From contig JAFIGY010000002.1 of the NCBI GenBank assembly GCA_017849435.1, positions 558,001 to 622,000 of the forward strand: 64,000 nucleotides of DNA, read 5' to 3'. Position numbers and translations under genes: made by a program. Every line of letters starts with the position of its first letter. Positions within the stretch are counted from its first letter, which is position 1. The notes under the pieces were generated by a model, which saw only the letters and a program-made list of their open reading frames with translations, ran no database searches and was not told the DNA's origin. Below, piece after piece: positions 1 to 64,000 of this stretch. This DNA is from Chitinophaga niabensis. Its GTDB lineage: Bacteria; Bacteroidota; Bacteroidia; Chitinophagales; Chitinophagaceae.

Positions 1-112
1 TCTTTACGGCAGCATTATACTTGCTGATATTGAAGTTGATCGTATTGCGGTGACCCAGATCTGCCGCTTTTGTTTCGCTTTCGGAAAGAAAGGTGCTCGC
101 CGTCTTGTTCAT
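1..112 (-). CDS. LutB-like iron-sulfur lactate utilization protein, N-terminus only
   Basis: Partial gene running off the left edge; only the first 37 codons are present, starting at the ATG whose first base is 112. The visible peptide begins MNKTASTFLSESETKAADLG and continues with an H-R-x-x-I-x-F-N-I-x-K-Y pattern, which I recognise from the N-terminus of Bacteroidota LutB-type (LUD plus 4Fe-4S) proteins of the lactate oxidation complex. No catalytic or cluster-binding residues fall inside the window, so the assignment rests on the N-terminal pattern alone. It lies 96 bp downstream of the DUF3109 gene on the same strand and could be read from the same transcript. Confidence 0.6.
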   Translation of the reverse strand, partial: MNKTASTFLSESETKAADLGHRNTINFNISKYNAAVK

Positions 113-208
113 ATATTCAGATGTATCGTAAAGATAGTCAAAAAGTGATCGGGTGGTTGGTATGGCAGTGCGTTTGCGCTTATACCATCAGCAATTTTCC
201 AAATCGTA

Positions 209-784
209 TCAATCTTCCAAATGCTGTTTGCTGGCTATTTTATCCAGCGCAGCGTAGAAGTCCGCGCCGTATTTCCGGGTGATCGCTTCCTGGAGGAACT
301 TGTAAACCGGTACCTGTAGCTGGTTTCCCAGTTTGCAGGCGGGTTTGCAAACACTCCATTTATCGTAATTCACCGCTTCAAAGGATTCGTATTTTGTGAT
401 GCGGATCGGGTAGAGATGGCAGGAGATGGGCTTTTTGAATGGTACGACCCCGTCCCGGTAAGCTTTCTCGATCCCGCAGCCGACAATTCCGTTGTCGTCG
501 ATAGTGGCATAGGCGCAGATAGCTCCGTTCACGATCGGTGTAACATGGCCATGCTCATCGTCCCAGGTATGCAGCCCGGTCTGCTCAATTTCCCGGATGC
601 CTTCTTCCCGCAGATAGGACTTTATTTTCGGGTAGATCTTTTTCAGGATGGGAAGTTCCGCTTCTTCCAGCGGCGCACCGCAATCGCCCGCCACACAGCA
701 GGCCCCTTTGCATGCGGTCAGGTTGCATACAAAGTTCTTTTCAACCACATCATCGCTGATGTATTTATCATCGATCACTATCAT
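209..784 (-). CDS. DUF3109 family cysteine-rich protein
   Basis: 191 residues. The cysteine pattern C-x4-C-x3-CC-x4-C near residues 20-35 (NLTACKGACCVAGDC), with further cysteines at G-C-G, S-C-H-L-Y-P and V-C-K-P-A-C, fits the DUF3109 family, related to the YkgJ-type zinc or iron chelating proteins. The cysteines probably bind a metal or an Fe-S cluster; no enzymatic role is established. The start lies 12 bp after the gldD stop on the same strand, so it is probably the distal gene of the ssb-gldE-gldD transcript. DUF3109 genes are widespread in Bacteroidota. Function unknown. Confidence 0.8.
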   Translation of the reverse strand: MIVIDDKYISDDVVEKNFVCNLTACKGACCVAGDCGAPLEEAELPILKKIYPKIKSYLREEGIREIEQTGLHTWDDEHGHVTPIVNGAICAYATIDDNGIVGCGIEKAYRDGVVPFKKPISCHLYPIRITKYESFEAVNYDKWSVCKPACKLGNQLQVPVYKFLQEAITRKYGADFYAALDKIASKQHLED

Positions 785-796
785 CTTGCTCTCAAT

Positions 797-1411
797 TCAA
801 TTAGCTTTCCATTTCAGCGTGTTAACCAGGTGCCAGATATCTTCCTGCAGGAATTTATGGACCGGCGCGAGGGAATCCGCGTTGGGCGCAGCGTAAAAAT
901 ACAAAGCTCCCCGCAAAAAATGACTGCCGGAATCCGTTACATAAAATTGTTTCGCGGAAGCGGCGTTACCCCCTACATCATAAAGCAGGCCATACACCCG
1001 GTTGGGTGTGCGAATTTCTTCTTCATCGATGGAGGAGGCTTTGTAGGTATGTTTATAGGTCAGTTTAAAAGCATCATCGATGAGCTTGTTCAGGTTGTTC
1101 TGCCTGCCTACCACTTTATAGCTGAGGTAGATCTTCCCGTTCAGGCCCGGTATGTCCACATTAATCCACCAGGGATTCTCGGGTTTGGCGTCAAAGAAAA
1201 GCGTGTCCTTCACGATGTTGCCATACACCGGGTACTCAAATGTATATGGGTAGCCGGGTTCATCGAACAGGCGGTATTTTTTCTCCGGCAGATCTATCCG
1301 GAAATAGCCTCTGGGCTTGGGAGTGTAATTGGGCTGGCGGCAGGCGGAGGCCGATAATAGCAGTAAAGCGGCTGTCAGCAGATAAATTGTACTTTTCACG
1401 ACCCGTCTCAT
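797..1411 (-). CDS. gldD: Gliding motility lipoprotein GldD
   Basis: 204 residues with a lipoprotein signal: hydrophobic stretch TIYLLTAALLLLSASA followed by C24. The mature start (RQPNYTPKPRGYFRIDLPEK) is the characteristic GldD opening, with P-x-P-R-G-Y-F-R-I. In Flavobacterium johnsoniae gldD is needed for gliding and for T9SS function and sits with gldE. Here the gldD start overlaps the end of gldE by 4 bp (ATGA), pointing to translational coupling. It acts at the cell envelope; its biochemical role is not known. Confidence 0.93.
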   Translation of the reverse strand: MRRVVKSTIYLLTAALLLLSASACRQPNYTPKPRGYFRIDLPEKKYRLFDEPGYPYTFEYPVYGNIVKDTLFFDAKPENPWWINVDIPGLNGKIYLSYKVVGRQNNLNKLIDDAFKLTYKHTYKASSIDEEEIRTPNRVYGLLYDVGGNAASAKQFYVTDSGSHFLRGALYFYAAPNADSLAPVHKFLQEDIWHLVNTLKWKAN

Positions 1412-2796
1412 TCAGTTTCAATACCCGGTTTGATGCTTACCTGTACTTTCTGGATGCGCATCTTCGTTACTTCCAGTATGGTAAAATCATAATTCTTGTA
1501 GGAGATTACGCTGTTCTCTTCGGGGAATTTGCCGGAGAGCTCCAGGATCAGGCCGCCGAGGGAATCGCTTTCGCCTTTTACCTGTTCGAACGTGTCCGGG
1601 GAGATGTTCATGATACGGCAGACATCGTTCAACATCGTCTTTCCCTCAAAAACATAGGTATGTTCGTTTACTTTGTTATAGTTGAACTCCTCCTCATCAA
1701 ACTCGTCTTTAATATCCCCGATCACTTCTTCCATGATGTCTTCCAGCGTTACGATGCCGGAAGTACCACCAAATTCATCCACTACTACGGCAAAGTGCAT
1801 ATGGCGTGTCTGGAATTCTTTCAGCAGGTCTTCGATCAGCTTGTGCTCATGCACAAAGAACGGCTGGCGCAGCACTTCGTGCCAGTCGAAGTTATCCCCT
1901 TTATCAAGATGCTGAAGCAGGTCTTTGGTATGTACTACGCCCACAATTGTGTCCAGGTTATTCTTGTAGACGGGCAGCCGGGAATAATGGAGGTCCGCTA
2001 CCCGCTTTACCACCTGGCTGAAAGGCAGATCGTATTCGAGGCCGTTCACGTCCAGCCTTGTGCGCATGATCTGTTTTACGGCGATGTTGCCGAATTTGAG
2101 GATCCCTTTCACGATGTTCTTTTCTTCCTGTGATGCGCCCGGTTCCACACTCATTTCGATCACCTCATCGATCTCCTGGTAATTGATAGGGCGGGTGCTG
2201 CGGTGAAAGAGACGGGCTTCGATGCCTTCGCTCATGTTCACAAAGAAATCGCTCACGGGTTCGAGCGTGGCATGAATGATATGTACAAACCAGGCAAAGT
2301 AGGTAGCGAAGCGCATATTGTTCTGGGTAGCCCATACGCGCGGCAGTATCTGCCCGAAAAACAGCAATACAAAAGTGATGATGGCGATGCGCACTACGAA
2401 AGAGAGCACTGCAAGCTCCTGCAACGTTTCCACCTGGTAGATCAGGTAATTGGTGATAAAGATGAAAGCGATGTTGAACAGGATATTGGCGATCTGAAGG
2501 GATGCCAGCAGCGATTTGGGCTTTTCCAGCAACCGGATGATCATCTTGCCTCCATTGCTTTGGCGGGTTTTGAGTACGTTCAGGTCTTTATAGTTCAGGG
2601 AGAAAAATGCCACTTCGGCGCCTGAAACGATGAAAGTTAACAGTAACAGGATAAAGATCACGAACAGGAACACCACTACATTGGGTGAGGGTGCCGTCAG
2701 ACCTTGTAACAAAACGCTCGAGAAAGGTAAAGTACCAACCGATAGGTAAACCAAGATATTTAAGCTTTGGTCAAAAGTAATGGGAAAGTAATTCAT
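1408..2796 (-). CDS. gldE: GldE, CNNM/CBS-domain membrane protein
   Basis: 462 residues. Order of parts: an N-terminal DUF21/CNNM membrane domain with about four hydrophobic segments between residues 20 and 170; a CBS pair around residues 215-340 (IMRTRLDVNGL; GGTSGIVTLEDIMEEVIGDI); and a C-terminal CorC_HlyC domain (DSLGGLILELSGKFPEE). The family includes magnesium/cobalt efflux-related proteins. In gliding Bacteroidota GldE works with GldD, which follows with a 4-bp overlap. It lies 86 bp downstream of ssb on the same strand, a conserved order in the phylum. Confidence 0.92.
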   Translation of the reverse strand: MNYFPITFDQSLNILVYLSVGTLPFSSVLLQGLTAPSPNVVVFLFVIFILLLLTFIVSGAEVAFFSLNYKDLNVLKTRQSNGGKMIIRLLEKPKSLLASLQIANILFNIAFIFITNYLIYQVETLQELAVLSFVVRIAIITFVLLFFGQILPRVWATQNNMRFATYFAWFVHIIHATLEPVSDFFVNMSEGIEARLFHRSTRPINYQEIDEVIEMSVEPGASQEEKNIVKGILKFGNIAVKQIMRTRLDVNGLEYDLPFSQVVKRVADLHYSRLPVYKNNLDTIVGVVHTKDLLQHLDKGDNFDWHEVLRQPFFVHEHKLIEDLLKEFQTRHMHFAVVVDEFGGTSGIVTLEDIMEEVIGDIKDEFDEEEFNYNKVNEHTYVFEGKTMLNDVCRIMNISPDTFEQVKGESDSLGGLILELSGKFPEENSVISYKNYDFTILEVTKMRIQKVQVSIKPGIETE

Positions 2797-2882
2797 GTCT
2801 TAAATGATAGAATCGCTTTCCCGCATGCAAATATAAAAAAATGTACCGTTACCGGCGGATAGTCTCTAAAACTTAACTTTTT

Positions 2883-3353
2883 TCAGAATGGGAGGTCGTC
2901 GGCGGGCTCGCTCATGGGCGGAATGTCTATGCTGCCAAAGCCTTCGCCGGTGGTCTGGCTGCCGGAGGTGGCACCGGAGGTGTGATGATGGGCCATAGGG
3001 TGTTCCCCGTTATTCACGTCAATACGTTTGTCCAGCATAACGAGATTATCCCCTACCACTTCTGTCGCAAATTTTTTGTTGCCTTCCTTATCTTCCCAGC
3101 TCCTGGTGCGGAGCCGACCTTCGATATATACGAGGCTTCCTTTGTGGAGATACTTTTGGGCCAGTTCTGCCAACCCTCTCCACAGCACCACGGTATGCCA
3201 TTCGGTCTGGGAAATGAGTTTGCCTGCACGGTCTTTAAAAGTTTCGGTGGTGGCAAGCGAAAATTTAGCCACTGCTATATTGCCTTCCAGGAATTGAACA
3301 TCGGGGTCTCTGCCAAGATTGCCAATCAGGATTACTTTATTAACACCTCTCAT
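2883..3353 (-). CDS. ssb: Single-stranded DNA-binding protein
   Basis: 156 residues. An OB fold covers about residues 1-110, opening MRGVNKVILIGNLGRDPDVQ and containing T-E-W-H-T-V-V-L-W-R and the strand Y-I-E-G-R-L-R-T-R-S-W. A Gly/Ser/Thr-rich linker follows, and the C-terminus ends in the acidic tip D-D-L-P-F that binds partner proteins in DNA replication and repair. Family-typical length. It sits between mutY (upstream, 176 bp gap) and gldE (downstream), the usual Bacteroidota order. The 176-bp gap probably holds its own promoter; I see only an imperfect -7 box there (TAACTTTA on the minus strand). Confidence 0.96.
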   Translation of the reverse strand: MRGVNKVILIGNLGRDPDVQFLEGNIAVAKFSLATTETFKDRAGKLISQTEWHTVVLWRGLAELAQKYLHKGSLVYIEGRLRTRSWEDKEGNKKFATEVVGDNLVMLDKRIDVNNGEHPMAHHHTSGATSGSQTTGEGFGSIDIPPMSEPADDLPF

Positions 3354-3529
3354 AATTGTAGGTTTTAATCTGTCCTATTTAAAAAGTTCTTCTCACGGTC
3401 AACCTTACTAAAGTTAATGTTTTTTTCCAATCGGTGCATAGAATTTTTACCATCGCTGCGATGAAGGTGCTTATTTCTAAGTGCTTATAAAAGAAGGGAA
3501 CGGGATGGTACTATTCAATGATTGTCCCG

Positions 3530-4588
3530 TCAACCTTTCAGGTAATCCACAATGATCTTCGGGAACGCAAACTTTTCCAACTGTTTTTCGGGAATGGCCA
3601 GATAGCCTTGCGGCGTTTCGAAATGTTCCGGCACCTGCAGCCGGAGGAAACGGGCGTAAATGGTCTGATGGGTCAGTTGCTGCTTTACTTCCGCAGTGGA
3701 ATCAACGATCTTGTAGGGATGTTTGCCCAAAAGGTGCCTGAAGCCGGCGGATTGCTGCAGGGCGCTGTCGCTGGCGGGGGCGGGAGTTTCAAGAAGGATG
3801 AACTCATGGAGATTTTGCCAGATATCCTTCCCTGTGCGTTTCCGGATGAAAACCCGGCCTTGCTGCTCCAGCAGGAGGTAATGAAAGTATCTTTTTTTAA
3901 TGGTGAGCTTCTTTGATTTTACGGGCACGAGGTCCACAAGCCCCTTCTGGTAAGCCTCACAGTGTGGGGCGAGGGGGCAGTCGGAACAGGCGGGCTGCTG
4001 CGGCTTACAGACCACCGCGCCGAAGTCCATGATAGCCTGGTTGTAGATACCAGGGTGTTGGCGGTCGAGGACTTCATCTGCCAGCCCTGTGAACAGTTTT
4101 TTGCCGGCCGTGGTGTCCGTTGGGGTATCTATGCCAAAATACCTGGCCAGTACGCGGTACACGTTCCCGTCCAGCACCGCGTGCGGGAGATTAAAGGCGA
4201 ACGAAGCGATGGCCGCCGCCGTATAGGCGCCCACCCCTTTGAGCGCAGCAATGCCTTCATAGGTTTGGGGGAAGCGGCCCTTGTGTTCACCGGCGATAGT
4301 ACGTGCCGCCGCCAGCATGTTCTTACAGCGGGCGTAGTAGCCGAGGCCCTGCCAGAGGCGGAAAACCTCCTCATCGGGCGCCTGTGCCAGTTTGGTGACC
4401 TCAGGGTAGGCTGTGATGAAACGTTCATAATAAGGCCAGCCTTGTTCCACCCGTGTCTGTTGCAGAATGACCTCGGATAACCAGATGCGGTAGGGGTCTT
4501 TTTCTCCTTTCCAGGGCATGGTACGGTCGTTTTTTTGCCGGTTCCAGGCCAGAAGACGTTCCCTGAAAAATATCTTTATATCGGTCAT
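3530..4588 (-). CDS. mutY: A/G-specific adenine glycosylase MutY
   Basis: 352 residues from the ATG at 4588. It removes adenine mispaired with 8-oxoguanine. Visible elements: catalytic Glu in L-S-E-V-I-L-Q-Q-T-R; helix-hairpin-helix LKGVGAYTAAAIASFA; catalytic Asp in V-L-D-G-N-V-Y-R-V; 4Fe-4S ligands C-x6-C-x2-C-x5-C (CKPQQPACSDCPLAPHC); C-terminal NUDIX-like 8-oxoG recognition domain. An upstream in-frame start would add 38 residues that match no MutY and run into the AT-rich divergent promoter region, so the internal start is preferred. Divergent from hup. Confidence 0.95.
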   Translation of the reverse strand: MTDIKIFFRERLLAWNRQKNDRTMPWKGEKDPYRIWLSEVILQQTRVEQGWPYYERFITAYPEVTKLAQAPDEEVFRLWQGLGYYARCKNMLAAARTIAGEHKGRFPQTYEGIAALKGVGAYTAAAIASFAFNLPHAVLDGNVYRVLARYFGIDTPTDTTAGKKLFTGLADEVLDRQHPGIYNQAIMDFGAVVCKPQQPACSDCPLAPHCEAYQKGLVDLVPVKSKKLTIKKRYFHYLLLEQQGRVFIRKRTGKDIWQNLHEFILLETPAPASDSALQQSAGFRHLLGKHPYKIVDSTAEVKQQLTHQTIYARFLRLQVPEHFETPQGYLAIPEKQLEKFAFPKIIVDYLKG

Positions 4589-4780
4589 TTGCGCAAAATA
4601 ATTTATATATGTCGATGTTTTTTTATATATTCGTATTTCCCAGACGGCCGTTGGTATTGGATTGCAGCGGGTTAGGGTGACTTTGGGAGCACAAATAAAC
4701 ACATTTTTGGCAGTCGCTATCCATAATAAAAAATATTAAATTTTATTTGCTTGAAAATTCAGCAATTAAAATTTTTTTAA

Positions 4781-4788
4781 TAACTTTG
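4781..4788 (+). promoter_or_regulatory. Bacteroidota -7 promoter box for hup
   Basis: TAACTTTG matches the TAnnTTTG -7 consensus of the Bacteroidota primary sigma factor and lies 26 bp before the hup start. No clear -33 TTG at the expected spacing. The 226-bp divergent mutY/hup region is very AT-rich and contains nothing else I can assign. Confidence 0.6.
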
Positions 4789-4814
4789 AAAACAAAGTAA
4801 TCCTCCGCTTCATT

Positions 4815-5102
4815 ATGAGAAAAGCTGATTTGATTAACAACATTGCTGAAAAAACCGGCATCCCTAAAGTAGACGTGTTAGTAACACTCGAGGCCATGTT
4901 CAAGGAGGTAAAGGAAGCATTGGCAAATGGCGAGCATATCTACATTCGCGGATTTGGCAGCTTCATTACCAAAAAACGTGCTGCCAAGATTGGCCGGAAC
5001 ATTAAAAAGAACGTGGCCGTGGAGATCCCGGAGCACTACATTCCTGCATTCAAGCCATCTAAAGAGTTCGTTGCGGAAGTAAAGAAGCTTAAAAGTTCTT
5101 AG
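4815..5102 (+). CDS. HU/IHF family DNA-binding protein
   Basis: 95 residues, the size of HU subunits. It opens MRKADLINNIAEKTGIPKVD, has the G-F-G-S-F beta-turn and the arm region with R-x-G-R-N-I-K-K-N, and the conserved A-F-K-P-S-K-E. The usual arm sequence R-N-P-x-T-G is changed here to R-N-I-K-K-N, which is common in Bacteroidota HU-like proteins. Binds and bends DNA in the nucleoid. Divergent from mutY, preceded by a good -7 box, and followed after 23 bp by a TPR protein gene that may be co-transcribed. Confidence 0.92.
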   Translation: MRKADLINNIAEKTGIPKVDVLVTLEAMFKEVKEALANGEHIYIRGFGSFITKKRAAKIGRNIKKNVAVEIPEHYIPAFKPSKEFVAEVKKLKSS

Positions 5103-5125
5103 ATTTGCATCCTAACATTTTTTAG

Positions 5126-5977
5126 GTGCAAAGAAATCAACTACTCCTTATTGGCCTTGCAGTTGTCGTAGTTACGGCATTGTTCGCATTCGGCCGTATT
5201 ACGCCTAAGGTACATCAGCATGAGCATGCTGCTGCGCCCGGTGCTGCCATGATGCAGGGGCAGGCCATGCAGGCCGCGGATTTCACAGATCTGTTGAAGA
5301 AAGCAAAAGAAAAAGTTCCCGCCGATAAACTGGTGCAGATCACCAGTCTTGAAAATGCCGTTGTACGTGGCGATGTAAAGTCCCAGCAGATCACTGCCTA
5401 TCAACAACTTTATGCCATCTGGGACCAGTTGAATGAACTTCCTATCGCTGCCCATTATGCCGCAGAAGCAGCCAAGTTGGAAAATTCCGGAAAAAACCTC
5501 ACCTTTGCAGCCAATTTATTTTTGGACCATCTCTCGCACACCCAAGACGAAGGCGTAAGGATGTGGGAGGCCAATTCGGCCCTGGAGTTGCTGGACAAGG
5601 CCATCGCGCTTGAACCAAACAATGACACACTGAAGATAAAGAAAGGTTCCCTGCTGGTAAGGAATACTGGTGAGCCTATGAAGGGGATCGGTATTCTCCG
5701 CGAGGTGGCGGAAAGGAATCCTGATTTCCTGGATGCACAGCTTACGCTGGCTAATTTCAGTATCACCTCCGGGCAGTTTGATAAAGCGATAGAACGGATG
5801 GACGCTGTACTGAAACGTCATCCCGATGAGCCGAAAGCGCTTTTTCTGTTAGCTGTGGCGCATCAGAGCAAAGGAGAGAACGGCACCGCCATCGAGCTGC
5901 TCCGCAAATGCCGGAAACTGATCAAGGATCCCGGACTGGCAGCAGAGATCGATGAGTACATTAAAAGCATTAAATAA
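5126..5977 (+). CDS. Membrane-anchored tetratricopeptide repeat protein
   Basis: 283 residues from a GTG start 23 bp after hup. A single N-terminal hydrophobic segment (about residues 5-22, LLLIGLAVVVVTALFAFG) is followed by a His/Ala/Met-rich linker (HQHEHAAAPGAAMMQGQAMQ) and then helical TPR repeats from about residue 100, e.g. A-L-E-L-L-D-K-A-I-A-L-E-P-N-N and A-I-E-R-M-D-A-V-L-K-R-H-P-D-E-P. Probably anchored in the inner membrane with the TPR domain in the periplasm, acting as a protein-interaction scaffold. The partner is unknown. The position between hup and rng is common in this group. Confidence 0.8.
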   Translation: MQRNQLLLIGLAVVVVTALFAFGRITPKVHQHEHAAAPGAAMMQGQAMQAADFTDLLKKAKEKVPADKLVQITSLENAVVRGDVKSQQITAYQQLYAIWDQLNELPIAAHYAAEAAKLENSGKNLTFAANLFLDHLSHTQDEGVRMWEANSALELLDKAIALEPNNDTLKIKKGSLLVRNTGEPMKGIGILREVAERNPDFLDAQLTLANFSITSGQFDKAIERMDAVLKRHPDEPKALFLLAVAHQSKGENGTAIELLRKCRKLIKDPGLAAEIDEYIKSIK

Positions 5978-6010
5978 TATATTATAAAACATTAAAAAAA
6001 TTAATTGCGT

Positions 6011-6106
6011 ATGCCCTGCGGAAAGAAAAGAAAAAGACATAAGATCGCAACCCATAAAAGGAAAAAAAGGCTGAGAAAGAACCGCCATAAGAAAGGCAAG
6101 AAATAA
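6011..6106 (+). CDS. AURKAIP1/COX24-type small basic protein (mS38-like)
   Basis: A 31-residue ORF, MPCGKKRKRHKIATHKRKKR then LRKNRHKKGKK, made almost entirely of Lys, Arg and His. I recognise it as the tiny Bacteroidota protein of the AURKAIP1/COX24 domain family, whose eukaryotic relative is mitoribosomal small-subunit protein mS38; proteins of this type are believed to be ribosome components. It starts 33 bp after the TPR gene and precedes rng. The exact match of the K-R-K-R-H-K-x-A-T-H-K-R-K-K-R-L-R-K-N-R core makes a chance ORF very unlikely. Confidence 0.85.
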   Translation: MPCGKKRKRHKIATHKRKKRLRKNRHKKGKK

Positions 6107-6181
6107 TTCTCCCGTTTCCCCGCCATTTATACTGACAGGTATAAGTTGCCGGAGCCGGACGCGATAAATTTTTGAAACAAT

Positions 6182-6228
6182 CCTGCATGATTTTAGCTAG
6201 AATCCTTAAATTGCTGAAGTCATGCAGG
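6182..6228. repeat. Inverted repeat upstream of rng
   Basis: CCTGCATGA (6182-6190) and TCATGCAGG (6220-6228) form a perfect 9-bp inverted repeat with a 29-nt spacer. It is the only structured element in the 310-bp gap between the small basic protein and rng. It could be a transcript hairpin or an operator; there is no T-tract, so it is not a typical terminator. Confidence 0.45.
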
Positions 6229-6416
6229 TTGTTTACGTAGGACGGCCTTAATAGATTCCGGACTTCACCCTGTATATATCACTAAACCCTTTCGCAATCC
6301 TCCTCAAGTAGTGAAACGCCGGTTCCCTGACCGGCAGGTCATTTGGAAATGCTGTACCCTGTTGTGTAGCAGGAGGTAGCATAAAAGTGAAGTATTTATG
6401 GATAAAATTTTGACGC

Positions 6417-7964
6417 TTGAATAAGGAATTGATAATAAATGCAGCACCTTCTGGTGTTGAAATTGCATTGCTGGAAGACAAGAGATTGGTGGAGCTGCAT
6501 CATGAAAGCGGCAATCCTAATTTTGCAGTGGGGGACCTTTATTTGGGCAAAGTAAAGAAACTCATTCCCGGCCTGAACGCCGCATTTGTGGACGTTGGAT
6601 TTGAAAAGGACGCCTTTCTGCATTATACGGACCTGAGCCCTTATATCCGCTCCATCCTTAAGTTTACCCAGCAAGCCATTACCGACAAGTCCGAAGCTTT
6701 CGATTTCGCGAAGTTCAAGAACGAACCGGAGATCGTGAAGACCGGCAAGATCACGGAAGTACTGGGCGGTAAACCCAACATCCTGGTACAGATCCTCAAA
6801 GAACCGATCTCTTCCAAAGGTCCGCGCCTTAGCTGCGAAATATCCCTGCCGGGCCGTTTCATTGTGATCACCCCCTTTAACAATATTGTCGCGGTTTCCA
6901 AAAAGATCCACTCTTCCGAAGAAAGAAAAAGGTTGCAGAAGATCGTGGAAGCCATCAAGCCGCATAACTTCGGCGTGATCGTACGCACCGCGGCGGAAGG
7001 GAAGAAAACGGCGGAACTGCATGAGGACCTTACCACGCTGGTGAGTACCTGGAAAACCATCCAGGATAACCTCCGCAACGCGCAGGCCCCTCAAAAGATA
7101 CTGAGCGAGCAGACCAAAACCACCAGCATCCTCCGCGACCTGTTGAACGAAAGCTTCAACCGCATCGTGATCAACGATAAAAATATTTACTCCGATACCA
7201 AAACATACATCCAGAAGATCGCGCCGGAGAAGCAGGACATCGTTACCTACTATCACAACGGCGCACCCATCTTCGATCATTTCGGTATCACCCGCCAGGT
7301 AAAAGCCTCCTTCGGGAAAACAGTGAACCTGGACAGCGGGGTGTATCTCATTATTGAAGCTACGGAAGCCCTGCACGTGATTGACGTGAACAGCGGCTAC
7401 AAAAGCTCCAGCAACAACCAGGAACAGAACGCGCTGGCGTCCAACCTGGAAGCGGCGGCAGAAATTGCGCGGCAGCTGCGGCTCCGCGACCTTGGCGGCA
7501 TCATCATCATCGACTTCATTGATATGAAGCTGCCTGAAAACAAGAAAAGCGTGTACGAGGCCATGGAGAAGTTCATGGCGCAGGACCGGGCGAAACATAC
7601 CATCCTGCCCATTTCCAAGTTCGGCCTCATGCAGATCACGCGTCAGCGCGTAAAACCGGAGATCACCATTTCGGTGGCGGAAGATTGTCCCGCCTGCAAA
7701 GGCACCGGTAAAATCGGCGCTTCGATGCTCATTGTGGAAGACATCGAAAAGAACCTGCAGTACCTGCTCAACCACCAGCACAAAGGCCTCACCATCCGCC
7801 TGCATCCCATCCTCTACGCCTATCTTACGAAAGGCTGGCTGAGATCGCGACAGTGGAAATGGTACTTTACCTACAAAAAGTGGATCAAGCTGAAGGCGGA
7901 TTCCAACTATCATCTAACGGAATACCACTTTTTCGACGCCAACGACGAAGAGATCAAACTATAA
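6417..7964 (+). CDS. rng: Ribonuclease G (RNase E/G family)
   Basis: 515 residues from a TTG start; the opening (NKELIINAAPSGVEIALLED) is that of Bacteroidota RNase G. Parts: S1 domain around residues 38-110 (G-D-L-Y-L-G-K-V-K-K-L-I-P-G-L-N-A-A-F-V-D-V-G); RNase H-like catalytic core with I-D-V-N-S-G (first Mg ligand) and I-I-I-D-F-I-D-M (second); zinc-link C-P-A-C-K-G-T-G. It is an endoribonuclease for rRNA maturation and mRNA decay in the cytoplasm. No ATG exists near the N-terminus, so the rare start codon looks real. An 8-codon ORF (6398-6424) overlaps the start. Confidence 0.93.
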   Translation: MNKELIINAAPSGVEIALLEDKRLVELHHESGNPNFAVGDLYLGKVKKLIPGLNAAFVDVGFEKDAFLHYTDLSPYIRSILKFTQQAITDKSEAFDFAKFKNEPEIVKTGKITEVLGGKPNILVQILKEPISSKGPRLSCEISLPGRFIVITPFNNIVAVSKKIHSSEERKRLQKIVEAIKPHNFGVIVRTAAEGKKTAELHEDLTTLVSTWKTIQDNLRNAQAPQKILSEQTKTTSILRDLLNESFNRIVINDKNIYSDTKTYIQKIAPEKQDIVTYYHNGAPIFDHFGITRQVKASFGKTVNLDSGVYLIIEATEALHVIDVNSGYKSSSNNQEQNALASNLEAAAEIARQLRLRDLGGIIIIDFIDMKLPENKKSVYEAMEKFMAQDRAKHTILPISKFGLMQITRQRVKPEITISVAEDCPACKGTGKIGASMLIVEDIEKNLQYLLNHQHKGLTIRLHPILYAYLTKGWLRSRQWKWYFTYKKWIKLKADSNYHLTEYHFFDANDEEIKL

Positions 7965-8000
7965 AAGAGCATCGCAGGTTACAACCGCAAAAGATATTAA

Positions 8001-8036
8001 AAAGGGAGAGAAGCCATTCGCTCCCTTTTTCTTTTT
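8001..8036 (+). terminator. Rho-independent terminator after rng
   Basis: AAAGGGAG (8001-8008) pairs with CTCCCTTT (8021-8028), with a 12-nt loop and a downstream T-rich tail. It ends the hup-to-rng transcript and directly abuts the next promoter. Confidence 0.85.
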
Positions 8037-8043
8037 AGTTTTG
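8036..8043 (+). promoter_or_regulatory. -7 promoter box for the L,D-transpeptidase gene
   Basis: TAGTTTTG matches TAnnTTTG, begins at the last T of the rng terminator tail, and lies 58 bp before the next start codon. Confidence 0.55.
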
Positions 8044-8101
8044 TGTTCAACATAGACAGATCAATATTGTTATACCTCACAGAGTAAATCAACAAAAACA
8101 T

Positions 8102-9766
8102 ATGCAGAGAATCTACCTGTTACTGATCACTGTACTGATGGTGATAGCCTGCCAGCCCGGCAGGAAGAAAAACCGCGAAGCCATCAACCGTGATACGAGC
8201 CACTATACCAAACAGGAATACATCGCCCAAACGCTGGATAGTGGCCAGGTTAGCACTTTCCTGCAGCGGCACCCGCAGTTTGCCCCTTACAGCGAGCTGA
8301 TCCATGAATTCTATCGTAAACGCGGCTTTCACTATGCCTGGATCAATGAAGAAGGCATTACCGAACAGGCCGGCGGATTTTTAAATATGATGCGCAGCGA
8401 TGAGGAGAACGGTATTCGTGATAGTTCTCTGGACAAGTCCCGTATACAGTCGCTGTACGACTCCCTCGCCCAACAAGGCCCTTCCATCGACCGGAAAGAC
8501 ACCATCCTGCCGGTAGCGGAGCTGCTGCTCACCGGACAGTTCTTCGTATATGCGAACAAGGTATGGGGCGGTATAACCAGTGATTCCGCACGCGACCTGG
8601 AATGGTTCATCCCCCGGAAGAAAATAAATGTGGAAAGCCTGCTGGACTCTATGATCGCCAGCCCCAAAAAACCAATCAACGCGCAGGAACCCGTGAACCG
8701 CCAATACAAGCTGCTCCGCGATGAACTGCAGAAGATGGCGGACATCGTGAAGAAACATCCTTCGTTCGATTCCCTGAAAATGGACAAGAAGAGTTATCAG
8801 CGCGGGGACTCCTCCGCCCTTATCGCTGAGGTGAAAGCAAGGCTGCAACTGCTCGGTGATATGAAGGAAGCGGACAGCTCCCGTCAATTTACACCCTTCC
8901 TCGATTCTGCCGTGCGGGCGTACCAGACCCGCATGGGACATAAAGTGGACGGCATCATCCGCCAGAATACACTGGACGCCCTCAACCGCCCGCTCCAGCA
9001 TTACATGCAACAGATCCTCCTCAATATGGAACGCTTGCGCTGGGTACCCGTGGAAGTGACCACGGACTACATCCTCGTGAATATTCCGGAATTCAGTCTG
9101 CATGCGTATGAGGACGGAAAGCTGGCCTGGAGCTGCAACGTAGTTGTCGGGAAACCCGGCACCAGTACCGTGATCTTTAACCGGGATATGAAATACGTAG
9201 TATTCGCTCCTTATTGGAACGTGCCGCCCGGTATCCTCGGCGGGGAAGTGTTGCCAGGCATCAAACGTAGCGGGGCAGGCTATCTTGCTCGGCATAATAT
9301 GGAAGTGGTAGGTGCCAGCGGCAATGCGATCTCGCCAGGCGCTATCAGCTGGGGAAAATATTCCGGCGCCAACTTTCCGTATATTGTGCGGCAGAAACCC
9401 GGCGGCTCCAATTCACTCGGCAAGGTGAAATTCCTTTTCCCCAACGAGTTCAACATCTACCTGCATGATACCCCGTCCAAGAACCTTTTCAATGAATCAA
9501 AACGTTCTTTCAGCCACGGCTGCATCCGCGTATCCGAACCTAAGCGTCTCGCACAATGGGTACTGCGCAAGGATTCCAGCTGGACGGAGGCCAAGATAGA
9601 CGCAGCGATGAATGCCACCAAAGAAAAGTATGTGACGCTGAAAAACAAGCTGCCCGTGTTCATCGGTTACTTCACGGCCTGGGTCAGCAGTAAAGGACAA
9701 TTGAATTTCCGGGATGATGTGTATGGCCATGATGCCAAACTGGCCAAGCTGTTATTCGGAAAATAA
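8102..9766 (+). CDS. L,D-transpeptidase family lipoprotein (YcbB/LdtD-like)
   Basis: 554 residues. Lipoprotein signal: YLLLITVLMVIAC with C17. Order: an N-terminal scaffold domain of the YcbB type; a peptidoglycan-binding segment around residues 225-300 (A-V-R-A-Y-Q-T-R-M-G-H-K-V-D-G-I-I); and a YkuD catalytic domain from about 325, with H-D-T-P and the active-site S-H-G-C-I-R-V (catalytic Cys near residue 474). It would form 3-3 cross-links or attach partners to peptidoglycan in the periplasm. Own promoter; its last 15 bp overlap convergently with the CPBP protease gene. The acceptor substrate cannot be told from sequence. Confidence 0.9.
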   Translation: MQRIYLLLITVLMVIACQPGRKKNREAINRDTSHYTKQEYIAQTLDSGQVSTFLQRHPQFAPYSELIHEFYRKRGFHYAWINEEGITEQAGGFLNMMRSDEENGIRDSSLDKSRIQSLYDSLAQQGPSIDRKDTILPVAELLLTGQFFVYANKVWGGITSDSARDLEWFIPRKKINVESLLDSMIASPKKPINAQEPVNRQYKLLRDELQKMADIVKKHPSFDSLKMDKKSYQRGDSSALIAEVKARLQLLGDMKEADSSRQFTPFLDSAVRAYQTRMGHKVDGIIRQNTLDALNRPLQHYMQQILLNMERLRWVPVEVTTDYILVNIPEFSLHAYEDGKLAWSCNVVVGKPGTSTVIFNRDMKYVVFAPYWNVPPGILGGEVLPGIKRSGAGYLARHNMEVVGASGNAISPGAISWGKYSGANFPYIVRQKPGGSNSLGKVKFLFPNEFNIYLHDTPSKNLFNESKRSFSHGCIRVSEPKRLAQWVLRKDSSWTEAKIDAAMNATKEKYVTLKNKLPVFIGYFTAWVSSKGQLNFRDDVYGHDAKLAKLLFGK

Positions 9767-10609
9767 CACGGCTTTGCTGCGGATGTTCTCGCGGGAAAGG
9801 CTGGCGTGTGTTTTGATGTTGCGGGTACAGCGTACCAGCAGTACATAGCCCGCCCAGAGCGCGAGCACGCATCCTGTTACGATACCGTAGTAAGTTTTCG
9901 GGTCCAGGTGGCTGAATTGCACAGCACCATCGTTGAGAAGCAGGATGGCTACGGCTACGTTGTTCACCAGGTGAATGAGGAAGCTCATGCAAAGGTCCCG
10001 CAGGCGCAGGTAAAAGAATCCCGATAATATACCCAGCAACAGTGCGCCCGGCATCTGTGACGGATCCGGGTGCGCGAGCATGAACAACAATGAGCTCTGC
10101 AACAGCGCAATGCCCCCGGAATAACGCTGCAGCAGGGCTTCCATAATGATGCCCCGGAAAAGGATCTCTTCCATGAATGCCGCGATCATCACTGAACCAA
10201 TGATTCCGAAAAGCGAACCCGTTTCAATGGCGGTAAAAGAAACTTCCGGCCAGTGGGGAAGCGGGAGCAACTGCGCCAGCGCATCTTTCACCATTACCAG
10301 CGCCAGGGCCATGGTAAAGGCCAGTACAAAGGTCTGCGCGGTCACCTCAATACGCGGCACGAACGTAAAATTATGCCGTTGTACGATCAGCGCATAAAGG
10401 ATCACTGCAATGCCGCCAAAGAGATAAATGGAAAGCAACAGGTTGGGATATTGGAGAAGATTGCTGCCGGTGAAGAAAAAAGCCACGCCAGCAGCCAGCA
10501 TCCAGGCACCATAAAGCCGGAGCTGCATGAGCCATGCTCCATTGAGTGAAAGACCATTCAGGGTTTTGACATACATGATGCAGGGTTCGTATTTCGCGTA
10601 AACAGTCAT
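9752..10609 (-). CDS. CPBP-family intramembrane glutamic endopeptidase
   Basis: 285 residues with about eight hydrophobic segments. The three CPBP (Abi/CAAX protease) motifs are present: E-E-I-L-F-R-G, then L-A-H-P-D, then F-L-I-H-L-V-N-N. These proteins cleave prenylated or other membrane peptides, or have immunity or stress roles; the substrate here is unknown. The gene is convergent with the L,D-transpeptidase gene and overlaps it by 15 bp. The first in-frame ATG is used; an internal Met at residue 12 is possible. Confidence 0.85.
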   Translation of the reverse strand: MTVYAKYEPCIMYVKTLNGLSLNGAWLMQLRLYGAWMLAAGVAFFFTGSNLLQYPNLLLSIYLFGGIAVILYALIVQRHNFTFVPRIEVTAQTFVLAFTMALALVMVKDALAQLLPLPHWPEVSFTAIETGSLFGIIGSVMIAAFMEEILFRGIIMEALLQRYSGGIALLQSSLLFMLAHPDPSQMPGALLLGILSGFFYLRLRDLCMSFLIHLVNNVAVAILLLNDGAVQFSHLDPKTYYGIVTGCVLALWAGYVLLVRCTRNIKTHASLSRENIRSKAVLFSE

Positions 10610-10710
10610 GCTAATATAAGTATTTTACATATCTGAAGCAATATCAATTTGCGCCTCCGGCAACCGGCGGCAGCGGATTTCCGGAGGATGAGATTACCCG
10701 GTTAAAACCT

Positions 10711-10718
10711 TATTTTTG
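10711..10718 (+). promoter_or_regulatory. -7 promoter box for ridA, almost touching the start codon
   Basis: TATTTTTG matches TAnnTTTG; only 6 bp separate it from the ridA ATG at 10725, so the transcript should be leaderless or nearly so. Confidence 0.6.
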
Positions 10719-10724
10719 CGGCAT

Positions 10725-11105
10725 ATGGAAAAACAGATCATTCACACCAACAGCGCCCCGGCGCCCATCGGTCCGTATAACCAGGCGGTGAAAGCCGGCA
10801 GCATGCTCTTCATCTCCGGCCAGATAGCGCTGAATGCGGAAACCGGTCAGCTCGAGAAAGACGATATTATTTCCGAGACCCACCGTGTTATGCAGAACCT
10901 CCGGAATATCCTGACCGAGGCGGGAATGGATTTCAGCGATGTGGTAAAGACTACCATCTTTATCATGGACATGAATGATTTTTCCCAGATCAACGAAGTA
11001 TACGGTAAATATTTCTCCGGTTACTTCCCCGCCCGCGAAACCGTGCAGGTATCCGCACTGCCGAGAGGCGTGAATGTTGAGATTTCCATGATCGCGATCA
11101 AATAA
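10725..11105 (+). CDS. ridA: RidA family reactive enamine/imine deaminase
   Basis: 126 residues, typical of RidA. It opens MEKQIIHTNSAPAPIGPYNQ, has the signature G-P-Y-N-Q-A-V, and the catalytic Arg in the conserved P-A-R-E-T-V-Q-V segment. It hydrolyses reactive 2-aminoacrylate-type enamines released by PLP enzymes, in the cytoplasm. A TTG 9 bp upstream is in frame but lies inside the -7 box, so the ATG is the start. It is followed after 3 bp by the 3HCDH-domain gene, then tsaB, probably as one operon. Confidence 0.95.
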   Translation: MEKQIIHTNSAPAPIGPYNQAVKAGSMLFISGQIALNAETGQLEKDDIISETHRVMQNLRNILTEAGMDFSDVVKTTIFIMDMNDFSQINEVYGKYFSGYFPARETVQVSALPRGVNVEISMIAIK

Positions 11106-11108
11106 CCG

Positions 11109-11738
11109 ATGCGGATACTCGTTACAGGCGATCATTTGCGTTGGGAGGAATTCCGCAGCTGCCGTAAGGCGGAAGGACATACGCTCATTCGGTCAGAGGC
11201 GCCGTCCCCTGAGGGGGATGTGATCGTTGATCTTTCCCTGGACGAGCATCCGGAGCGGATGGCGTGGTATGTGCAGCATCCGGGGATACCCGTGCTCGGC
11301 TGCCAGGTGAAAGCCGTATATCCGCAATACACTCATATTTACGGGTGCAACTGGCTACCCGGGTTTATCGGGATGCCGAAGGCGGAGGTATCGCTGCCCG
11401 CCGGCGTATCCGCTGAAAAACTGAATACCCTCATGCAGCAACTCGGATGGTTATACGAAACCGTTGCACCTTCCGTAGGAATGGTAACGCCCCGTATGGT
11501 TTGTATGATCATCAACGAGGCTTATTTCACCGCAGAGGAAGGTACCGCATCGCGGGAAGACATTGATATTTCCATGAAACTGGGCACCAATTATCCATTC
11601 GGACCATTTGAATGGTGCCGCAGGATCGGTATCCGGCACGTATACGAAGTGCTGGAAGCCGTGTATGCATCTACGGGAGACGAGCGGTACCGCATATGCG
11701 CATTGCTGCAGCAGGAATACACGGCACAACAATTATAA
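11109..11738 (+). CDS. Small protein with a 3-hydroxyacyl-CoA dehydrogenase C-terminal domain
   Basis: 209 residues. The second half is a clear 3HCDH C-terminal (dimerisation/substrate) domain: V-T-P-R-M-V-C-M-I-I-N-E-A-Y, then the K-L-G-T-N-Y-P-x-G-P-F-E-W motif. The N-terminal 100 residues have no intact GxGxxG nucleotide-binding motif, unlike true dehydrogenases of about 280 residues, so it probably cannot bind NAD normally and may be a regulatory or substrate-binding relative. It starts 3 bp after ridA and ends 11 bp before tsaB. Confidence 0.75.
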   Translation: MRILVTGDHLRWEEFRSCRKAEGHTLIRSEAPSPEGDVIVDLSLDEHPERMAWYVQHPGIPVLGCQVKAVYPQYTHIYGCNWLPGFIGMPKAEVSLPAGVSAEKLNTLMQQLGWLYETVAPSVGMVTPRMVCMIINEAYFTAEEGTASREDIDISMKLGTNYPFGPFEWCRRIGIRHVYEVLEAVYASTGDERYRICALLQQEYTAQQL

Positions 11739-11749
11739 AACAGGCAGGT

Positions 11750-12424
11750 TTGGCATTGATCCTTCATATAGATACGGCAACGGCTATCGGTTCCGTTGCA
11801 CTTTCCCGCAACGGCGAAGCACTCGAAACACTGGAAAACACAGAACAGCGTGACCATGCGGCTACCGTGGTGTTGTTTATCCAACGCCTGCTGGAAAACC
11901 ACCGGCTCAGTCACGAGGAGATTGACGCTGTTGCAGTGAGCGCGGGGCCGGGGTCTTACACCGGGCTCAGGGTAGGACTGGCCACGGCAAAGGGACTTTG
12001 CTACACCTGGCAGAAACCGCTGATCGCTATATCCACCTTACAGATGATGGCTGCCGGTCTCCAACAAACACATCCCGGGGATGTGTATTATGTGCCGATG
12101 ATAGATGCCCGGAGGATGGAAGTATTCGCAGCAGCGTATGACAATACACTCGAAACTGTCATGGAACCCCAGGCGATGATATTAACCCCCGATGCATTTC
12201 AGTCCCTGATCTCCGTCAAAAACACGCTTTTCTTCGGGGATGGCGCTCTAAAATGGCAGGAATTGGCAGGAGTCCGACCCAATATGCAATTCCCTTCTTA
12301 CCACATTTCCGCCGCCCATATGATCCCTTTGGCGGAAAAAGCCTTTGCGGCAAAGGACTTTCAGGATGTCGCCTACTTTGCCCCCCACTATCTGAAAGCT
12401 TTTTTCCATCCCGGGAAAAAGTAA
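11750..12424 (+). CDS. tsaB: tRNA threonylcarbamoyladenosine biosynthesis protein TsaB
   Basis: 224 residues from a TTG start. It shows the ASKHA opening I-L-H-I-D-T-A-T-A-I-G-S-V-A-L and the TsaB hallmark S-A-G-P-G-S-Y-T-G-L-R-V-G-L-A-T-A-K-G-L. TsaB partners TsaD and TsaE to make t6A37 on ANN-decoding tRNAs. A longer reading frame from 11612 overlaps the 3HCDH gene by 127 bp and adds unrelated sequence, so the start is placed at the TTG 11 bp after that gene; a second TTG at 11756 is an alternative. Confidence 0.92.
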   Translation: MALILHIDTATAIGSVALSRNGEALETLENTEQRDHAATVVLFIQRLLENHRLSHEEIDAVAVSAGPGSYTGLRVGLATAKGLCYTWQKPLIAISTLQMMAAGLQQTHPGDVYYVPMIDARRMEVFAAAYDNTLETVMEPQAMILTPDAFQSLISVKNTLFFGDGALKWQELAGVRPNMQFPSYHISAAHMIPLAEKAFAAKDFQDVAYFAPHYLKAFFHPGKK

Positions 12425-12630
12425 CATCCGTAGATTTTTTAGCAGATTTTTAGCATTTCGCCGCATCATATTACGCATTTAAAAGCGTTATAATCTGAGA
12501 GCGGTAAAATGGACAGTCAAACGCGCCTTTAAATGTCATGTTAATGTCAAATTGTGAGAAAAATGGGGGAAATGGAATTGATATATTAAAAAAGAAGGTA
12601 TAGAAATTTTTTTTATTGTGACAGATATTA

Positions 12631-12638
12631 TAATTTTG
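12631..12638 (+). promoter_or_regulatory. -7 promoter box for the ArsR-type regulator
   Basis: TAATTTTG matches TAnnTTTG. It lies inside the 305-bp gap 12425-12729, which is otherwise AT-rich and without any recognisable gene or strong hairpin. The implied 5' leader is about 85 nt. Confidence 0.55.
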
Positions 12639-12729
12639 TGTAATCAATATCCGTGATTATTGTCTAATAGTCGCGTTTTACTGTCCGTTGATCCCTGTCA
12701 TTTCATTATTTTTTTAAAACTATTTTGCG

Positions 12730-13089
12730 ATGGAAAAACAATTATTAACTACCTCTTCTAATACTCTTATTATTTCTAGGGGTAACAATGAAAAAGATCA
12801 GATCAAATTGGATTACATTGCCGTTAAGAAGGCCGCTATGGTGTTGAGAGCCATCAACCACAAGTTGCGCCAGCAGATGATCAAGCTGCTGGAGGACCAT
12901 AAGCGTATGACTGTAACGGAGATATATGTGAAGTTGCGTTTGGAACAGTCGGTAGCTTCCCAGCACCTTGCTATCCTGAGACGTGCAGGCATTGTGATCA
13001 CTGAGAGAGACGGTAAGTTTATCCACTATACCATCAACAAACAACGCATTGCCGAAGTGGCCAAGTTTGTGGAAGAGCTAGTGGGATAA
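12730..13089 (+). CDS. ArsR-family winged-helix transcriptional regulator
   Basis: 119 residues. After a 30-residue polar N-terminus comes a winged helix: A-I-N-H-K-L-R-Q-Q-M-I-K-L-L, recognition helix S-V-A-S-Q-H-L-A-I-L-R-R-A-G-I-V and wing E-R-D-G-K-F-I-H-Y. There are no cysteines, so the classic ArsR/SmtB C-x-C metal site is missing and the signal must be something else, or none. It is monocistronic, with its own promoter and a strong terminator. It may control the neighbouring persulfide-dioxygenase gene, but no operator was found to support that. Confidence 0.85.
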   Translation: MEKQLLTTSSNTLIISRGNNEKDQIKLDYIAVKKAAMVLRAINHKLRQQMIKLLEDHKRMTVTEIYVKLRLEQSVASQHLAILRRAGIVITERDGKFIHYTINKQRIAEVAKFVEELVG

Positions 13090-13138
13090 TATCCGTTGTA
13101 TCTTTTTCTATCCGGCGCGGAGCGCCTGCATTATATTG

Positions 13139-13173
13139 AAAGACTGTCTTCCCCGGAAGGCAGTCTTTTTTTT
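13139..13173 (+). terminator. Rho-independent terminator after the ArsR gene
   Basis: AAAGACTGTCTTCC pairs with GGAAGGCAGTCTTT (13155-13168; one T-G wobble) across a two-base loop and is followed by an unbroken T-tract. A small GGCGC-GGA-GCGCC hairpin precedes it at 13114-13126. Confidence 0.9.
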
Positions 13174-13316
13174 GTGCAATTATGTTCCATGTTCTAACCC
13201 GTTTCTAATGCACTTTTAATTCTCAGGATAATTATATGCCAGGCTGTTTTTGATTAACATTCATCTGCATTTGACCTTTCACTGACGCCCCCCGCATCCA
13301 CTTGGGAACTTCTTCG

Positions 13317-13324
13317 TATTTTTG
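13317..13324 (+). promoter_or_regulatory. -7 promoter box for the MBL-rhodanese gene
   Basis: TATTTTTG matches TAnnTTTG and lies 17 bp before the ATG, implying a leader of about 12 nt. Confidence 0.6.
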
Positions 13325-13341
13325 CATAAATCAAAAACCAC

Positions 13342-14745
13342 ATGTTCATTAAGCAGTTGTACACAGGATGCTTGTCTGAAGCTGCGTACTTTATTGAATC
13401 CGAAGGAGTGGCTGCAGTGATAGACCCGCTGCGCGACGTTGCATCTTACCTCGAGCTGGCGCGTGAAAGGAACGCGATCATCCGCTATATTTTCGAAACC
13501 CATTTTCATGCAGATTTTGTTTCCGGCCACCTTGACCTGGCAGCCGCTACCAAGGCGCCGATCGTTTACGGCCCGGAAACGGTGACCAGCTTCCCGGTGC
13601 ACATCGCGAAGGACGGTGAGGAATTCAGGATCGGCAAACTGACCCTGCGTGCACTGCACACTCCCGGTCATACCCTTGAATCCACCTGCTACCTTTTGTT
13701 GGACGAACACCAACAACCACATGCCATCTTTACCGGAGACACATTGTTCGTTGGAGATGTGGGGCGGCCTGACCTTTTCAGTGGTAACCTGAGCAAAGAA
13801 GATCTTGCCGGCCACTTATTTGAATCGCTCAATACCAAAATAAAGACCTTGCCGGACAATGTGATCGTTTATCCTGCGCATGGTCCCGGTTCGTCCTGCG
13901 GCAAGAACATCGGGCCGAACACGTTCAGCACCATCGGGGATGAGAAGCGTTCCAACTATGCGCTGCTGGCGGAGGACAAAGCCGCTTTCATCCAACAGGT
14001 GACGGATGGCCTGAGCACTCCGCCGCAATATTTCCCGATCAATGCGAAGATCAACAAAGAGGGGTATGATGCGATGGAAACGCTGAAGGAAAGAAGTCTG
14101 AAACCCTTAACCATAAAAGACTTTAAGGAAAAGGTAAAATCCGGGGCCCTCATCCTCGATACCCGCAACGCCAGTGTTTTCACGGAAGGCTTCGTGCCCG
14201 GATCCATCAGCATCGGGCTGGAAGGCCGTTTCGCGGAATGGGCGGGCAGCCTGCTGCCGTTTGATCAGCCGATGGTGCTGGTAACTGCGGCCGGACAGGA
14301 AGAAGAGAGCATCGTACGCCTTGCCCGCGTAGGGTTTGATAAAGCAGAAGGATATCTCGATGGCGGATATGAAGCCTGGCAGGCAGCCGGAGAAAAGATA
14401 GACATGATCATTTCCGTAGATCCCGATGAGCTGGCGATGGACATGCCGCATGACGACAACCTCATTGTGGTGGATGTACGTAAACCGGCCGAGTATGCGG
14501 ACGGGCACGTGAAAGGCGCCATGAACGTGACGCTCAGCGACCTTACAGACCCGGGTTCCATGGCGGATTTTGACGATCATCACAATCTCTATGTGCATTG
14601 TCAGGGCGGTTATCGCAGCGTGATCGCCTGTTCCATGCTGAAAAAAGAAGGTATCCATAACCTGCGGAATATAAACGGCGGCTTTAACAAGCTGAAGGAA
14701 CAGGAAGGGATCGAGATAGAGCAGGAAAAGAATGTATTGAACTAA
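13342..14745 (+). CDS. Metallo-beta-lactamase fold persulfide dioxygenase-like protein with two rhodanese domains
   Basis: 467 residues. The MBL domain (1-250) has T-H-F-H-A-D-F-V-S-G-H as the metal motif, H-T-P-G-H-T and T-G-D-T-L-F-V-G-D-V-G-R-P-D-L, as in ETHE1-type glutathione persulfide dioxygenases. Two rhodanese domains follow. The second has the loop H-C-Q-G-G-Y-R-S with an active-site Cys. In the first the loop reads T-A-A-G-Q-E-E-E-S with no Cys, so that domain is probably non-catalytic. Likely role: sulfide/persulfide handling in the cytoplasm. Own promoter and terminator. Confidence 0.9.
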   Translation: MFIKQLYTGCLSEAAYFIESEGVAAVIDPLRDVASYLELARERNAIIRYIFETHFHADFVSGHLDLAAATKAPIVYGPETVTSFPVHIAKDGEEFRIGKLTLRALHTPGHTLESTCYLLLDEHQQPHAIFTGDTLFVGDVGRPDLFSGNLSKEDLAGHLFESLNTKIKTLPDNVIVYPAHGPGSSCGKNIGPNTFSTIGDEKRSNYALLAEDKAAFIQQVTDGLSTPPQYFPINAKINKEGYDAMETLKERSLKPLTIKDFKEKVKSGALILDTRNASVFTEGFVPGSISIGLEGRFAEWAGSLLPFDQPMVLVTAAGQEEESIVRLARVGFDKAEGYLDGGYEAWQAAGEKIDMIISVDPDELAMDMPHDDNLIVVDVRKPAEYADGHVKGAMNVTLSDLTDPGSMADFDDHHNLYVHCQGGYRSVIACSMLKKEGIHNLRNINGGFNKLKEQEGIEIEQEKNVLN

Positions 14746-14766
14746 AAGATCACCTTTTATAATGGA

Positions 14767-14801
14767 AACGCCGGAGGATAAAAGCTTCCGGCGTTTTTTT
14801 T
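14767..14801 (+). terminator. Rho-independent terminator after the MBL-rhodanese gene
   Basis: AACGCCGGA (14767-14775) pairs with TCCGGCGTT (14787-14795), followed by a run of T. The rest of the gap to 14975 is AT-rich with no gene that I can support. Confidence 0.9.
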
Positions 14802-14975
14802 ATATAACCCTGACGGATATACGTAATCTACGTTTTATCGATTTAACATATACATTTTTAATTAGTTACATTGATTTCTCATTATTATATATTCAATTGC
14901 GTAACAATTATTTAAATGAAGAAATAATTGTCATTTCGGGAAGGATTGCCTAAATTCCTGTAAAATTTTAATCGT

Positions 14976-15470
14976 ATGAAACAGCGCAAATCCTTTTTTA
15001 CCGTCTGTCTAGCACTGATGATGGGCGTATTCCTGTATGCTTGTAAGCCAAGCGATGCGAAACTTCAGAAAGAAGTGAACGACAAATTGGCCACTGCAGC
15101 CCCTGGCGTAATGGCGGAAGTAAAAGGTGGAGTAGCTACGTTGACCGGTGAAGTGATGGATGAAGCTGCAAAATCTACGGCCGAAGATGCCGCCAAGGGA
15201 GTGAAAGGGATCAAATCAGTGACGAACAACATTACCCTGACCCCTCCGCCTCCGCCGCCCCCCGCCGTGGTGATCAACCCTGACGATATGGTGCGCAACA
15301 GCGTGGATTCCGTACTGAAGAAAGCGGGTATCAGCGGCGTAACAGCCACTGTAGCCAATGGAGAAGTAACTCTTACCGGTACTATCCCGAAAGCTGAACT
15401 GAAGAAAGTTATGCAAGCCGCTAACGAAGCCAAACCAAAGAAAGTGATCAACAAACTGACATTGAAGTAA
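14976..15470 (+). CDS. Double BON-domain lipoprotein
   Basis: 164 residues. Lipobox V-F-L-Y-A-C (C23). Two BON domains, about residues 28-88 (V-K-G-G-V-A-T-L-T-G-E-V) and 100-164 (V-A-N-G-E-V-T-L-T-G-T-I), are joined by a proline run at about residues 89-96. BON domains bind phospholipid or stabilise the envelope, as in OsmY/DolP. Predicted envelope lipoprotein. It is followed after 44 bp by the BON-LysM gene, probably in one operon. No TAnnTTTG box is visible upstream, so an alternative sigma factor is possible. Confidence 0.85.
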   Translation: MKQRKSFFTVCLALMMGVFLYACKPSDAKLQKEVNDKLATAAPGVMAEVKGGVATLTGEVMDEAAKSTAEDAAKGVKGIKSVTNNITLTPPPPPPPAVVINPDDMVRNSVDSVLKKAGISGVTATVANGEVTLTGTIPKAELKKVMQAANEAKPKKVINKLTLK

Positions 15471-15514
15471 GATCGGCCTTTCCATTCAACCATTAACCTT
15501 AAAAAAGTAAGATT

Positions 15515-15892
15515 ATGTCATTACAGGATAAATACGCTGAACTGATACAGCAGGCAAACGGCGCTGGCGTGACCGGGCTGCAGGTGGCAGAGCAGGATGG
15601 TGTGCTGTACGTTACAGGCACCGCTCCTTCCAATGCCGTGAAAGACCAGATTTGGGGCACTTATGAGAAGCTGGACCCGGAAATGCGTTCCGGCGATATG
15701 GTACTGAACATTTCCGTAGCCGACGGCGGCGCTGAACAGGAATATGAAGTACAGGCAGGAGACAGTCTGAGCAAGATCGCGAAGAACTACCCGGGTGTTA
15801 CCTGGCAGGATATTTTTGAAGCAAATAAGGACCAGATCAAAGATCCGAATCTGATCCATCCGGGGCAGAAGCTGAAGATACCTTCCGCATAA
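15515..15892 (+). CDS. BON-LysM protein (Kbp/YgaU-like)
   Basis: 125 residues without a signal peptide. An N-terminal BON-like domain (L-Q-V-A-E-Q-D-G-V-L-Y-V-T-G-T-A) is joined to a C-terminal LysM domain (about 74-124: Y-E-V-Q-A-G-D-S-L-S-K-I-A-K, ending I-H-P-G-Q-K-L-K-I-P). This architecture matches E. coli Kbp (YgaU), a cytoplasmic potassium-binding protein induced by osmotic stress. Position beside the double-BON lipoprotein suggests a shared stress response. Confidence 0.85.
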   Translation: MSLQDKYAELIQQANGAGVTGLQVAEQDGVLYVTGTAPSNAVKDQIWGTYEKLDPEMRSGDMVLNISVADGGAEQEYEVQAGDSLSKIAKNYPGVTWQDIFEANKDQIKDPNLIHPGQKLKIPSA

Positions 15893-15910
15893 TGCTATCG
15901 GTTAAAAAAA

Positions 15911-15946
15911 GGAACGGGGTCCCACCATCAGGCGGGACCCCGTTCC
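15911..15946 (-). terminator. Strong hairpin terminator, best on the minus strand
   Basis: GGAACGGGGTCCC (15911-15923) and GGGACCCCGTTCC (15934-15946) form a perfect 13-bp stem. On the minus strand it follows the acyltransferase stop immediately and is trailed by seven T. On the plus strand the tail is only TT, so it may stop the BON operon too, but less cleanly. Confidence 0.9.
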
Positions 15947-16816
15947 TTATTCGGACTCTTCCGGTTTGTAAGTATGTTTCCATCGCCGGTGGCTCCATAC
16001 CCATACTTCCGGTTGCTCCTGAATATTTTTTTCGAGGTACTGTACGAATGCTTCCGTGATCTTTCCTTCCGGTTCATGCTCCGGGTTTTCAAAGGCGAGC
16101 GTGAGTTGTGCCTCATAATACCCGCGTTTCACTTTGCGAATATCTGCAAACACCACCGGGATATTATACCGGCGGGCGCTCGTTTCGGGGCCTTTGTAAA
16201 AGGGGGTCATTTTATTCAGGAAGGGGAACCAGTAGCAGCGGCGGGGATTGCCGGGGTTCTGATCGGCCACCAAAGCGAGGAGATATTGTTTGTTTATCCA
16301 GGGGGCCATGCCATTGCTCATGTCATTGGCCGGAATGAGCACTGTGCCGAACTTTTCCCGGAAGTGCCGGAACATACGGTCTACTGCTTTGCTGGTGATG
16401 GGCATGTACACCACAAGGAAAGGGAACTGTACGCCCTGCATACAGAACAGGTTCGCCCATTCCCAGTTGAAATTATGGCCGAGATGCAGCTGGCAGCTCC
16501 TGCCTTCCGCATAAAGCTTTTGCAGCACGCTAAGGTCGCACTGGAAGCGCTTTTGCAGGGATCTCCTGCTCATCGTGAGCAGTTTAATGGTTTCCACCAT
16601 CATATCCGTGAGGTTGCGGTAGTATTTTGCGGCTAGCTTTTTCCGCTCGGCTTCCGTTTTATCCGGAAAGGCCTGCAGCAGATTTGCCATCACTACTTTC
16701 CGGCGGTATCCCAGCACATGATGCACCAAAAAATAAAGCACATCGCTGAGGCGGTATAATAACCACAACGGCAGTACGGAAAGACTGTAACAGAAGGCGA
16801 TGAGAATATAGTACAT
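15947..16816 (-). CDS. Lipid A biosynthesis-type (LpxL/HtrB family) acyltransferase
   Basis: 289 residues. One N-terminal hydrophobic segment (about 3-20), then the LPLAT acyltransferase core with the catalytic H-x4-E in G-H-N-F-N-W-E-W, and the later motif V-A-D-Q-N-P-G-N, comparable to the A-D-Q family motif, with R-R-C-Y-W-F-P-F-L. Expected to add a secondary acyl chain to lipid A, or to act on another envelope or aminolipid acceptor, at the inner membrane. It starts 3 bp after nadB, so the two are co-transcribed, and it ends at a strong terminator. The acceptor cannot be named from sequence. Confidence 0.87.
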   Translation of the reverse strand: MYYILIAFCYSLSVLPLWLLYRLSDVLYFLVHHVLGYRRKVVMANLLQAFPDKTEAERKKLAAKYYRNLTDMMVETIKLLTMSRRSLQKRFQCDLSVLQKLYAEGRSCQLHLGHNFNWEWANLFCMQGVQFPFLVVYMPITSKAVDRMFRHFREKFGTVLIPANDMSNGMAPWINKQYLLALVADQNPGNPRRCYWFPFLNKMTPFYKGPETSARRYNIPVVFADIRKVKRGYYEAQLTLAFENPEHEPEGKITEAFVQYLEKNIQEQPEVWVWSHRRWKHTYKPEESE

Positions 16817-16819
16817 GTG

Positions 16820-18418
16820 TTACAGGATAATGTTCTGCACCAGTTCGCTCTTGTTCGGATAATCGGTATTGTAATGCAACCCGCGGCTCTCCTTGCGGAA
16901 AGCAGCGCCCTTCACAATGAGATAACCCGCGGTGATGAGGTTGCGCAGCTCGCAGAGCTGGGGAGATACAGCGGTTTCCCGGTAGAGGGCCTCTGTTTCC
17001 GCGTGGAGAATATCCAGGCGGCGCATGGCGCGCTCCAGGCGGACGTTGGTACGCACGATACCCACGTAATCGCTCATGATCTGCTTGAGCTCTTTCAGGC
17101 TTTGCGTGATGAGGATCATTTCCCGCGGAGCGGTAGTGCCCAGTGTATCCCAGTCCGGTACATTTTCCCTGAAAGCGATGCTGTCGATCTTCTGCACGGC
17201 ATCCTGGTAGCAGCGGTGCGCAAAAACCATCGCTTCCAGCAGGGAGTTGGAGGCGAGGCGGTTGGCCCCGTGCAATCCGGTGCTGGCGCATTCTCCACAG
17301 GCGTAGAGGTTGAGGATGGAGGTATGTCCCCATTCGTCTGTTTTAATACCACCGCAACTGTAGTGAGCGGCCGGCGCAACCGGGATCATGTCTTTGGAAA
17401 TATCGATACCGATGGATTTACATTTCTCGTAGATGTTCGGGAAATGATGGATGAATTTCTCCAGGTCCATATGCCGGCAATCGAGATAGACATGTTCCGT
17501 ACCGGTGATCTTCATTTCGCTGTCGATGGCGCGGGCCACAATATCGCGGGGTGCAAGAGAAAGCCGTGCATCATACTTATGCATGAAATCTTCTCCGTTC
17601 TTGTTTCGCAGAATACCGCCGTCGCCGCGAACGGCTTCAGTGATCAGGTAGGAGGGACTTTCGCCGGGTTGATAGAGCGCGGTGGGATGGAACTGGATGA
17701 ACTCCATGTTTTCTATCCGTCCTTTCGCACGGTATACCATGGCCACTCCGTCTCCGGTGGCGATCACAGGATTGGTGGTAGTGCGGTATACCTGTCCGTT
17801 CCCGCCGGTGGCCAGCAGAGTGAGGCGGGAGAGTATCTTTTCTATTTTGTTGGTCTTGAGGTTCAGCACATAGATGCCATAGCACTCAATATCCAGCGTG
17901 GATTTTGTAACGAGGTAGCCGAGATGGTGTTGGGTGATGAGGTCCACCACAAAGCAGTGGGTGATCAGCTCGATATTCTTTTTACGGTGGATCGCTTCCA
18001 GCAGCGCACGTTCTATTTCCCGGCCGGTCACATCTTTATGATGGATCACCCGGAATTCCGAATGTCCGCCTTCTTTACCGAGGGAAAAATCGCCGTCTTT
18101 CTCCTTGTCGAAATTCGCGCCCCAGGAGATCAGTTCATTCACTCTGTCCGGCCCCTCTTTCACCACGATCTCCACGATCTTTTCATTGCAGAGCCCATCC
18201 CCGGCTATCAGCGTGTCTTCGATGTGTTTCTCGAAGCTGTCATTCTCCAGGTCATTCACCACTGCCACGCCACCCTGAGCGTACTTGGTATTCGTTTCGT
18301 CCACGCGGGTCTTGGTAATGATGGTCACCTTTTTATCCGGGCACTGTTCTGCTACTTTCAGGGCATACGTGAGCCCTGCGATCCCGGAGCCTACTACCAG
18401 GAAGTCTGTTTGATGCAT
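16820..18418 (-). CDS. nadB: L-aspartate oxidase NadB
   Basis: 532 residues. FAD-binding opening F-L-V-V-G-S-G-I-A-G-L; flavin region K-Y-A-Q-G-G-V-A-V-V; active-site segment R-L-S-L-A-P-R-D-I-V-A-R-A; and H-G-A-N-R-L-A-S-N-S-L-L-E-A near 370. It oxidises L-aspartate to iminoaspartate in de novo NAD synthesis. nadA and nadC are not nearby; the partner in the operon is an acyltransferase. The ATG at 18418 is chosen over an in-frame TTG at 18427 because the latter overlaps the -7 box. Confidence 0.95.
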   Translation of the reverse strand: MHQTDFLVVGSGIAGLTYALKVAEQCPDKKVTIITKTRVDETNTKYAQGGVAVVNDLENDSFEKHIEDTLIAGDGLCNEKIVEIVVKEGPDRVNELISWGANFDKEKDGDFSLGKEGGHSEFRVIHHKDVTGREIERALLEAIHRKKNIELITHCFVVDLITQHHLGYLVTKSTLDIECYGIYVLNLKTNKIEKILSRLTLLATGGNGQVYRTTTNPVIATGDGVAMVYRAKGRIENMEFIQFHPTALYQPGESPSYLITEAVRGDGGILRNKNGEDFMHKYDARLSLAPRDIVARAIDSEMKITGTEHVYLDCRHMDLEKFIHHFPNIYEKCKSIGIDISKDMIPVAPAAHYSCGGIKTDEWGHTSILNLYACGECASTGLHGANRLASNSLLEAMVFAHRCYQDAVQKIDSIAFRENVPDWDTLGTTAPREMILITQSLKELKQIMSDYVGIVRTNVRLERAMRRLDILHAETEALYRETAVSPQLCELRNLITAGYLIVKGAAFRKESRGLHYNTDYPNKSELVQNIIL

Positions 18419-18424
18419 AGACGT

Positions 18425-18432
18425 CAAAAGTA
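18425..18432 (-). promoter_or_regulatory. -7 promoter box for nadB, 6 bp before the ATG
   Basis: On the minus strand the site reads TACTTTTG, matching TAnnTTTG. Only 6 bp separate it from the nadB start, implying a leaderless transcript. Confidence 0.55.
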
Positions 18433-18443
18433 GTTAATTCAGC

Positions 18444-20072
18444 TTATTTCACCTTCGAAAAAGAGATGTTCCGCGCCCTGGACAGGGATATTCGGAATCC
18501 GCTGATCATGTTCCGGGCATCCCGCACAAAATAAACCGGACCATAAGGAGAGGCAAAGCCATCTTTATATTGCGGCTCGAGCCTGAATTTCATATCCGGT
18601 TTCTGCAGTTGCACGAAGGTGAGTGTAGTGCCTTCTGCCACGAGGGACACCTGTGCTTCGGCTTCTTCAGAATAATATTCGCCGGCGTACTTTGCGATCG
18701 CTCCTTCGGAAACGTTGGAAAATTCTACTGCAGTATACACAAGCGTATCCCTGTCCGGAGACGTCATCCTGAACGCACCATCCATAAACTCGATCCTGTT
18801 CCCGCCTGCTTTGAAAAAGCTCTTTCCCTGTGGTTCCAGCAGGGTATTGGTGTTGGCATACAGCTTCCCATCTTTCACCAGCAGCTTCATACCGGCATTG
18901 GTTCTGGGATTCCTGTACCATCCGCTATATTTCTGCAGCTCGGCCTCCGATACCTTCACAGTGGGTGTTTTGGAAGGAGATGCCTTTGCCGGTTCCGGTA
19001 TGAAAAGGTTCCGCGTCAATGCCCAGGAAGAAGTGGAGTCCCCGTCGAATTGCGAGGTATTGCTCACAAACGCGAAGCAGAGGCCCGATTCAGGATAATA
19101 CTCGAGGTTGGCGCGATAGCTGGCGGTAGCGCCACTGTGCATGATCACATCCTTTCCGTTCAGCTTCGTTACAACAAGGCCCGAGGCATATGCATGCGGC
19201 ACACCGTTGTTGAAATTACTTTTTGCGGTCTGCTTCGGGAGGAGGGAAGGATGACCGAATTTTCCACTGCTGTAGAAGTTCGTCCACTTCACAAGCTCCT
19301 CCGCGGTGGTGAGCAGGCCGCCGTGCCCATACACGCTTTCATTCGGCATGTCGTTCAGATATCTTCCGTCCGGCCCCATGCTGTAAGCCATCGCACGATT
19401 GGGGACCAGTTTTTTGTAGCTGGATCGCCACGTGGAGAGTGGCATATCCGCGGGATTAAAAATATTCGGACGGGTAAAGTCTTTCAGCTCGATGCCGCTC
19501 ACCCTTTGCACGATGATCGTCATCAGCGTATAGTTCGTGTTGCTGTAGATATATTCTGCACCCGGCACATTGTTGAGGGCTTTCTGCCGGCAGATGATCC
19601 GCAAAGCATCGTTGTTGCTATAGGTCCTGGTACCGCGCGGCCACCCGGTGAGCTCCGCTACGCTGCCCCAGTCACGGAAACCGCTGGTATGCTGCATCAC
19701 CTGGCGAAGGGTAATGGGGGTACCATAATCCGGCAGTTCGGGAATGTATTTGTGAATATCATCGTTAATAGACAGCTTTCCCTGTTGTTCAAGCAGCAGG
19801 AGAGCGGCGGCAGTGAACTGCTTGCTCACGGAACCCGCTTCTGTCAGGGATGTGGTGGTCATGGGTGTATGATGCTCCAGGTCGGCCATGCCCCAGGCTT
19901 TGGAGAAGATGATTTGTCCATTACGGCTGATGGCCATTTGCGCACCGGGATTTTCCGGTTTGTATTTGCTGAAGTAGGTTTCGATCCTTGCCAGCGTATC
20001 CTGCCAGGTTTGCGCCTGCGTGGCAGTGCAGGCCATCATTCCGCATAAAAAAAGTACTGTTTTCTTTCGCAT
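18444..20072 (-). CDS. Serine beta-lactamase-fold hydrolase (class C / AmpC-like family)
   Basis: 542 residues. Cleavable signal (KKTVLFLCGMMACTATQAQ). Catalytic motifs: S-V-S-K (S-x-x-K), Y-S-N (Y-x-N) and M-H-S-G (third motif, the usual K-T-G position). The last 150 residues form an extra beta-rich C-terminal domain. Probably a periplasmic peptidase or esterase acting on D-Ala peptides or similar, not necessarily a resistance enzyme. The reading frame stays open far upstream, but that stretch overlaps the YhhN gene, so the ATG at 20072 just before the signal peptide is used. It lies 11 bp after the YhhN gene. Confidence 0.88.
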   Translation of the reverse strand: MRKKTVLFLCGMMACTATQAQTWQDTLARIETYFSKYKPENPGAQMAISRNGQIIFSKAWGMADLEHHTPMTTTSLTEAGSVSKQFTAAALLLLEQQGKLSINDDIHKYIPELPDYGTPITLRQVMQHTSGFRDWGSVAELTGWPRGTRTYSNNDALRIICRQKALNNVPGAEYIYSNTNYTLMTIIVQRVSGIELKDFTRPNIFNPADMPLSTWRSSYKKLVPNRAMAYSMGPDGRYLNDMPNESVYGHGGLLTTAEELVKWTNFYSSGKFGHPSLLPKQTAKSNFNNGVPHAYASGLVVTKLNGKDVIMHSGATASYRANLEYYPESGLCFAFVSNTSQFDGDSTSSWALTRNLFIPEPAKASPSKTPTVKVSEAELQKYSGWYRNPRTNAGMKLLVKDGKLYANTNTLLEPQGKSFFKAGGNRIEFMDGAFRMTSPDRDTLVYTAVEFSNVSEGAIAKYAGEYYSEEAEAQVSLVAEGTTLTFVQLQKPDMKFRLEPQYKDGFASPYGPVYFVRDARNMISGFRISLSRARNISFSKVK

Positions 20073-20083
20073 GGTTGAATAAA

Positions 20084-20761
20084 TTATTTCGTTGTTTTCA
20101 AATATTTCATCGCCCCTTCCACGATCATCCATTGTGCCAGTCCGTATGTCAGCATCACGAGTATGCCACTGCCCGTGAACGCCCCCTGGAATCTGGCGAT
20201 AGCCAGCATGGAATCGGAGGCTACGAACAGGATCGCTCCTGCTACACAAGACCTTTCCGCCTGTATGCCATAGAGCCCGAACGCGCGAATGGCGGACAGT
20301 AGCATGATTGTGATCACTGCTGCATAGATTACAACCGCAGGTGCCAGGCTGCCCAGCGAAGGCATCAGCCTGAATACTAACAGGATAGCATATACGATAA
20401 CAAGTCCCATAAATCCCCATTCCTTTGCACTGATCTTTGCGCGGGGTTTTACACGGAGAAAGAAAGCGGTATACAGCAAATGCGCCAGCAGGAAGCTGAT
20501 CAATCCGGCGATAAAAAAATGATCGAACAGCAATAGTACATCTCCCCACCAGGAGAAGATCAGCGCCACAAAAATAAGATTGCGGAGCGGGTTGGAAATA
20601 TGTTGTGCGAGCACCCAGGCATAGCAGCCCAGCGAGATCATCAGCAACGGTTTGGTGACGAAACGGGCATAGGGTACATTGAATCCTATTACCAGCAGGT
20701 CCGCCAGCAGGATGAAGAAAAATACGATCTTCCAGGGTTTTGGATACATAAGCGTGGACAT
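20084..20761 (-). CDS. YhhN family protein (lysoplasmalogenase homologue)
   Basis: 225 residues with about eight membrane segments. Conserved YhhN/TMEM86 motifs: F-S-W-W-G-D-V-L-L-L and A-S-D-S-M-L-A-I. The eukaryotic relative TMEM86B cleaves the vinyl-ether bond of lysoplasmalogens; the bacterial role is less clear. It sits 23 bp downstream of the histidine kinase gene and 11 bp before the hydrolase gene, suggesting a regulator-kinase-YhhN-hydrolase transcript concerned with the envelope. Confidence 0.85.
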   Translation of the reverse strand: MSTLMYPKPWKIVFFFILLADLLVIGFNVPYARFVTKPLLMISLGCYAWVLAQHISNPLRNLIFVALIFSWWGDVLLLFDHFFIAGLISFLLAHLLYTAFFLRVKPRAKISAKEWGFMGLVIVYAILLVFRLMPSLGSLAPAVVIYAAVITIMLLSAIRAFGLYGIQAERSCVAGAILFVASDSMLAIARFQGAFTGSGILVMLTYGLAQWMIVEGAMKYLKTTK

Positions 20762-20784
20762 ATATCCGGCAACATACTTAGATT

Positions 20785-22119
20785 TTAATTAGGAAGCAAT
20801 ACGTAAAAGGTGGTACCCTTGCCCGGAGGACTCACCACTTTCAATTGTCCCCCATGCATCTGGATGATCTGCTGGGAAAGGCTCAGGCCGATACCGGAGC
20901 CTTTTTTCTTGGTGGTGAAGAAAGGGATGAATATCTTTTCCTGTGCTTCAGCATCGATACCCGGACCATTATCAATGATCTCGATCGTTACCTGCTGTGC
21001 ATTCCCAAGGGAACCTTTTACGCTGATGACCGGATCATCCGTGTGTTCCAGCGCGTCCATGGCATTTTTCAACAGGTTGATGAGCACCATTTGCAGTTGT
21101 GTTTCATCTGCATGTACTTCTATATTGTCCGGTGAAACATGCATATGGTACGTGATGCCGGCGGCTTTCATATCGGCCAGCAGCAGGTTGCTGACGGATT
21201 GTATCAGTTGTTTCAGGTTGATGGTCGTGAATTGCGGCTTGGGCAATGTGGTATAATCCCGGTAAGCGTTCACGAAGTTCATGATGCCTTTGCTGCGGCT
21301 CTCGATGGTTTCGAGGGCCTCCTTCAGATCGCCAACCGCTTCGGCCTGGCCTTCCTGCACGGCAATGTCGTGCTCCACAATTTCCTGCATGGTGCCGATA
21401 AGGCTCACGATGGGTGTTACGGAATTCATGATCTCATGCCGCAGTATCTTGGTCAGGTTCTGCCAGGCTTCCAGCTCTTTTTGCTGCAGTTCCGCATGGA
21501 TGTTCTGCAGGGAGATGAGTTTCACGAGCCTGCCCTGTAACCTTACGGTAGTGGCTTGTATGGAGAGCTGCTGGCCATTCTGTGTGGCGTACAGCATTTT
21601 TTGCCCGGCGGGAAGTTCCAGCAAAAGTTCCGGCAGGCCCGGATGCGAATGTTTAAGCTCATCGATGTAACGGAGGCGGTAGATGCCCATCAGCCGGAAG
21701 GCGGCGGGGTTGATCAGTTCTATTTTCCCGTCCGGGTCGAAGGACAATACCCCGATACTGATGTGCTGGATGATAGTATCGATGTATTTCAGGTTGGCTT
21801 CCCGTTCCGCCCGCGTTTGGCGGAACGCTTCGAGTACTTCATTGAACTGGTGGTTGAGGGCGCTGAAGCTTTTGCCGAGTTTGTTATCTGCGCTGAAACG
21901 GATAGAGAAATCCTCATACCGGATCGCTTCCAGGAAAAGCGTGAGCTTGCGGTTCACGCGGTTGAGATAATAGTACAGGGCCATTACCTGCCCGATCAGC
22001 AGGGGTATCACCAGGATCACGGTAAGCGGGTAGCCGGTCCACCAGAGCCAGCACCCGGCCATGATCGTGACGATCATCACAACAATCCTCAAAAGGATAT
22101 TCAAACTAAAGCGGTTCAT
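20785..22119 (-). CDS. Membrane sensor histidine kinase, NtrB/NtrY-like
   Basis: 444 residues. Two adjacent N-terminal membrane segments (about 8-50) leave almost no periplasmic loop; a HAMP-like region is followed by a PAS domain around 110-215 and then the kinase core: H-box L-R-H-E-I-M-N-S-V-T-P, N-box N-L-L-K-N-A-M-D-A-L, G1 D-N-G-P-G-I and G2 G-S-G-I-G-L-S-L. With so little periplasmic sequence, the signal is probably sensed in the membrane or by the PAS domain. It starts 4 bp after the sigma-54 response regulator gene, its evident partner. Confidence 0.93.
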   Translation of the reverse strand: MNRFSLNILLRIVVMIVTIMAGCWLWWTGYPLTVILVIPLLIGQVMALYYYLNRVNRKLTLFLEAIRYEDFSIRFSADNKLGKSFSALNHQFNEVLEAFRQTRAEREANLKYIDTIIQHISIGVLSFDPDGKIELINPAAFRLMGIYRLRYIDELKHSHPGLPELLLELPAGQKMLYATQNGQQLSIQATTVRLQGRLVKLISLQNIHAELQQKELEAWQNLTKILRHEIMNSVTPIVSLIGTMQEIVEHDIAVQEGQAEAVGDLKEALETIESRSKGIMNFVNAYRDYTTLPKPQFTTINLKQLIQSVSNLLLADMKAAGITYHMHVSPDNIEVHADETQLQMVLINLLKNAMDALEHTDDPVISVKGSLGNAQQVTIEIIDNGPGIDAEAQEKIFIPFFTTKKKGSGIGLSLSQQIIQMHGGQLKVVSPPGKGTTFYVLLPN

Positions 22120-22123
22120 TCAC

Positions 22124-23470
22124 TCAGAGGTTATATTTTTCCATCCTCCTGTACAGTGCGGCCCTGCTTAACCCCAGTTCTTTAGCAGCATCGGTGATAT
22201 TGCCATTGCATTTTTTGAGCGCCTGCGAGATCATGTTCCTTTCCATTTCTTCGAGATTGAAACCTGTATCCAGCGGTTCGGCCGCGGCATTGGTCTTTAC
22301 GAAAACATCTTTCGGCATCAGCGTTTTACCCTGGCAAAGGATCACCGCCCGCTCGATAGCATGTTGCAGTTCGCGGATATTTCCGGGCCAGTCATATTTC
22401 TCTAACTGTGTGGTAAGCGTTTCATGCAGGAAAGCCACGGGGCGGTTGTATTTTTTGCGGTAAAGGCCTAGGAAATATTCCGCCAGCGGTACGATATCTT
22501 CTTTTCTCTCGCGCAACGGCGGAAGATGTACTTCGATGGTATTGATGCGATAGAGGAGATCCTGCCGGAACAAGTGCTGGACGGCCATTTGCTGGATATT
22601 CCGGTTGGTAGCGCAGATAAGGCGTACATCCACCGGGATGGCTTTATTGGAACCCACACGGGTAACGGCGCGGTTCTGCAGTACGGTGAGCAGCTTCGCC
22701 TGGAAGGGGATGGAGATGTTCCCGATCTCGTCCAGAAAGATGGTGCCGCTGCTGGCTTCCTCGAACCGCCCGTTCCGGTCGTCCCGCGCATCGGTGAAGG
22801 CGCCTTTGACGTGGCCGAAGAGTTCGCTTTCGAAGAGTGTTTCGCTAAGGGCGCCAAGGTCAACGCTCACGAAGGATTTGTCTTTCCGCTGACTAAGCGC
22901 GTGAATTTGCCGGGCCAGCAGGTCTTTGCCGGTACCGTTCTCTCCCAGGATGAGGATGTTGGCATCCGTACCGGCCACACGGGATACGGTTTCCATTACT
23001 TCCTGCATGGCGGGACTGTCCCCAATGAGCACATTATCTGTATGGAGTGTGGCGCCGCCGGCTTTCTTTTCCTGTTTCGCCTGATGGGTCTGCACGGCGG
23101 TCTGCATGGTAGCGATGAGCTTTTCGTTTTCCCAGGGCTTCAGCACGAAGTCCACCGCACCGGCTTTGATGGCGCGCACGGCCATTTCCACATCGCCGTA
23201 AGCGGTGAAGAGCACCACGGTTGCTTTCGGATTGATGTCCAGGATACGATCCAGCCATTCAAATCCTTCTTTTCCGCTGCTGAGGTCGCGGGTGAAATTC
23301 ATATCCAGGAGGATCACATCGTATTCAAAGTTGCTGACGAGGTAAGGGATCTTTTGCGGATTCTTCTCGAAATCCACCTGGGCAAAGTGCCTTTTAAGCA
23401 GGAGGCGCGCCGCCCTTAAAACATCCGCATCGTCATCCACGATTAAAATCTTTCCTTGCTGCGTATTCAT
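22124..23470 (-). CDS. Sigma-54-dependent response regulator (NtrC family)
   Basis: 448 residues. Receiver domain 1-125 (I-L-I-V-D-D-D; phospho-acceptor in V-I-L-L-D-M-N; K in V-L-K-P-W). AAA+ domain about 145-370: Walker A G-E-N-G-T-G-K-D, sigma-54 contact loop G-A-F-T-D-A in place of the textbook G-A-F-T-G-A, and Walker B G-T-I-F-L-D-E. C-terminal Fis-type helix-turn-helix (N-I-T-D-A-A-K-E-L-G-L-S-R-A-A-L-Y-R-R). It should activate RpoN promoters, and the divergent permease operon has candidate enhancer and -24/-12 sites. The start at 23470 is chosen because the receiver fold begins there. Confidence 0.94.
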   Translation of the reverse strand: MNTQQGKILIVDDDADVLRAARLLLKRHFAQVDFEKNPQKIPYLVSNFEYDVILLDMNFTRDLSSGKEGFEWLDRILDINPKATVVLFTAYGDVEMAVRAIKAGAVDFVLKPWENEKLIATMQTAVQTHQAKQEKKAGGATLHTDNVLIGDSPAMQEVMETVSRVAGTDANILILGENGTGKDLLARQIHALSQRKDKSFVSVDLGALSETLFESELFGHVKGAFTDARDDRNGRFEEASSGTIFLDEIGNISIPFQAKLLTVLQNRAVTRVGSNKAIPVDVRLICATNRNIQQMAVQHLFRQDLLYRINTIEVHLPPLRERKEDIVPLAEYFLGLYRKKYNRPVAFLHETLTTQLEKYDWPGNIRELQHAIERAVILCQGKTLMPKDVFVKTNAAAEPLDTGFNLEEMERNMISQALKKCNGNITDAAKELGLSRAALYRRMEKYNL

Positions 23471-23651
23471 CTGTATTAAAAATTTGGGTTTGACCGGTTC
23501 GGGTACGAACACTACAAATGGCATTCCGTTCCGCATGCCGGATGATGGTTGATGGGCGGATTTATCTTGTAAAACAGCCCATCAGCAATATTAAACAAAG
23601 ATTTTCTTCGCCGGCGGGTTATTTTAAAACTGCTGCGATTGCCCGGAGAAC

Positions 23652-23678
23652 TGTCCGGAAACGGACACTCCCTGTCCG
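23652..23678. promoter_or_regulatory. Candidate enhancer: alternating TGTCCG half-sites
   Basis: TGTCCG (23652-23657), CGGACA (23662-23667) and TGTCCG (23673-23678) form two overlapping inverted repeats: TGTCCG-GAAA-CGGACA and GGACA-CTCCC-TGTCC. A weaker GGTCCG follows at 23693. They lie in the divergent region between the NtrC-type regulator and the exporter operon, about 85 bp upstream of a sigma-54-like element, the position expected for an activator binding site. Binding by the neighbouring regulator is inference. Confidence 0.6.
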
Positions 23679-23752
23679 CTTTGGAACAGAACGGTCCGCG
23701 GCAGGTATCCCCAAATTAGCCATGGTAGTGTGTTCCGGCATTTGGCACGGCT

Positions 23753-23768
23753 TGGCACATGGATTGGG
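23753..23768 (+). promoter_or_regulatory. Candidate sigma-54 (-24/-12) promoter of the exporter operon
   Basis: TGGCAC-N5-TTGG matches the -24 element exactly and the -12 element (TTGCW) except for G in place of C, with the correct 10-bp spacing between GG dinucleotides. It lies 24 bp upstream of the ATG at 23793. A second TGGCAC sits 10 bp upstream at 23743. No TAnnTTTG box was seen in this gap. Confidence 0.45.
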
Positions 23769-23792
23769 TATCTACCGGCAGCAATTACGATC

Positions 23793-25040
23793 ATGGATAG
23801 ACAACTCAAAAAGAAATTCTGGAACAGGCAGCGGATCTTCTTCGTTGGCGGAGGAGGGGTGCTGTTACTGCTCATTTTATGGGGCTTTATTTTTGCCGAT
23901 AAGAGAAGCAAGCTGAACGTAGAAAAAGACAAGATCACTATTTCCGCGGTTACCAAAGGCTCCTTTGATGAGTACATTGCGGTGACCGCTGTTGTATATC
24001 CGCTCAAAACCATCCGCCTTGACGCTATTGAAGGCGGATATGTGGCTTACAAATTCCTGGAGGGCGGCAGCATGGTGAAGCGCGGCGATTCCATCCTGCG
24101 GCTGGAAAACCAGCGACTGATGATGGACTTCGTGAACCGGGAAACAGAGATGTACCGTTTGATCAACGAATTACAGAATACGCGGTTGCGGTTGAAGCAG
24201 GATCGCTTTTCGCTGGAAAAGGCCCTCAGCGACCTGGATTACCAGGTAGATCAGGCCAAGGATATATACGACCGGAACAGCAAACTGTTCAAAGACAAGG
24301 TAGTGGCCGAGCAGGAATTTCTGAAAACCAAGCGGGATTATGAAAAGCTGGTAAAGCAGCGCCAGATAGAGGTGCAGTCGCAGGATTACCAGATCAACAA
24401 TGCCACCACCCAGATCTCCCAGCTGGAAGGGACCATTGCGCGTACGCAGCGTAATTTGCAGATGATGAAGGAGAATCTAAGTAACCTGGTGGTGAGGGCG
24501 CCGGTAGACGGACAGTTGTCATCCATCAACGTGGAGGTGGGTACCAGCATCCAGGCCGGCCAGAACATCGGTCAGATCGATGACCTGAACGGGTTTAAAA
24601 TGCGGGCAGAAATAGACGAACACTATATTTCACGGGTATTTGCCGGATTGAAAGCCTCCTTTGAGTTCAATGGTAAGAACAACGAGATGGCGATCTCCAA
24701 AGTATACCCTGAAGTAAAGAACGGTCGTTTTGAAGTAGATATGAATTTTGTAAATGCGACACCGGAAGGTATCCGCCGCGGGCAATCCTCTCCTATCCGC
24801 CTCGAACTAGGAAAATCATCAGAAGCCATGCTTTTGCCCGTGGGTGGATTCTTTTCCGATACCGGGGGAAATTGGGTGTATGTGGTTGACAAGAGCGGAA
24901 AGCGCGCTGTGAAACGCAACATCTCCCTCGGCCGCAAAAACCCTGTTTACTTTGAAGTGCTGGACGGCCTGCAACCGGGCGACCAGGTGATCACTTCTTC
25001 TTATGAGAATTTCGGTAACAAAGAGGTACTGGAATTTTAA
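23793..25040 (+). CDS. Periplasmic membrane fusion protein (MacA/HlyD family) of the multi-permease exporter
   Basis: 415 residues. One N-terminal membrane anchor (about 13-35, rich in G, L and I), then barrel-sandwich and lipoyl-like halves flanking a long helical hairpin (about 105-230, e.g. L-E-K-A-L-S-D-L-D-Y-Q-V-D-Q-A-K), with the second lipoyl half at V-V-R-A-P-V-D-G-Q-L. It links inner-membrane ABC permeases to an outer-membrane channel. The frame is open to a GTG at 23730, but that would lie across the candidate sigma-54 promoter, so the ATG just before the basic anchor is used. First gene of the operon, 31 bp before the ATPase. Confidence 0.9.
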   Translation: MDRQLKKKFWNRQRIFFVGGGGVLLLLILWGFIFADKRSKLNVEKDKITISAVTKGSFDEYIAVTAVVYPLKTIRLDAIEGGYVAYKFLEGGSMVKRGDSILRLENQRLMMDFVNRETEMYRLINELQNTRLRLKQDRFSLEKALSDLDYQVDQAKDIYDRNSKLFKDKVVAEQEFLKTKRDYEKLVKQRQIEVQSQDYQINNATTQISQLEGTIARTQRNLQMMKENLSNLVVRAPVDGQLSSINVEVGTSIQAGQNIGQIDDLNGFKMRAEIDEHYISRVFAGLKASFEFNGKNNEMAISKVYPEVKNGRFEVDMNFVNATPEGIRRGQSSPIRLELGKSSEAMLLPVGGFFSDTGGNWVYVVDKSGKRAVKRNISLGRKNPVYFEVLDGLQPGDQVITSSYENFGNKEVLEF

Positions 25041-25071
25041 CATCTTACATCACAACATTCAAACCACAACA

Positions 25072-25761
25072 ATGATCAGAACAGTCAATTTGCAGAAGCT
25101 CTTTACTACGGAAGAAGTAGAAACCACCGCACTGAACGGCATCAACATGGATGTGCAGGATGGAGAGTTTGTTGCCATCATGGGACCTTCCGGTTGCGGG
25201 AAGTCCACTCTCCTGAACATCCTTGGCCTGCTGGACAATCCCTCCGATGGCGAATATCATTTCTGGGGGAAGGAGGTGGCCCGTATGAGCGAACGCCAGC
25301 GTGCGCAGCTGCGTAAGGGCGCCATCGGCTTCGTGTTCCAGAGCTTTAACCTCATTGATGAGCTCACTGTATTCGAGAATGTGGAATTGCCGCTGTTGTA
25401 TCTCAAAGTGCCCTCCAGCGAACGTAAGCAAAGGGTAGAAGAAGTGCTCGAGCGCATGAACATCATGCATCGCCGCAATCACTTCCCGCAGCAGCTTTCC
25501 GGCGGTCAGCAGCAAAGGGTAGCCATTGCCCGCGCTGTGGTAGCAAAACCCAAGCTGATCCTGGCGGATGAGCCCACCGGTAACCTGGACTCCACCAATG
25601 GGGAAGAAGTGATGAAACTCCTGCAGGAGCTCAACGATGCCGGCACCACCCTGATCATGGTAACGCACTCCCCTTACGATGCCGGTTTTGCGCATCGCAT
25701 TGTGAACCTGTTTGACGGTAAGGTGGTAACGGAAAACATCAAAGAACAATTTCACGTATAA
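25072..25761 (+). CDS. ABC transporter ATPase, LolD/MacB-type (ATPase 1)
   Basis: 229 residues. Walker [11 protein letters not shown]-loop V-F-Q-S-F-N-L-I, signature [14 protein letters not shown], Walker [11 protein letters not shown]-loop N-L-D-S, and H-loop V-T-H-S. All are canonical, so it should be a fully active ATPase for type VII (mechanotransmission) exporters. It is followed after 12 bp by permease 1. The ATG at 25072 is preferred to an upstream in-frame ATG at 25003, which overlaps the fusion protein gene. Confidence 0.94.
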
Positions 25762-25773
25762 AACCGCTATTGT

Positions 25774-28137
25774 ATGTTCCGGAGTATCAGGATTGCCTGG
25801 AGAGCCCTAAAGCAGCAGAAGCTATATGCCGTCATTAACATTGGCGGGCTGGCCATCGGGCTGGCGGTAGCTACCCTGCTGCTGATGTGGCGGCAGGAAG
25901 AGTTGAGCTACGACGGATTTCATCCGGGGAAGGAACATATCTATGAAGTGCACAGCACGTTTGAATCCGGCGGGAGCATGCAATACTGGGGCACCACCCA
26001 AAGCGCCGTTGCCGCACATGCCCTGCGGTCTGTGCCCGGTGTATTGAATGCCGTGCGGGTGGCCAATAATTTTGATTTTTCCCGTTTCGCATATGGAGAC
26101 AAGGTTTTCTATGAAAAGAAGATGGCTTATGCGGACTCCTCGATGTTCAGCGTATTCAACTTCCCGCTGCTGAAAGGGGATAAGAAACGGCCTTTCAACG
26201 ACAACAATTCCATCGTTATTTCCGCATCCATTGCAAAAAAATATTTCGGGAATGAAGATCCTGTGGGTAAAGCGATCACTGTAGACAAAGAAAACCAGTT
26301 CGTGGTTTCCGGCGTGATGGCGGATATACCGGAGAACTCCAGCATCCGCTACGATATTTTCTTTCCCTTTGACAGGCTGGTAAAAGGGTATGGGAATAAC
26401 CGGTACTGGGCTTCCCGTGATAACGACTGGGGAAACTTTAATGTACGCACTTATCTGCAATTGCGGCCGGATATGGACATCAAAGCCACCGAAGCGAAAC
26501 TGGGCAAACTGTGGGAGGTGAACAGTCCCAATGAGAATACCCCTCACCGGGGATATCTCCTGATGGCATTGAAGGATGTGCACCTGTATGATGTAAACGG
26601 TAGTGAAGGGCTCATCAAAGTGATCCGCATTTTCTTTCTCGTGGCCATCGTCATCCTGCTCATCGCCTGCATCAATTATGTGAACCTTTCTACTGCGAGG
26701 GCCAGTTACCGTGCCGTGGAGATTGGTGTGCGCAAGATCGTGGGGGCTAACCGTATGCAGCTCTTCCGGCAGTTCATGAGTGAATCGCTGCTGGTGTTCT
26801 TTATTGCGGCAGTACTGGCGATTGGATTGATCTACCTGGCGCTTCCCATATACAACAACATCCTCGGTAAATCCATGCACTTGAACCTGCTGGAAGGCCG
26901 GATACTGGGGATCCTTGGTTTTGGAGCGCTGCTGATGCTGCTGGCAGCGGGCTTGTACCCGGCTCTCTTCCTGACATCTTTTTCCCCCCTGAAGTCGTTG
27001 AAGGGCAAGGGGGCTATTTCCAACGGATCCGGGTACTTCCGGAAAGGGCTTGTGATAGCGCAATTTGCTATCTCCGTGGTATTGATCGGCAGTACGCTGG
27101 TGATCGGCCTGCAGTTGCGATATATCAATACCAGGGAGCTTGGTTTCAATAAAGAAAATGTATTCGTTTTCCCTGTCCGCAGTATGCAGGATCATGGGGA
27201 ATCTGTAAAAGAAGAAATAAAACAGATCCCTGGCGTAACAGCCGTTACGTTCGGGAACAGCAAGGTGATCAGGCTGGATAATGCCACCAGTGATACGGAT
27301 TGGGATGGCAAACAGGAGAATGACAACCTGAATGTGAACACATTGGCAGTAGATGCGGATTTTATCCCTTCTATGAAATTGCAGATGAAAGAAGGGAGAG
27401 CCTTCCGGTATGGCAAGGCGGATTCCGCCGCATATATTCTCAATGAGGAAGCTATCAGGCTTACCGGGCTGAAGGATCCGGTGGGGAAACCGTTCAAGCT
27501 GTATGAACGGCCGGGCATTATCATCGGCGTGGTAAAAGATTTCCAGAGCGGGTCCATGCATAGCAAGATCAAACCGCTGGTAATGTTCTACCGGCCTGCG
27601 AACTGGCAGCTATATGTTAAAACAGACGGCAGGAATACGGCGGCTGTGATGGACAAGATCAAAACGATATGGGCAAGATATAACCCGGACTATCCTTTTG
27701 AGCCGGAATTCCTCGATACCGGCTACGCCAGGATGTACGAAAGTGAAACGCGTACCGGTAAACTGTTTATCGCTTTCGCCGGTGTGGCGATCTTTCTCTC
27801 CTGCCTCGGCCTCTTCGGCCTGGCTACTTTCGCGATCTCGCAACGAACCAAAGAGATCGGGATCCGGAAAGTATTGGGCGCTTCTGTCAGTAACATCATC
27901 CGGCTGATCTCGAAAGATTTTCTGAAACTCGTGCTGATCGCCATTCTGCTTGCCACGCCCATTGCCTGGTTTGCCATGCAGAACTGGCTGAACGATTACG
28001 CTTACCGCATTGTGATGCCTGCCTGGGTATTTGCGGCGGCAGGCGGTATCGCCATCCTGATCGCGATCTGCACTGTTAGTTTACAATCTGTCAGAGCCGC
28101 ACTGATCAATCCGGTGCGCTCGCTTAAATCCGAGTAA
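25774..28137 (+). CDS. FtsX/MacB-type ABC permease 1 of 7
   Basis: 787 residues built as two MacB-PCD/FtsX halves, each with one membrane helix, a periplasmic domain of about 230 residues and three more helices. Coupling motifs in both halves: R-A-V-E-I-G-V-R-K-I-V-G-A and R-T-K-E-I-G-I-R-K-V-L-G-A-S. It ends N-P-V-R-S-L-K-S-E. Because both halves are in one chain, a single polypeptide could form a full transporter with two ATPase copies. Substrate unknown. Followed after 11 bp by a small membrane protein gene. Confidence 0.92.
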   Translation: MFRSIRIAWRALKQQKLYAVINIGGLAIGLAVATLLLMWRQEELSYDGFHPGKEHIYEVHSTFESGGSMQYWGTTQSAVAAHALRSVPGVLNAVRVANNFDFSRFAYGDKVFYEKKMAYADSSMFSVFNFPLLKGDKKRPFNDNNSIVISASIAKKYFGNEDPVGKAITVDKENQFVVSGVMADIPENSSIRYDIFFPFDRLVKGYGNNRYWASRDNDWGNFNVRTYLQLRPDMDIKATEAKLGKLWEVNSPNENTPHRGYLLMALKDVHLYDVNGSEGLIKVIRIFFLVAIVILLIACINYVNLSTARASYRAVEIGVRKIVGANRMQLFRQFMSESLLVFFIAAVLAIGLIYLALPIYNNILGKSMHLNLLEGRILGILGFGALLMLLAAGLYPALFLTSFSPLKSLKGKGAISNGSGYFRKGLVIAQFAISVVLIGSTLVIGLQLRYINTRELGFNKENVFVFPVRSMQDHGESVKEEIKQIPGVTAVTFGNSKVIRLDNATSDTDWDGKQENDNLNVNTLAVDADFIPSMKLQMKEGRAFRYGKADSAAYILNEEAIRLTGLKDPVGKPFKLYERPGIIIGVVKDFQSGSMHSKIKPLVMFYRPANWQLYVKTDGRNTAAVMDKIKTIWARYNPDYPFEPEFLDTGYARMYESETRTGKLFIAFAGVAIFLSCLGLFGLATFAISQRTKEIGIRKVLGASVSNIIRLISKDFLKLVLIAILLATPIAWFAMQNWLNDYAYRIVMPAWVFAAAGGIAILIAICTVSLQSVRAALINPVRSLKSE

Positions 28138-28148
28138 AAGAATTGTGT

Positions 28149-28349
28149 ATGGAAAAGTCAATATCCTGTTTTGCGCACAAGTTGCTGGATGCCGGCCTGA
28201 ACGCCGGGCATTCCTCTGGTGTAGGCAGCAATCTTACGGGTGGCGACCTGTTCGAATTGTTGCCTTACATGGTGATCCCAATGCTGGTTGTGCTGATCGG
28301 GGGATTATACCTGATCAATTTTTACAGGAAACGGAGGCTCAGCAAATAA
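28149..28349 (+). CDS. Small single-pass membrane protein inside the permease array
   Basis: 66 residues; I recognise no family. A polar, Gly/Ser-rich N-terminal half (contains C7 and H10, and G-H-S-S-G-V-G-S-N) is followed by one membrane helix at about 37-59 and the basic tail Y-R-K-R-R-L-S-K, which predicts the C-terminus inside the cell. It is the only gene in the array that is not a permease or ATPase, set 11 bp after permease 1 and 13 bp before permease 2. Codon use resembles its neighbours. It could be a small regulatory subunit of one permease. The ATG at 28149 is preferred to a TTG at 28143. Confidence 0.65.
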   Translation: MEKSISCFAHKLLDAGLNAGHSSGVGSNLTGGDLFELLPYMVIPMLVVLIGGLYLINFYRKRRLSK

Positions 28350-28362
28350 ATAAATATTACCT

Positions 28363-30750
28363 ATGCTCCTGAATTACATCAGAACCGCCTGGCGGAACTT
28401 CTGTAAACATACGCTGTACAGCGTCATCAACATCTCCGGTCTGGCTATCGGGCTGGCGGTTTGCATGCTTATAATGCTGTATGTGGCGCATGAGATGAGT
28501 TTCGACCGCTTCCATCAACGCTCCGGGAGGATCTTTGATGTATATGCCAGGATCGCAATGGGAGCGGATACGGTACAACTGCCATTCATGACCTACCAGG
28601 CCGGTCCTTCCGTAAAAGAACACGATGCGCGGGTGGAAGATTTCCTCCGCCTGAGAACATCCAACCGCCCGGCGGTGATCCGGAATGCAGCGCAACCGGC
28701 CATTAAATTATCTGAAAAAAAGTTCCATTTTGCAGACAGCAACTTCTTCCGCTTTTTTACTTTTCCCCTGCTAAAGGGAGATCCAGCGCATGCGCTGGAC
28801 AGACCATTTACGGTAGTACTGTCGAAAAGTGCGGCCGCACGTTATTTCGGGAAGGACGAACCGGTGGGAAAGGTGCTGCGGTATGAAGGAATATATGATT
28901 TCGAAGTGACGGGTGTATCGGAAGATGTTCCTTCCAATTCTACGATCACCTACGATTTTGTGGCATCACTTTCCAGTTTTTTAAAGATGGATGAGAGCCA
29001 GGGGATGCTGAAAACGCCCAATGTGGGGATCGGGGCATTCAAAACGTATTTCCTGTTGAAAGATCCGCGGGATGCAGATGCCGTTAGCCGCACCATGCAG
29101 CAGTTGTCAGCGCAGGGAAAAGACAAGAGCAGCGAACGATATGTTTTTACAGGCATAAAAAATATGCATCTTTCTGCCAACTTCGGCGATTTCTCCAACC
29201 TCCGGTATTTGAAAATATTTCCGTTGGTAGCCGGCCTGATATTGTTACTGGCGCTGATCAACTATATGAGCCTTGCCACCGCAAGAGCTACATTACGGGC
29301 TAAGGAAGTGGGCGTGCGCAAAACGCTCGGTGCGGGAAGGGCGGGACTGGCCAGACAATTCTATGTTGAATCCGGACTGTATGCCGTGCTGGCATTTGTA
29401 CTGGGCGTATTGATCTTCCTGCTCGTTAAACCGGTCTTTTATCAGCAGCTATCATTGCATATCGATACTTCATTTTTGCTCAGCCCTGTTATGCTGGGTA
29501 TCGGAGCGGGTTTGTTGATGATCACCATCTTCATCGCCGGCAGTTACCCGGCACTCGTATTGTCGTCTTTCAAACCCGTTTCCACGCTGGCCGGCAAGCT
29601 CAGCCGACGGTCAGGAGGGGCTTCCATTAGAAAAGTATTTACCGTATTGCAGTTCAGTATTTCCATTGCATTGATCGTTTGCGGCCTGGTGATTGACCGG
29701 CAGCTGGATTTTTTCCGGCATACGGATACGGGCGTGAACAGAACCAATATTATCATGGTGCCTTTTGCGGCGGCAGCCGGAGATCATTACAATGCTTTCC
29801 GTAACGACGTCAGCGCCATCGCCGGTGTCCGGCAGACAGCCATGGCGAGTTTCCCCATGTATGGCGGGTATAATTGCTTCTTCACCGAGAATGCCGAAAC
29901 AAAAGAACAGGTAATGCTGCCGGTGTATCATGTAGACAGTGCATTTATTCCTATGCTGGGATTACAATGGAAACAGGCGCCTGCATATGCAGAGCTGCTC
30001 ACACAGGGGAACAAGGTTGCTGTTAACGAAACCACTATTCAAAAACTCGGCCTGCCTGCAAATCCCATTGGAAGTTTCCTTCATCTGGGGAATGACCAAT
30101 ACGAAGTTGTGGGTGTACTGAAGGATTTTTCTTACGCATCGCTCCATCGCAAAGTTGATGCACTCAGTCTGTTTGTTAGTAAAGACACCGCCTCCACCTG
30201 GCGTTCGGCAGGCGGTTGTCTTTTTGTGAAAACCACTGCAGGTGCGAATATGCCCACTTTGCTGGCGGCTATCCGGAAGTCGTTTGAGAAATATGACGAT
30301 AACAACCCATTCAAATATCAGTTTATGGACGATGCCTATGATGCGATGTACAAGGCGGAAGACAGGCTGGCCAGGATATTCAGCATATTCACGGGGCTGA
30401 CGGTATTGATCGCCTGCCTGGGGCTCTTTGGTCTTGCCGCTTTTATGGCGGAGCAGCGCACAAAGGAGATAGGCGTGCGCAAGGTGCTGGGGGCTTCTGT
30501 AGGGAGCATTGTGGGATTGCTTGGGAAAGATTTCATCAAACTGGTATTGATAGCCATCCTGCTGGCAACGCCGGTGGCCTGGTATCTTATGCATGGCTGG
30601 TTGCAGGATTTTGCCTACCGCATTCACATGCAATGGTGGATGTTTGCAGTTTCCGCAGCGGCTGCGCTGTTGCTCGCCTGGATCACCGTAGGCATCCAAT
30701 CTGTAAAGGCCGCGTTGACGAACCCGATAAAAGCATTAAGGACAGAATAA
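28363..30750 (+). CDS. FtsX/MacB-type ABC permease 2 of 7
   Basis: 795 residues with the same two-half architecture as permease 1. Coupling motifs: R-A-K-E-V-G-V-R-K-T-L-G-A-G and R-T-K-E-I-G-V-R-K-V-L-G-A-S. It opens M-L-L-N-Y-I-R-T-A-W-R-N-F and ends N-P-I-K-A-L-R-T-E. The periplasmic domains differ strongly from the other copies, whereas the membrane and coupling parts are close. First gene after the small membrane protein; 10 bp before permease 3. Confidence 0.92.
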   Translation: MLLNYIRTAWRNFCKHTLYSVINISGLAIGLAVCMLIMLYVAHEMSFDRFHQRSGRIFDVYARIAMGADTVQLPFMTYQAGPSVKEHDARVEDFLRLRTSNRPAVIRNAAQPAIKLSEKKFHFADSNFFRFFTFPLLKGDPAHALDRPFTVVLSKSAAARYFGKDEPVGKVLRYEGIYDFEVTGVSEDVPSNSTITYDFVASLSSFLKMDESQGMLKTPNVGIGAFKTYFLLKDPRDADAVSRTMQQLSAQGKDKSSERYVFTGIKNMHLSANFGDFSNLRYLKIFPLVAGLILLLALINYMSLATARATLRAKEVGVRKTLGAGRAGLARQFYVESGLYAVLAFVLGVLIFLLVKPVFYQQLSLHIDTSFLLSPVMLGIGAGLLMITIFIAGSYPALVLSSFKPVSTLAGKLSRRSGGASIRKVFTVLQFSISIALIVCGLVIDRQLDFFRHTDTGVNRTNIIMVPFAAAAGDHYNAFRNDVSAIAGVRQTAMASFPMYGGYNCFFTENAETKEQVMLPVYHVDSAFIPMLGLQWKQAPAYAELLTQGNKVAVNETTIQKLGLPANPIGSFLHLGNDQYEVVGVLKDFSYASLHRKVDALSLFVSKDTASTWRSAGGCLFVKTTAGANMPTLLAAIRKSFEKYDDNNPFKYQFMDDAYDAMYKAEDRLARIFSIFTGLTVLIACLGLFGLAAFMAEQRTKEIGVRKVLGASVGSIVGLLGKDFIKLVLIAILLATPVAWYLMHGWLQDFAYRIHMQWWMFAVSAAAALLLAWITVGIQSVKAALTNPIKALRTE

Positions 30751-30760
30751 ATCTCTGCTT

Positions 30761-33169
30761 ATGATCAGGAATTACATCAAAGTGGCCATACGGCACTTAC
30801 TGCGCAACAAAGGCATCACCGCCATCAATGTTGCGGGACTCGCCATTGGCATGGCCTGCTGCATCCTGATCGTGCTGTTCATCAAGGATGAACTGAGTTT
30901 TAATTTATTTCATAAGGATGTTGCCAACATTTATCGGCTGAACACAGTGAGCCATCAAAGGGACGGACGCATCGAATATGGCACTATCACCCAGTTCGGC
31001 GCGGCTCCCAACCTGAAGCTGGAATCCGCGCGGCTCAAGGATGCTGTACGCATTCACTACCAGAATGAAATGTCGGTCAGCACCGGAGCGGAAAAGTTCA
31101 GGCAGGAAAACATCGTATATGGAGATGCGGGTTTGTTCCAGATGTTCAGTTTTCCTTTGCTGGCCGGAAACCCTGCCACAGTATTGAAAGAACCTTACAC
31201 TGCCGTGCTCACGGAAACCACGGCCAGAAAATATTTCGGGAAGGGAAACCCAATAGGCAAAACGATCCGGATACAGGATGAGTATGACTGCCTCGTTACT
31301 GGTGTGGCAAAAGATATTCCGGCCAATACAGATATCGGGTTTGACATGGTGTTGTCCTACACCACCTTCACCCGGAACGCCCTGAAAGCAGGCTCGAAAC
31401 CCGAAGAGAACTGGTTTGGCTTCGGTTCGAATGAAACCTTTGTACAGCTGCCTGCGGGTGTTACTCCTGCCATGATGCGGGGAGAATTAGATGCTTTTGC
31501 AAAGAAACATGTGGTCTCCATCGCCAAACAGTTTGGGGTGGATTTCGGATATGTGTTGCAGCCACTGGCTAACATACACCTCTATCCGGAAGGTGACCAG
31601 GCGCCATCCAATGGTTACTCCAAATTATACATCTACGGTGTGATCGGGTTGTTCATTATCCTGATCGCCTGTATCAATTTTATGAACCTCGTTACGGCAA
31701 GGGGGCAGGAAAGAGCGATGGAAGTAGGATTGCGGAAAGTGATGGGCGCTGCGCGGAAAGCCCTCATCACCCAGTTCCTCATTGAATCCGTGATCGTTTC
31801 CATCACCGCGTTCCTGCTGGCCATTTTACTGGCGCAATGTCTCCTCGCCGGATTCAACTATGTGACCAGTAAGCACATCGAGCTATTCATCCTGACGAAT
31901 ACACTGCTTTTCGCCGCGTTGTTCCTGCTGTCAATTGTAGTGGGCCTGCTGGCCGGCAGTTACCCGGCCTTATATCTTTCGGGCTTCCTGCCTGTCCGCA
32001 TCCTGAAAGGGGGCGCCGGTACCGCTTCCGGCAAATCCCTTTTCCGCAAGGTACTGGTGGTGTCTCAGTTCACGATCGCCATTGGGCTGATCGTTGCCAC
32101 GATCGTGATCTATTCCCAGTTGCGGTATATGCAGCAGCAGGATCTGGGGTACAACCGCAAGGGCCTTGTGAACCTTTCTCTCAGAAGCGCCCGCATGAGC
32201 GATGCGAGGGATGTGATGAAGACGGAGGTATTACAGTTGCCGTTCGTGAAGAGCGCCAGTTATACCAGTACTCCCTTCGGTGGAGGGGGTGGCATCAACG
32301 TGAACCCGGTGGGAAATGAAGGCGTGAAGCTCGAAGATAATTTTGCGGCCCTGTGCATATCCACCGATTTTTCCTACCTGACCAACGCAGGGGTGAAGAT
32401 GTTGCAGGGGCGCGATTTTGACCCCCGTTTTCCTTCGGATAGCATTGATGCTTTCGTGATCAATGAAGTGGCCGCAAAAAAATTCGGTGCAGGCATTACT
32501 ATCGGGTCCCGCATCGTATGGAACGGCAGTGACGAGCCCCGGAAAGGGAAAGTGATCGGCATTGTGAAGGATTTTAATATTCAGTCCCTGCGCCAACCGA
32601 TCATGCCGATGGTGGCGATGATGAATAAACGTGCCGGCGTATTATCCATACGACTGGCGGATGGAGATACACAGGCCCAGCTGGCACAGCTGGAAAAGGT
32701 ATGGAACAAAGTGCTTCCGGCATTTCCGTTCAACTATCGTTTCGTGGAAGGTGCTGTTGCCAGAGAGTATGACCAGGAACAGCGTTCCGGCGGGTTGTTC
32801 GGCGCTTACGCCGCTTTGGCCATTATCATCGCCTGTATGGGATTATTCGGACTGGCTATGCTGATCGCGCGTCAGCGCACGAAAGAGATCGGCATCCGTA
32901 AAGTGCTCGGCGCTTCCGTAGCCAATATCACCGTGCTGCTGTCCCGCGACTTCCTGTTGCTTGTGTTCATCGCCATCTTTATTGCCGCGCCCGTTGCCTG
33001 GTATGGGATGAACCAATGGCTGCAGAACTTTGCTTTTCATATCAACGTTCCCTGGTGGGCTTTTGCGGTGGCGGGGCTTAGTGCGCTGACCATCGCTTTG
33101 GGCACCATCAGCTTTCAATCCATCAGGGCAGCATTATTAAACCCGGTGCGCTCGTTGCGTTCGGAATAA
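30761..33169 (+). CDS. FtsX/MacB-type ABC permease 3 of 7
   Basis: 802 residues, two MacB-PCD/FtsX halves. Coupling motifs: R-A-M-E-V-G-L-R-K-V-M-G-A-A and R-T-K-E-I-G-I-R-K-V-L-G-A-S. It ends N-P-V-R-S-L-R-S-E. The second periplasmic domain carries a glycine run (P-F-G-G-G-G-G-I-N) near residue 507 not seen in the other six, possibly a flexible loop. It is 10 bp downstream of permease 2 and 11 bp upstream of permease 4. Confidence 0.92.
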   Translation: MIRNYIKVAIRHLLRNKGITAINVAGLAIGMACCILIVLFIKDELSFNLFHKDVANIYRLNTVSHQRDGRIEYGTITQFGAAPNLKLESARLKDAVRIHYQNEMSVSTGAEKFRQENIVYGDAGLFQMFSFPLLAGNPATVLKEPYTAVLTETTARKYFGKGNPIGKTIRIQDEYDCLVTGVAKDIPANTDIGFDMVLSYTTFTRNALKAGSKPEENWFGFGSNETFVQLPAGVTPAMMRGELDAFAKKHVVSIAKQFGVDFGYVLQPLANIHLYPEGDQAPSNGYSKLYIYGVIGLFIILIACINFMNLVTARGQERAMEVGLRKVMGAARKALITQFLIESVIVSITAFLLAILLAQCLLAGFNYVTSKHIELFILTNTLLFAALFLLSIVVGLLAGSYPALYLSGFLPVRILKGGAGTASGKSLFRKVLVVSQFTIAIGLIVATIVIYSQLRYMQQQDLGYNRKGLVNLSLRSARMSDARDVMKTEVLQLPFVKSASYTSTPFGGGGGINVNPVGNEGVKLEDNFAALCISTDFSYLTNAGVKMLQGRDFDPRFPSDSIDAFVINEVAAKKFGAGITIGSRIVWNGSDEPRKGKVIGIVKDFNIQSLRQPIMPMVAMMNKRAGVLSIRLADGDTQAQLAQLEKVWNKVLPAFPFNYRFVEGAVAREYDQEQRSGGLFGAYAALAIIIACMGLFGLAMLIARQRTKEIGIRKVLGASVANITVLLSRDFLLLVFIAIFIAAPVAWYGMNQWLQNFAFHINVPWWAFAVAGLSALTIALGTISFQSIRAALLNPVRSLRSE

Positions 33170-33180
33170 AATTGTACGAG

Positions 33181-35622
33181 ATGTTCAGGAACTACCTCAA
33201 AATAGCATGGAGGAACCTTTGGCGTAACAAAGGGTATACGTTCATCAATGTAGGCGGACTGATGACCGGTCTCGCCTGCTGCCTGCTCATTGCCCTCTAT
33301 GTGTTCGATGAACTGAGCTATGAAAGATGGAACCCTGATTCGGACAGGATTTACCGTATAAACTCGGATATCCGTTACGGCGCAAGCGATTTTAATATGG
33401 CCGTTACCTCAGATCCTATGGGACCTGCGCTGGCCAAAGATTATCCGCAGGTAGAAAGTTATGTGCGGTTAAGAAGTGTTGGTAACTGGATATTGACGAA
33501 AGGGACGGAAAGTTATGTAGAAGAAAAAGTGTTGTTTGCCGATTCTTCACTCTTCGATGTTTTCCCCTTTAAAATACTGGCCGGCAGCGCAAAACAGGCA
33601 TTGGCAGTGAATTGTATGGTCATGGACGAAACGATGGCGCGCAAGTATTTCGGTTCGGTGGATGCGGCCGTCGGTCAAACGCTCCTCGTGGATAAGTCCG
33701 CTTCTTACCGGATCACGGCAGTAATTGCCGATATTCCCTCCAATACGCATTTCCGGCCGCAGATATTCCTTTCCATGGCTAATCAGAATGGCAGCAGGGA
33801 GGGTAGTTGGGTATCGCACAATTATACCACATACCTGAAATTGAGGAAAGGGACAGATATGGGGCAGTTCAACAGGAATTTCCGGGACATCAACTCCCGG
33901 TATGTAGGTCCGTATTTACAGAAAATATTGGGAATGGATATTGCCGGGTTTGAAAAACAGGGCAATTTCCTTCGTTATTCCCTGATGCCTATCCGGGATA
34001 TTCACCTGCGTTCCAACCGGGGCGGAGAGCTGGATGCCAATAGCAACATTCAGTATGCGTACATATTTTCCGCCATTGCTTTTTTCATTCTCCTGATCGC
34101 CTGCATCAATTTTATGAACCTGGCCACAGCACAAAGCACCGGCCGGGCGCGGGAAGTGGGTATCCGCAAAGTGCTTGGCGGAGAACGAAGCTCCCTCATC
34201 GCGCGATTCCTGTCAGAATCCACCGTTACGGTTGTACTGGCGCTGATACTGGCGGTGTTGGCCGTAATACTGGTGTTGCCAGCATTCAACAGTTTGTCCG
34301 GAAAATCGCTCAGCCTGTCTAATTTACTCACCTGGCGCTTTCTGGTGGTGATGGCAGCTATCCCTCTCATGGTGGGATTATTGGCGGGAAGCTATCCTGC
34401 TTTCTTCCTCTCTGCTTTCCAGCCGATCGCGGTGCTGAAAGGAACACTCCGCAGGCAGATGGGAGGCGCCCGCCTGCGCAGCATATTGGTGGTGGCGCAA
34501 TTCACCGTGACGATCATATTGCTGACCGGCACTGTAGTGATCTATCGGCAGTTGTATTTCATCCAGCATAAGCAACTCGGTTTCAATAAAGAGCAGGTAT
34601 TGATCATCCAGAATACTTATCTGCTCACCACCCGGCAGGCAGAAACTTTCCGGAAAGAGCTGGAACACCTGCCTGGCGCAGAATCCGCCACTGTGGCTGC
34701 TTACCTGCCCACCAATACAGACAGGAGCGATAATCCCTTCTTCCCCGATGCTGCGCAACAGGGGAAAGGAGTGTCTATGCAAAACTGGCAGGTAGATGAG
34801 GCCTATCTGAAAACCATGAGAATGGAAATGGTGAGCGGGCGGTTCTTTTCGCCGGAGTTTCCGACAGACAGCAATGCCGTTGTGCTCAATGAAGCAGCCG
34901 TAAAGGCGTTCGGGTTCAAAGAGCCGGTTGTGGGCCGGGATGTTTATTACTTCACGGGCGATGCGGGCAAAACCACGCGCAGGATGCCGGTGATCGGTGT
35001 GGTGAAGGATTTTCATTTTTCGTCCATGCACAGCCCCATTGGACCTTTATGTTTTTTGCTGCAGAAAACAAGGAATAATGCAGGCGCTAATATAGCCGTG
35101 CGTACGACAGCAACGGTGGATAAACAGGCTTTTGTGAAAGCAGTGGAAAAACAATGGAAGGCCTTTTCACCCGGCCAGCAGTTCTCCTACAGTTTCATGG
35201 ACAAGGATTTTGAAGGGATGTATCAGGCCGAGCAGAAAGTGGGCAAGATTGCGTTGCTGTTTGCAGCATTGGCGATCATCATCGCCTACCTCGGTTTATT
35301 CGGACTGGTGGCTTATGTAGTGGAGCAACGCACGAAAGAGATCGGCATCCGCAAAGTACTGGGCGCTTCTGTGGCAAACGTGGTGAGCCTGTTGAGCAAA
35401 GATTTCCTCCGGCTGGTATTAATCGCCATCCTGCTGGCTACGCCGCTGGCATGGTATCTCATGCAGCAATGGCTGAAGGATTATGCCTACCGGATCAACC
35501 TCGAATGGTGGATGTTTGTGTTGGCCGGTGCGGTAGCCACAGGAGTAGCGGTGCTTACCATCAGCTTCCAGTCCGTAAAGGCGGCATTGTTGAACCCCGT
35601 CAAATCATTAAAAACAGAATAA
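33181..35622 (+). CDS. FtsX/MacB-type ABC permease 4 of 7
   Basis: 813 residues, the longest of the seven. Coupling motifs: R-A-R-E-V-G-I-R-K-V-L-G-G-E and R-T-K-E-I-G-I-R-K-V-L-G-A-S. It ends N-P-V-K-S-L-K-T-E. In-frame TTG at 33172 is ignored in favour of the ATG at 33181, which restores the common opening M-F-R-N-Y-L-K-I-A-W-R-N. Between the second-half helices the usual I-I-A-C-L-G-L-F reads I-I-A-Y-L-G-L-F, a Cys-to-Tyr change. 7 bp before permease 5. Confidence 0.92.
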   Translation: MFRNYLKIAWRNLWRNKGYTFINVGGLMTGLACCLLIALYVFDELSYERWNPDSDRIYRINSDIRYGASDFNMAVTSDPMGPALAKDYPQVESYVRLRSVGNWILTKGTESYVEEKVLFADSSLFDVFPFKILAGSAKQALAVNCMVMDETMARKYFGSVDAAVGQTLLVDKSASYRITAVIADIPSNTHFRPQIFLSMANQNGSREGSWVSHNYTTYLKLRKGTDMGQFNRNFRDINSRYVGPYLQKILGMDIAGFEKQGNFLRYSLMPIRDIHLRSNRGGELDANSNIQYAYIFSAIAFFILLIACINFMNLATAQSTGRAREVGIRKVLGGERSSLIARFLSESTVTVVLALILAVLAVILVLPAFNSLSGKSLSLSNLLTWRFLVVMAAIPLMVGLLAGSYPAFFLSAFQPIAVLKGTLRRQMGGARLRSILVVAQFTVTIILLTGTVVIYRQLYFIQHKQLGFNKEQVLIIQNTYLLTTRQAETFRKELEHLPGAESATVAAYLPTNTDRSDNPFFPDAAQQGKGVSMQNWQVDEAYLKTMRMEMVSGRFFSPEFPTDSNAVVLNEAAVKAFGFKEPVVGRDVYYFTGDAGKTTRRMPVIGVVKDFHFSSMHSPIGPLCFLLQKTRNNAGANIAVRTTATVDKQAFVKAVEKQWKAFSPGQQFSYSFMDKDFEGMYQAEQKVGKIALLFAALAIIIAYLGLFGLVAYVVEQRTKEIGIRKVLGASVANVVSLLSKDFLRLVLIAILLATPLAWYLMQQWLKDYAYRINLEWWMFVLAGAVATGVAVLTISFQSVKAALLNPVKSLKTE

Positions 35623-35629
35623 TCCGCAT

Positions 35630-37990
35630 ATGATCCGAAATTACATCAAGATCGCCTGGAGGAACCTTTGGAATAACAAAGTGTTCGGGATCATCAACAT
35701 TTCCGGGCTCACATTTGCACTTACCTGTTGTATGTTCATTCTGCTGTGGGTCGCGAATGAGTGGAACGTCAACCGTTTTCATGAAAAGCTGCCGAACATC
35801 TACCAGGTATATGAAAACCAGTATTATTCGAATAATTTCATACTAACGGTATCGGCTACACCGGGCCCACTGGCGGATCAGTTGAAAGTAGAGATCCCCG
35901 GCATAAAAAAGGCCGCACAGGTAGGCTGGCAGACGGAGAAACTGATGAGCACCGGGGACAAGGGCTATAAATTCAAAGGCCTGTATGCCAACAACGATAT
36001 TTTCCAGTTGTTCACCTTCCCGTTTATTGAAGGAGATCCGAACAAGGCACTGCTGGGCCCGAATGATATTGTGTTGACGGAAAAGGCTGCCCATACGCTG
36101 TTTGGCGATGGGAAAGCGATGGGGAATATGGTGCGGCTGGAAGGCAGGGAAGATTATATGGTAGCCGGTGTGATGAAAGATCTTCCCCGGAATTCCACCT
36201 ATAAATTTGACTGGCTGCTGCCCTTTGAACGACTGACACAGGAGAATCCCTGGCTGAAAGAATGGGGCAACAACGCTCCACGCACCTTTGTGCTGGTGGA
36301 CCCGCAGGCGGATATGAATAAAGTGAATGCCAAAGTGAAAGGCATCATACAGCGGAATAAGAAAGAATCCAATACCGATGTATTCCTCTATCCTTATAAA
36401 GACACCTATCTGTTTGGCCATTTTCAGAATGGCAAAGCCGCCGGTGGCCGCATCGAATACGTACGTCTTTTCATTATCATCGCTGTTTTCGTGCTGTTGA
36501 TCGCCTGTATCAATTTCATGAACCTTTCCACTGCCCGCGCTATTCAGCGCAGCAAGGAAGTAGGCGTTCGTAAAAGCATCGGTGCGGGTAAGGGATCCCT
36601 TGTTTCGCAGTTCCTCGGCGAATCCTTTATCATGGTGCTGATCGCTTCTGTCTTCTCGTTATTGCTGGTGTGGCTCCTGCTGCCTTCTTTCGAGAATATG
36701 GTGAACATTACGATCACCGTGCCGCTTTTCACCTGGTATAACATGCTGGCGTTGCTGTCACTGGCTGTTTTCACCGGTTTCATGGCAGGCAGCTATCCCG
36801 CGTTCTATTTATCATCATTGAATCCCGTTGCCACGCTGAAAGGCGGTATGTTGCGACTGCGCTCCAGCGCTATCTGGCTGCGGAAAGGGCTTGTGGTTTT
36901 CCAGTTCGTAATCTCCACTGTATTGATCGTAGGAGCCATCCTGGTGTACCAGCAGATCAGCTTCATCAAGAACCGTAACCTGGGATTGAATAAAGATCAG
37001 GTGGTATGGCTCCGGAATGAAGGATCGATCAGTAAGGATATTCAGCCTTTCCGCAGCACATTGGCGGGAATGCCTGGCATTGTGGCCGTGTCGGATGCAG
37101 ATCAGCTGCCGATAGCGATAGGGAATAACTTCTCCGGGGTGGACTGGCCGGGGAAAAATCCCAAGGATGATATTCTCTTTGACAATCTGCATTCCGGGTA
37201 CGACCTTCAAAAGGTGATGCAACTGGAGATGATAGAAGGGCGTACGTTCTCCAGGGATTTTCCTTCAGACTCCGATGGTGTGGTGATCAATGAAACTGCA
37301 GCAAAAGTGATGAGCCTGAAAAGTCCGTATGTAGGGCAGATACTGACCATTAACAATAAAAAGAATCCCATCATCGGTGTTACGAAGGATTTCGCCAGCA
37401 ACCATCTGCAGACTAAAGTAGGACCGATGGTGATTCGCTACCGCAACACGGATAATGGCTACATCCTTATACGAGTGAAGCCTGATGAAATGGAAACCGG
37501 CATTGCCAGCATCGGAAAGGCTTTCAAGCAATTCAACCCGGAATATCCGTTTGAAGCACATTTCCTGGATACGGACTTCGCCGAAATGTACCGCAGTGAA
37601 CAGGTGATCGGCCGCTTATCCGCCGCCTTTACCGTACTCGCCATCATCATCGCCTGCCTTGGCCTTTTCGGGCTGGCTACTTTCACGGCACAACAGCGTA
37701 CCAAGGAAATAGGGATCCGCAAGGTGTTGGGAGCGAGCGTTATGCAGATACTGACTTTGCTCAGCAAGGAGTTCCTTCGTCTCGTGCTCGTTGCTATTGC
37801 CATTGCATTGCCACTGGCGGCATATTTCATGAATGGCTGGCTGAACAAGTTCGCGTATCATGTGGAAGTGCAATGGTGGATATATTTTGCCACCGGTCTG
37901 TTGGCTCTTATACTGGCGATGTTGACAGTCAGCTATCAATCCGTGAGAACTGCCCGCATGAACCCGATCAAATCTTTGAGGACAGAATAA
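35630..37990 (+). CDS. FtsX/MacB-type ABC permease 5 of 7
   Basis: 786 residues. Coupling motifs: R-S-K-E-V-G-V-R-K-S-I-G-A-G and R-T-K-E-I-G-I-R-K-V-L-G-A-S. It ends N-P-I-K-S-L-R-T-E. The first periplasmic domain is rich in Asn, Tyr and Lys (W-N-V-N-R-F-H-E, N-Q-Y-Y-S-N-N), unlike the other copies. Tightly packed: 7 bp after permease 4 and 13 bp before permease 6. Confidence 0.92.
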   Translation: MIRNYIKIAWRNLWNNKVFGIINISGLTFALTCCMFILLWVANEWNVNRFHEKLPNIYQVYENQYYSNNFILTVSATPGPLADQLKVEIPGIKKAAQVGWQTEKLMSTGDKGYKFKGLYANNDIFQLFTFPFIEGDPNKALLGPNDIVLTEKAAHTLFGDGKAMGNMVRLEGREDYMVAGVMKDLPRNSTYKFDWLLPFERLTQENPWLKEWGNNAPRTFVLVDPQADMNKVNAKVKGIIQRNKKESNTDVFLYPYKDTYLFGHFQNGKAAGGRIEYVRLFIIIAVFVLLIACINFMNLSTARAIQRSKEVGVRKSIGAGKGSLVSQFLGESFIMVLIASVFSLLLVWLLLPSFENMVNITITVPLFTWYNMLALLSLAVFTGFMAGSYPAFYLSSLNPVATLKGGMLRLRSSAIWLRKGLVVFQFVISTVLIVGAILVYQQISFIKNRNLGLNKDQVVWLRNEGSISKDIQPFRSTLAGMPGIVAVSDADQLPIAIGNNFSGVDWPGKNPKDDILFDNLHSGYDLQKVMQLEMIEGRTFSRDFPSDSDGVVINETAAKVMSLKSPYVGQILTINNKKNPIIGVTKDFASNHLQTKVGPMVIRYRNTDNGYILIRVKPDEMETGIASIGKAFKQFNPEYPFEAHFLDTDFAEMYRSEQVIGRLSAAFTVLAIIIACLGLFGLATFTAQQRTKEIGIRKVLGASVMQILTLLSKEFLRLVLVAIAIALPLAAYFMNGWLNKFAYHVEVQWWIYFATGLLALILAMLTVSYQSVRTARMNPIKSLRTE

Positions 37991-38003
37991 AAAAGAGGAT
38001 GCC

Positions 38004-40400
38004 ATGCTAAAGAACTATTTCAAGATCGCATTCCGGAACCTGTGGAAAAACAGGACCATCTCAACGATCAATGTACTGGGGCTCAGTGTGGGGATCAGTG
38101 CAGCGCTTGTGATATGGATGATCGTGTATTATGATATTTCGTTCGATAAATTCCATCCCAACCGGGATCGTATTTACCGCGCTGTTTCCGATCTCAACTT
38201 CGGCAGTACGGTGATCAACACCTCCGGGGTGCCTATGCCACTGGCGGATGCCATGCGTCATGAAGTAGCGGGGGTGCAGGCACTGGCCCATATTTTTGAT
38301 CACGATATGGATGTAAAAGCGGAAGGACACGAGCAAAAGTTCAGGCATCAGAAAAACATCCTCTTTGCAGATGATCAGTATTTTGTGGTGTATCCCTATA
38401 AATGGCTGTACGGATCACCTGCAGCGCTCACAAAAGCTTACCAGACCGTATTGACGGAATCCCGTGCGGAACAATATTTCCCGGGCATGAAGCCGGCTGA
38501 TGTAGTTGGCCGTACGCTGATGTACAATGATTCCATACAGGTGACGGTTGCCGGCATCGTGGAGGCATTCAAAGAAAGATCGGACCTTCAGGCCCAGGAG
38601 TTTGTTTCCTTCTCCACCATTCCGGCCGTGGCCGACCTGAAAGAAGTCACCGCCTGGGGGCGCTGGAACAGTACCAACTCTTCCTGTAACCTGCATATGC
38701 TGCTCAAGCCGGGCGTTTCCCCGGATCAGATAGAGCGGCAATTATTGAATATCCGGAAAAAATATCTCGATAAAGACAACAAGAATCTCTATCACCTGCA
38801 GCCCCTGAACGATTTCCATTTCAACAGCAAATTCGATCTGTTCGATCAACGGCAGGCGAGCTGGAGCACGATATACGGACTTAGTACGCTGGTGATTTTC
38901 CTCCTGCTGCTGGGTTGCATCAACTTCATCAACATACAAACTGCACAGGCGGGAGAACGCGCAAGAGAGATCGGGATACGAAAAGCCATGGGAAGCAGTC
39001 GTGGTAAACTCATCTGGCAGTTCCTGGGCGAAAGTCTCGTGCTGACCTTCTTTGCGGCGATCCTTTCCTTACTGATGGTACCACTGATCCTGCGGTTGTT
39101 CGACCATTTCATTCCCGATGGTGTAACCTTGCAGCTGCTGAAAGAATGGCAGGTATTCCTTTTCATTCCTGCGCTGATCATCATAGTAAGTGTGCTTTCC
39201 GGTCTTTATCCCGCTTTTGTGCTCGCCCGTTTCCAGCCGGTTAAAGTGTTGCGGAACAACCTGCATGGTGTAAAAGGAAAGGCCCGTCTCCGCCAGGTGC
39301 TGACAGTATCGCAGTTTGCGGTGGCGCTGGTATTGATTATGGCTACAGTGATCGTCAGCCGGCAAACGCAGTATGCGTACAGAAAGAATCTCGGCTTTAG
39401 TATTGATTCACGGCTTTACGTTATGTCGCCTCCGGGAGTTAAGGACCTGGCGCCTCTGAAGAGCAGCTGGATGAATGTACCGGAGATAGAGCACTTGTCC
39501 CTCTCTTACAGGACCCCCTCCAGCAACGGTACCGTTTCTTCCCATTTCGGTCTCGAAGGCGAAGATCCCAATTCAAATGATCTTACAGAAGTGAAATACA
39601 TTGATACCGCCTATCTTCCCCTATACAACCTTCATTTACTGGCCGGCCGCAACATTCTGCCCTCGGACACCGCCCGGGAGCTGATCATCAACGAGGCATT
39701 CGTTCACAAGGCAGGATTCAAAACACCTGCAGCGGCTATTGGCAGGACGTTGAGATATAATGATGTGAAAATGCCGATAGTAGGAGTGGTGGCAGATTTT
39801 CATTCCAAATCCCTGCGGGAAACTATCAAACCGATCGTACTCACGAGCAGTCCGGTCGGCAAACGCGGACTGCATGTGGCGTTTAAGAAAAATGTTGACG
39901 TGCCGCATGCGCTGGATAAAATGAAAACTTCCTGGGAAAAGCTCTTCCCGAATGATCCGTTCGATTACAAATTCGTGGATAAGACCGTTGCCGGCTTCTA
40001 TGAGAAAGAGGCGCAACTGATCAAATTATTGTCCTGGGCCACCGGTGTCGCTGTTTTCATCAGCTGCCTCGGCCTGTTGGGACTGGCCATCTACGCCACC
40101 CGTCAGCGCACCCGGGAGATAGGGATCCGGAAAGTGCTCGGCGCGAGCCTGATGAGCATCATGGGACTTTTTTCGAAAGATATTATAAAACTGGTGATCA
40201 TTGCTATCTGCATCGCTACCCCTGTTGTCTGGATCGTGATGCACAACTGGCTGAATGATTTCGCTTACCGCATCAGCATGCCTGTATGGGTGTTCCCGGT
40301 ATGCGGACTGCTGGCGATTTTGCTGGCCGTATGTACGGTGAGTGCGCAATCTCTGAAAGCCGCGATGGTCAATCCCGTGAAATCATTGAAGTCGGAATAA
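38004..40400 (+). CDS. FtsX/MacB-type ABC permease 6 of 7
   Basis: 798 residues. Coupling motifs: R-A-R-E-I-G-I-R-K-A-M-G-S-S and R-T-R-E-I-G-I-R-K-V-L-G-A-S; the second has Arg where the others have Lys. It ends N-P-V-K-S-L-K-S-E. The membrane segment before the first coupling motif reads L-L-L-G-C-I-N-F-I-N-I-Q-T-A, departing from the common I-A-C-I-N-F-M-N-L. An A-G-A-rich spacer (A-G-E-R-A-R-E) precedes the motif. 12 bp before permease 7. Confidence 0.92.
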   Translation: MLKNYFKIAFRNLWKNRTISTINVLGLSVGISAALVIWMIVYYDISFDKFHPNRDRIYRAVSDLNFGSTVINTSGVPMPLADAMRHEVAGVQALAHIFDHDMDVKAEGHEQKFRHQKNILFADDQYFVVYPYKWLYGSPAALTKAYQTVLTESRAEQYFPGMKPADVVGRTLMYNDSIQVTVAGIVEAFKERSDLQAQEFVSFSTIPAVADLKEVTAWGRWNSTNSSCNLHMLLKPGVSPDQIERQLLNIRKKYLDKDNKNLYHLQPLNDFHFNSKFDLFDQRQASWSTIYGLSTLVIFLLLLGCINFINIQTAQAGERAREIGIRKAMGSSRGKLIWQFLGESLVLTFFAAILSLLMVPLILRLFDHFIPDGVTLQLLKEWQVFLFIPALIIIVSVLSGLYPAFVLARFQPVKVLRNNLHGVKGKARLRQVLTVSQFAVALVLIMATVIVSRQTQYAYRKNLGFSIDSRLYVMSPPGVKDLAPLKSSWMNVPEIEHLSLSYRTPSSNGTVSSHFGLEGEDPNSNDLTEVKYIDTAYLPLYNLHLLAGRNILPSDTARELIINEAFVHKAGFKTPAAAIGRTLRYNDVKMPIVGVVADFHSKSLRETIKPIVLTSSPVGKRGLHVAFKKNVDVPHALDKMKTSWEKLFPNDPFDYKFVDKTVAGFYEKEAQLIKLLSWATGVAVFISCLGLLGLAIYATRQRTREIGIRKVLGASLMSIMGLFSKDIIKLVIIAICIATPVVWIVMHNWLNDFAYRISMPVWVFPVCGLLAILLAVCTVSAQSLKAAMVNPVKSLKSE

Positions 40401-40412
40401 AATTTTTGCAGC

Positions 40413-42821
40413 ATGTTCAGGAACTACATCAAAATAGCATGGCGGAATATCTGGAAGTCCCGGAAACTCTCCGTTATCAACATCACAGGTCTGGCTATCG
40501 CCATTGCCGTATCGCTGTTGCTTTGCCTGACTGTATACTGGGAGAAGAGTTACGACGGGTTTCACAAGAACGGGAAAGATATTTACCAGGTTTACCTGGA
40601 TGAATACCAGCCACAGAAAACGCGTACCCGTTCCAACCTGCCGCTGCCCACAGGTCCTGCCATACAGGCGGAGATCCCGGGGGTGAAGGCGATGACCCGG
40701 TTGCGCACAGGCGGTGCGGCGATGCGGGTAAATGATATCACGCAGGATGCCAGCGTTCGTTTCGTAGATAGCGCTTTCCTCCAAATGTTCACATTCCCCG
40801 CGATCAACGGAATGCCAGTATTGGGGCTGAACAATGTGATCCTCACGCGGAAAACGGCGCAGAAGTTTTTTAAGGAAGAAGATCCGGTGGGGAAAACGAT
40901 CCACATGAAGGACGGAGAAATCTGGAAGCCCTTTACCATCACCGCCGTACTGGAAGATGTGCCCGGCAATTCCAGCCTGCGTTTCGACCTGCTGGCCAGA
41001 ACAGAAGCGCAACCGCGGTATGAGCAGATCCGGGACGACTGGAACAGCTCCAGCATACAAACTTTTGTGCAATTAACGCCCGGTACGGCTGTAGAGGATG
41101 TGGAGAAGCGGGGAAAAGCTTTTTTGGAAAAACATTTTGACGGGGATGTAAAGCAGTTGAAGGTAGAGGGGGCGAAACCGGATAAATTCGGCGGCGTGAT
41201 GCATCTTGGATGCATTCCCATGAAAGAAGTGCATTTCAGCGAGATCAGCTCGCTGGGAAAAGTAAAGCACTCCATGTTATACCTGATGTTGTTTGTGGCC
41301 GGGTTCCTGCTGTTCATTGCCAGTATCAATTTCGTGAACCTTACAATGGCAAAGGCCTTCACGCGTGCGAGAGAAGTGGGCATGCGCAAAGTGCTGGGGG
41401 CGGCTAAATCGCAACTGACACTGCAGCTATGTGGAGAGGCATTTATATTATTCCTCTTTGCTTTGATACTGGGGCTTACACTCGCTTATTTCATCCTGCC
41501 GCAATACAATGCGATGCTCAGCTACAAGCTGAATTTCGCCCTGATGGGGAAACCTGAAGTGATCATCGGCACGTTGCTGGCCTTTTTGCTGATATCCCTG
41601 CTGGCCGGTGGATACCCGGCATTATTGCTGGCGCGCTCCCGAACGTTGCAGATATTGAAAGGGAAGGTCAGCACGGGGAAGCGTAACTATCTCCGTAATT
41701 CCCTCATCGTAGTGCAATTCACTTTTTCCTGCCTGCTCATTGGCTGCACGCTGGTAGCCTGGCAGCAAATGAACTACCTGCGCAGCAAACCGCTCGGGTA
41801 TAATACACACGAAGTGATCAGCATACCGGTTGGCACGGAAGTGAACGGACACCTGCTCCTGGAGCGTATGCGCACACAACTGGCGCAGCAGCCGGATATC
41901 GTGAGCGTTTCCGGCGCCGGCAACAATTTTGGATTGGGGAAAGACAGGAGCAGCTCTACCTCCATGATGATCTTCAAGCACGATCAGAAGCAGATGTCCA
42001 CCCACTGGCTCGGTATCGAATTCGGCTACCTGAAAACGATGGACCTGCAACTGATCGCAGGGCGTGACCTGGATAAAACGCTGGCGGGCGATTCCAACGC
42101 CATTGTCATCAATGAAGAGATGGCGCGGCAGCTGGCAGTGAAAGATATCATAGGGTACAGGATGCGGTTTGATGAAGACGGACCACAGTACCAGGTAGTA
42201 GGGGTGGTGCGAAATTTCCACTTTAAATCCCTCCACCGCCCGATCGAACCGGTAACGATGTATCTCAACCCGCAGGCCGGACCGCCGGATTACCTCTTTG
42301 TGAGAACAGCGCCGGGAGACCTCCGTGCTGCGATGCAGGCCGTGGAGAAGGCGTGGAAGAGCGCCGCGCCGGGGGCGCCGTTCCTCGGTTCCTTTGTGGA
42401 TGAGAACACGGAAAGATTATATGAAAACGATAGAAGTCTTTCACAGATATTTGTAAGCGGAGCCGCGCTCACCATAATTATCTCCTGTATGGGACTTTTT
42501 GCCATTGCCATGCTCGCCATCGGGCAGCGCACCAAAGAGATCGGCATCCGGAAAGTACTGGGTGCAAGCGTGGTGAACATCACCGCACTGATCTCCCGCG
42601 ATTTCCTGCAGCTCGTGGGGCTGGCCATCCTGATCGCTTCCCCGCTTGCCTGGTGGATGATGCATCGCTGGTTGCAGGATTTTGCGTATCATGTGCACAT
42701 CAGCTGGTGGGTATTTGCCATCGCGGGCCTGCTGGCCATTATGGTGGCGGCCTGCACGATCAGTTTTCAAAGCGTCCGCGCAGCCCTGATGAACCCGGTA
42801 AAATCTTTACGAACAGAATAA
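40413..42821 (+). CDS. FtsX/MacB-type ABC permease 7 of 7
   Basis: 802 residues. Coupling motifs: R-A-R-E-V-G-M-R-K-V-L-G-A-A and R-T-K-E-I-G-I-R-K-V-L-G-A-S. It ends N-P-V-K-S-L-R-T-E. Its first half is the most divergent: I-A-S-I-N-F-V-N-L-T-M replaces the usual I-A-C-I-N-F-M-N-L-A-T, and the motif after the coupling helix is L-C-G-E-A rather than F-x-x-E-S. It is directly followed (16 bp) by ATPase 2, its most likely partner by position. Confidence 0.92.
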   Translation: MFRNYIKIAWRNIWKSRKLSVINITGLAIAIAVSLLLCLTVYWEKSYDGFHKNGKDIYQVYLDEYQPQKTRTRSNLPLPTGPAIQAEIPGVKAMTRLRTGGAAMRVNDITQDASVRFVDSAFLQMFTFPAINGMPVLGLNNVILTRKTAQKFFKEEDPVGKTIHMKDGEIWKPFTITAVLEDVPGNSSLRFDLLARTEAQPRYEQIRDDWNSSSIQTFVQLTPGTAVEDVEKRGKAFLEKHFDGDVKQLKVEGAKPDKFGGVMHLGCIPMKEVHFSEISSLGKVKHSMLYLMLFVAGFLLFIASINFVNLTMAKAFTRAREVGMRKVLGAAKSQLTLQLCGEAFILFLFALILGLTLAYFILPQYNAMLSYKLNFALMGKPEVIIGTLLAFLLISLLAGGYPALLLARSRTLQILKGKVSTGKRNYLRNSLIVVQFTFSCLLIGCTLVAWQQMNYLRSKPLGYNTHEVISIPVGTEVNGHLLLERMRTQLAQQPDIVSVSGAGNNFGLGKDRSSSTSMMIFKHDQKQMSTHWLGIEFGYLKTMDLQLIAGRDLDKTLAGDSNAIVINEEMARQLAVKDIIGYRMRFDEDGPQYQVVGVVRNFHFKSLHRPIEPVTMYLNPQAGPPDYLFVRTAPGDLRAAMQAVEKAWKSAAPGAPFLGSFVDENTERLYENDRSLSQIFVSGAALTIIISCMGLFAIAMLAIGQRTKEIGIRKVLGASVVNITALISRDFLQLVGLAILIASPLAWWMMHRWLQDFAYHVHISWWVFAIAGLLAIMVAACTISFQSVRAALMNPVKSLRTE

Positions 42822-42837
42822 AATATTAATCAAGATC

Positions 42838-43500
42838 ATGATCCAGTTACGCAACATCACAAAACATTACCCGGTCGGGTTTGGAAAACATGAAATTTTA
42901 AGGGATGTGAACCTGGTGATCCATCAGGGAGAATTTGTGTCTATCATGGGCCCTTCCGGATCGGGGAAGTCTACCCTGTTGCACATCCTTGGATTACTGG
43001 AGGAACCTTCAGATGGGGAATATCTCTTTCAGGGTGAACTGGTGCACAAAATGAGCGACAAGAAACGCACACAGCTGCACCGCGGAGCGATCGGTTTCGT
43101 ATTCCAGGCATATCATCTGATAGACGAACTGACCGTGTATGAGAACATTGAAACCCCCTTACTCTATAAAAACATGCCATCCGCCGAACGTAAGAGTCGC
43201 GTTGCGGATATCCTTGACCGTTTTAATATCGTAGCCAAGAAAGACCTGTTCCCCAACCAGCTTTCCGGTGGACAGCAGCAGCTGGTGGGCATCGCGCGCG
43301 CCATTGTTGCGCAACCCACGGTGATCTTCGCGGACGAGCCTACCGGTAACCTGCACTCAGATCAGGCCCGCGAGATCATGGAACTGTTCAAGCAATTGAA
43401 CCAGAAAGACGGTATCACCATCGTACAGGTCACCCATTCGGAAGTGAACGCCGGCTATGGCAACAAGGTTATCCAGATCATGGACGGCAAAGTGTACTGA
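42838..43500 (+). CDS. ABC transporter ATPase 2, with altered signature and D-loop
   Basis: 220 residues. Walker [11 protein letters not shown]-loop V-F-Q-A-Y-H-L-I, Walker [10 protein letters not shown] and H-loop V-T-H-S are intact. The signature reads [14 protein letters not shown] (Leu and Gly replace the common Arg and Ala) and the D-loop is N-L-H-S instead of N-L-D-S; ATPase 1 has the canonical forms. Both changes fall at the dimer interface, so it may have altered activity or prefer a mixed dimer with ATPase 1. Last gene of the tightly packed run; a 147-bp gap follows. Confidence 0.92.
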
Positions 43501-43557
43501 TCAAAATACATTTTCCGCTATTTAAAAACTCATCATATGATGTTTTGCCTTAAATTC

Positions 43558-43576
43558 GTGTGGCCCACTGCCACAC
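43558..43576. repeat. Inverted repeat between ATPase 2 and the TolC gene
   Basis: GTGTGGC-CCACT-GCCACAC is a perfect 7-bp inverted repeat with a 5-nt loop, placed 57 bp after the ATPase 2 stop and 71 bp before the tolC-like start. It lacks a T-tract, so it could be a weak terminator, attenuator or operator. Confidence 0.45.
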
Positions 43577-43632
43577 CTACTAAAAATTTGCCATCTATCA
43601 AGAATGAGAGAATGGTGTCATTTCAATTAATA

Positions 43633-43640
43633 TATTTTTG
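43633..43640 (+). promoter_or_regulatory. -7 promoter box for the TolC-type gene
   Basis: TATTTTTG matches TAnnTTTG, 7 bp before the ATG at 43648. It suggests that tolC and the second fusion protein gene can be expressed independently of the sigma-54 operon, from a leaderless message. Confidence 0.55.
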
Positions 43641-43647
43641 TCAGGCT

Positions 43648-45096
43648 ATGAGAATAAAGTCCCTTGCAATCGTTTCGATAATGGCTTTGCTGCTGTTTGC
43701 GACCCCGCGCCCGGTTTCGGCCCAGGATAACTGGACCTATCAGCGTTGCCTGGACTATGCACTGTCTCATAACCTGACCCTTCAGCAAAGTGTGCTACAG
43801 AAACGAATGTCGGAACTGACCCTCAAGCAGAACCGGATGACCCAGCTGCCCTCGCTCAATGCAGGCGCCAGTACGGGATACCGCTTCGGTCGCTCCATTG
43901 ACCCTACTTCCAACAGTTTCGTTACACAATCTTTATTTAACGCCGGTTTCAGTCTCAATGCCAGCGCAGACCTCTTTGGCTGGTTCACGAAACAGAATAA
44001 TATTGCCGCGTCCAAATACCAGTTGTATGCTAACAATTACCTGCTAGAGAAAGCAAGGAATGATATGGGCGTGAATGTTGCTAATGCATTCCTGCAGATA
44101 CTGCTCACCAGCGAACAGGTAAAAGTAAGCCAGGCACAGGTGAAATTGAGCCAGGCACAGCTGGATAATACCAAAAAACTCGTAGCCGCCGGTTCCGTTC
44201 CGGAAAGCAACCAGGCAGACCTGGAAGCGCAGCTGGCAAGGGACAGCTCTACGCTGGTGACCGCAAAGAACAGCAACGCGAACAGCATCATACAAATGAA
44301 AGCCTTACTGAACCTGGATTTTGCCGTACCCTTCGTAGCAGAACCGCCGCAGAACATTGCCGGCATTCCCGTGCTGAGCCTCGCTGAAACAGGTCCCGAA
44401 ATGGTGTTCACTGCTGCGCTGGCCGCGCAGCCGCAACACAAGGCGGATGAAATGATGGTAAAAGCAGCAGGCCGCACCCTGCAATCAGCCCGCGGCGCCC
44501 TCTATCCCAGTCTGAGCCTCAACGCCGGCGCGGGTACCAACTACGCCAACTCCAACTATGAATTTATCGGTAACCCCGTTCCCAAAACAGATACGCTGGG
44601 CTCTGTAAATGTGGCCGGCACAGACTATGCTGTGGTGAGGAACGGATTCAAATATCCCAACACCCGCCTGGTGCCTTTCAAAGACCAGCTCAGCAACAAC
44701 TTCGGGCAAAACATCGGGCTTAGCCTGAACGTACCGCTCCTCAACGCCTGGAGGCTGCGCGGCAACGTGGAAAAAGCAAAGATGGATATGCAGAACCAGA
44801 AGCTGACAATGGCCGTCAATCAGCAGAAACTCCGCCAGGATGTTTACACCGCTTATTCCGATGCCGTTGGCGCCCAGCAGAAATACTATGCCACCATCTC
44901 CACCGAAAACGCATCCCAGAAGGCGTATGACTTCGCAACCAAACGCTTCAATGTGGGACTGATGAATTCAGTGGAATATATCACAACACAAACAAACCTG
45001 TTCAAAGCACAGATAGACAGAGTATCGGCTTTGTACGACTATATTTTTAAAATCAAATTACTGGAGTTCTATCGCGATCAGCGAATAACGCTATAG
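43648..45096 (+). CDS. TolC family outer membrane efflux protein
   Basis: 482 residues. Signal peptide up to about residue 26 (AIVSIMALLLFATPRPVSAQ). Two OEP repeats with long coiled-coil helices (e.g. K-V-S-Q-A-Q-V-K-L-S-Q-A-Q-L-D-N-T-K-K-L-V) and the beta-barrel strands between them. It forms the trimeric outer-membrane exit duct for the neighbouring fusion proteins. The frame is open to 43537, but the ATG at 43648 directly precedes the signal peptide. 28 bp before the second fusion protein gene. Confidence 0.93.
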   Translation: MRIKSLAIVSIMALLLFATPRPVSAQDNWTYQRCLDYALSHNLTLQQSVLQKRMSELTLKQNRMTQLPSLNAGASTGYRFGRSIDPTSNSFVTQSLFNAGFSLNASADLFGWFTKQNNIAASKYQLYANNYLLEKARNDMGVNVANAFLQILLTSEQVKVSQAQVKLSQAQLDNTKKLVAAGSVPESNQADLEAQLARDSSTLVTAKNSNANSIIQMKALLNLDFAVPFVAEPPQNIAGIPVLSLAETGPEMVFTAALAAQPQHKADEMMVKAAGRTLQSARGALYPSLSLNAGAGTNYANSNYEFIGNPVPKTDTLGSVNVAGTDYAVVRNGFKYPNTRLVPFKDQLSNNFGQNIGLSLNVPLLNAWRLRGNVEKAKMDMQNQKLTMAVNQQKLRQDVYTAYSDAVGAQQKYYATISTENASQKAYDFATKRFNVGLMNSVEYITTQTNLFKAQIDRVSALYDYIFKIKLLEFYRDQRITL

Positions 45097-45124
45097 AATC
45101 CGGACACAGCATTAACCGGCGTAT

Positions 45125-46501
45125 ATGAAGAAAAAGAAACTGCTTTACTGGATCATCGGCATCTTTGTCGTAATTATTATCGCACTTGTCATCAAGGGCA
45201 CAGGCAAGGACGAAGGCACAAAAGTGGCGGTGGACAAAGCAAGCAAAAAAGATATTATTGAAGTAGTTTCTGCCAGCGGCAAGATCTTTCCTGAAATTGA
45301 AGTAAAGGTAAGCTCCGACGTTTCCGGCGAGATCACCGATCTGCTCGTACAGGAAGGAGATTCCGTGAAAAAGGGCCAGGTACTGGCACGCATATACGCA
45401 GATATTTACGGCTCCATGCGTGATCGTGCAGCCGCTTCCGTTAGTCAGCAACAGGCCGAACTGGCCAACAGCACTGCTGCGCTGAATGCGTTCAAAGCCA
45501 GACTGGATCAGGCAAAAGCTGCATACAACAGGAACCTGGAGCTGCATAAACAAAAAGTGATCTCCCGTTCCGAATTTGAAACAGCCGAAGCTACCTATCG
45601 GTCCGCGCAGGCGGACTTCAATGCCGCAGAACAACGTATCAACAGCAGCAAGTTCAGCGTGGCCAGCGCGCAGGCAAACCTTACAGAAGCGAATAAGAAC
45701 CTGGGCCGCACCACCATCGTAGCCCCCATGACCGGTTCCGTTTCCCTCCTTTCCGTAAAGAAAGGGGAACGCGTGGTAGGTACCGCGCAGATGACTGGTA
45801 CGGAAATGCTCCGCATCGCAGATATGAGCACGATGGAAGTGCAGGTGGATGTGGGAGAGAATGATATCCCGAAAGTAAAATTCGGAGACTCCGCCGTGAT
45901 AGAAGTAGACGCCTATAATAACCGCAAATTTAAAGGCATCGTAACGCAGATCGCCAGCTCCAGCAAGGGTACGGCTACAGCTGTCACTACATCCGCAGAA
46001 CAGGTGACCAATTACATCGTACATATCCGTATTGTACCCGAATCCTATGCAGACCTCATAGATCCCGCGCACCGCCGCAGGTTCCCGTTCCGTCCCGGAA
46101 TGAGCGCCAGTGTGGATATTCAGACCCGCACGGTGAAACAGGTACTGTCCATCCCCATCAACGCCGTTACCACGCGTAACCCGTCAGACACCGGTAAGCT
46201 GGCCGCCAAAGGCAAAGATGCCAAAAGCAAACCGGCCGGAGATACACCCGCCAATACCGGCAATGGTGACCAAAAAAAGGATTTCAAAGAAGTAGTGTTC
46301 GTGCTGCAGAAAGATAATACCGTGAAAATGGTGGAAGTGACCGTTGGTATCCAGGATGATAATAACATCGAAGTGAAATCCGGTTTGAAGGAAGGAGACG
46401 AAGTGATAAGCGGCCCGTATTCCGCCGTTTCACGCGGATTGGAGAATGGGAAGAAAGTGAAAGTGGTACCGAAGTCGCAACTCTTCGAAGGCGGGAAATA
46501 A
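45125..46501 (+). CDS. Periplasmic membrane fusion protein 2 (MacA/HlyD family)
   Basis: 458 residues. N-terminal membrane anchor after K-K-K-K (about 7-23), lipoyl half S-G-E-I-T-D-L-L-V-Q-E-G-D-S-V-K-K-G, helical hairpin about 95-195, lipoyl half T-I-V-A-P-M-T-G-S-V, beta-barrel and membrane-proximal domains. A charged low-complexity insertion (about 357-385, Lys/Asp/Gly/Pro rich) interrupts the C-terminal domain. Paired with the TolC protein upstream (28 bp). Fusion protein 1 is shorter and lacks the insertion, so the two are not recent copies. Confidence 0.92.
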   Translation: MKKKKLLYWIIGIFVVIIIALVIKGTGKDEGTKVAVDKASKKDIIEVVSASGKIFPEIEVKVSSDVSGEITDLLVQEGDSVKKGQVLARIYADIYGSMRDRAAASVSQQQAELANSTAALNAFKARLDQAKAAYNRNLELHKQKVISRSEFETAEATYRSAQADFNAAEQRINSSKFSVASAQANLTEANKNLGRTTIVAPMTGSVSLLSVKKGERVVGTAQMTGTEMLRIADMSTMEVQVDVGENDIPKVKFGDSAVIEVDAYNNRKFKGIVTQIASSSKGTATAVTTSAEQVTNYIVHIRIVPESYADLIDPAHRRRFPFRPGMSASVDIQTRTVKQVLSIPINAVTTRNPSDTGKLAAKGKDAKSKPAGDTPANTGNGDQKKDFKEVVFVLQKDNTVKMVEVTVGIQDDNNIEVKSGLKEGDEVISGPYSAVSRGLENGKKVKVVPKSQLFEGGK

Positions 46502-46546
46502 CCCACTTTTGCCTTACATTGCAGGAAATTTCGGGAAAAGTTGAGC

Positions 46547-47566
46547 ATGGGCAATCATATCGGCATTATTGGAAGTGGCAGCTGGGCTACAGCGCTGGCG
46601 AAAATATTGACAGACAACAATCAGCATCTGCACTGGTGGATCCGCAATGAGGAGACCATCCGTCACATGCAGCTGCGGCATCACAACAAACATTATCTTA
46701 CCTCTGTATATTTCGATACCGGCCTGTTGCAATTGAACAGTCATCTGGAAGAAGTGGTGAAGGCCAGTAATACCCTCATTCTCGCTGTACCTTCTGCTTT
46801 TCTGCGGAATGTGCTGGACTCCCTGCCCGCCAACGCCCTCGCTGACAAAACCGTGGTTTCGGCCATCAAAGGTCTTGTGCCCGGCACCAATCAGCTGATC
46901 AACGACTACCTCGCATCCCGCTTTGGATTGCCTCTTGAAAATTATTTCACGATCACAGGTCCCTGCCATGCGGAAGAAGTGGCCAGCGAAAAGCTGTCGT
47001 ACCTCACCTTCTCCGGCGTCAACACGGCAACGACCGAAGCCCTCGCCGCAAGGTTCAATAACAGCTACCTGCAAACCATCGTGAACAGGGATGTGATGGG
47101 CGTGCAGTTTGCGTCTGTGCTGAAGAATATTTACGCCATGGGCGCAGGGATCGCGCATGGACTGGAATATGGGGATAATTTCCTCAGTGTGTTCATCACC
47201 AACTGTTTCCGTGAAATGCAGGAATTCCTCGAGAAATACGAGCAATTCCAGGCTGGTTCCGGTAAGGAAGCCATCATACACAACTATAACGCCAGCGCCT
47301 ATCTGGGCGATCTGCTGGTGACCTGTTACTCCCTGCACAGCCGCAACCGCACGTTCGGGAATATGATCGGCAAGGGCTATAGTGTAAAGGCTGCGCAACT
47401 GGAATTGAATATGATCGCGGAAGGATATACCGCGAGCCGCTGTATTTTCGAGATCAATGCCGAGATCGGGGCATATATGCCCATTGCGCAGAAAGTACAT
47501 GCGATCCTCTGGGAACACCTGCATCCGGAAGAAGCATTCCTGGAACTGGAGAAGGGATTGATCTAA
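46547..47566 (+). CDS. gpsA: Glycerol-3-phosphate dehydrogenase [NAD(P)+]
   Basis: 339 residues. NAD-binding opening I-G-I-I-G-S-G-S-W-A-T-A-L; G-P-C-H-A-E-E-V; the catalytic-region K-N-I-Y-A-M-G-A-G-I-A-H-G; and S-R-N-R-x-F-G. It makes sn-glycerol 3-phosphate for phospholipid synthesis. An in-frame TTG lies 6 bp upstream; the ATG is used. It lies 45 bp after the second fusion protein gene and its last 4 bp overlap the convergent hemW gene. Confidence 0.95.
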   Translation: MGNHIGIIGSGSWATALAKILTDNNQHLHWWIRNEETIRHMQLRHHNKHYLTSVYFDTGLLQLNSHLEEVVKASNTLILAVPSAFLRNVLDSLPANALADKTVVSAIKGLVPGTNQLINDYLASRFGLPLENYFTITGPCHAEEVASEKLSYLTFSGVNTATTEALAARFNNSYLQTIVNRDVMGVQFASVLKNIYAMGAGIAHGLEYGDNFLSVFITNCFREMQEFLEKYEQFQAGSGKEAIIHNYNASAYLGDLLVTCYSLHSRNRTFGNMIGKGYSVKAAQLELNMIAEGYTASRCIFEINAEIGAYMPIAQKVHAILWEHLHPEEAFLELEKGLI

Positions 47567-48687
47567 AAGAACATCGCCGCCGCAATCCCGTCTGCAAAGA
47601 ACTTCCCTTCATGTGTCAGCCTGAGCATGGTGTCTTCCTGTTGCATCCATCCTTTTTCAATGAATTCCCTGCCCGCTGCCAGCAGTTGCAATGACTTCTC
47701 CTGTCCGAACTTCAGGGAAACCCTTTCCAGGTTACAGCCTGCCGCCGTGCGCAGGGAGATCATGATATATTCGTTCAGCGCCATTTGAGGGCTCAGTACC
47801 TCTTTTTCAAAGGGGATGCTGCCTTTGCGAATGCCTTGCAGGTAGAGGGCGTTATTGGCCACATTCCACTGCCGGGAGTTTCCGTTGAAAGAATGGGCGG
47901 AAGGCCCGAGGCCCAGGTAGGACTTGCCCTGCCAGTAACTGCTGTTGTGCCGCGAGCGCCGCCCGGGCAGTGAGAAATTAGAGATCTCGTAATGCTCATA
48001 ACCCGCCGCTTCCAGCCATTGCATCAGCATTTCGAAATGAACAGCCGCTTTATCCGGATCTATCGCAGGGATCTTCTTCCGCCGGATAAAATGATCCAGC
48101 GCAGTGCCCGGTTCAACGGTTAATGCGTAGCAGGATAAATGCGGAACGCCCAGCACAACAGCCTGTTCTACATTCTGCTGCCAGTGCGCGTCTGTAAGCG
48201 TAGGACCACCATAAATGAGATCTATGCTGATGTTATCGAAGCCGGCTGCCTTCGCCAGCTGAATACAGTCCAGGGCCTGCGTGGCATCGTGGGCGCGGTT
48301 CATCCAGCGGAGGTCATCTTCGAAGAACGACTGCACCCCGATGCTCAGGCGGTTCACACCCGCAGCATGCAATGATTCGAGAGAAGAAGCGTTTAGATCG
48401 TCAGGGTTGGCTTCGAGGGTGATCTCGGCGTTGGGAGAGATGGGGAATGTGCGGTGGAGGGTTTCCAGTAATGCCCTGATCTCTTCAGGAAGCAACAGGC
48501 TGGGGGTACCACCACCGAAATAGATCGTCTCCACCGTTTCGCCGGCAAGGTATTCCTGCTGCATCGCCGCTTCCATCAACAGGCATTGTACCATTTCACC
48601 GCGGGATTGCAGGGAAGTGGAAAAATGAAAGTTGCAATAGTGGCACGCTTTTTTACAAAAAGGAATATGAAGATAGATACCTGCCAT
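47563..48687 (-). CDS. hemW: HemW radical SAM protein (heme chaperone family)
   Basis: 374 residues. Radical SAM cluster motif C-K-K-A-C-H-Y-C-N-F, i.e. C-x3-C-x2-C-x-F: the Phe separates HemW from the true HemN oxidase, which has a fourth Cys. Also Y-F-G-G-G-T-P-S and the C-terminal HemN_C domain. HemW proteins carry heme to targets rather than oxidising coproporphyrinogen, so annotation as HemN should be avoided. Convergent with gpsA and overlapping by 4 bp. Confidence 0.92.
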   Translation of the reverse strand: MAGIYLHIPFCKKACHYCNFHFSTSLQSRGEMVQCLLMEAAMQQEYLAGETVETIYFGGGTPSLLLPEEIRALLETLHRTFPISPNAEITLEANPDDLNASSLESLHAAGVNRLSIGVQSFFEDDLRWMNRAHDATQALDCIQLAKAAGFDNISIDLIYGGPTLTDAHWQQNVEQAVVLGVPHLSCYALTVEPGTALDHFIRRKKIPAIDPDKAAVHFEMLMQWLEAAGYEHYEISNFSLPGRRSRHNSSYWQGKSYLGLGPSAHSFNGNSRQWNVANNALYLQGIRKGSIPFEKEVLSPQMALNEYIMISLRTAAGCNLERVSLKFGQEKSLQLLAAGREFIEKGWMQQEDTMLRLTHEGKFFADGIAAAMFF

Positions 48688-48752
48688 GCTGATTTATGAA
48701 AGATTTGCCGAGATTATTTGCAAACCTCGAAAATACATGTGAGTTTTGTTGA

Positions 48753-48760
48753 TATTTTTG
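48753..48760 (+). promoter_or_regulatory. -7 promoter box for the DUF4271-hemD pair
   Basis: TATTTTTG matches TAnnTTTG, 40 bp before the TTG start at 48801, in the divergent gap with hemW. Confidence 0.5.
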
Positions 48761-48800
48761 GAACAAGAATAGTTTTAATTGCATCTCAAAATATTGCCGA

Positions 48801-49796
48801 TTGCGTACCTGGTTGTTGTTATTGCTGATCGTTACTTGCTCGCTGAATGTTCCCGCGCAGGACAGCACCGCGCGTAAGCCGGCTGTCACTACCATTAAAA
48901 AGCCTGTCAAACCTGTTGTACGGGACAGCACAAAGCATAAAACCCCTGCTGTACTGCACAAAGTTACGGCAGATTCCGCGCATACTGCTTTTATACATCG
49001 GTCCGACTCTCTCAAAGTTGCTGCCGGACCCGGGATACATGCTTATGATACCATCATGCAGTCCCTGGCGAAGACCAACCGCTATCTTAATACTACCGGG
49101 AAACCGGCGCACTATGATATCAACCATCTGCGGCCGGATCAGCAGCAGGACTGGCTGATATACCTCGTGGGCGGCACTTTGCTCTTACTCGGTATCATAC
49201 GCACATCTTACCTCAAATATTTTTCCGACCTCTTCCGGGCTTTCATGAACCCTACGCTCAGCCAGCGCCAGCTGAAGGATCAACTGTCGCAATCGCCCTT
49301 CCCCAACTTTTTAATGAACGCCTTTTTCGTGATCAGTCTCGGGCTTTACCTGTATCTGCTGATGTACCGGCTGAACTACCCGACGGATGCGATCGCCTGG
49401 ATATTGATACCCGGACTGATGTTGCTGGTAGGGGTCATTTACCTGTTGAAGTATATCGTATTGCGGTTTTGCGGATGGTTGTTCGGGAATGAAGAATTGA
49501 TAGATGCCTATGTGTTTATCCTTTACCTGATCAATAAGATATTGGGCATCATGCTCGCGCCTTTTTTGGTGATCCTGGCCTTTTGCAAGCCCGAAATCGC
49601 CCAAACAAGCCTATACATTTCTATATTTTTTATAGTGTTACTGGTTGGATATCGTTATATAAGATCATATTCACTGGTCCGTCAACATCTGTCTTTTAGC
49701 AAATTGCATTTTTTTCTTTACCTTTGCGCATTCGAAGTAGTGCCGGTTTTAATAATCACGAAGGTATTACTGATTTGGTTAACTGGTAATCCGTAA
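48801..49796 (+). CDS. DUF4271 membrane protein
   Basis: 331 residues from a TTG start. Signal-like N-terminus (TWLLLLLIVTCSLNVPAQ), then a Lys/Thr/Pro-rich periplasmic stretch (about 20-110) and about six to seven membrane helices in the C-terminal two-thirds (from L-I-Y-L-V-G-G-T-L-L-L-L). This fits DUF4271, a family confined largely to Bacteroidota. It is coupled to hemD (36 bp gap), a pairing I recall as common in the phylum. Function unknown; a tie to envelope or heme biology is only suggested by context. Confidence 0.75.
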   Translation: MRTWLLLLLIVTCSLNVPAQDSTARKPAVTTIKKPVKPVVRDSTKHKTPAVLHKVTADSAHTAFIHRSDSLKVAAGPGIHAYDTIMQSLAKTNRYLNTTGKPAHYDINHLRPDQQQDWLIYLVGGTLLLLGIIRTSYLKYFSDLFRAFMNPTLSQRQLKDQLSQSPFPNFLMNAFFVISLGLYLYLLMYRLNYPTDAIAWILIPGLMLLVGVIYLLKYIVLRFCGWLFGNEELIDAYVFILYLINKILGIMLAPFLVILAFCKPEIAQTSLYISIFFIVLLVGYRYIRSYSLVRQHLSFSKLHFFLYLCAFEVVPVLIITKVLLIWLTGNP

Positions 49797-49832
49797 GGTT
49801 ACTGCGATTGTTAACACAAGAGCAAATTACGT

Positions 49833-50621
49833 ATGATAAAAGGCGGGCCAAAAAAAGATTTGCAGGTAAAACAACTAACGATCCTAATTTCCCAACCTAA
49901 GCCAGAGACAGAGAAATCACCTTATTTCGACTTAGCAAAGAAGTTCAATGTCCGGCTTGATTTTTATCCTTTTATCAGGGTAGAAGGAGTGCCGGGGAAA
50001 GACTTCCGGAAACAGAAGGTAGACATTGTTAATTACACGGCGGTGATATTTACCAGCCGGAATTCCGTGGATCACTTTTTTCGTGTATGCGAAGAATTGA
50101 AGATCAAGGTATCCCAGGATTGTAAATATTTCTGTATTACGGAAGCTGTGGCGTTGTACCTGCAGAAGTTCATCCTCTACCGCAAACGCAAGGTATTTTA
50201 TGGGGCTGATGGTTCCACAAAGAGCCTGCTGGAGGTTATGAACAAGCATAAAGAGAACGAAAAGTTCCTTTTCCCCAGTTCTGACAGTCAGAAAAAAGAC
50301 ATTGAAGAATGGCTGAAAACCAACAAGTGCGAGTATGCCACCGCTTCATTGTACAAGACTGTTTCCAATGATGTGAAAGAAGTGCTGACGCAAACGGAAT
50401 ATGACATGATCGTATTCTTTAGCCCTTCCGGCGTGAAGTCCCTTTTCGAGAACATGCCGAAGTTCAAGCAGAACGGTACCCGCATCGGGGCTTTCGGTCC
50501 TACTACTTCCGCAGCCGTGGAAGAAGCGGGCTTGCGGCTGGATGTAAAGGCCCCCGCCCCCCAGGCGCCCTCCATGGTCGCTGCGCTGGAACAGTATCTG
50601 CATGAGATGAACAAGAAGTAA
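49833..50621 (+). CDS. hemD: Uroporphyrinogen-III synthase family protein (HemD)
   Basis: 262 residues. Two Rossmann-like lobes with characteristic segments T-A-V-I-F-T-S-R-N-S-V-D-H-F-F, and M-I-V-F-F-S-P-S-G-V-K-S-L, plus I-G-A-F-G-P-T-T-S-A-A-V near the C-terminus. HemD closes hydroxymethylbilane to uroporphyrinogen III. The family is very variable, so the assignment rests on these lobe motifs. Shares a transcript with DUF4271 and ends at a good terminator. Confidence 0.88.
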   Translation: MIKGGPKKDLQVKQLTILISQPKPETEKSPYFDLAKKFNVRLDFYPFIRVEGVPGKDFRKQKVDIVNYTAVIFTSRNSVDHFFRVCEELKIKVSQDCKYFCITEAVALYLQKFILYRKRKVFYGADGSTKSLLEVMNKHKENEKFLFPSSDSQKKDIEEWLKTNKCEYATASLYKTVSNDVKEVLTQTEYDMIVFFSPSGVKSLFENMPKFKQNGTRIGAFGPTTSAAVEEAGLRLDVKAPAPQAPSMVAALEQYLHEMNKK

Positions 50622-50646
50622 CCATTAGGACATTTAATAGCTATTT

Positions 50647-50680
50647 AAGGGAGCATCGCAAGATGGCTCCCTTTTTCTTT
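50647..50680 (+). terminator. Rho-independent terminator after hemD
   Basis: AAGGGAGC (50647-50654) pairs with GCTCCCTT (50666-50673); an inner ATC/GAT pairing extends the stem, and a T-rich tail follows. Confidence 0.88.
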
Positions 50681-50720
50681 TTAATTTCGGATCGTCAATG
50701 GTATCATTAACCATACTACT

Positions 50721-52763
50721 ATGAATCGATTAGCAAAGGAAACCAGTCCGTATCTGCTGCAGCATGCGCATAATCCGATTGACTGGTACCCCTGGGGCGA
50801 GGAGGCCTTCAGGCGCGCGGAAGCGGAAGACAAACCGATACTGGTGAGCATTGGCTATGCCGCCTGCCACTGGTGTCATGTAATGGAACGCGAGAGTTTT
50901 GAGGATGAAACAACGGCCCGCATCATGAACGAGCATTTCATCAACATCAAGATAGACCGCGAAGAACGACCGGATGTGGATCATATCTACATGGATGCGC
51001 TGCAGGCCATGGCCGGATCCGGCGGATGGCCGCTGAACATGTTCCTGCTGCCCAGCCGTAAGCCTTTTTACGGCGGCACTTATTTTCCCCCACGCGCCGC
51101 ATATAATCGCCCTTCCTGGAAAGAAACGCTGCTGGCCGTGTCTGAGGCTTTCAGATTGAAACGGAAAGACCTGGAGGATCAGGCCGCCAGTCTTACCGAA
51201 CACCTCCACCAAAGCAACCAGTTCGGGATGGATACGGTCAATCGGCTGATCCCGAAAGAAGAGCTTTTTACGGAGAAACAATGCGACGCTATTGTACTGG
51301 CTATCATGGGGCAGGCAGATAAAGAATGGGGTGGCTTCGGGCACGCGCCGAAATTCCCCGGAACGTACATCATCCAGTACCTGCTGCGCTATTATCGCAC
51401 AAAGAAAAATGAAGAAGCGCTGCGGCAGGCATTGCTGTCCCTGGACAAGATGATCAATGGCGGTATTTACGATCAGCTCGGTGGCGGATTTGCGCGCTAC
51501 TCCACAGATGAGAAGTGGCTCGCTCCCCATTTTGAGAAAATGCTGTATGATAATGCACTGCTGACAGACACCTTGTGCGAAGCTTATCAGCTTACGAAAA
51601 ACAACGTATATGCGCAAACGTTAAGGCATACACTGGAATTTGTACAACGGGAGCTCACCTCCCCCGAAGGTGCCTTCTATTCAGCACTGGATGCAGATTC
51701 AGAAGGAGAGGAAGGGAAGTTCTATGTCTGGAGCCTTGAAGAAGTGGAAGCGATACTTGGTACAGATGCTCCCGCATTCTGCGCGTATTACGATGTGCAG
51801 CGCCAGGGCAACTGGGAAGATCATAACATCCTTTGGGTGCCCCGCCCGGCGGAAACAGTGGCCGCGGAGTTGAAAATGGTGCTGCCGGAACTGACGGCCC
51901 TGCTCAGGAAATGCCGGGAGAAACTCATGGAAGTGCGCAGCCGGCGGGTGCGTCCCGGACTGGACGATAAAATATTATTAGGCTGGAATGCGTTAATGAT
52001 CCACGCCTGTTGCAAAGCGTACGCCGCACTGGGGGATCAGACCTTCCTCAACATGGCGCAGCGCGCGATGACCAGCATCTGGCAAAATATGCGGCATCCC
52101 GGGGCATCCCCCGCTTTCTGGCATACGTATAAGGCAGGAGAAGCGCGGTATCCGGCGTTCCTGGACGATTATGCGTACCTGATCAGGGCGCTTGCCGCTT
52201 TGCAGGAAGTGACCGGGGAGCTGGAATGGCTGCGCAAGGCAAAAGCGCTCACGGAATTTGTAACAGAACAATTTGGGGACGAAAACGCGCGTTATTGCTA
52301 TTACACTGCAGCCGGACAGGCGGATGTGATTGTACGGAAGAAGGAGATCTATGACGGAGCGATCCCAAGCGGGAATGCGGTAATGGCGCAGAATCTCTGG
52401 TATCTTTCCATTGTGTTTGACCGGAAGGACTGGGCAGAGCGGGCGGTGACCATGACGGCGGGGCTGGCGCAGACGGTAACGCGGTATCCCGCGTCGTTCG
52501 GAGTTTGGGCGGGCATGATGTTGCAGATGGTGCAGGGAACGCCCGAGCTGGCAGTGGCGGGAAGCGATTATCAGGCGCGGATGAAGGAATTGAATGAACT
52601 GTACCTTCCATATAAAGTATTGCTGGGAGCAGAAAAGGATCAGGAAGACATACCGCTTTTACAACAGAGGGCACAAACAGGGAAGACGTGGATATACCTT
52701 TGCAAAGATTATCATTGTATGAAGCCTGTGGAATATATATCGGAAATAACTAATTTAATATGA
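50721..52763 (+). CDS. YyaL/DUF255 thioredoxin-fold protein with a glycosidase-like C-terminal domain
   Basis: 680 residues. It opens [20 protein letters not shown] with the N-terminal thioredoxin-like domain (1-165) carrying the redox motif C-H-W-C in [10 protein letters not shown]. The remaining part is an (alpha/alpha)6-barrel-like domain (motifs [18 protein letters not shown]) as in human SPATA20. No signal peptide, so probably cytoplasmic. Substrate and reaction are not established. Monocistronic by position. Confidence 0.9.
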
Positions 52764-53049
52764 TATTTGTTGTAAATTGCAAGCCCTTTGATAAATTTGG
52801 GATTCCATGGAAAAAATAACAGTGAAATTCCGCAAATAAATATTATATTTATATTAAATACGTATATAACCTTGACAGGCAAGCATTTAAGAAGGCAGGA
52901 TAGAAGGTATTACGCTGCGGTAAATTGGTAAAAGGAGTGCAGGATTACATAATAAAATGTTAAAAGCAGCGTTTAAAGTTGTTACGGAGCGGGGATTTGC
53001 GGAATTGAAAAAGTTGGATAAAAAGTAACTACGGATTAGAAATAATTAT

Positions 53050-53057
53050 TACATTTG
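53050..53057 (+). promoter_or_regulatory. -7 promoter box for the gldKLMN operon
   Basis: TACATTTG matches TAnnTTTG, about 113 bp before the chosen gldK start. It is the only strong signal in the 407-bp AT-rich gap 52764-53170, which otherwise holds just a doubtful 23-codon ORF. Confidence 0.6.
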
Positions 53058-53170
53058 CTATCTTTCTGATAAACAACCAGGTGAAAAGTGTGACTAAAAA
53101 GATATCTTGCGCGTCGGCCGATGCATCTGGCAGGTTAAAGAAAAATCGTATTCTAATGAAAGTCACCCTT

Positions 53171-54457
53171 ATGAAGCTTAATTATTGTAGTGCGCTGATG
53201 GTTGTACTGCTGCCGGTTTTGCTGGCCAGCTGCGGTGGTAGTAAGACCCCCAAAAACGCACAAGGACAGCTGATAGGTGTTAGTCCCAGGCCTAGATACT
53301 CTCCCCCCGTACCTTACGGAATGGTATACGTACCTTCCGGAACTTTCCATATGGGTCCGAGTGATGAGGACGTAAACTATGCTTACACAGCAAGGAACAA
53401 GTCGATCTCCATCTCCGGTTTCTACATGGATGCTACCGAGATCACGAACAACGAATATCGTCAATTCGTGAACTGGGTGATAGACTCTACTGCGCATATC
53501 CTCTTGGGGCATGTGAAGAATATCGATGGTCAGGATTATGTTGACTGGAAGCAGAAGATCAACTGGAAGGATAAGTCCACCTACGAGAAAGTAGATGCCA
53601 TGATCTATTCTGCGGAAGACAGGTTGTATGGCCGCAAGGAGATAGACGTGCGAAAGCTGAAATATCACCAGGAGACTTTCAACTGGGAAAAAGCCAAGCT
53701 TCGCGAGAATAAAGACAAACCCCGTTCCACGTTCATCGAAAAGAAGGACGTGGCCGTTTATCCTGATACACTCTGCTGGATCCGTGATTTCTCTTACGCT
53801 TATAACGAGCCGATGACGAGGATGTACTTCTGGCATCCGGCTTTTGATAATTACCCGGTGGTAGGGGTGACCTGGCACCAGGCAAATACGTTCTGCGAAT
53901 GGCGCAGTAAATTCTGGGAAGACTACCGTACTTCCAAGAAGCTGTTTACGGAAGATAAATTCCAGTTGCCTTCAGAAGCGCAGTGGGAATATGCAGCCCG
54001 CGGCGGTCGTGAACAGGCGCCGTATCCCTGGGGCGGTTACTACATCCGTAATAAGAAAGGCTGTCTGCTCGCCAACTTCAAACCCGGTCGCGGTAACTAC
54101 CCGGAAGACGGTGGTTTTTATACCGTTCGTGCGGACGCTTACTGGCCTAACGACTATGGGTTGTACAACATGGCCGGCAACGTAGCGGAATGGACGCAGG
54201 ATATTTTCTACGAGAATGCATATTCTTTCACTTCCGATATGAACCCGTATTTGAAAATGGATGTACCGGACAATGCCGCACCGCGCATGAAGCGTAAAGC
54301 GGTGAGAGGCGGCAGCTGGAAGGATATTGGATATTTCCTGCAGAATGGCACGCGGTCTTACGAATATCAGGACAGCGCCAAATCGTACATCGGCTTCCGC
54401 TGTACCATCGCATTCCTGAGCAGATCTAAAAACGACTTTAACCATAGAAGAAAATAA
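53171..54457 (+). CDS. gldK: Gliding motility / T9SS lipoprotein GldK
   Basis: 428 residues. Lipobox L-L-A-S-C. The rest is an FGE-sulfatase (SUMF1-like) domain: G-M-V-Y-V-P-S-G-T-F-H-M-G, Y-M-D-A-T-E-I-T-N-N-E-Y-R-Q-F, L-P-S-E-A-Q-W-E-Y-A-A-R-G-G, and G-N-V-A-E-W. GldK (PorK) forms the periplasmic ring with GldN in the type IX secretion system. In-frame starts at 53081 (GTG) and 53156 (ATG) exist; the ATG directly before the signal peptide is chosen. First gene of gldKLMN. Confidence 0.95.
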   Translation: MKLNYCSALMVVLLPVLLASCGGSKTPKNAQGQLIGVSPRPRYSPPVPYGMVYVPSGTFHMGPSDEDVNYAYTARNKSISISGFYMDATEITNNEYRQFVNWVIDSTAHILLGHVKNIDGQDYVDWKQKINWKDKSTYEKVDAMIYSAEDRLYGRKEIDVRKLKYHQETFNWEKAKLRENKDKPRSTFIEKKDVAVYPDTLCWIRDFSYAYNEPMTRMYFWHPAFDNYPVVGVTWHQANTFCEWRSKFWEDYRTSKKLFTEDKFQLPSEAQWEYAARGGREQAPYPWGGYYIRNKKGCLLANFKPGRGNYPEDGGFYTVRADAYWPNDYGLYNMAGNVAEWTQDIFYENAYSFTSDMNPYLKMDVPDNAAPRMKRKAVRGGSWKDIGYFLQNGTRSYEYQDSAKSYIGFRCTIAFLSRSKNDFNHRRK

Positions 54458-54576
54458 CCAATAGGAATTAATAGCTAACATCTGGTGAATAAACCTCCAG
54501 GCTAAATTTTACAAGCATGGCAAACACTAAACGAGCTTTTTACCTTTTAATCACCCATAAACTTAAATTTTAACCT

Positions 54577-55314
54577 ATGGCTATGAATCCTAACACAGCA
54601 AAATGGCTGAATTTCTTTGTGTGTATCGGTGCATCTGTAGTGATCATCGGAGCATTGTTTAAACTGCAACACTGGCCTGGTGCTGAAGTGGCTTTGATTG
54701 CAGGTCTGGGTACAGAAGCATTGATCTTCTTCGTATATGCATTCGTACCGGATACCAGTCACACCCCCGCCCCCGGAGCAGTTGCAACGGGCAGCCCGGC
54801 TTTGGCCAATATGGATAAAATGCTGCAGGAAGCAGACATTACGCCCACGAACCTGGCACGCCTGAGCGATAATTTTTCCAAGCTCGGCAGTACGGTGGAA
54901 AAAATGCGTGATATCAGCGATGTGGTAGCGGCTACCGGTGACTATACACAGAAAACCCGCGAAGCAGCCAGCGCGATCGGTTCTGTTACGCAGGCTTATA
55001 CCAGCGCAGCACAGGCTGTATCCTCTTTTAACAACGCATCCGAATCTACCCGCCACTTCCATGACCAGGTACAGTCCATGACCAAAAACCTGGCTTCATT
55101 GAATGCGATCTATGAGCTGGAACTGCAGGATACCAATAACCATTTGAAAGCCATGAACACTTTCTATAGCAACCTCCTTACTGCTTCCCAGGCTATGAGC
55201 AGCAGCGTGGATGATGCCAAGAAAACACAGGAGCAGATTTCTCTGCTGGCAAGGAACCTTGGTAACCTGAACACCATCTACGGTAACATGCTTACTGCAA
55301 TGCAGGGTAGATAA
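54577..55314 (+). CDS. gldL: Gliding motility / T9SS motor protein GldL
   Basis: 245 residues. Two membrane helices at about 10-30 and 37-58 (K-W-L-N-F-F-V-C-I-G-A-S and A-L-I-A-G-L-G-T-E-A-L), with Glu between and in the second helix (G-A-E-V, G-T-E-A), then a long cytoplasmic helical region. GldL with GldM makes the proton-driven rotary motor that powers the T9SS and gliding. The 119-bp gap from gldK is the largest within the cluster. Confidence 0.95.
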   Translation: MAMNPNTAKWLNFFVCIGASVVIIGALFKLQHWPGAEVALIAGLGTEALIFFVYAFVPDTSHTPAPGAVATGSPALANMDKMLQEADITPTNLARLSDNFSKLGSTVEKMRDISDVVAATGDYTQKTREAASAIGSVTQAYTSAAQAVSSFNNASESTRHFHDQVQSMTKNLASLNAIYELELQDTNNHLKAMNTFYSNLLTASQAMSSSVDDAKKTQEQISLLARNLGNLNTIYGNMLTAMQGR

Positions 55315-55371
55315 GGTAACGCTAATACTGAAGTAGAACAAGAGACATTCATTCAAAACTTGTAATCAGCT

Positions 55372-56913
55372 ATGGCATTACCAAAAGAACCCAGGCAGAA
55401 GATGATTAACTTCATGTACCTGGTACTAACGGCTATGTTGGCATTGAACGTATCCGCAGAAATATTGAACGCATTTGATATCGTAAATAACTCAATCAAT
55501 ACCTCCAATAATTCAATCGACAGCAAAAACCAGATCACTTATAAGCAGTTTGCTAAATTAATGACTACGGATGCTGCCAAAGTGGGTCCCCTCAATGCAA
55601 AGGCGAACCAGGTAAAAGCCCTGTCCGCCGCTGCCCATACCTATATAGAAGATCTTAAGAAAGAAATCATTACTGAAAGTGGTGGAAGAGACGATAAAGG
55701 TGAGATAAAAGGAAGGGATAATCTGGACGCCGCTACCCGTGTGATGGAGAACCAGAAGAAAGGACCGGCATTACATCAGAAATTAACGGATTTACGCAAC
55801 TCCCTGCTGTCTATCATCGATCCGAAAGACAGGAAGGCTTTTGAAGCCAATCTGCCGCTGAAGGTGGATGAGCCTGACCAGAAAGGAGCTACTACCAGAA
55901 AGAGCTGGACGACCTATCACTTCAACATGGTACCTACCATCGCTGCAGTGACCATCCTGGGTAAGTTCCAGAACGATATTAAGAACTCTGAATCCATGAT
56001 CATCGATAAACTGTTGAAAGAGGTTTCAGAGAACGACTTCGTGTTCGATAAGCTGGACGCGTTCGTGTCACTCAACTCCAAGAACTTTACCGCCGGTCAG
56101 ACCCTCGAGGCTACGGTTGTAATGGGAGCATATAACAGTACGGTGAACCCTACCATCGTGATCAATGGTTCACCGGTAACCGCAACCGGCGGTAAGGGCG
56201 TGTATTCCACACCCGTAGGCGCTATCGGTGAGCATTCGATCTCCGGTACGGTTACGTTGACCAAACCCAACGGGGAAGTGATCTCCCGGCCGTTCACCGA
56301 ATCTTACAAAGTAGGTGCAACCGCCACTGCGATCTCTGCCGATAAAATGAACGTATTGTATACCGGTCTGCAAAACCCGATCACCATTACGGCGGCCGGC
56401 GTTCCCGCAGAAAAAATACAGGCTTCTATCAGCGGCGGTGGCGGAACGATCAGCAAGAAAGGCGCCGGTGAATTTGTTGTAAGCGTATCACAAACCGGCA
56501 AAGCCGTGATCAGTGTATCCGCAGAAATAGATGGCAAAGTGAAAACGCTGGATTCAAAAGAGTTCCGTGTGAAACAGGTGCCGGATCCGGTGATCATGGT
56601 GGGCTTCAACAAAGGTCCCGGCATGAAATCCGCCGACTTTAAAGCACAGCAGGGTTTGCGCGCCGTACTGGAAGACTTTGTATTCGATGGTGTAAGGTAC
56701 GCTGTAGTAGGCTATCGTATGGGTATTGAGCCTAAAGGCCGCGAATATGTGGAAGGAGACGCTACTTCCGAATACTGGCCTGCAAAAGCGGATATACAGG
56801 CTGCTGTTAAGGCGCTGAAACCCGGTGACCAGGTTTACTTTGATAACATCAGGGTGAAAGGTCCGGATGGCAGAGTACGTTCTATGCAGAACATCAATTT
56901 CAAGATCAATTAA
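55372..56913 (+). CDS. gldM: Gliding motility / T9SS motor protein GldM
   Basis: 513 residues. One N-terminal membrane helix (about 12-30, N-F-M-Y-L-V-L-T-A-M-L-A-L-N-V) contains the region that contacts GldL. The long periplasmic part has a helical domain followed by three beta-sandwich domains (from about residue 225), the last of which reaches the GldKN ring. It opens M-A-L-P-K-E-P-R-Q-K-M-I-N-F-M-Y-L-V, the hallmark of the family. 57 bp after gldL and 23 bp before gldN. Confidence 0.96.
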   Translation: MALPKEPRQKMINFMYLVLTAMLALNVSAEILNAFDIVNNSINTSNNSIDSKNQITYKQFAKLMTTDAAKVGPLNAKANQVKALSAAAHTYIEDLKKEIITESGGRDDKGEIKGRDNLDAATRVMENQKKGPALHQKLTDLRNSLLSIIDPKDRKAFEANLPLKVDEPDQKGATTRKSWTTYHFNMVPTIAAVTILGKFQNDIKNSESMIIDKLLKEVSENDFVFDKLDAFVSLNSKNFTAGQTLEATVVMGAYNSTVNPTIVINGSPVTATGGKGVYSTPVGAIGEHSISGTVTLTKPNGEVISRPFTESYKVGATATAISADKMNVLYTGLQNPITITAAGVPAEKIQASISGGGGTISKKGAGEFVVSVSQTGKAVISVSAEIDGKVKTLDSKEFRVKQVPDPVIMVGFNKGPGMKSADFKAQQGLRAVLEDFVFDGVRYAVVGYRMGIEPKGREYVEGDATSEYWPAKADIQAAVKALKPGDQVYFDNIRVKGPDGRVRSMQNINFKIN

Positions 56914-56936
56914 CGAAACCGATAAATTACTGGGCT

Positions 56937-58007
56937 ATGCGAGCAGTAATATTGAAAAGAATCAGCTGGGGTGCATTTTTGGTAGTGGTATTGGCAGCAT
57001 CTGCCAATGCGCAGTCACGCCGGAGAGGAAGCGGCAATCCTACTACCAATCCGCCTGCTACGAACCCAAGCCAGCCGGCTAACCAGCGGCAGAACGCTCC
57101 GGTAACCAATCCGGCTACCGGTCGCAAGGTAAATGTGCCGGCCGCGCCTGCCGTGCAGGATGCCAACACCGCACCAAAGCCGTCTTTACGGCAGGATGGT
57201 GTAGGTACTCCGGTAGATACGCCGCGTAAATCCCTGCGTGTAGACGACGTTTCAGAACGGAACCCGATCCGCGACCGTGTACCCATCGCATATGATTACA
57301 TCCGCGAAGACGACAAGTTCTGGCAAAAAACGCTCTGGCAGGTGATAGACATCCGGGAAAAGATGAACCTTCCCTTCCAGTATAACGTGGAGGACGAGAA
57401 TGGCGTTAACCAGCTGCTGATCAATATTCTGATCAATTCTATCAAGAACAAGGAAGTAGAAGCTTTCAGCCCTGTTGACGACCGCTTCAGCACACCAATC
57501 TCCTACGCGGAGATCATGACCAAGCTGACCGGTGAAGTAAGGCAGGTGAGAAGCGTAGACCCCGTAACCGGTGAAGAAAAGATGGTGGAAACAAGGGATG
57601 ATTTCAACCCCGAAACCGTTAAGCAATATAAGATCAAGGAAGTTTGGGTATTTGATAAAGAAGCCTCCGCATTGAAAGTGCGCATCCTGGGGATCGCTCC
57701 CATGGTATCGCGTATGAACGATGATGGTACTTTCCGTGCCGCCGTTCCTTTGTTCTGGCTGTATTACCCGGACCTGCGCCCTGTTCTGGCCAAGTACGAT
57801 GTGTATAACCAGAGCAACGATGCCGCCACCATGACCTGGGAAGACCTTTTTGAAATGCGTTTCTTCTCCAGCTTTGTGGTAAAAGAAAAGAATGCATTTA
57901 ACCGCGAGATCAAAGATTACATCAAAGACGGCGTAATGCGCCTGCTGGAAGGTCAATCCATGAAAGACAAGATCTTTAACAAGGAACAAGACCTCTGGCA
58001 GTATTGA
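56937..58007 (+). CDS. gldN: Gliding motility / T9SS protein GldN
   Basis: 356 residues. Signal peptide to about A25 (S-A-N-A-Q), then a Pro/Asn/Thr-rich low-complexity stretch (about 30-95) before the conserved GldN core: R-I-D-I-R-E-K-M-N-L-P-like (Q-V-I-D-I-R-E-K-M-N-L-P), P-L-F-W-L-Y-Y-P-D-L-R and M-R-F-F-S-S-F-V-V-K. It partners GldK in the periplasmic ring. The proline-rich linker may span peptidoglycan. Last gene of the cluster, with a strong terminator 39 bp downstream. Confidence 0.95.
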   Translation: MRAVILKRISWGAFLVVVLAASANAQSRRRGSGNPTTNPPATNPSQPANQRQNAPVTNPATGRKVNVPAAPAVQDANTAPKPSLRQDGVGTPVDTPRKSLRVDDVSERNPIRDRVPIAYDYIREDDKFWQKTLWQVIDIREKMNLPFQYNVEDENGVNQLLINILINSIKNKEVEAFSPVDDRFSTPISYAEIMTKLTGEVRQVRSVDPVTGEEKMVETRDDFNPETVKQYKIKEVWVFDKEASALKVRILGIAPMVSRMNDDGTFRAAVPLFWLYYPDLRPVLAKYDVYNQSNDAATMTWEDLFEMRFFSSFVVKEKNAFNREIKDYIKDGVMRLLEGQSMKDKIFNKEQDLWQY

Positions 58008-58045
58008 TCTGCTGACAACGCTCAAATCCTGAGAACAATAATGAA

Positions 58046-58080
58046 AAAACCGCCTCCATTATCCGGAGGCGGTTTTTTTT
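58046..58080 (+). terminator. Rho-independent terminator after gldN
   Basis: AAAACCGCCTCC pairs with GGAGGCGGTTTT (58065-58076) across a 7-nt loop, followed by a T-tract. It ends the gldKLMN operon. Confidence 0.93.
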
Positions 58081-58098
58081 ATGATATATTGCAACCAT

Positions 58099-58671
58099 AT
58101 GCAGGCCCTCCGTTCCGCCATACAAGCCCTGATCCCGCTTCCTGAGAAGGAATGGGAAGCCCTCGCCGCCTGCTGGCATCCCGTGCAATACAAGCGGAAA
58201 ACAGTGCTCACGGCGGCAGGAGATACAGAACGATATGTCTATTTTGTACTTGATGGGGTGCAAAGAGCTTTTTGTTTAGGAGAAGATCAGAAGGAGGCCA
58301 CGCTTGTTTTTTCTTATACCGGTTCCTTCTCGGGTATCATTGATTCTTTTTTCCTGCAGCAACCATCCCGCTATTACCTGGAAACCCTTACCCAAAGCTC
58401 TTTTCTGCGGATGTCTTTTGCTGATACGGAACGGCTGATGCAGGAATTTCCGCTGATCGCGAAGTGGATCCACATCAGCCTGGTACACGCGATGGAAGGC
58501 ATCATGGAACGACATATTGAAGCCCTCACCCTGAACGCTGAACAGAAATTCCGCCGCCTCCTCACCCGCAGCCCCCATGTATTGCAACTCATTCCCCACA
58601 AATACCTGGCATCCTACCTCGGCCTCGATCCGGCTACATTCAGCAAGCTGCTGGGAGGGGTACGGCTGTAA
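58099..58671 (+). CDS. Crp/Fnr-family transcriptional regulator
   Basis: 190 residues. An N-terminal cyclic-nucleotide-binding fold (beta strands around G-D-T-E-R-Y-V-Y-F-V-L-D-G-V-Q and F-S-Y-T-G-S-F-S-G) is joined by a long helix to a short C-terminal helix-turn-helix (Y-L-A-S-Y-L-G-L-D-P-A-T-F-S-K-L-L). No Cys cluster of the FNR type. The phosphate-binding cassette is not convincing, so the ligand is unknown. An alternative ATG at 58081 sits in the terminator T-tail and is less likely. Confidence 0.85.
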   Translation: MQALRSAIQALIPLPEKEWEALAACWHPVQYKRKTVLTAAGDTERYVYFVLDGVQRAFCLGEDQKEATLVFSYTGSFSGIIDSFFLQQPSRYYLETLTQSSFLRMSFADTERLMQEFPLIAKWIHISLVHAMEGIMERHIEALTLNAEQKFRRLLTRSPHVLQLIPHKYLASYLGLDPATFSKLLGGVRL

Positions 58672-58734
58672 AATAAGCAACAGATGAAAAGGTAAATCTT
58701 TGTCTGCACCAAGATTTTCGAAAGCAGGTGCACA

Positions 58735-58742
58735 TAGCTTTG
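58735..58742 (+). promoter_or_regulatory. -7 promoter box for the DinB-family gene
   Basis: TAGCTTTG matches TAnnTTTG and lies 22 bp before the ATG. Confidence 0.55.
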
Positions 58743-58764
58743 CGGTATATTTAAATCCATCAAC

Positions 58765-59379
58765 ATGCCTGTTTTCGATAGTAAAATACTCCTGCAAGAC
58801 CTTGCCGGCGACGTGCACAGATTGCTCCACACAGTAAAAACACAGCTGGCTTCACAGCCTGTTTCCGTATTGCAGCAGGAACCCGCTCCCGGTAAATGGA
58901 GTGCGGTGCAATGCCTGGATCATCTCAACGGATACGGACAATTTTATATTCCCCGTCTCGAAGCCGCTATTGCCAAAGGTGAACAACAGCAATGGCATGC
59001 AAGAGGTACATTTCGCAGCGGCTGGTTCGGGAACTATTTTACGAATCTCATGAAACCTAGGGAGGACGGGGCTTTGCGCAGCAGAATGAAAGCGCCGGCC
59101 GGTCATCGTCCGCCCCCTCACCCCAACGCCCCCTCTACACTTGCCACATTCATCCAACAACAGGAACAACTCCTGCAACTCCTCCAACGCGCGGAAAAAA
59201 CAGATATCGCCAGGCTCCGCGTGCCCACGTCCCTCACCAGCCTCCTGAAGCTCTCCGTCGGCGACACTTTCCGTTTTCTCATCGCGCATGAACAACGACA
59301 CATACTGCAGGCCCTCCGCGCACTGCTCGCTGTAAACGGCAACCAGCATACTGCGGTGTCGATGCAGTTCATTTTGTAA
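58765..59379 (+). CDS. DinB superfamily (DinB_2) protein
   Basis: 204 residues predicted as a four-helix DinB-like bundle. Signature: G-K-W-S-A-V-Q-C-L-D-H-L-N near residue 43 (first metal His) and F-L-I-A-H-E-Q-R-H near 172 (two His). These fit the H-x-x-x-H metal site of the DinB/YfiT group, which includes thiol-dependent enzymes; the reaction here is unknown. The sequence between (P-P-P-H-P-N-A-P-S) is a proline-rich loop. Own promoter, single gene. Confidence 0.85.
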   Translation: MPVFDSKILLQDLAGDVHRLLHTVKTQLASQPVSVLQQEPAPGKWSAVQCLDHLNGYGQFYIPRLEAAIAKGEQQQWHARGTFRSGWFGNYFTNLMKPREDGALRSRMKAPAGHRPPPHPNAPSTLATFIQQQEQLLQLLQRAEKTDIARLRVPTSLTSLLKLSVGDTFRFLIAHEQRHILQALRALLAVNGNQHTAVSMQFIL

Positions 59380-59622
59380 ACGCTTCGTTAATAATTGCTG
59401 TTAAGGGAGAAAGGCCCTGGAAATCAATGTGGACGGCACTTTGGTGCCAACTGCTATTTTGTGGCGATAACAAATACTTAACAACTGGAAGGCCATCGGA
59501 GTACTATTTTAGTAATGCAAACAGAATGTGATGCGAATGCACATGATCATAGTAGAAGAACCCTCCGGCGTGTCCGGAATTTCAAAATAAATCTGTGTCT
59601 TTTAATGGTTAACTTGGGGAAA

Positions 59623-59648
59623 AGAGCCTGGTTCTCAAACCGGGCTCT
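59623..59648 (-). terminator. Hairpin terminator downstream of uvrC
   Basis: AGAGCCTGGTT and AACCGGGCTCT form an 11-bp stem with one wobble and a 4-nt loop; on the minus strand it follows the uvrC stop at once and ends in TTTT. The rest of the 275-bp gap 59380-59654 holds only a small GGCAC-TTT-GGTGCC hairpin near 59435 and a 19-codon ORF that I do not believe. Confidence 0.75.
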
Positions 59649-59654
59649 CTCATT

Positions 59655-61469
59655 TTAGTTTTGTTCCGCCTCATGAAAATGATCCCAGATCAGTTGTGCT
59701 TTCTTCTGCCCCACTTCTTTCACCAGGTCTTCCAACGGCAATAGTTTGATTTTGCTGACGGAGCGGAATGTTTTTAACAACTGTGTAGCCGTATTCGCTC
59801 CGATCCCTTTGATCCCTTCCAGCTCGTTTTTGAACGTTCCCTTGCTTCTTTTCTGCCGGTGGAAGGTGATCCCGAAACGGTGCACTTCATCCCGGACGCG
59901 GCGGATGAGCTTGAGGCTTTCACTGTCATACGGCAGTTTGATGCTCTCGGAATCGCCGGGGAAAAATATCTCTTCCTCATTTTTGGCGAGTCCCACCACC
60001 GTCATGCTGCCGATCAATCCCAGCTTGCGAATACTTTCCATGGCGGCGCCCAGCTGCCCTTTACCGCCGTCTATGATAACCAGCTGGGGCAATGGCTGCT
60101 GTTCGTTCAAAAGGCGGTTATAGCGGCGGAAAACAACCTCCGTCATGGAGGCGAAGTCGTTGATGCCCTCTACGGTTTTGATGTTGAAATGCCGGTAATC
60201 TTTTTTGGATGCCACGCCGTCTTTGAACACTACGCAGGCGGATACAGGATAACTTCCCTGGAAGTTGGAGTTATCGAAGCATTCGATATGCACGGGCAGT
60301 TCCGGGAGCTCCAGGTCTGCCTGCAGCTGATAGAGCACTTTCTTCCGCTCTGTATCGCTTTTGCCTTCCAGGTGCAGAATCTTTTTCTTGTGGAGTTCCT
60401 CGCGGAAATAATTCACGTTCTTGAGCGAGAGGTCCAGCAGCTTTTTCTTATCACCGCCTTTGGGAATGGTCTGCGTGACGCCCTCTTCCGGGAATTCCAC
60501 CGCAAAGGGCAGCACGATCTCCTGTGCCCGGCTCTGGAAGGCTTCCCGCAAATAGGCGATGGCGTAGGCCATCACTTCTTCATCCGCTTCTTCGAGCTGC
60601 TTTTCGAGGGTAACGGTTTTTGTATCGGTGATGGTACCGTTGAGCACCCGCAGATAGTTCACATAAGCATGATTGCCATCGCTGAGGATGGAGAATACAT
60701 CGAGGTTACCAACGCGCGAGCTTACGATGGTGGAGCGCGACTGATATGCCTGCAGGCTTTCGATCTTTTTCCGTTCTATCTCTGCTTTCTCGAATTCCAT
60801 ATTCGCGGCATGTTCCTGCATGCGCGCACGGAAGATGTTGAGCACCGGGGAGAGGTTGCCTCGTAGGATCTCTTTTACCTGCTGTAATGCATCCTTGTAA
60901 TCTTCTTCCGTTTGCAATCCTTCACAGGGGCCTTTGCAATTGCCGAGATGATATTCGAGGCATACCTTGAATTTGCCTTTCCGGATATTCTGTTCTGTAA
61001 GGTTGAGCGTGCAGGTACGCAGGGGAATGTTGTTCCGGATCAGCTCCAGCATTTCCCGCACGCGGCCAACGGAAGTGAAGGGGCCGAGGTATTCCGAGCC
61101 ATCGCGGATGATCCGGCGGGTGAGGAATACGCGGGGGAAAGGTTCATGCTTGATGATGATGAAAGGATAAGATTTATCGTCTTTCAGGTTGATGTTGAAA
61201 CGCGGCTGGAATTGCTTGATCAGCGAATTTTCCAGTAAAAAGGCATCCTGCTCTGAATCCACGATGGTAAACTCGATATGATGGATGCTTTCTACCAGTC
61301 GCCGCGTCTTGTAATTATCATGATGTTTTACGAAGTAGGAGCTGACGCGTTTACGCAGACTTTTGGCCTTGCCGATGTACAGCAATTCCCCGTCTTCCCC
61401 GAAGTATTTGTAGATGCCCGCCTGTATGGGCAATGTATGCGCTATCTGCTGAAACTCTGCTGCTGTCAT
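59655..61469 (-). CDS. uvrC: Excinuclease ABC subunit C
   Basis: 604 residues. GIY-YIG nuclease domain (about 15-95: A-G-I-Y-K-Y-F and L-L-Y-I-G-K-A-K-S-L-R-K-R-V-S-S-Y-F), UVR domain (M-E-F-E-K-A-E-I-E-R-K-K), C-terminal RNase H-like nuclease (V-I-I-D-G-G-K-G-Q-L), and tandem helix-hairpin-helix (G-I-K-G-I-G-A-N-T-A). It makes both incisions in nucleotide excision repair. Upstream partner: a lipoprotein gene that overlaps it by 4 bp. Confidence 0.97.
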   Translation of the reverse strand: MTAAEFQQIAHTLPIQAGIYKYFGEDGELLYIGKAKSLRKRVSSYFVKHHDNYKTRRLVESIHHIEFTIVDSEQDAFLLENSLIKQFQPRFNINLKDDKSYPFIIIKHEPFPRVFLTRRIIRDGSEYLGPFTSVGRVREMLELIRNNIPLRTCTLNLTEQNIRKGKFKVCLEYHLGNCKGPCEGLQTEEDYKDALQQVKEILRGNLSPVLNIFRARMQEHAANMEFEKAEIERKKIESLQAYQSRSTIVSSRVGNLDVFSILSDGNHAYVNYLRVLNGTITDTKTVTLEKQLEEADEEVMAYAIAYLREAFQSRAQEIVLPFAVEFPEEGVTQTIPKGGDKKKLLDLSLKNVNYFREELHKKKILHLEGKSDTERKKVLYQLQADLELPELPVHIECFDNSNFQGSYPVSACVVFKDGVASKKDYRHFNIKTVEGINDFASMTEVVFRRYNRLLNEQQPLPQLVIIDGGKGQLGAAMESIRKLGLIGSMTVVGLAKNEEEIFFPGDSESIKLPYDSESLKLIRRVRDEVHRFGITFHRQKRSKGTFKNELEGIKGIGANTATQLLKTFRSVSKIKLLPLEDLVKEVGQKKAQLIWDHFHEAEQN

Positions 61470-62035
61470 ATCTTGTCAGTTAACGGGTGGAAAAGCGTGA
61501 GCACTTCCAGGCTTTCCGGTTTCATGAAGATGATCTTCTGGAAAGTGTGGACCCGTAGTTGTTTGTTACGTTCATAAACAACTTCCTGCCTGAACTCGTA
61601 CATGAGGTTGGTAGTGAAGGTGGTGGCCTGCGCGGACCTGATCCTGCCCTGCCGGTCCACATCGAGGATCAGTTGGTAAGGATGCGTTTGTTTGCCTTTG
61701 GAACGGAAGATGAAGGTGGTGTCCATCCTGAACTGGTCCGCGATGGTATCCCTGTTGTACGCGTCTGCTAAGGAAGGTTTGCTGATGTCCGCATCCATCA
61801 ACGGCCGGAAAAGAGAAGCCAGTGCGGCGCTGTCCTTTACTTTTACGGAATCGGTCTCCCCGTTGATCCGGACGATCTTGGTAACACCTAGTTGCTGTTC
61901 CTTCAGTTGTGTGATCTCCTCCCAGTGGTAATTATTCAATGTCCGGTAGCCGGAGGCCTTCTGCCCGGCCGCTGGCTGTGGCTCCATTTTGCATCCTGCT
62001 ATAGTGATGACCAGGCAAAAAAGCAATCGTCTCAT
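61466..62035 (-). CDS. Hypothetical lipoprotein upstream of uvrC
   Basis: 189 residues with a short lipoprotein signal (L-L-F-C-L-V-I-T-I-A-G-C; C15). I recognise no domain. The mature part alternates charged and beta-prone segments, ending Y-E-R-N-K-Q-L-R-V-H-T-F-Q-K and K-P-E-S-L-E-V-L-T-L-F. It shares a transcript with uvrC (4-bp overlap), which need not mean a shared role. Its own -7 box is only 5 bp upstream of the ATG. Confidence 0.75.
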   Translation of the reverse strand: MRRLLFCLVITIAGCKMEPQPAAGQKASGYRTLNNYHWEEITQLKEQQLGVTKIVRINGETDSVKVKDSAALASLFRPLMDADISKPSLADAYNRDTIADQFRMDTTFIFRSKGKQTHPYQLILDVDRQGRIRSAQATTFTTNLMYEFRQEVVYERNKQLRVHTFQKIIFMKPESLEVLTLFHPLTDKI

Positions 62036-62040
62036 AGCAG

Positions 62041-62048
62041 CAAATTTA
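62041..62048 (-). promoter_or_regulatory. -7 promoter box for the lipoprotein-uvrC pair
   Basis: Minus strand TAAATTTG matches TAnnTTTG, 5 bp from the ATG at 62035; another predicted leaderless start. Confidence 0.5.
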
Positions 62049-62056
62049 AAGAAATA

Positions 62057-62078
62057 ATGCGCCGTAAAAACGGCGCAT
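62057..62078 (-). repeat. Hairpin between the LVIVD gene and the uvrC operon
   Basis: ATGCGCCGT-AAAA-ACGGCGCAT is a perfect 9-bp inverted repeat. On the minus strand it follows the LVIVD gene and is trailed by the T-rich ATTATTTCTTT, so it may be a weak terminator. Confidence 0.6.
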
Positions 62079-62144
62079 CTGATGCATGAGCAAATCTGTC
62101 GAGAGCACTAAAAACTGGGCCTTACGGCGAATTATTTGAAGCCC

Positions 62145-63404
62145 TTAGGGGCGGCTTACACTGATCTTGCTTAACAGGCGCGGACTGGCCATCGAGCTGT
62201 AATCATACTGGTATACTCCGTCTTTGGCGCTTACCAGCAGGCGGTTCTGGCCTTCGTAAGGGATTACGTCGAATGTTTCCGGGCCTTCAATCAGCTTTGT
62301 GGTAACAATGTTGGCAACATCCGCTGCATTGAGGAAACGTAATCCGAAGGTGCCTTCGCAAATGAAGAGCCTCCCTTTGTCAACGCCCAGTCCGAACGGA
62401 TTCTTCATTTCAACAGTCGTTAGTTTGACCGGGTTGTCCACATTGCTGACGTCAAATACCTGCAACTGGTTGATATTACCGCCGCAGGCGTTTCCGCTCC
62501 GGATCGTCACATAAGCCTTATTCCCTTCCACCACTACCGGATCGCAGGCCCTGAAATGCGTTACGGCAGAACGTCTGGCAGGTTTAGCCGGATCGGCAAT
62601 GTCATAGATGAACATCGCGCTGCGGCTTCCGATGAAGAGATATTTCCCGTAGGGGAAGATCGTTTCAATACCGGATGAGATCGTCTGTTCACCTTTCGGT
62701 ACCGGTACGGCCGGATTGCTGATATCAAATGCCTTTAATGACTGCATATTAACCGTATACAGAAAGTCGTTGACGATAGTGAACCGGGCCATAGACCCGC
62801 CTTTGCCGACGGCACTTTTCGAACCGCCGCTATTACTGTACAGCGCGGCATCATATACCAGGCCGGGACCTGTTTCGCAATCGCAGGAGTAAGTAGTGTC
62901 CCTTGCTGTATAGCCAACGATCACGCTGTCCGGCGTTTTGTACCTGCCCATGATCAGCCCTTCCTCATTTACCGGGAAGTTGAGTACCGCAGGCAATTGC
63001 TTCATGAGCGTGATATTCCGAGGGTCGCTGATGTCATATACGGCCAGATCAGCAAACCCGTCCGCATACAGCGTATTTCCCTTTATCGCCATATCCCTGT
63101 TCCCTACCAGCCGGAGGAAAGAGATATTCCGCGGCGCGGCGGGATCGCTGTTGTCAATGATGTGGATCCCTGAATCCGGTGCATTCACAAAAATGTACTG
63201 ATCCTTGATGTATATCTTTCCTGTCTGATGAATATCTCTCGGCTTCTCCATTTTCATCGTGGCCCAGTAATCATTCACTGTCATGAAAACAGGCGTGTAG
63301 ATCTTTCTTGTCACGGTTCTGTGGCATTTGTCTTTCAGGCAACCACTCAACGTCCACGCACATAGTAAGGCCACAACAACGAGGAATTTAGTAGAATTAC
63401 GCAT
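62145..63404 (-). CDS. LVIVD-repeat lipoprotein
   Basis: 419 residues. Lipobox L-S-G-C (C22). It contains repeated beta-propeller-like units of about 45 residues with the D-I-S-N/D-P motif (V-Y-D-I-S-D-P, A-F-D-I-S-N-P-A-V-P, I-Y-D-I-A-D-P-A-K-P, V-F-D-V-S-N-V), as in the LVIVD repeat family. Predicted to be an outer-membrane or surface lipoprotein. Ligand unknown. An unusual cysteine cluster (S-C-D-C-E-T) lies between repeats. Monocistronic, between gpmI and the uvrC operon. Confidence 0.88.
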   Translation of the reverse strand: MRNSTKFLVVVALLCAWTLSGCLKDKCHRTVTRKIYTPVFMTVNDYWATMKMEKPRDIHQTGKIYIKDQYIFVNAPDSGIHIIDNSDPAAPRNISFLRLVGNRDMAIKGNTLYADGFADLAVYDISDPRNITLMKQLPAVLNFPVNEEGLIMGRYKTPDSVIVGYTARDTTYSCDCETGPGLVYDAALYSNSGGSKSAVGKGGSMARFTIVNDFLYTVNMQSLKAFDISNPAVPVPKGEQTISSGIETIFPYGKYLFIGSRSAMFIYDIADPAKPARRSAVTHFRACDPVVVEGNKAYVTIRSGNACGGNINQLQVFDVSNVDNPVKLTTVEMKNPFGLGVDKGRLFICEGTFGLRFLNAADVANIVTTKLIEGPETFDVIPYEGQNRLLVSAKDGVYQYDYSSMASPRLLSKISVSRP

Positions 63405-63467
63405 AGGGGAACAGTTTGACCTGTTAAACGGAGGGGCTGAAATAAAAGTTACAGGGGGGCGAAAAAT

Positions 63468-63497
63468 AAAGAGGCCGCCTTATTAAGACAGCCTCTT
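63468..63497 (-). terminator. Terminator after gpmI
   Basis: On the minus strand AAGAGGC (63491-63497) pairs with GCCTCTTT (63468-63475), followed by the T-rich ATTTTTC. Confidence 0.75.
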
Positions 63498-63520
63498 CGT
63501 ATGGTTGAATTTCGTAAAGC

Positions 63521-64000
63521 TTACACGAGCAGATGGCCCGTCATCTCCTTTGGAATGGGAAGGCCCATGAAATGAAGGATGGTAGGCGCAATGTCTCCCA
63601 GCTTGCCGTTCTTCACTTCGCCTTTGAAGTCTTCGCTGATGATGAAGAAAGGAACGGGGTTGAGGGTGTGTGCGGTATTAGGCGTACCATCGTCGTTCAC
63701 CATATAATCCGCGTTGCCGTGGTCGGCGGTGAGGAAGATCGTATAGCCGTTCACCAGGGCCGTGGTCACTACTTTGGCCACACAGCCGTCTACCGTTTCC
63801 ACTGCTTTGATAGCGGCTTCCCATACGCCGGTATGGCCCACCATGTCCGCATTGGCGAAATTCAGGACGATGAAGTCAGCCGTTTTTTGCTCCAGTTCCG
63901 GGATGATCGCGGCAGTTACTTCAAGCGCGCTCATTTCCGGTTTCAGGTCGTACGTAGCTACCTTGGGAGAAGGGATCAGCAGGCGTTTCTCTCCGTTGAA
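63521..64000 (-). CDS. gpmI: 2,3-bisphosphoglycerate-independent phosphoglycerate mutase, C-terminal part
   Basis: The gene enters from the right edge; the last 159 codons are present. Recognised from P-S-P-K-V-A-T-Y-D-L-K-P-E-M-S-A, the metal-binding F-A-N-A-D-M-V-G-H-T-G and T-A-D-H-G-N-A-D-Y-M segments, and the C-terminal D-I-A-P-T-I-L-H-F-M-G-L-P. It interconverts 3- and 2-phosphoglycerate in glycolysis with two metal ions. The reading frame is open beyond base 64000. Confidence 0.95.
   Translation of the reverse strand, partial: FNGEKRLLIPSPKVATYDLKPEMSALEVTAAIIPELEQKTADFIVLNFANADMVGHTGVWEAAIKAVETVDGCVAKVVTTALVNGYTIFLTADHGNADYMVNDDGTPNTAHTLNPVPFFIISEDFKGEVKNGKLGDIAPTILHFMGLPIPKEMTGHLLV

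Follow-up and report, generated by a model that had tools for sequence, protein, structure and literature searches.

How can seven complete double permeases, encoded one after another, be served by only two ATPases? The question is posed by a locus of Chitinophaga niabensis (genome of 5.0 Mb in 23 contigs), contained in a 64,000-nucleotide stretch of contig JAFIGY010000002.1 that we refer to as the window. The original prediction of seven tandem permeases of ~800 residues with one ATPase on each side was borne out. P1–P7 are seven intact open reading frames of 786–816 amino acids on the + strand (25774–42821): P1 (25774–28137, 787 aa), P2 (28363–30750, 795 aa), P3 (30761–33169, 802 aa), P4 (33181–35622, 813 aa from the ATG at 33181), P5 (35630–37990, 786 aa), P6 (38004–40400, 798 aa) and P7 (40413–42821, 802 aa). 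The gaps between them, from P1 to P7, are 225, 10, 11 (with P4 taken from ATG 33181), 7, 13 and 12 bp. The first gap holds a small + strand gene (28149–28349) for a 66-aa protein with one transmembrane segment and no Pfam match; look-alikes were recognised by eye in three of eight other arrays with a long gap (G021, G003 and G012).

The run of permeases is preceded by the ATPase gene ATP1 (25072–25761, +) and followed by ATP2 (42838–43500, +), both assigned from Pfam and NCBIfam matches and motif comparison. Upstream of ATP1 lies a membrane fusion protein of HlyD/MacA type, MFP1 (23793–25040, +; Pfam HlyD_3 and HlyD_D23; start placed by conservation), and downstream of ATP2 come a TolC-type outer membrane efflux protein (43537–45096, +; Pfam OEP) and a second, HlyD-type fusion protein, MFP2 (45125–46501, +; HlyD_D23 and HlyD_3). 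Divergent from this + strand operon is a gene pair on the − strand (20785–23470) for a sensor histidine kinase (20785–22119; PAS and HATPase_c) and an NtrC-type response regulator, a sigma54 activator (22124–23470; Response_reg, Sigma54_activat and HTH_8). An alternative, longer start of the activator gene is possible at 23536.

Each chain had been proposed to contain two permease halves, and Pfam finds two stretches each of PF12704 (MacB_PCD) and PF02687 (FtsX) in P1, P2 and P6, the three permeases searched. All seven have eight hydrophobic segments. An AlphaFold model of P4 has eight long helices, and its nearest solved fold is YbbP of E. coli; Pfam and the model together reveal the unit that defines the Type VII (MacB) fold, four transmembrane helices with a large periplasmic domain between the first and the second. 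The two coupling helices of the model comprise residues 323–331 and 718–726, and both motifs are recognisable in all 20 full double permeases of the genome. Their conservation was followed in 52 of 65 array permeases from this and related genomes, those lying whole within one stretch and exceeding 700 aa. The periplasmic domains are the most divergent part among the permeases, which makes it probable that P1–P7 differ in substrate.

The arrangement recurs in relatives. The arrays of 13 relatives, taken from the top hits among 24 genomes of the genus, were compared with that of the window, and the order kinase, activator, MFP1, ATP1, permeases, ATP2, TolC, MFP2 was found in all 14. The number of permeases varies from 3 to 7 (3, 4, 5, 6 or 7), the window having the maximum, and in two arrays (G007 and G010) one permease is placed before ATP1. 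Orthologues of P1, P3, P5, P6 and P7, 56–71% identical, follow in the same order in G003. Values of dN/dS were 0.037–0.081 for permeases of close pairs of relatives, 0.093–0.206 (with dS saturated) for six window permeases, all but P2, against G003 or G012, and 0–0.040 for pairs of ATPase orthologues. The shared layout, the order in G003 and the low dN/dS show that the seven-permease arrangement is not due to chance, and by these comparisons the array operon qualifies as an old conserved unit.

Larger sets are found elsewhere in the family. Seven loci were selected in which ATP1 and ATP2 lie far apart. With frames read from stop to stop, so that lengths may include extra residues, the stretch read contained 24 full permeases in G253, 21 in G320, 19 in G124, 16 in G298, and 15 each in G201 and G180, while G084 had 10 in two blocks. 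These long sets are tandem but interrupted, by ~15 kb free of permeases in G253 and by shorter gaps in G124, G298 and G201. ATP1 lies ~2.5 kb outside the stretch read in G320, and ATP2 is far from the permease set in G180. Whole-genome numbers, from 24 chosen genomes, rise to at least 42 permeases per ATP1/ATP2 pair in G253, G320 and G124.

A survey of permease number per ATPase, which the original prediction had proposed, was run in 294 genomes of the family (cut-offs of E 1e-100 for permeases, 1e-95 for ATP1 and 1e-85 for ATP2), and many permeases per ATPase pair were found. The best candidates were scored in each genome: three for the permease, which gives presence and not number, nine for a control ATPase, the type of the MacB/LolD-like gene C2:592968 of the host, and nine to ten for ATP1 and ATP2. 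Permeases were present in 140 genomes, ATP1 in 139, ATP2 in 132, all three in 130 and none in 153. Permease and ATP1 are both present or both absent in 291 of 294 genomes, and within the 16 genera that hold both states they match in 62 of 63; kinship alone thus does not explain the co-occurrence. ATP1 occurs in one of the 154 permease-free genomes (G088), whereas the control ATPase occurs in 140 of these and in 135 of the 140 genomes with permeases. At the permease cut-off of E 1e-100 no permease was detected in 15 genomes from other families of the order. Among the candidates scored, ATP2 is present in one copy in each of 132 genomes, and ATP1 in one copy in each of its 139 genomes except G104, G184 and G211, which have two; the host has one of each. 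The two genes can be unlinked and both be present, on different contigs in G046 and 92 kb apart in G084.

There are exceptions. Eight of the 140 permease genomes lack ATP2 (G069, G100, G168, G176, G181, G186, G196 and G295) and two lack ATP1 (G277 and G309). Four of these assemblies (G168, G181, G186 and G309) are 60–81% complete. G069 (95% complete, 10 permeases) and G176 (91%, 17 permeases) have no ATP2, which counts against a strict need for it, and G277 (98%, five permeases) has no ATP1. G100, G196 and G295 each have a single permease above the cut-off, which belongs to a kinase–activator–MFP–ATP1 locus with TolC. G317 also has a single permease over the cut-off, but here ATP2 is present together with further permease frames. 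The three genomes with ATP1 in the absence of ATP2 indicate that ATP1 can probably work alone, as a homodimer; they suggest that ATP1 with one permease forms a simple 1:1 system and that ATP2 goes with multiplied permeases.

We consider it likely, from gene content and conservation, that the locus encodes a hub-and-spoke ABC system of Type VII (MacB/FtsX fold), in which one ATP1/ATP2 pair would serve many alternative permeases. The part of the original prediction that spoke of alternative permeases with common ATPases is upheld by the conserved layout, purifying selection and co-occurrence. Its description of them as exporters fares less well, being a label inherited from MacB and DarB.

How would two ATPases be divided among the permeases? 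ATP1 is 91–98% identical to 11 same-genus relatives and ATP2 79–92% to 12; among the matches listed, Chitinophaga pinensis (85%) and C. japonensis (84%) have the most similar ATP2 of the named organisms. The signature and D-loop motifs are constant in all 14 arrays, LSGGQQQRV and GNLDS in ATP1 and LSGGQQQLV and GNLHS in ATP2. The two differences are coupled: when the residue after LSGGxxQ was compared with the D-loop residue in 95 ATPases from named loci, 27 had R with D, 66 had neither R nor D, none was mixed and two were incomplete, the D-loop residue in the 66 being H, Q or N. Such a coupled change suggests that ATP2 is an asymmetric partner of ATP1. Interchangeable motors, as first imagined, are unsupported; the presence, as a rule, of one gene of each kind in a genome, together with the linked substitutions in ATP2, suggests a single heterodimer, and we lean somewhat towards one ATP1 and one ATP2 sitting together on each permease. 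A possible, if doubtful, alternative is that there are two separate hubs, some permeases being driven by ATP1 homodimers and the others by ATP2 homodimers. ATP1 need not pair with ATP2, as the three genomes with ATP1 and one permease illustrate, and ATP2 retains Walker A, the Walker B glutamate and the LSGGQ signature. Against two hubs, ATP2 without ATP1 is seen in only two of 132 genomes (G309, 67% complete, and G277), no division of the coupling helices into two classes is visible by eye, and the coupled signature and D-loop change fits an asymmetric pair. The two coupling helices of a permease differ from each other, a feature we had considered as proof of a heterodimer and rejected; the asymmetry is equally present in the ATP1-only genomes G100, G196 and G295, so it is no evidence for two ATPases.

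The prediction of seven permeases holds for the array; the genome total is larger, with 13 further permeases standing singly on other contigs. The finding that would have counted against sharing, an ATPase for each permease elsewhere in the genome, was looked for and none was found. With the ATP1/ATP2 profile, which scores ATP1 at 471 and ATP2 at 457 bits, 20-kb stretches around the 13 orphans (one at a contig end) gave two weak matches only, of 54 and 65 bits, and a private ATPase for each permease was rejected on this basis. A general ABC search placed three unrelated-looking ABC proteins (C13:30499, C13:158569 and C18:166762) less than 10 kb from an orphan. Three further ATPases from the genome's ABC list were classified as LolD-class: a LolD-like (184 bits), an FtsE-like (139 bits) and the MacB/LolD-like one at C2:592968 (227 bits).

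A tree of 100 permeases, built by a quick method with SH-aLRT as its measure of support, comprised 65 array permeases (one truncated), the 13 orphans of the host, three orphans from related genomes and, of the 24 frames of G253, 19 selected by length and motif. P1–P7 occupy seven separate places in it, and recent tandem duplication of P1–P7 was rejected for this reason. The 13 host orphans require at least 10 changes of label between array and orphan. Three of them (C13:37163, C5:222387 and C13:166771) each pair as sister with an array member of G253 at SH-aLRT 100, and a fourth (C14:239737) does so at 99; four more group with the array member G024_P2 (SH-aLRT 100). These pairs mean that a permease beside the ATPases in one genome stands alone in another, and on this phylogeny arrays and orphans appear to exchange members. 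‘Orphan’ double permeases lacking an ATPase are also on record in the genome annotation of two Dyadobacter species, with 28 and 33 copies (PMC11573002). It could be argued that only some of the seven use ATP1/ATP2, the others and the orphans using other ATPases such as C2:592968 or acting without ATP as scaffolds or sensors. The orphans do lie far from ATP1 and ATP2, and C2:592968 exists, with its 227 bits, as a possible partner for some of them. We regard this as unlikely: its type is found in 140 of 154 permease-free genomes against one of 154 for ATP1, and orphans interleave with array members in the tree and keep both coupling helices.

Returning to a shared ATP1/ATP2 motor, we propose the following working. 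The operon would be switched on through the kinase and the sigma54 activator, a gene pair that adjoins all 14 arrays. A sigma54-type −24/−12 promoter, TGGCACATGGATTGG (23753–23767, +), lies just upstream of the MFP1 start, and its pattern, TGGCAyN5TTG, is found at this position in 14 of 14 arrays; the 584 kb scanned contain 20 matches in total, counting both strands. This conservation makes sigma54 control of the array operon by the neighbouring activator likely. A looser sigma54 pattern matched the window no more often than it matched shuffled sequence. A 2025 survey reported that sigma54 promoters are enriched at this permease COG in Bacteroidia (PMC12316311), and to that extent sigma54 control of such permeases is not new in kind. 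The ATP1/ATP2 pair would power the seven permeases of the operon and probably also the 13 scattered ones. Each chain, with both halves of a membrane domain in it, would bind two ATPase subunits through its pair of coupling helices, as YbbP does; these subunits would be one ATP1 and one ATP2, and the pair could dock on any of the permeases. ATP binding would close the pair and move the periplasmic domains. By analogy with YbbAP, such mechanotransmission is a likelier mode of action than transport across the inner membrane. Envelope-active compounds or peptides may be taken from the periplasm or the membrane and pushed out, being passed to the fusion proteins and TolC as a common exit. Genes for both accompany all 14 arrays and make this a putative tripartite efflux system.

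Dedicated exporters of self-made peptides, similar to DarBCD and with one permease per peptide, would be another use of the same parts. The models for DarB and DarD rank high among the matches of permeases and ATPases, respectively: DarB (NF038008; with NF038007 part of the DarBCD set) is the second-best model for the permeases at 69–154 bits against a cut-off of 700, and DarD the best for both ATPases, at 287 (ATP1) and 244 bits (ATP2) against 375. All scores fall below the curated cut-offs, so membership of DarB or DarD was rejected, and among ten annotated neighbours there is no precursor or maturation gene, the sole radical-SAM gene being HemN-like; peptide export of this kind is improbable. 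That most of the permeases are non-functional duplicates, redundant or in decay, is highly improbable, since only the truncated member of G002 (436 aa, one of six permeases) points that way, while the seven window frames are intact, lie at non-adjacent places in the tree and, in the six compared, have low dN/dS.

A shared ATP1/ATP2 motor may extend well beyond Chitinophaga. An alignment search with ATP2 provided 80 named loci, the best of a longer list and not a random sample; an ATP2-type gene is present in 67, and in 15 of those an ATP1-type gene lies within the stretch examined as well. The order MFP, ATP1, permease, ATP2 is seen in Opitutia (L124), Spartobacteria (L138 and L145), Acidobacteriota (L132) and Zixibacteria (L139), and ATP1, permease, ATP2 in Gemmatimonadaceae (L137). 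Eight of nine permeases from such loci exceed the cut-off of 622 bits for ADOP permeases, with 890–1044 bits, the Zixibacteria one scoring 285. Four ADOPs (898–990 bits) lie directly between ATP1- and ATP2-type genes (L132, L137, L138 and L145). Twelve genomes of other phyla, chosen for ATP2, have 3–38 ADOPs each (some of these numbers being lower bounds, as up to 39 candidates were scored) and one ATP2 each, two in one case. To our knowledge, ADOP permeases have been described as being without ATPases or an adjacent ATPase gene, and the loci above suggest that an ATP1/ATP2 pair is the missing motor of ‘orphan’ ADOP permeases. P1–P7 are not themselves ADOPs: TIGR03434 is the best NCBIfam match of all seven, and their 255–331 bits are below its curated cut-off of 622.3. 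They share with ADOPs a length of ~800 aa, two copies each of PF12704 and PF02687, large paralogous sets and, for many members, the lack of a nearby ATPase gene. The present array differs in being flanked by ATP1 and ATP2, yet for 13 of the genome's 20 permeases no ATP1- or ATP2-like gene lies close by. In its widest form, the proposal is that every double permease of a cell, scattered ‘orphans’ included and numbering dozens in some species, runs on one ATP1/ATP2 heterodimer, and that this hub likewise drives the ADOP permeases of Acidobacteriota, Verrucomicrobiota and related groups. Such a system would be the MacB-superfamily counterpart of group II ECF transporters, with permeases competing for the motor and genes moving in and out of the array without loss of function. 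We judge this wide form evenly balanced between true and false.

With the ATPase pair named, the question of the orphan permeases becomes testable with two deletions. If the motor is common, a cell could widen its export repertoire by adding permeases only, the permeases would compete for power, and losing one ATPase pair would disable the whole set. Dozens of permeases on one motor would also be a natural set in which to find the determinants of coupling and substrate.

It had also been held that the sharing of ATPases by many permeases was not functionally described; searches of one open-licence library on tandem FtsX permeases, ADOP function and common permease ATPases likewise gave no functional study of arrays of this kind and no description of ATPase sharing at this scale. 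Among systems of known structure, YbbAP comes close. In the E. coli YbbAP–TesA complex, YbbP has 10 transmembrane helices including a linking pair and works with one kind of ATPase at a YbbA:YbbP stoichiometry of 2:1, and mechanotransmission has been published for it (PDB 9GE6–9GE8). The likeness is a single double permease with two coupling helices, as found here; the differences are the eight helices of P1–P7 against 10, on which membership of YbbP was rejected, and the presence of two ATPases, many permeases, and MFP and TolC genes. DarBCD likewise combines a double permease with a separate ATPase. It includes a fusion protein, DarC, and the darobactin cluster has one permease per ATPase. 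MacB is a homodimer of 4-TM chains with a fused ATPase and LolCE a heterodimer of 4-TM chains (PMC5985334), and each transporter has one motor; here the ATPase genes are separate from the permeases, in contrast to MacB. Sharing as such is known from importers. In group II ECF transporters, one motor, often an EcfA/EcfA′ heterodimer, is common to competing, exchangeable membrane parts (PMC7755397). MsmK, FhuC and MceG are reported as common ATPases of further importers. The likeness to group II ECF is one ATPase motor for exchangeable membrane parts, but there the common module includes the membrane protein EcfT and the S-components are exchanged, whereas here whole two-half permeases would be. 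ECF importers also have an unrelated fold and differ in direction. The parts of the present system are thus of known kinds, and double permeases with separate ATPases are known from YbbAP, DarBCD and ADOP; what appears new, from the literature searched, is the proposed common motor at such a scale within the MacB superfamily.

The second ATPase of the array, ATP2, is separable from the permeases, since in two Spirosoma loci (L083 and L084) it clusters with TolC and a membrane fusion protein (MFP) in the order ATP2-TolC-MFP, with no permease found within 10 kb upstream. A minimal form of the array, comprising kinase, activator, MFP, the first ATPase (ATP1), a single permease and TolC, is present in three genomes (G100, G196 and G295; loci L161-L163), none of which contains an ATP2 at the survey cut-off (E 1e-85). 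Another three (G104, G184 and G211) hold two ATP1 genes and one ATP2 at cut-off; in G104, one locus is an ATP1-permeases-ATP2 array with an activator and the other runs kinase-activator-MFP-ATP1-permeases.

The array permeases of Chitinophaga pinensis YS-16 (L081) are split into many short frames, perhaps through sequencing errors in the assembly. One permease of a same-genus relative is truncated to 436 aa (G002, contig C1, 2663102-2664412), the rest of its array being intact.

Two long frames occupy the same stretch of the window on opposite strands, at 16817-18433 (+, 538 aa) and 16820-18427 (-, 535 aa); a Pfam search, confined to the + frame, gave no match.

Between permeases P1 and P2 of the window lies a 66-aa protein with one transmembrane segment (28149-28349), perhaps an accessory subunit. 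Look-alikes, judged by eye on the pattern LLPY...P...VLI.GLY, occur in three relatives: the one in G003 likewise lies in the P1/P2 gap, and those of G021 and G012 follow ATP1.
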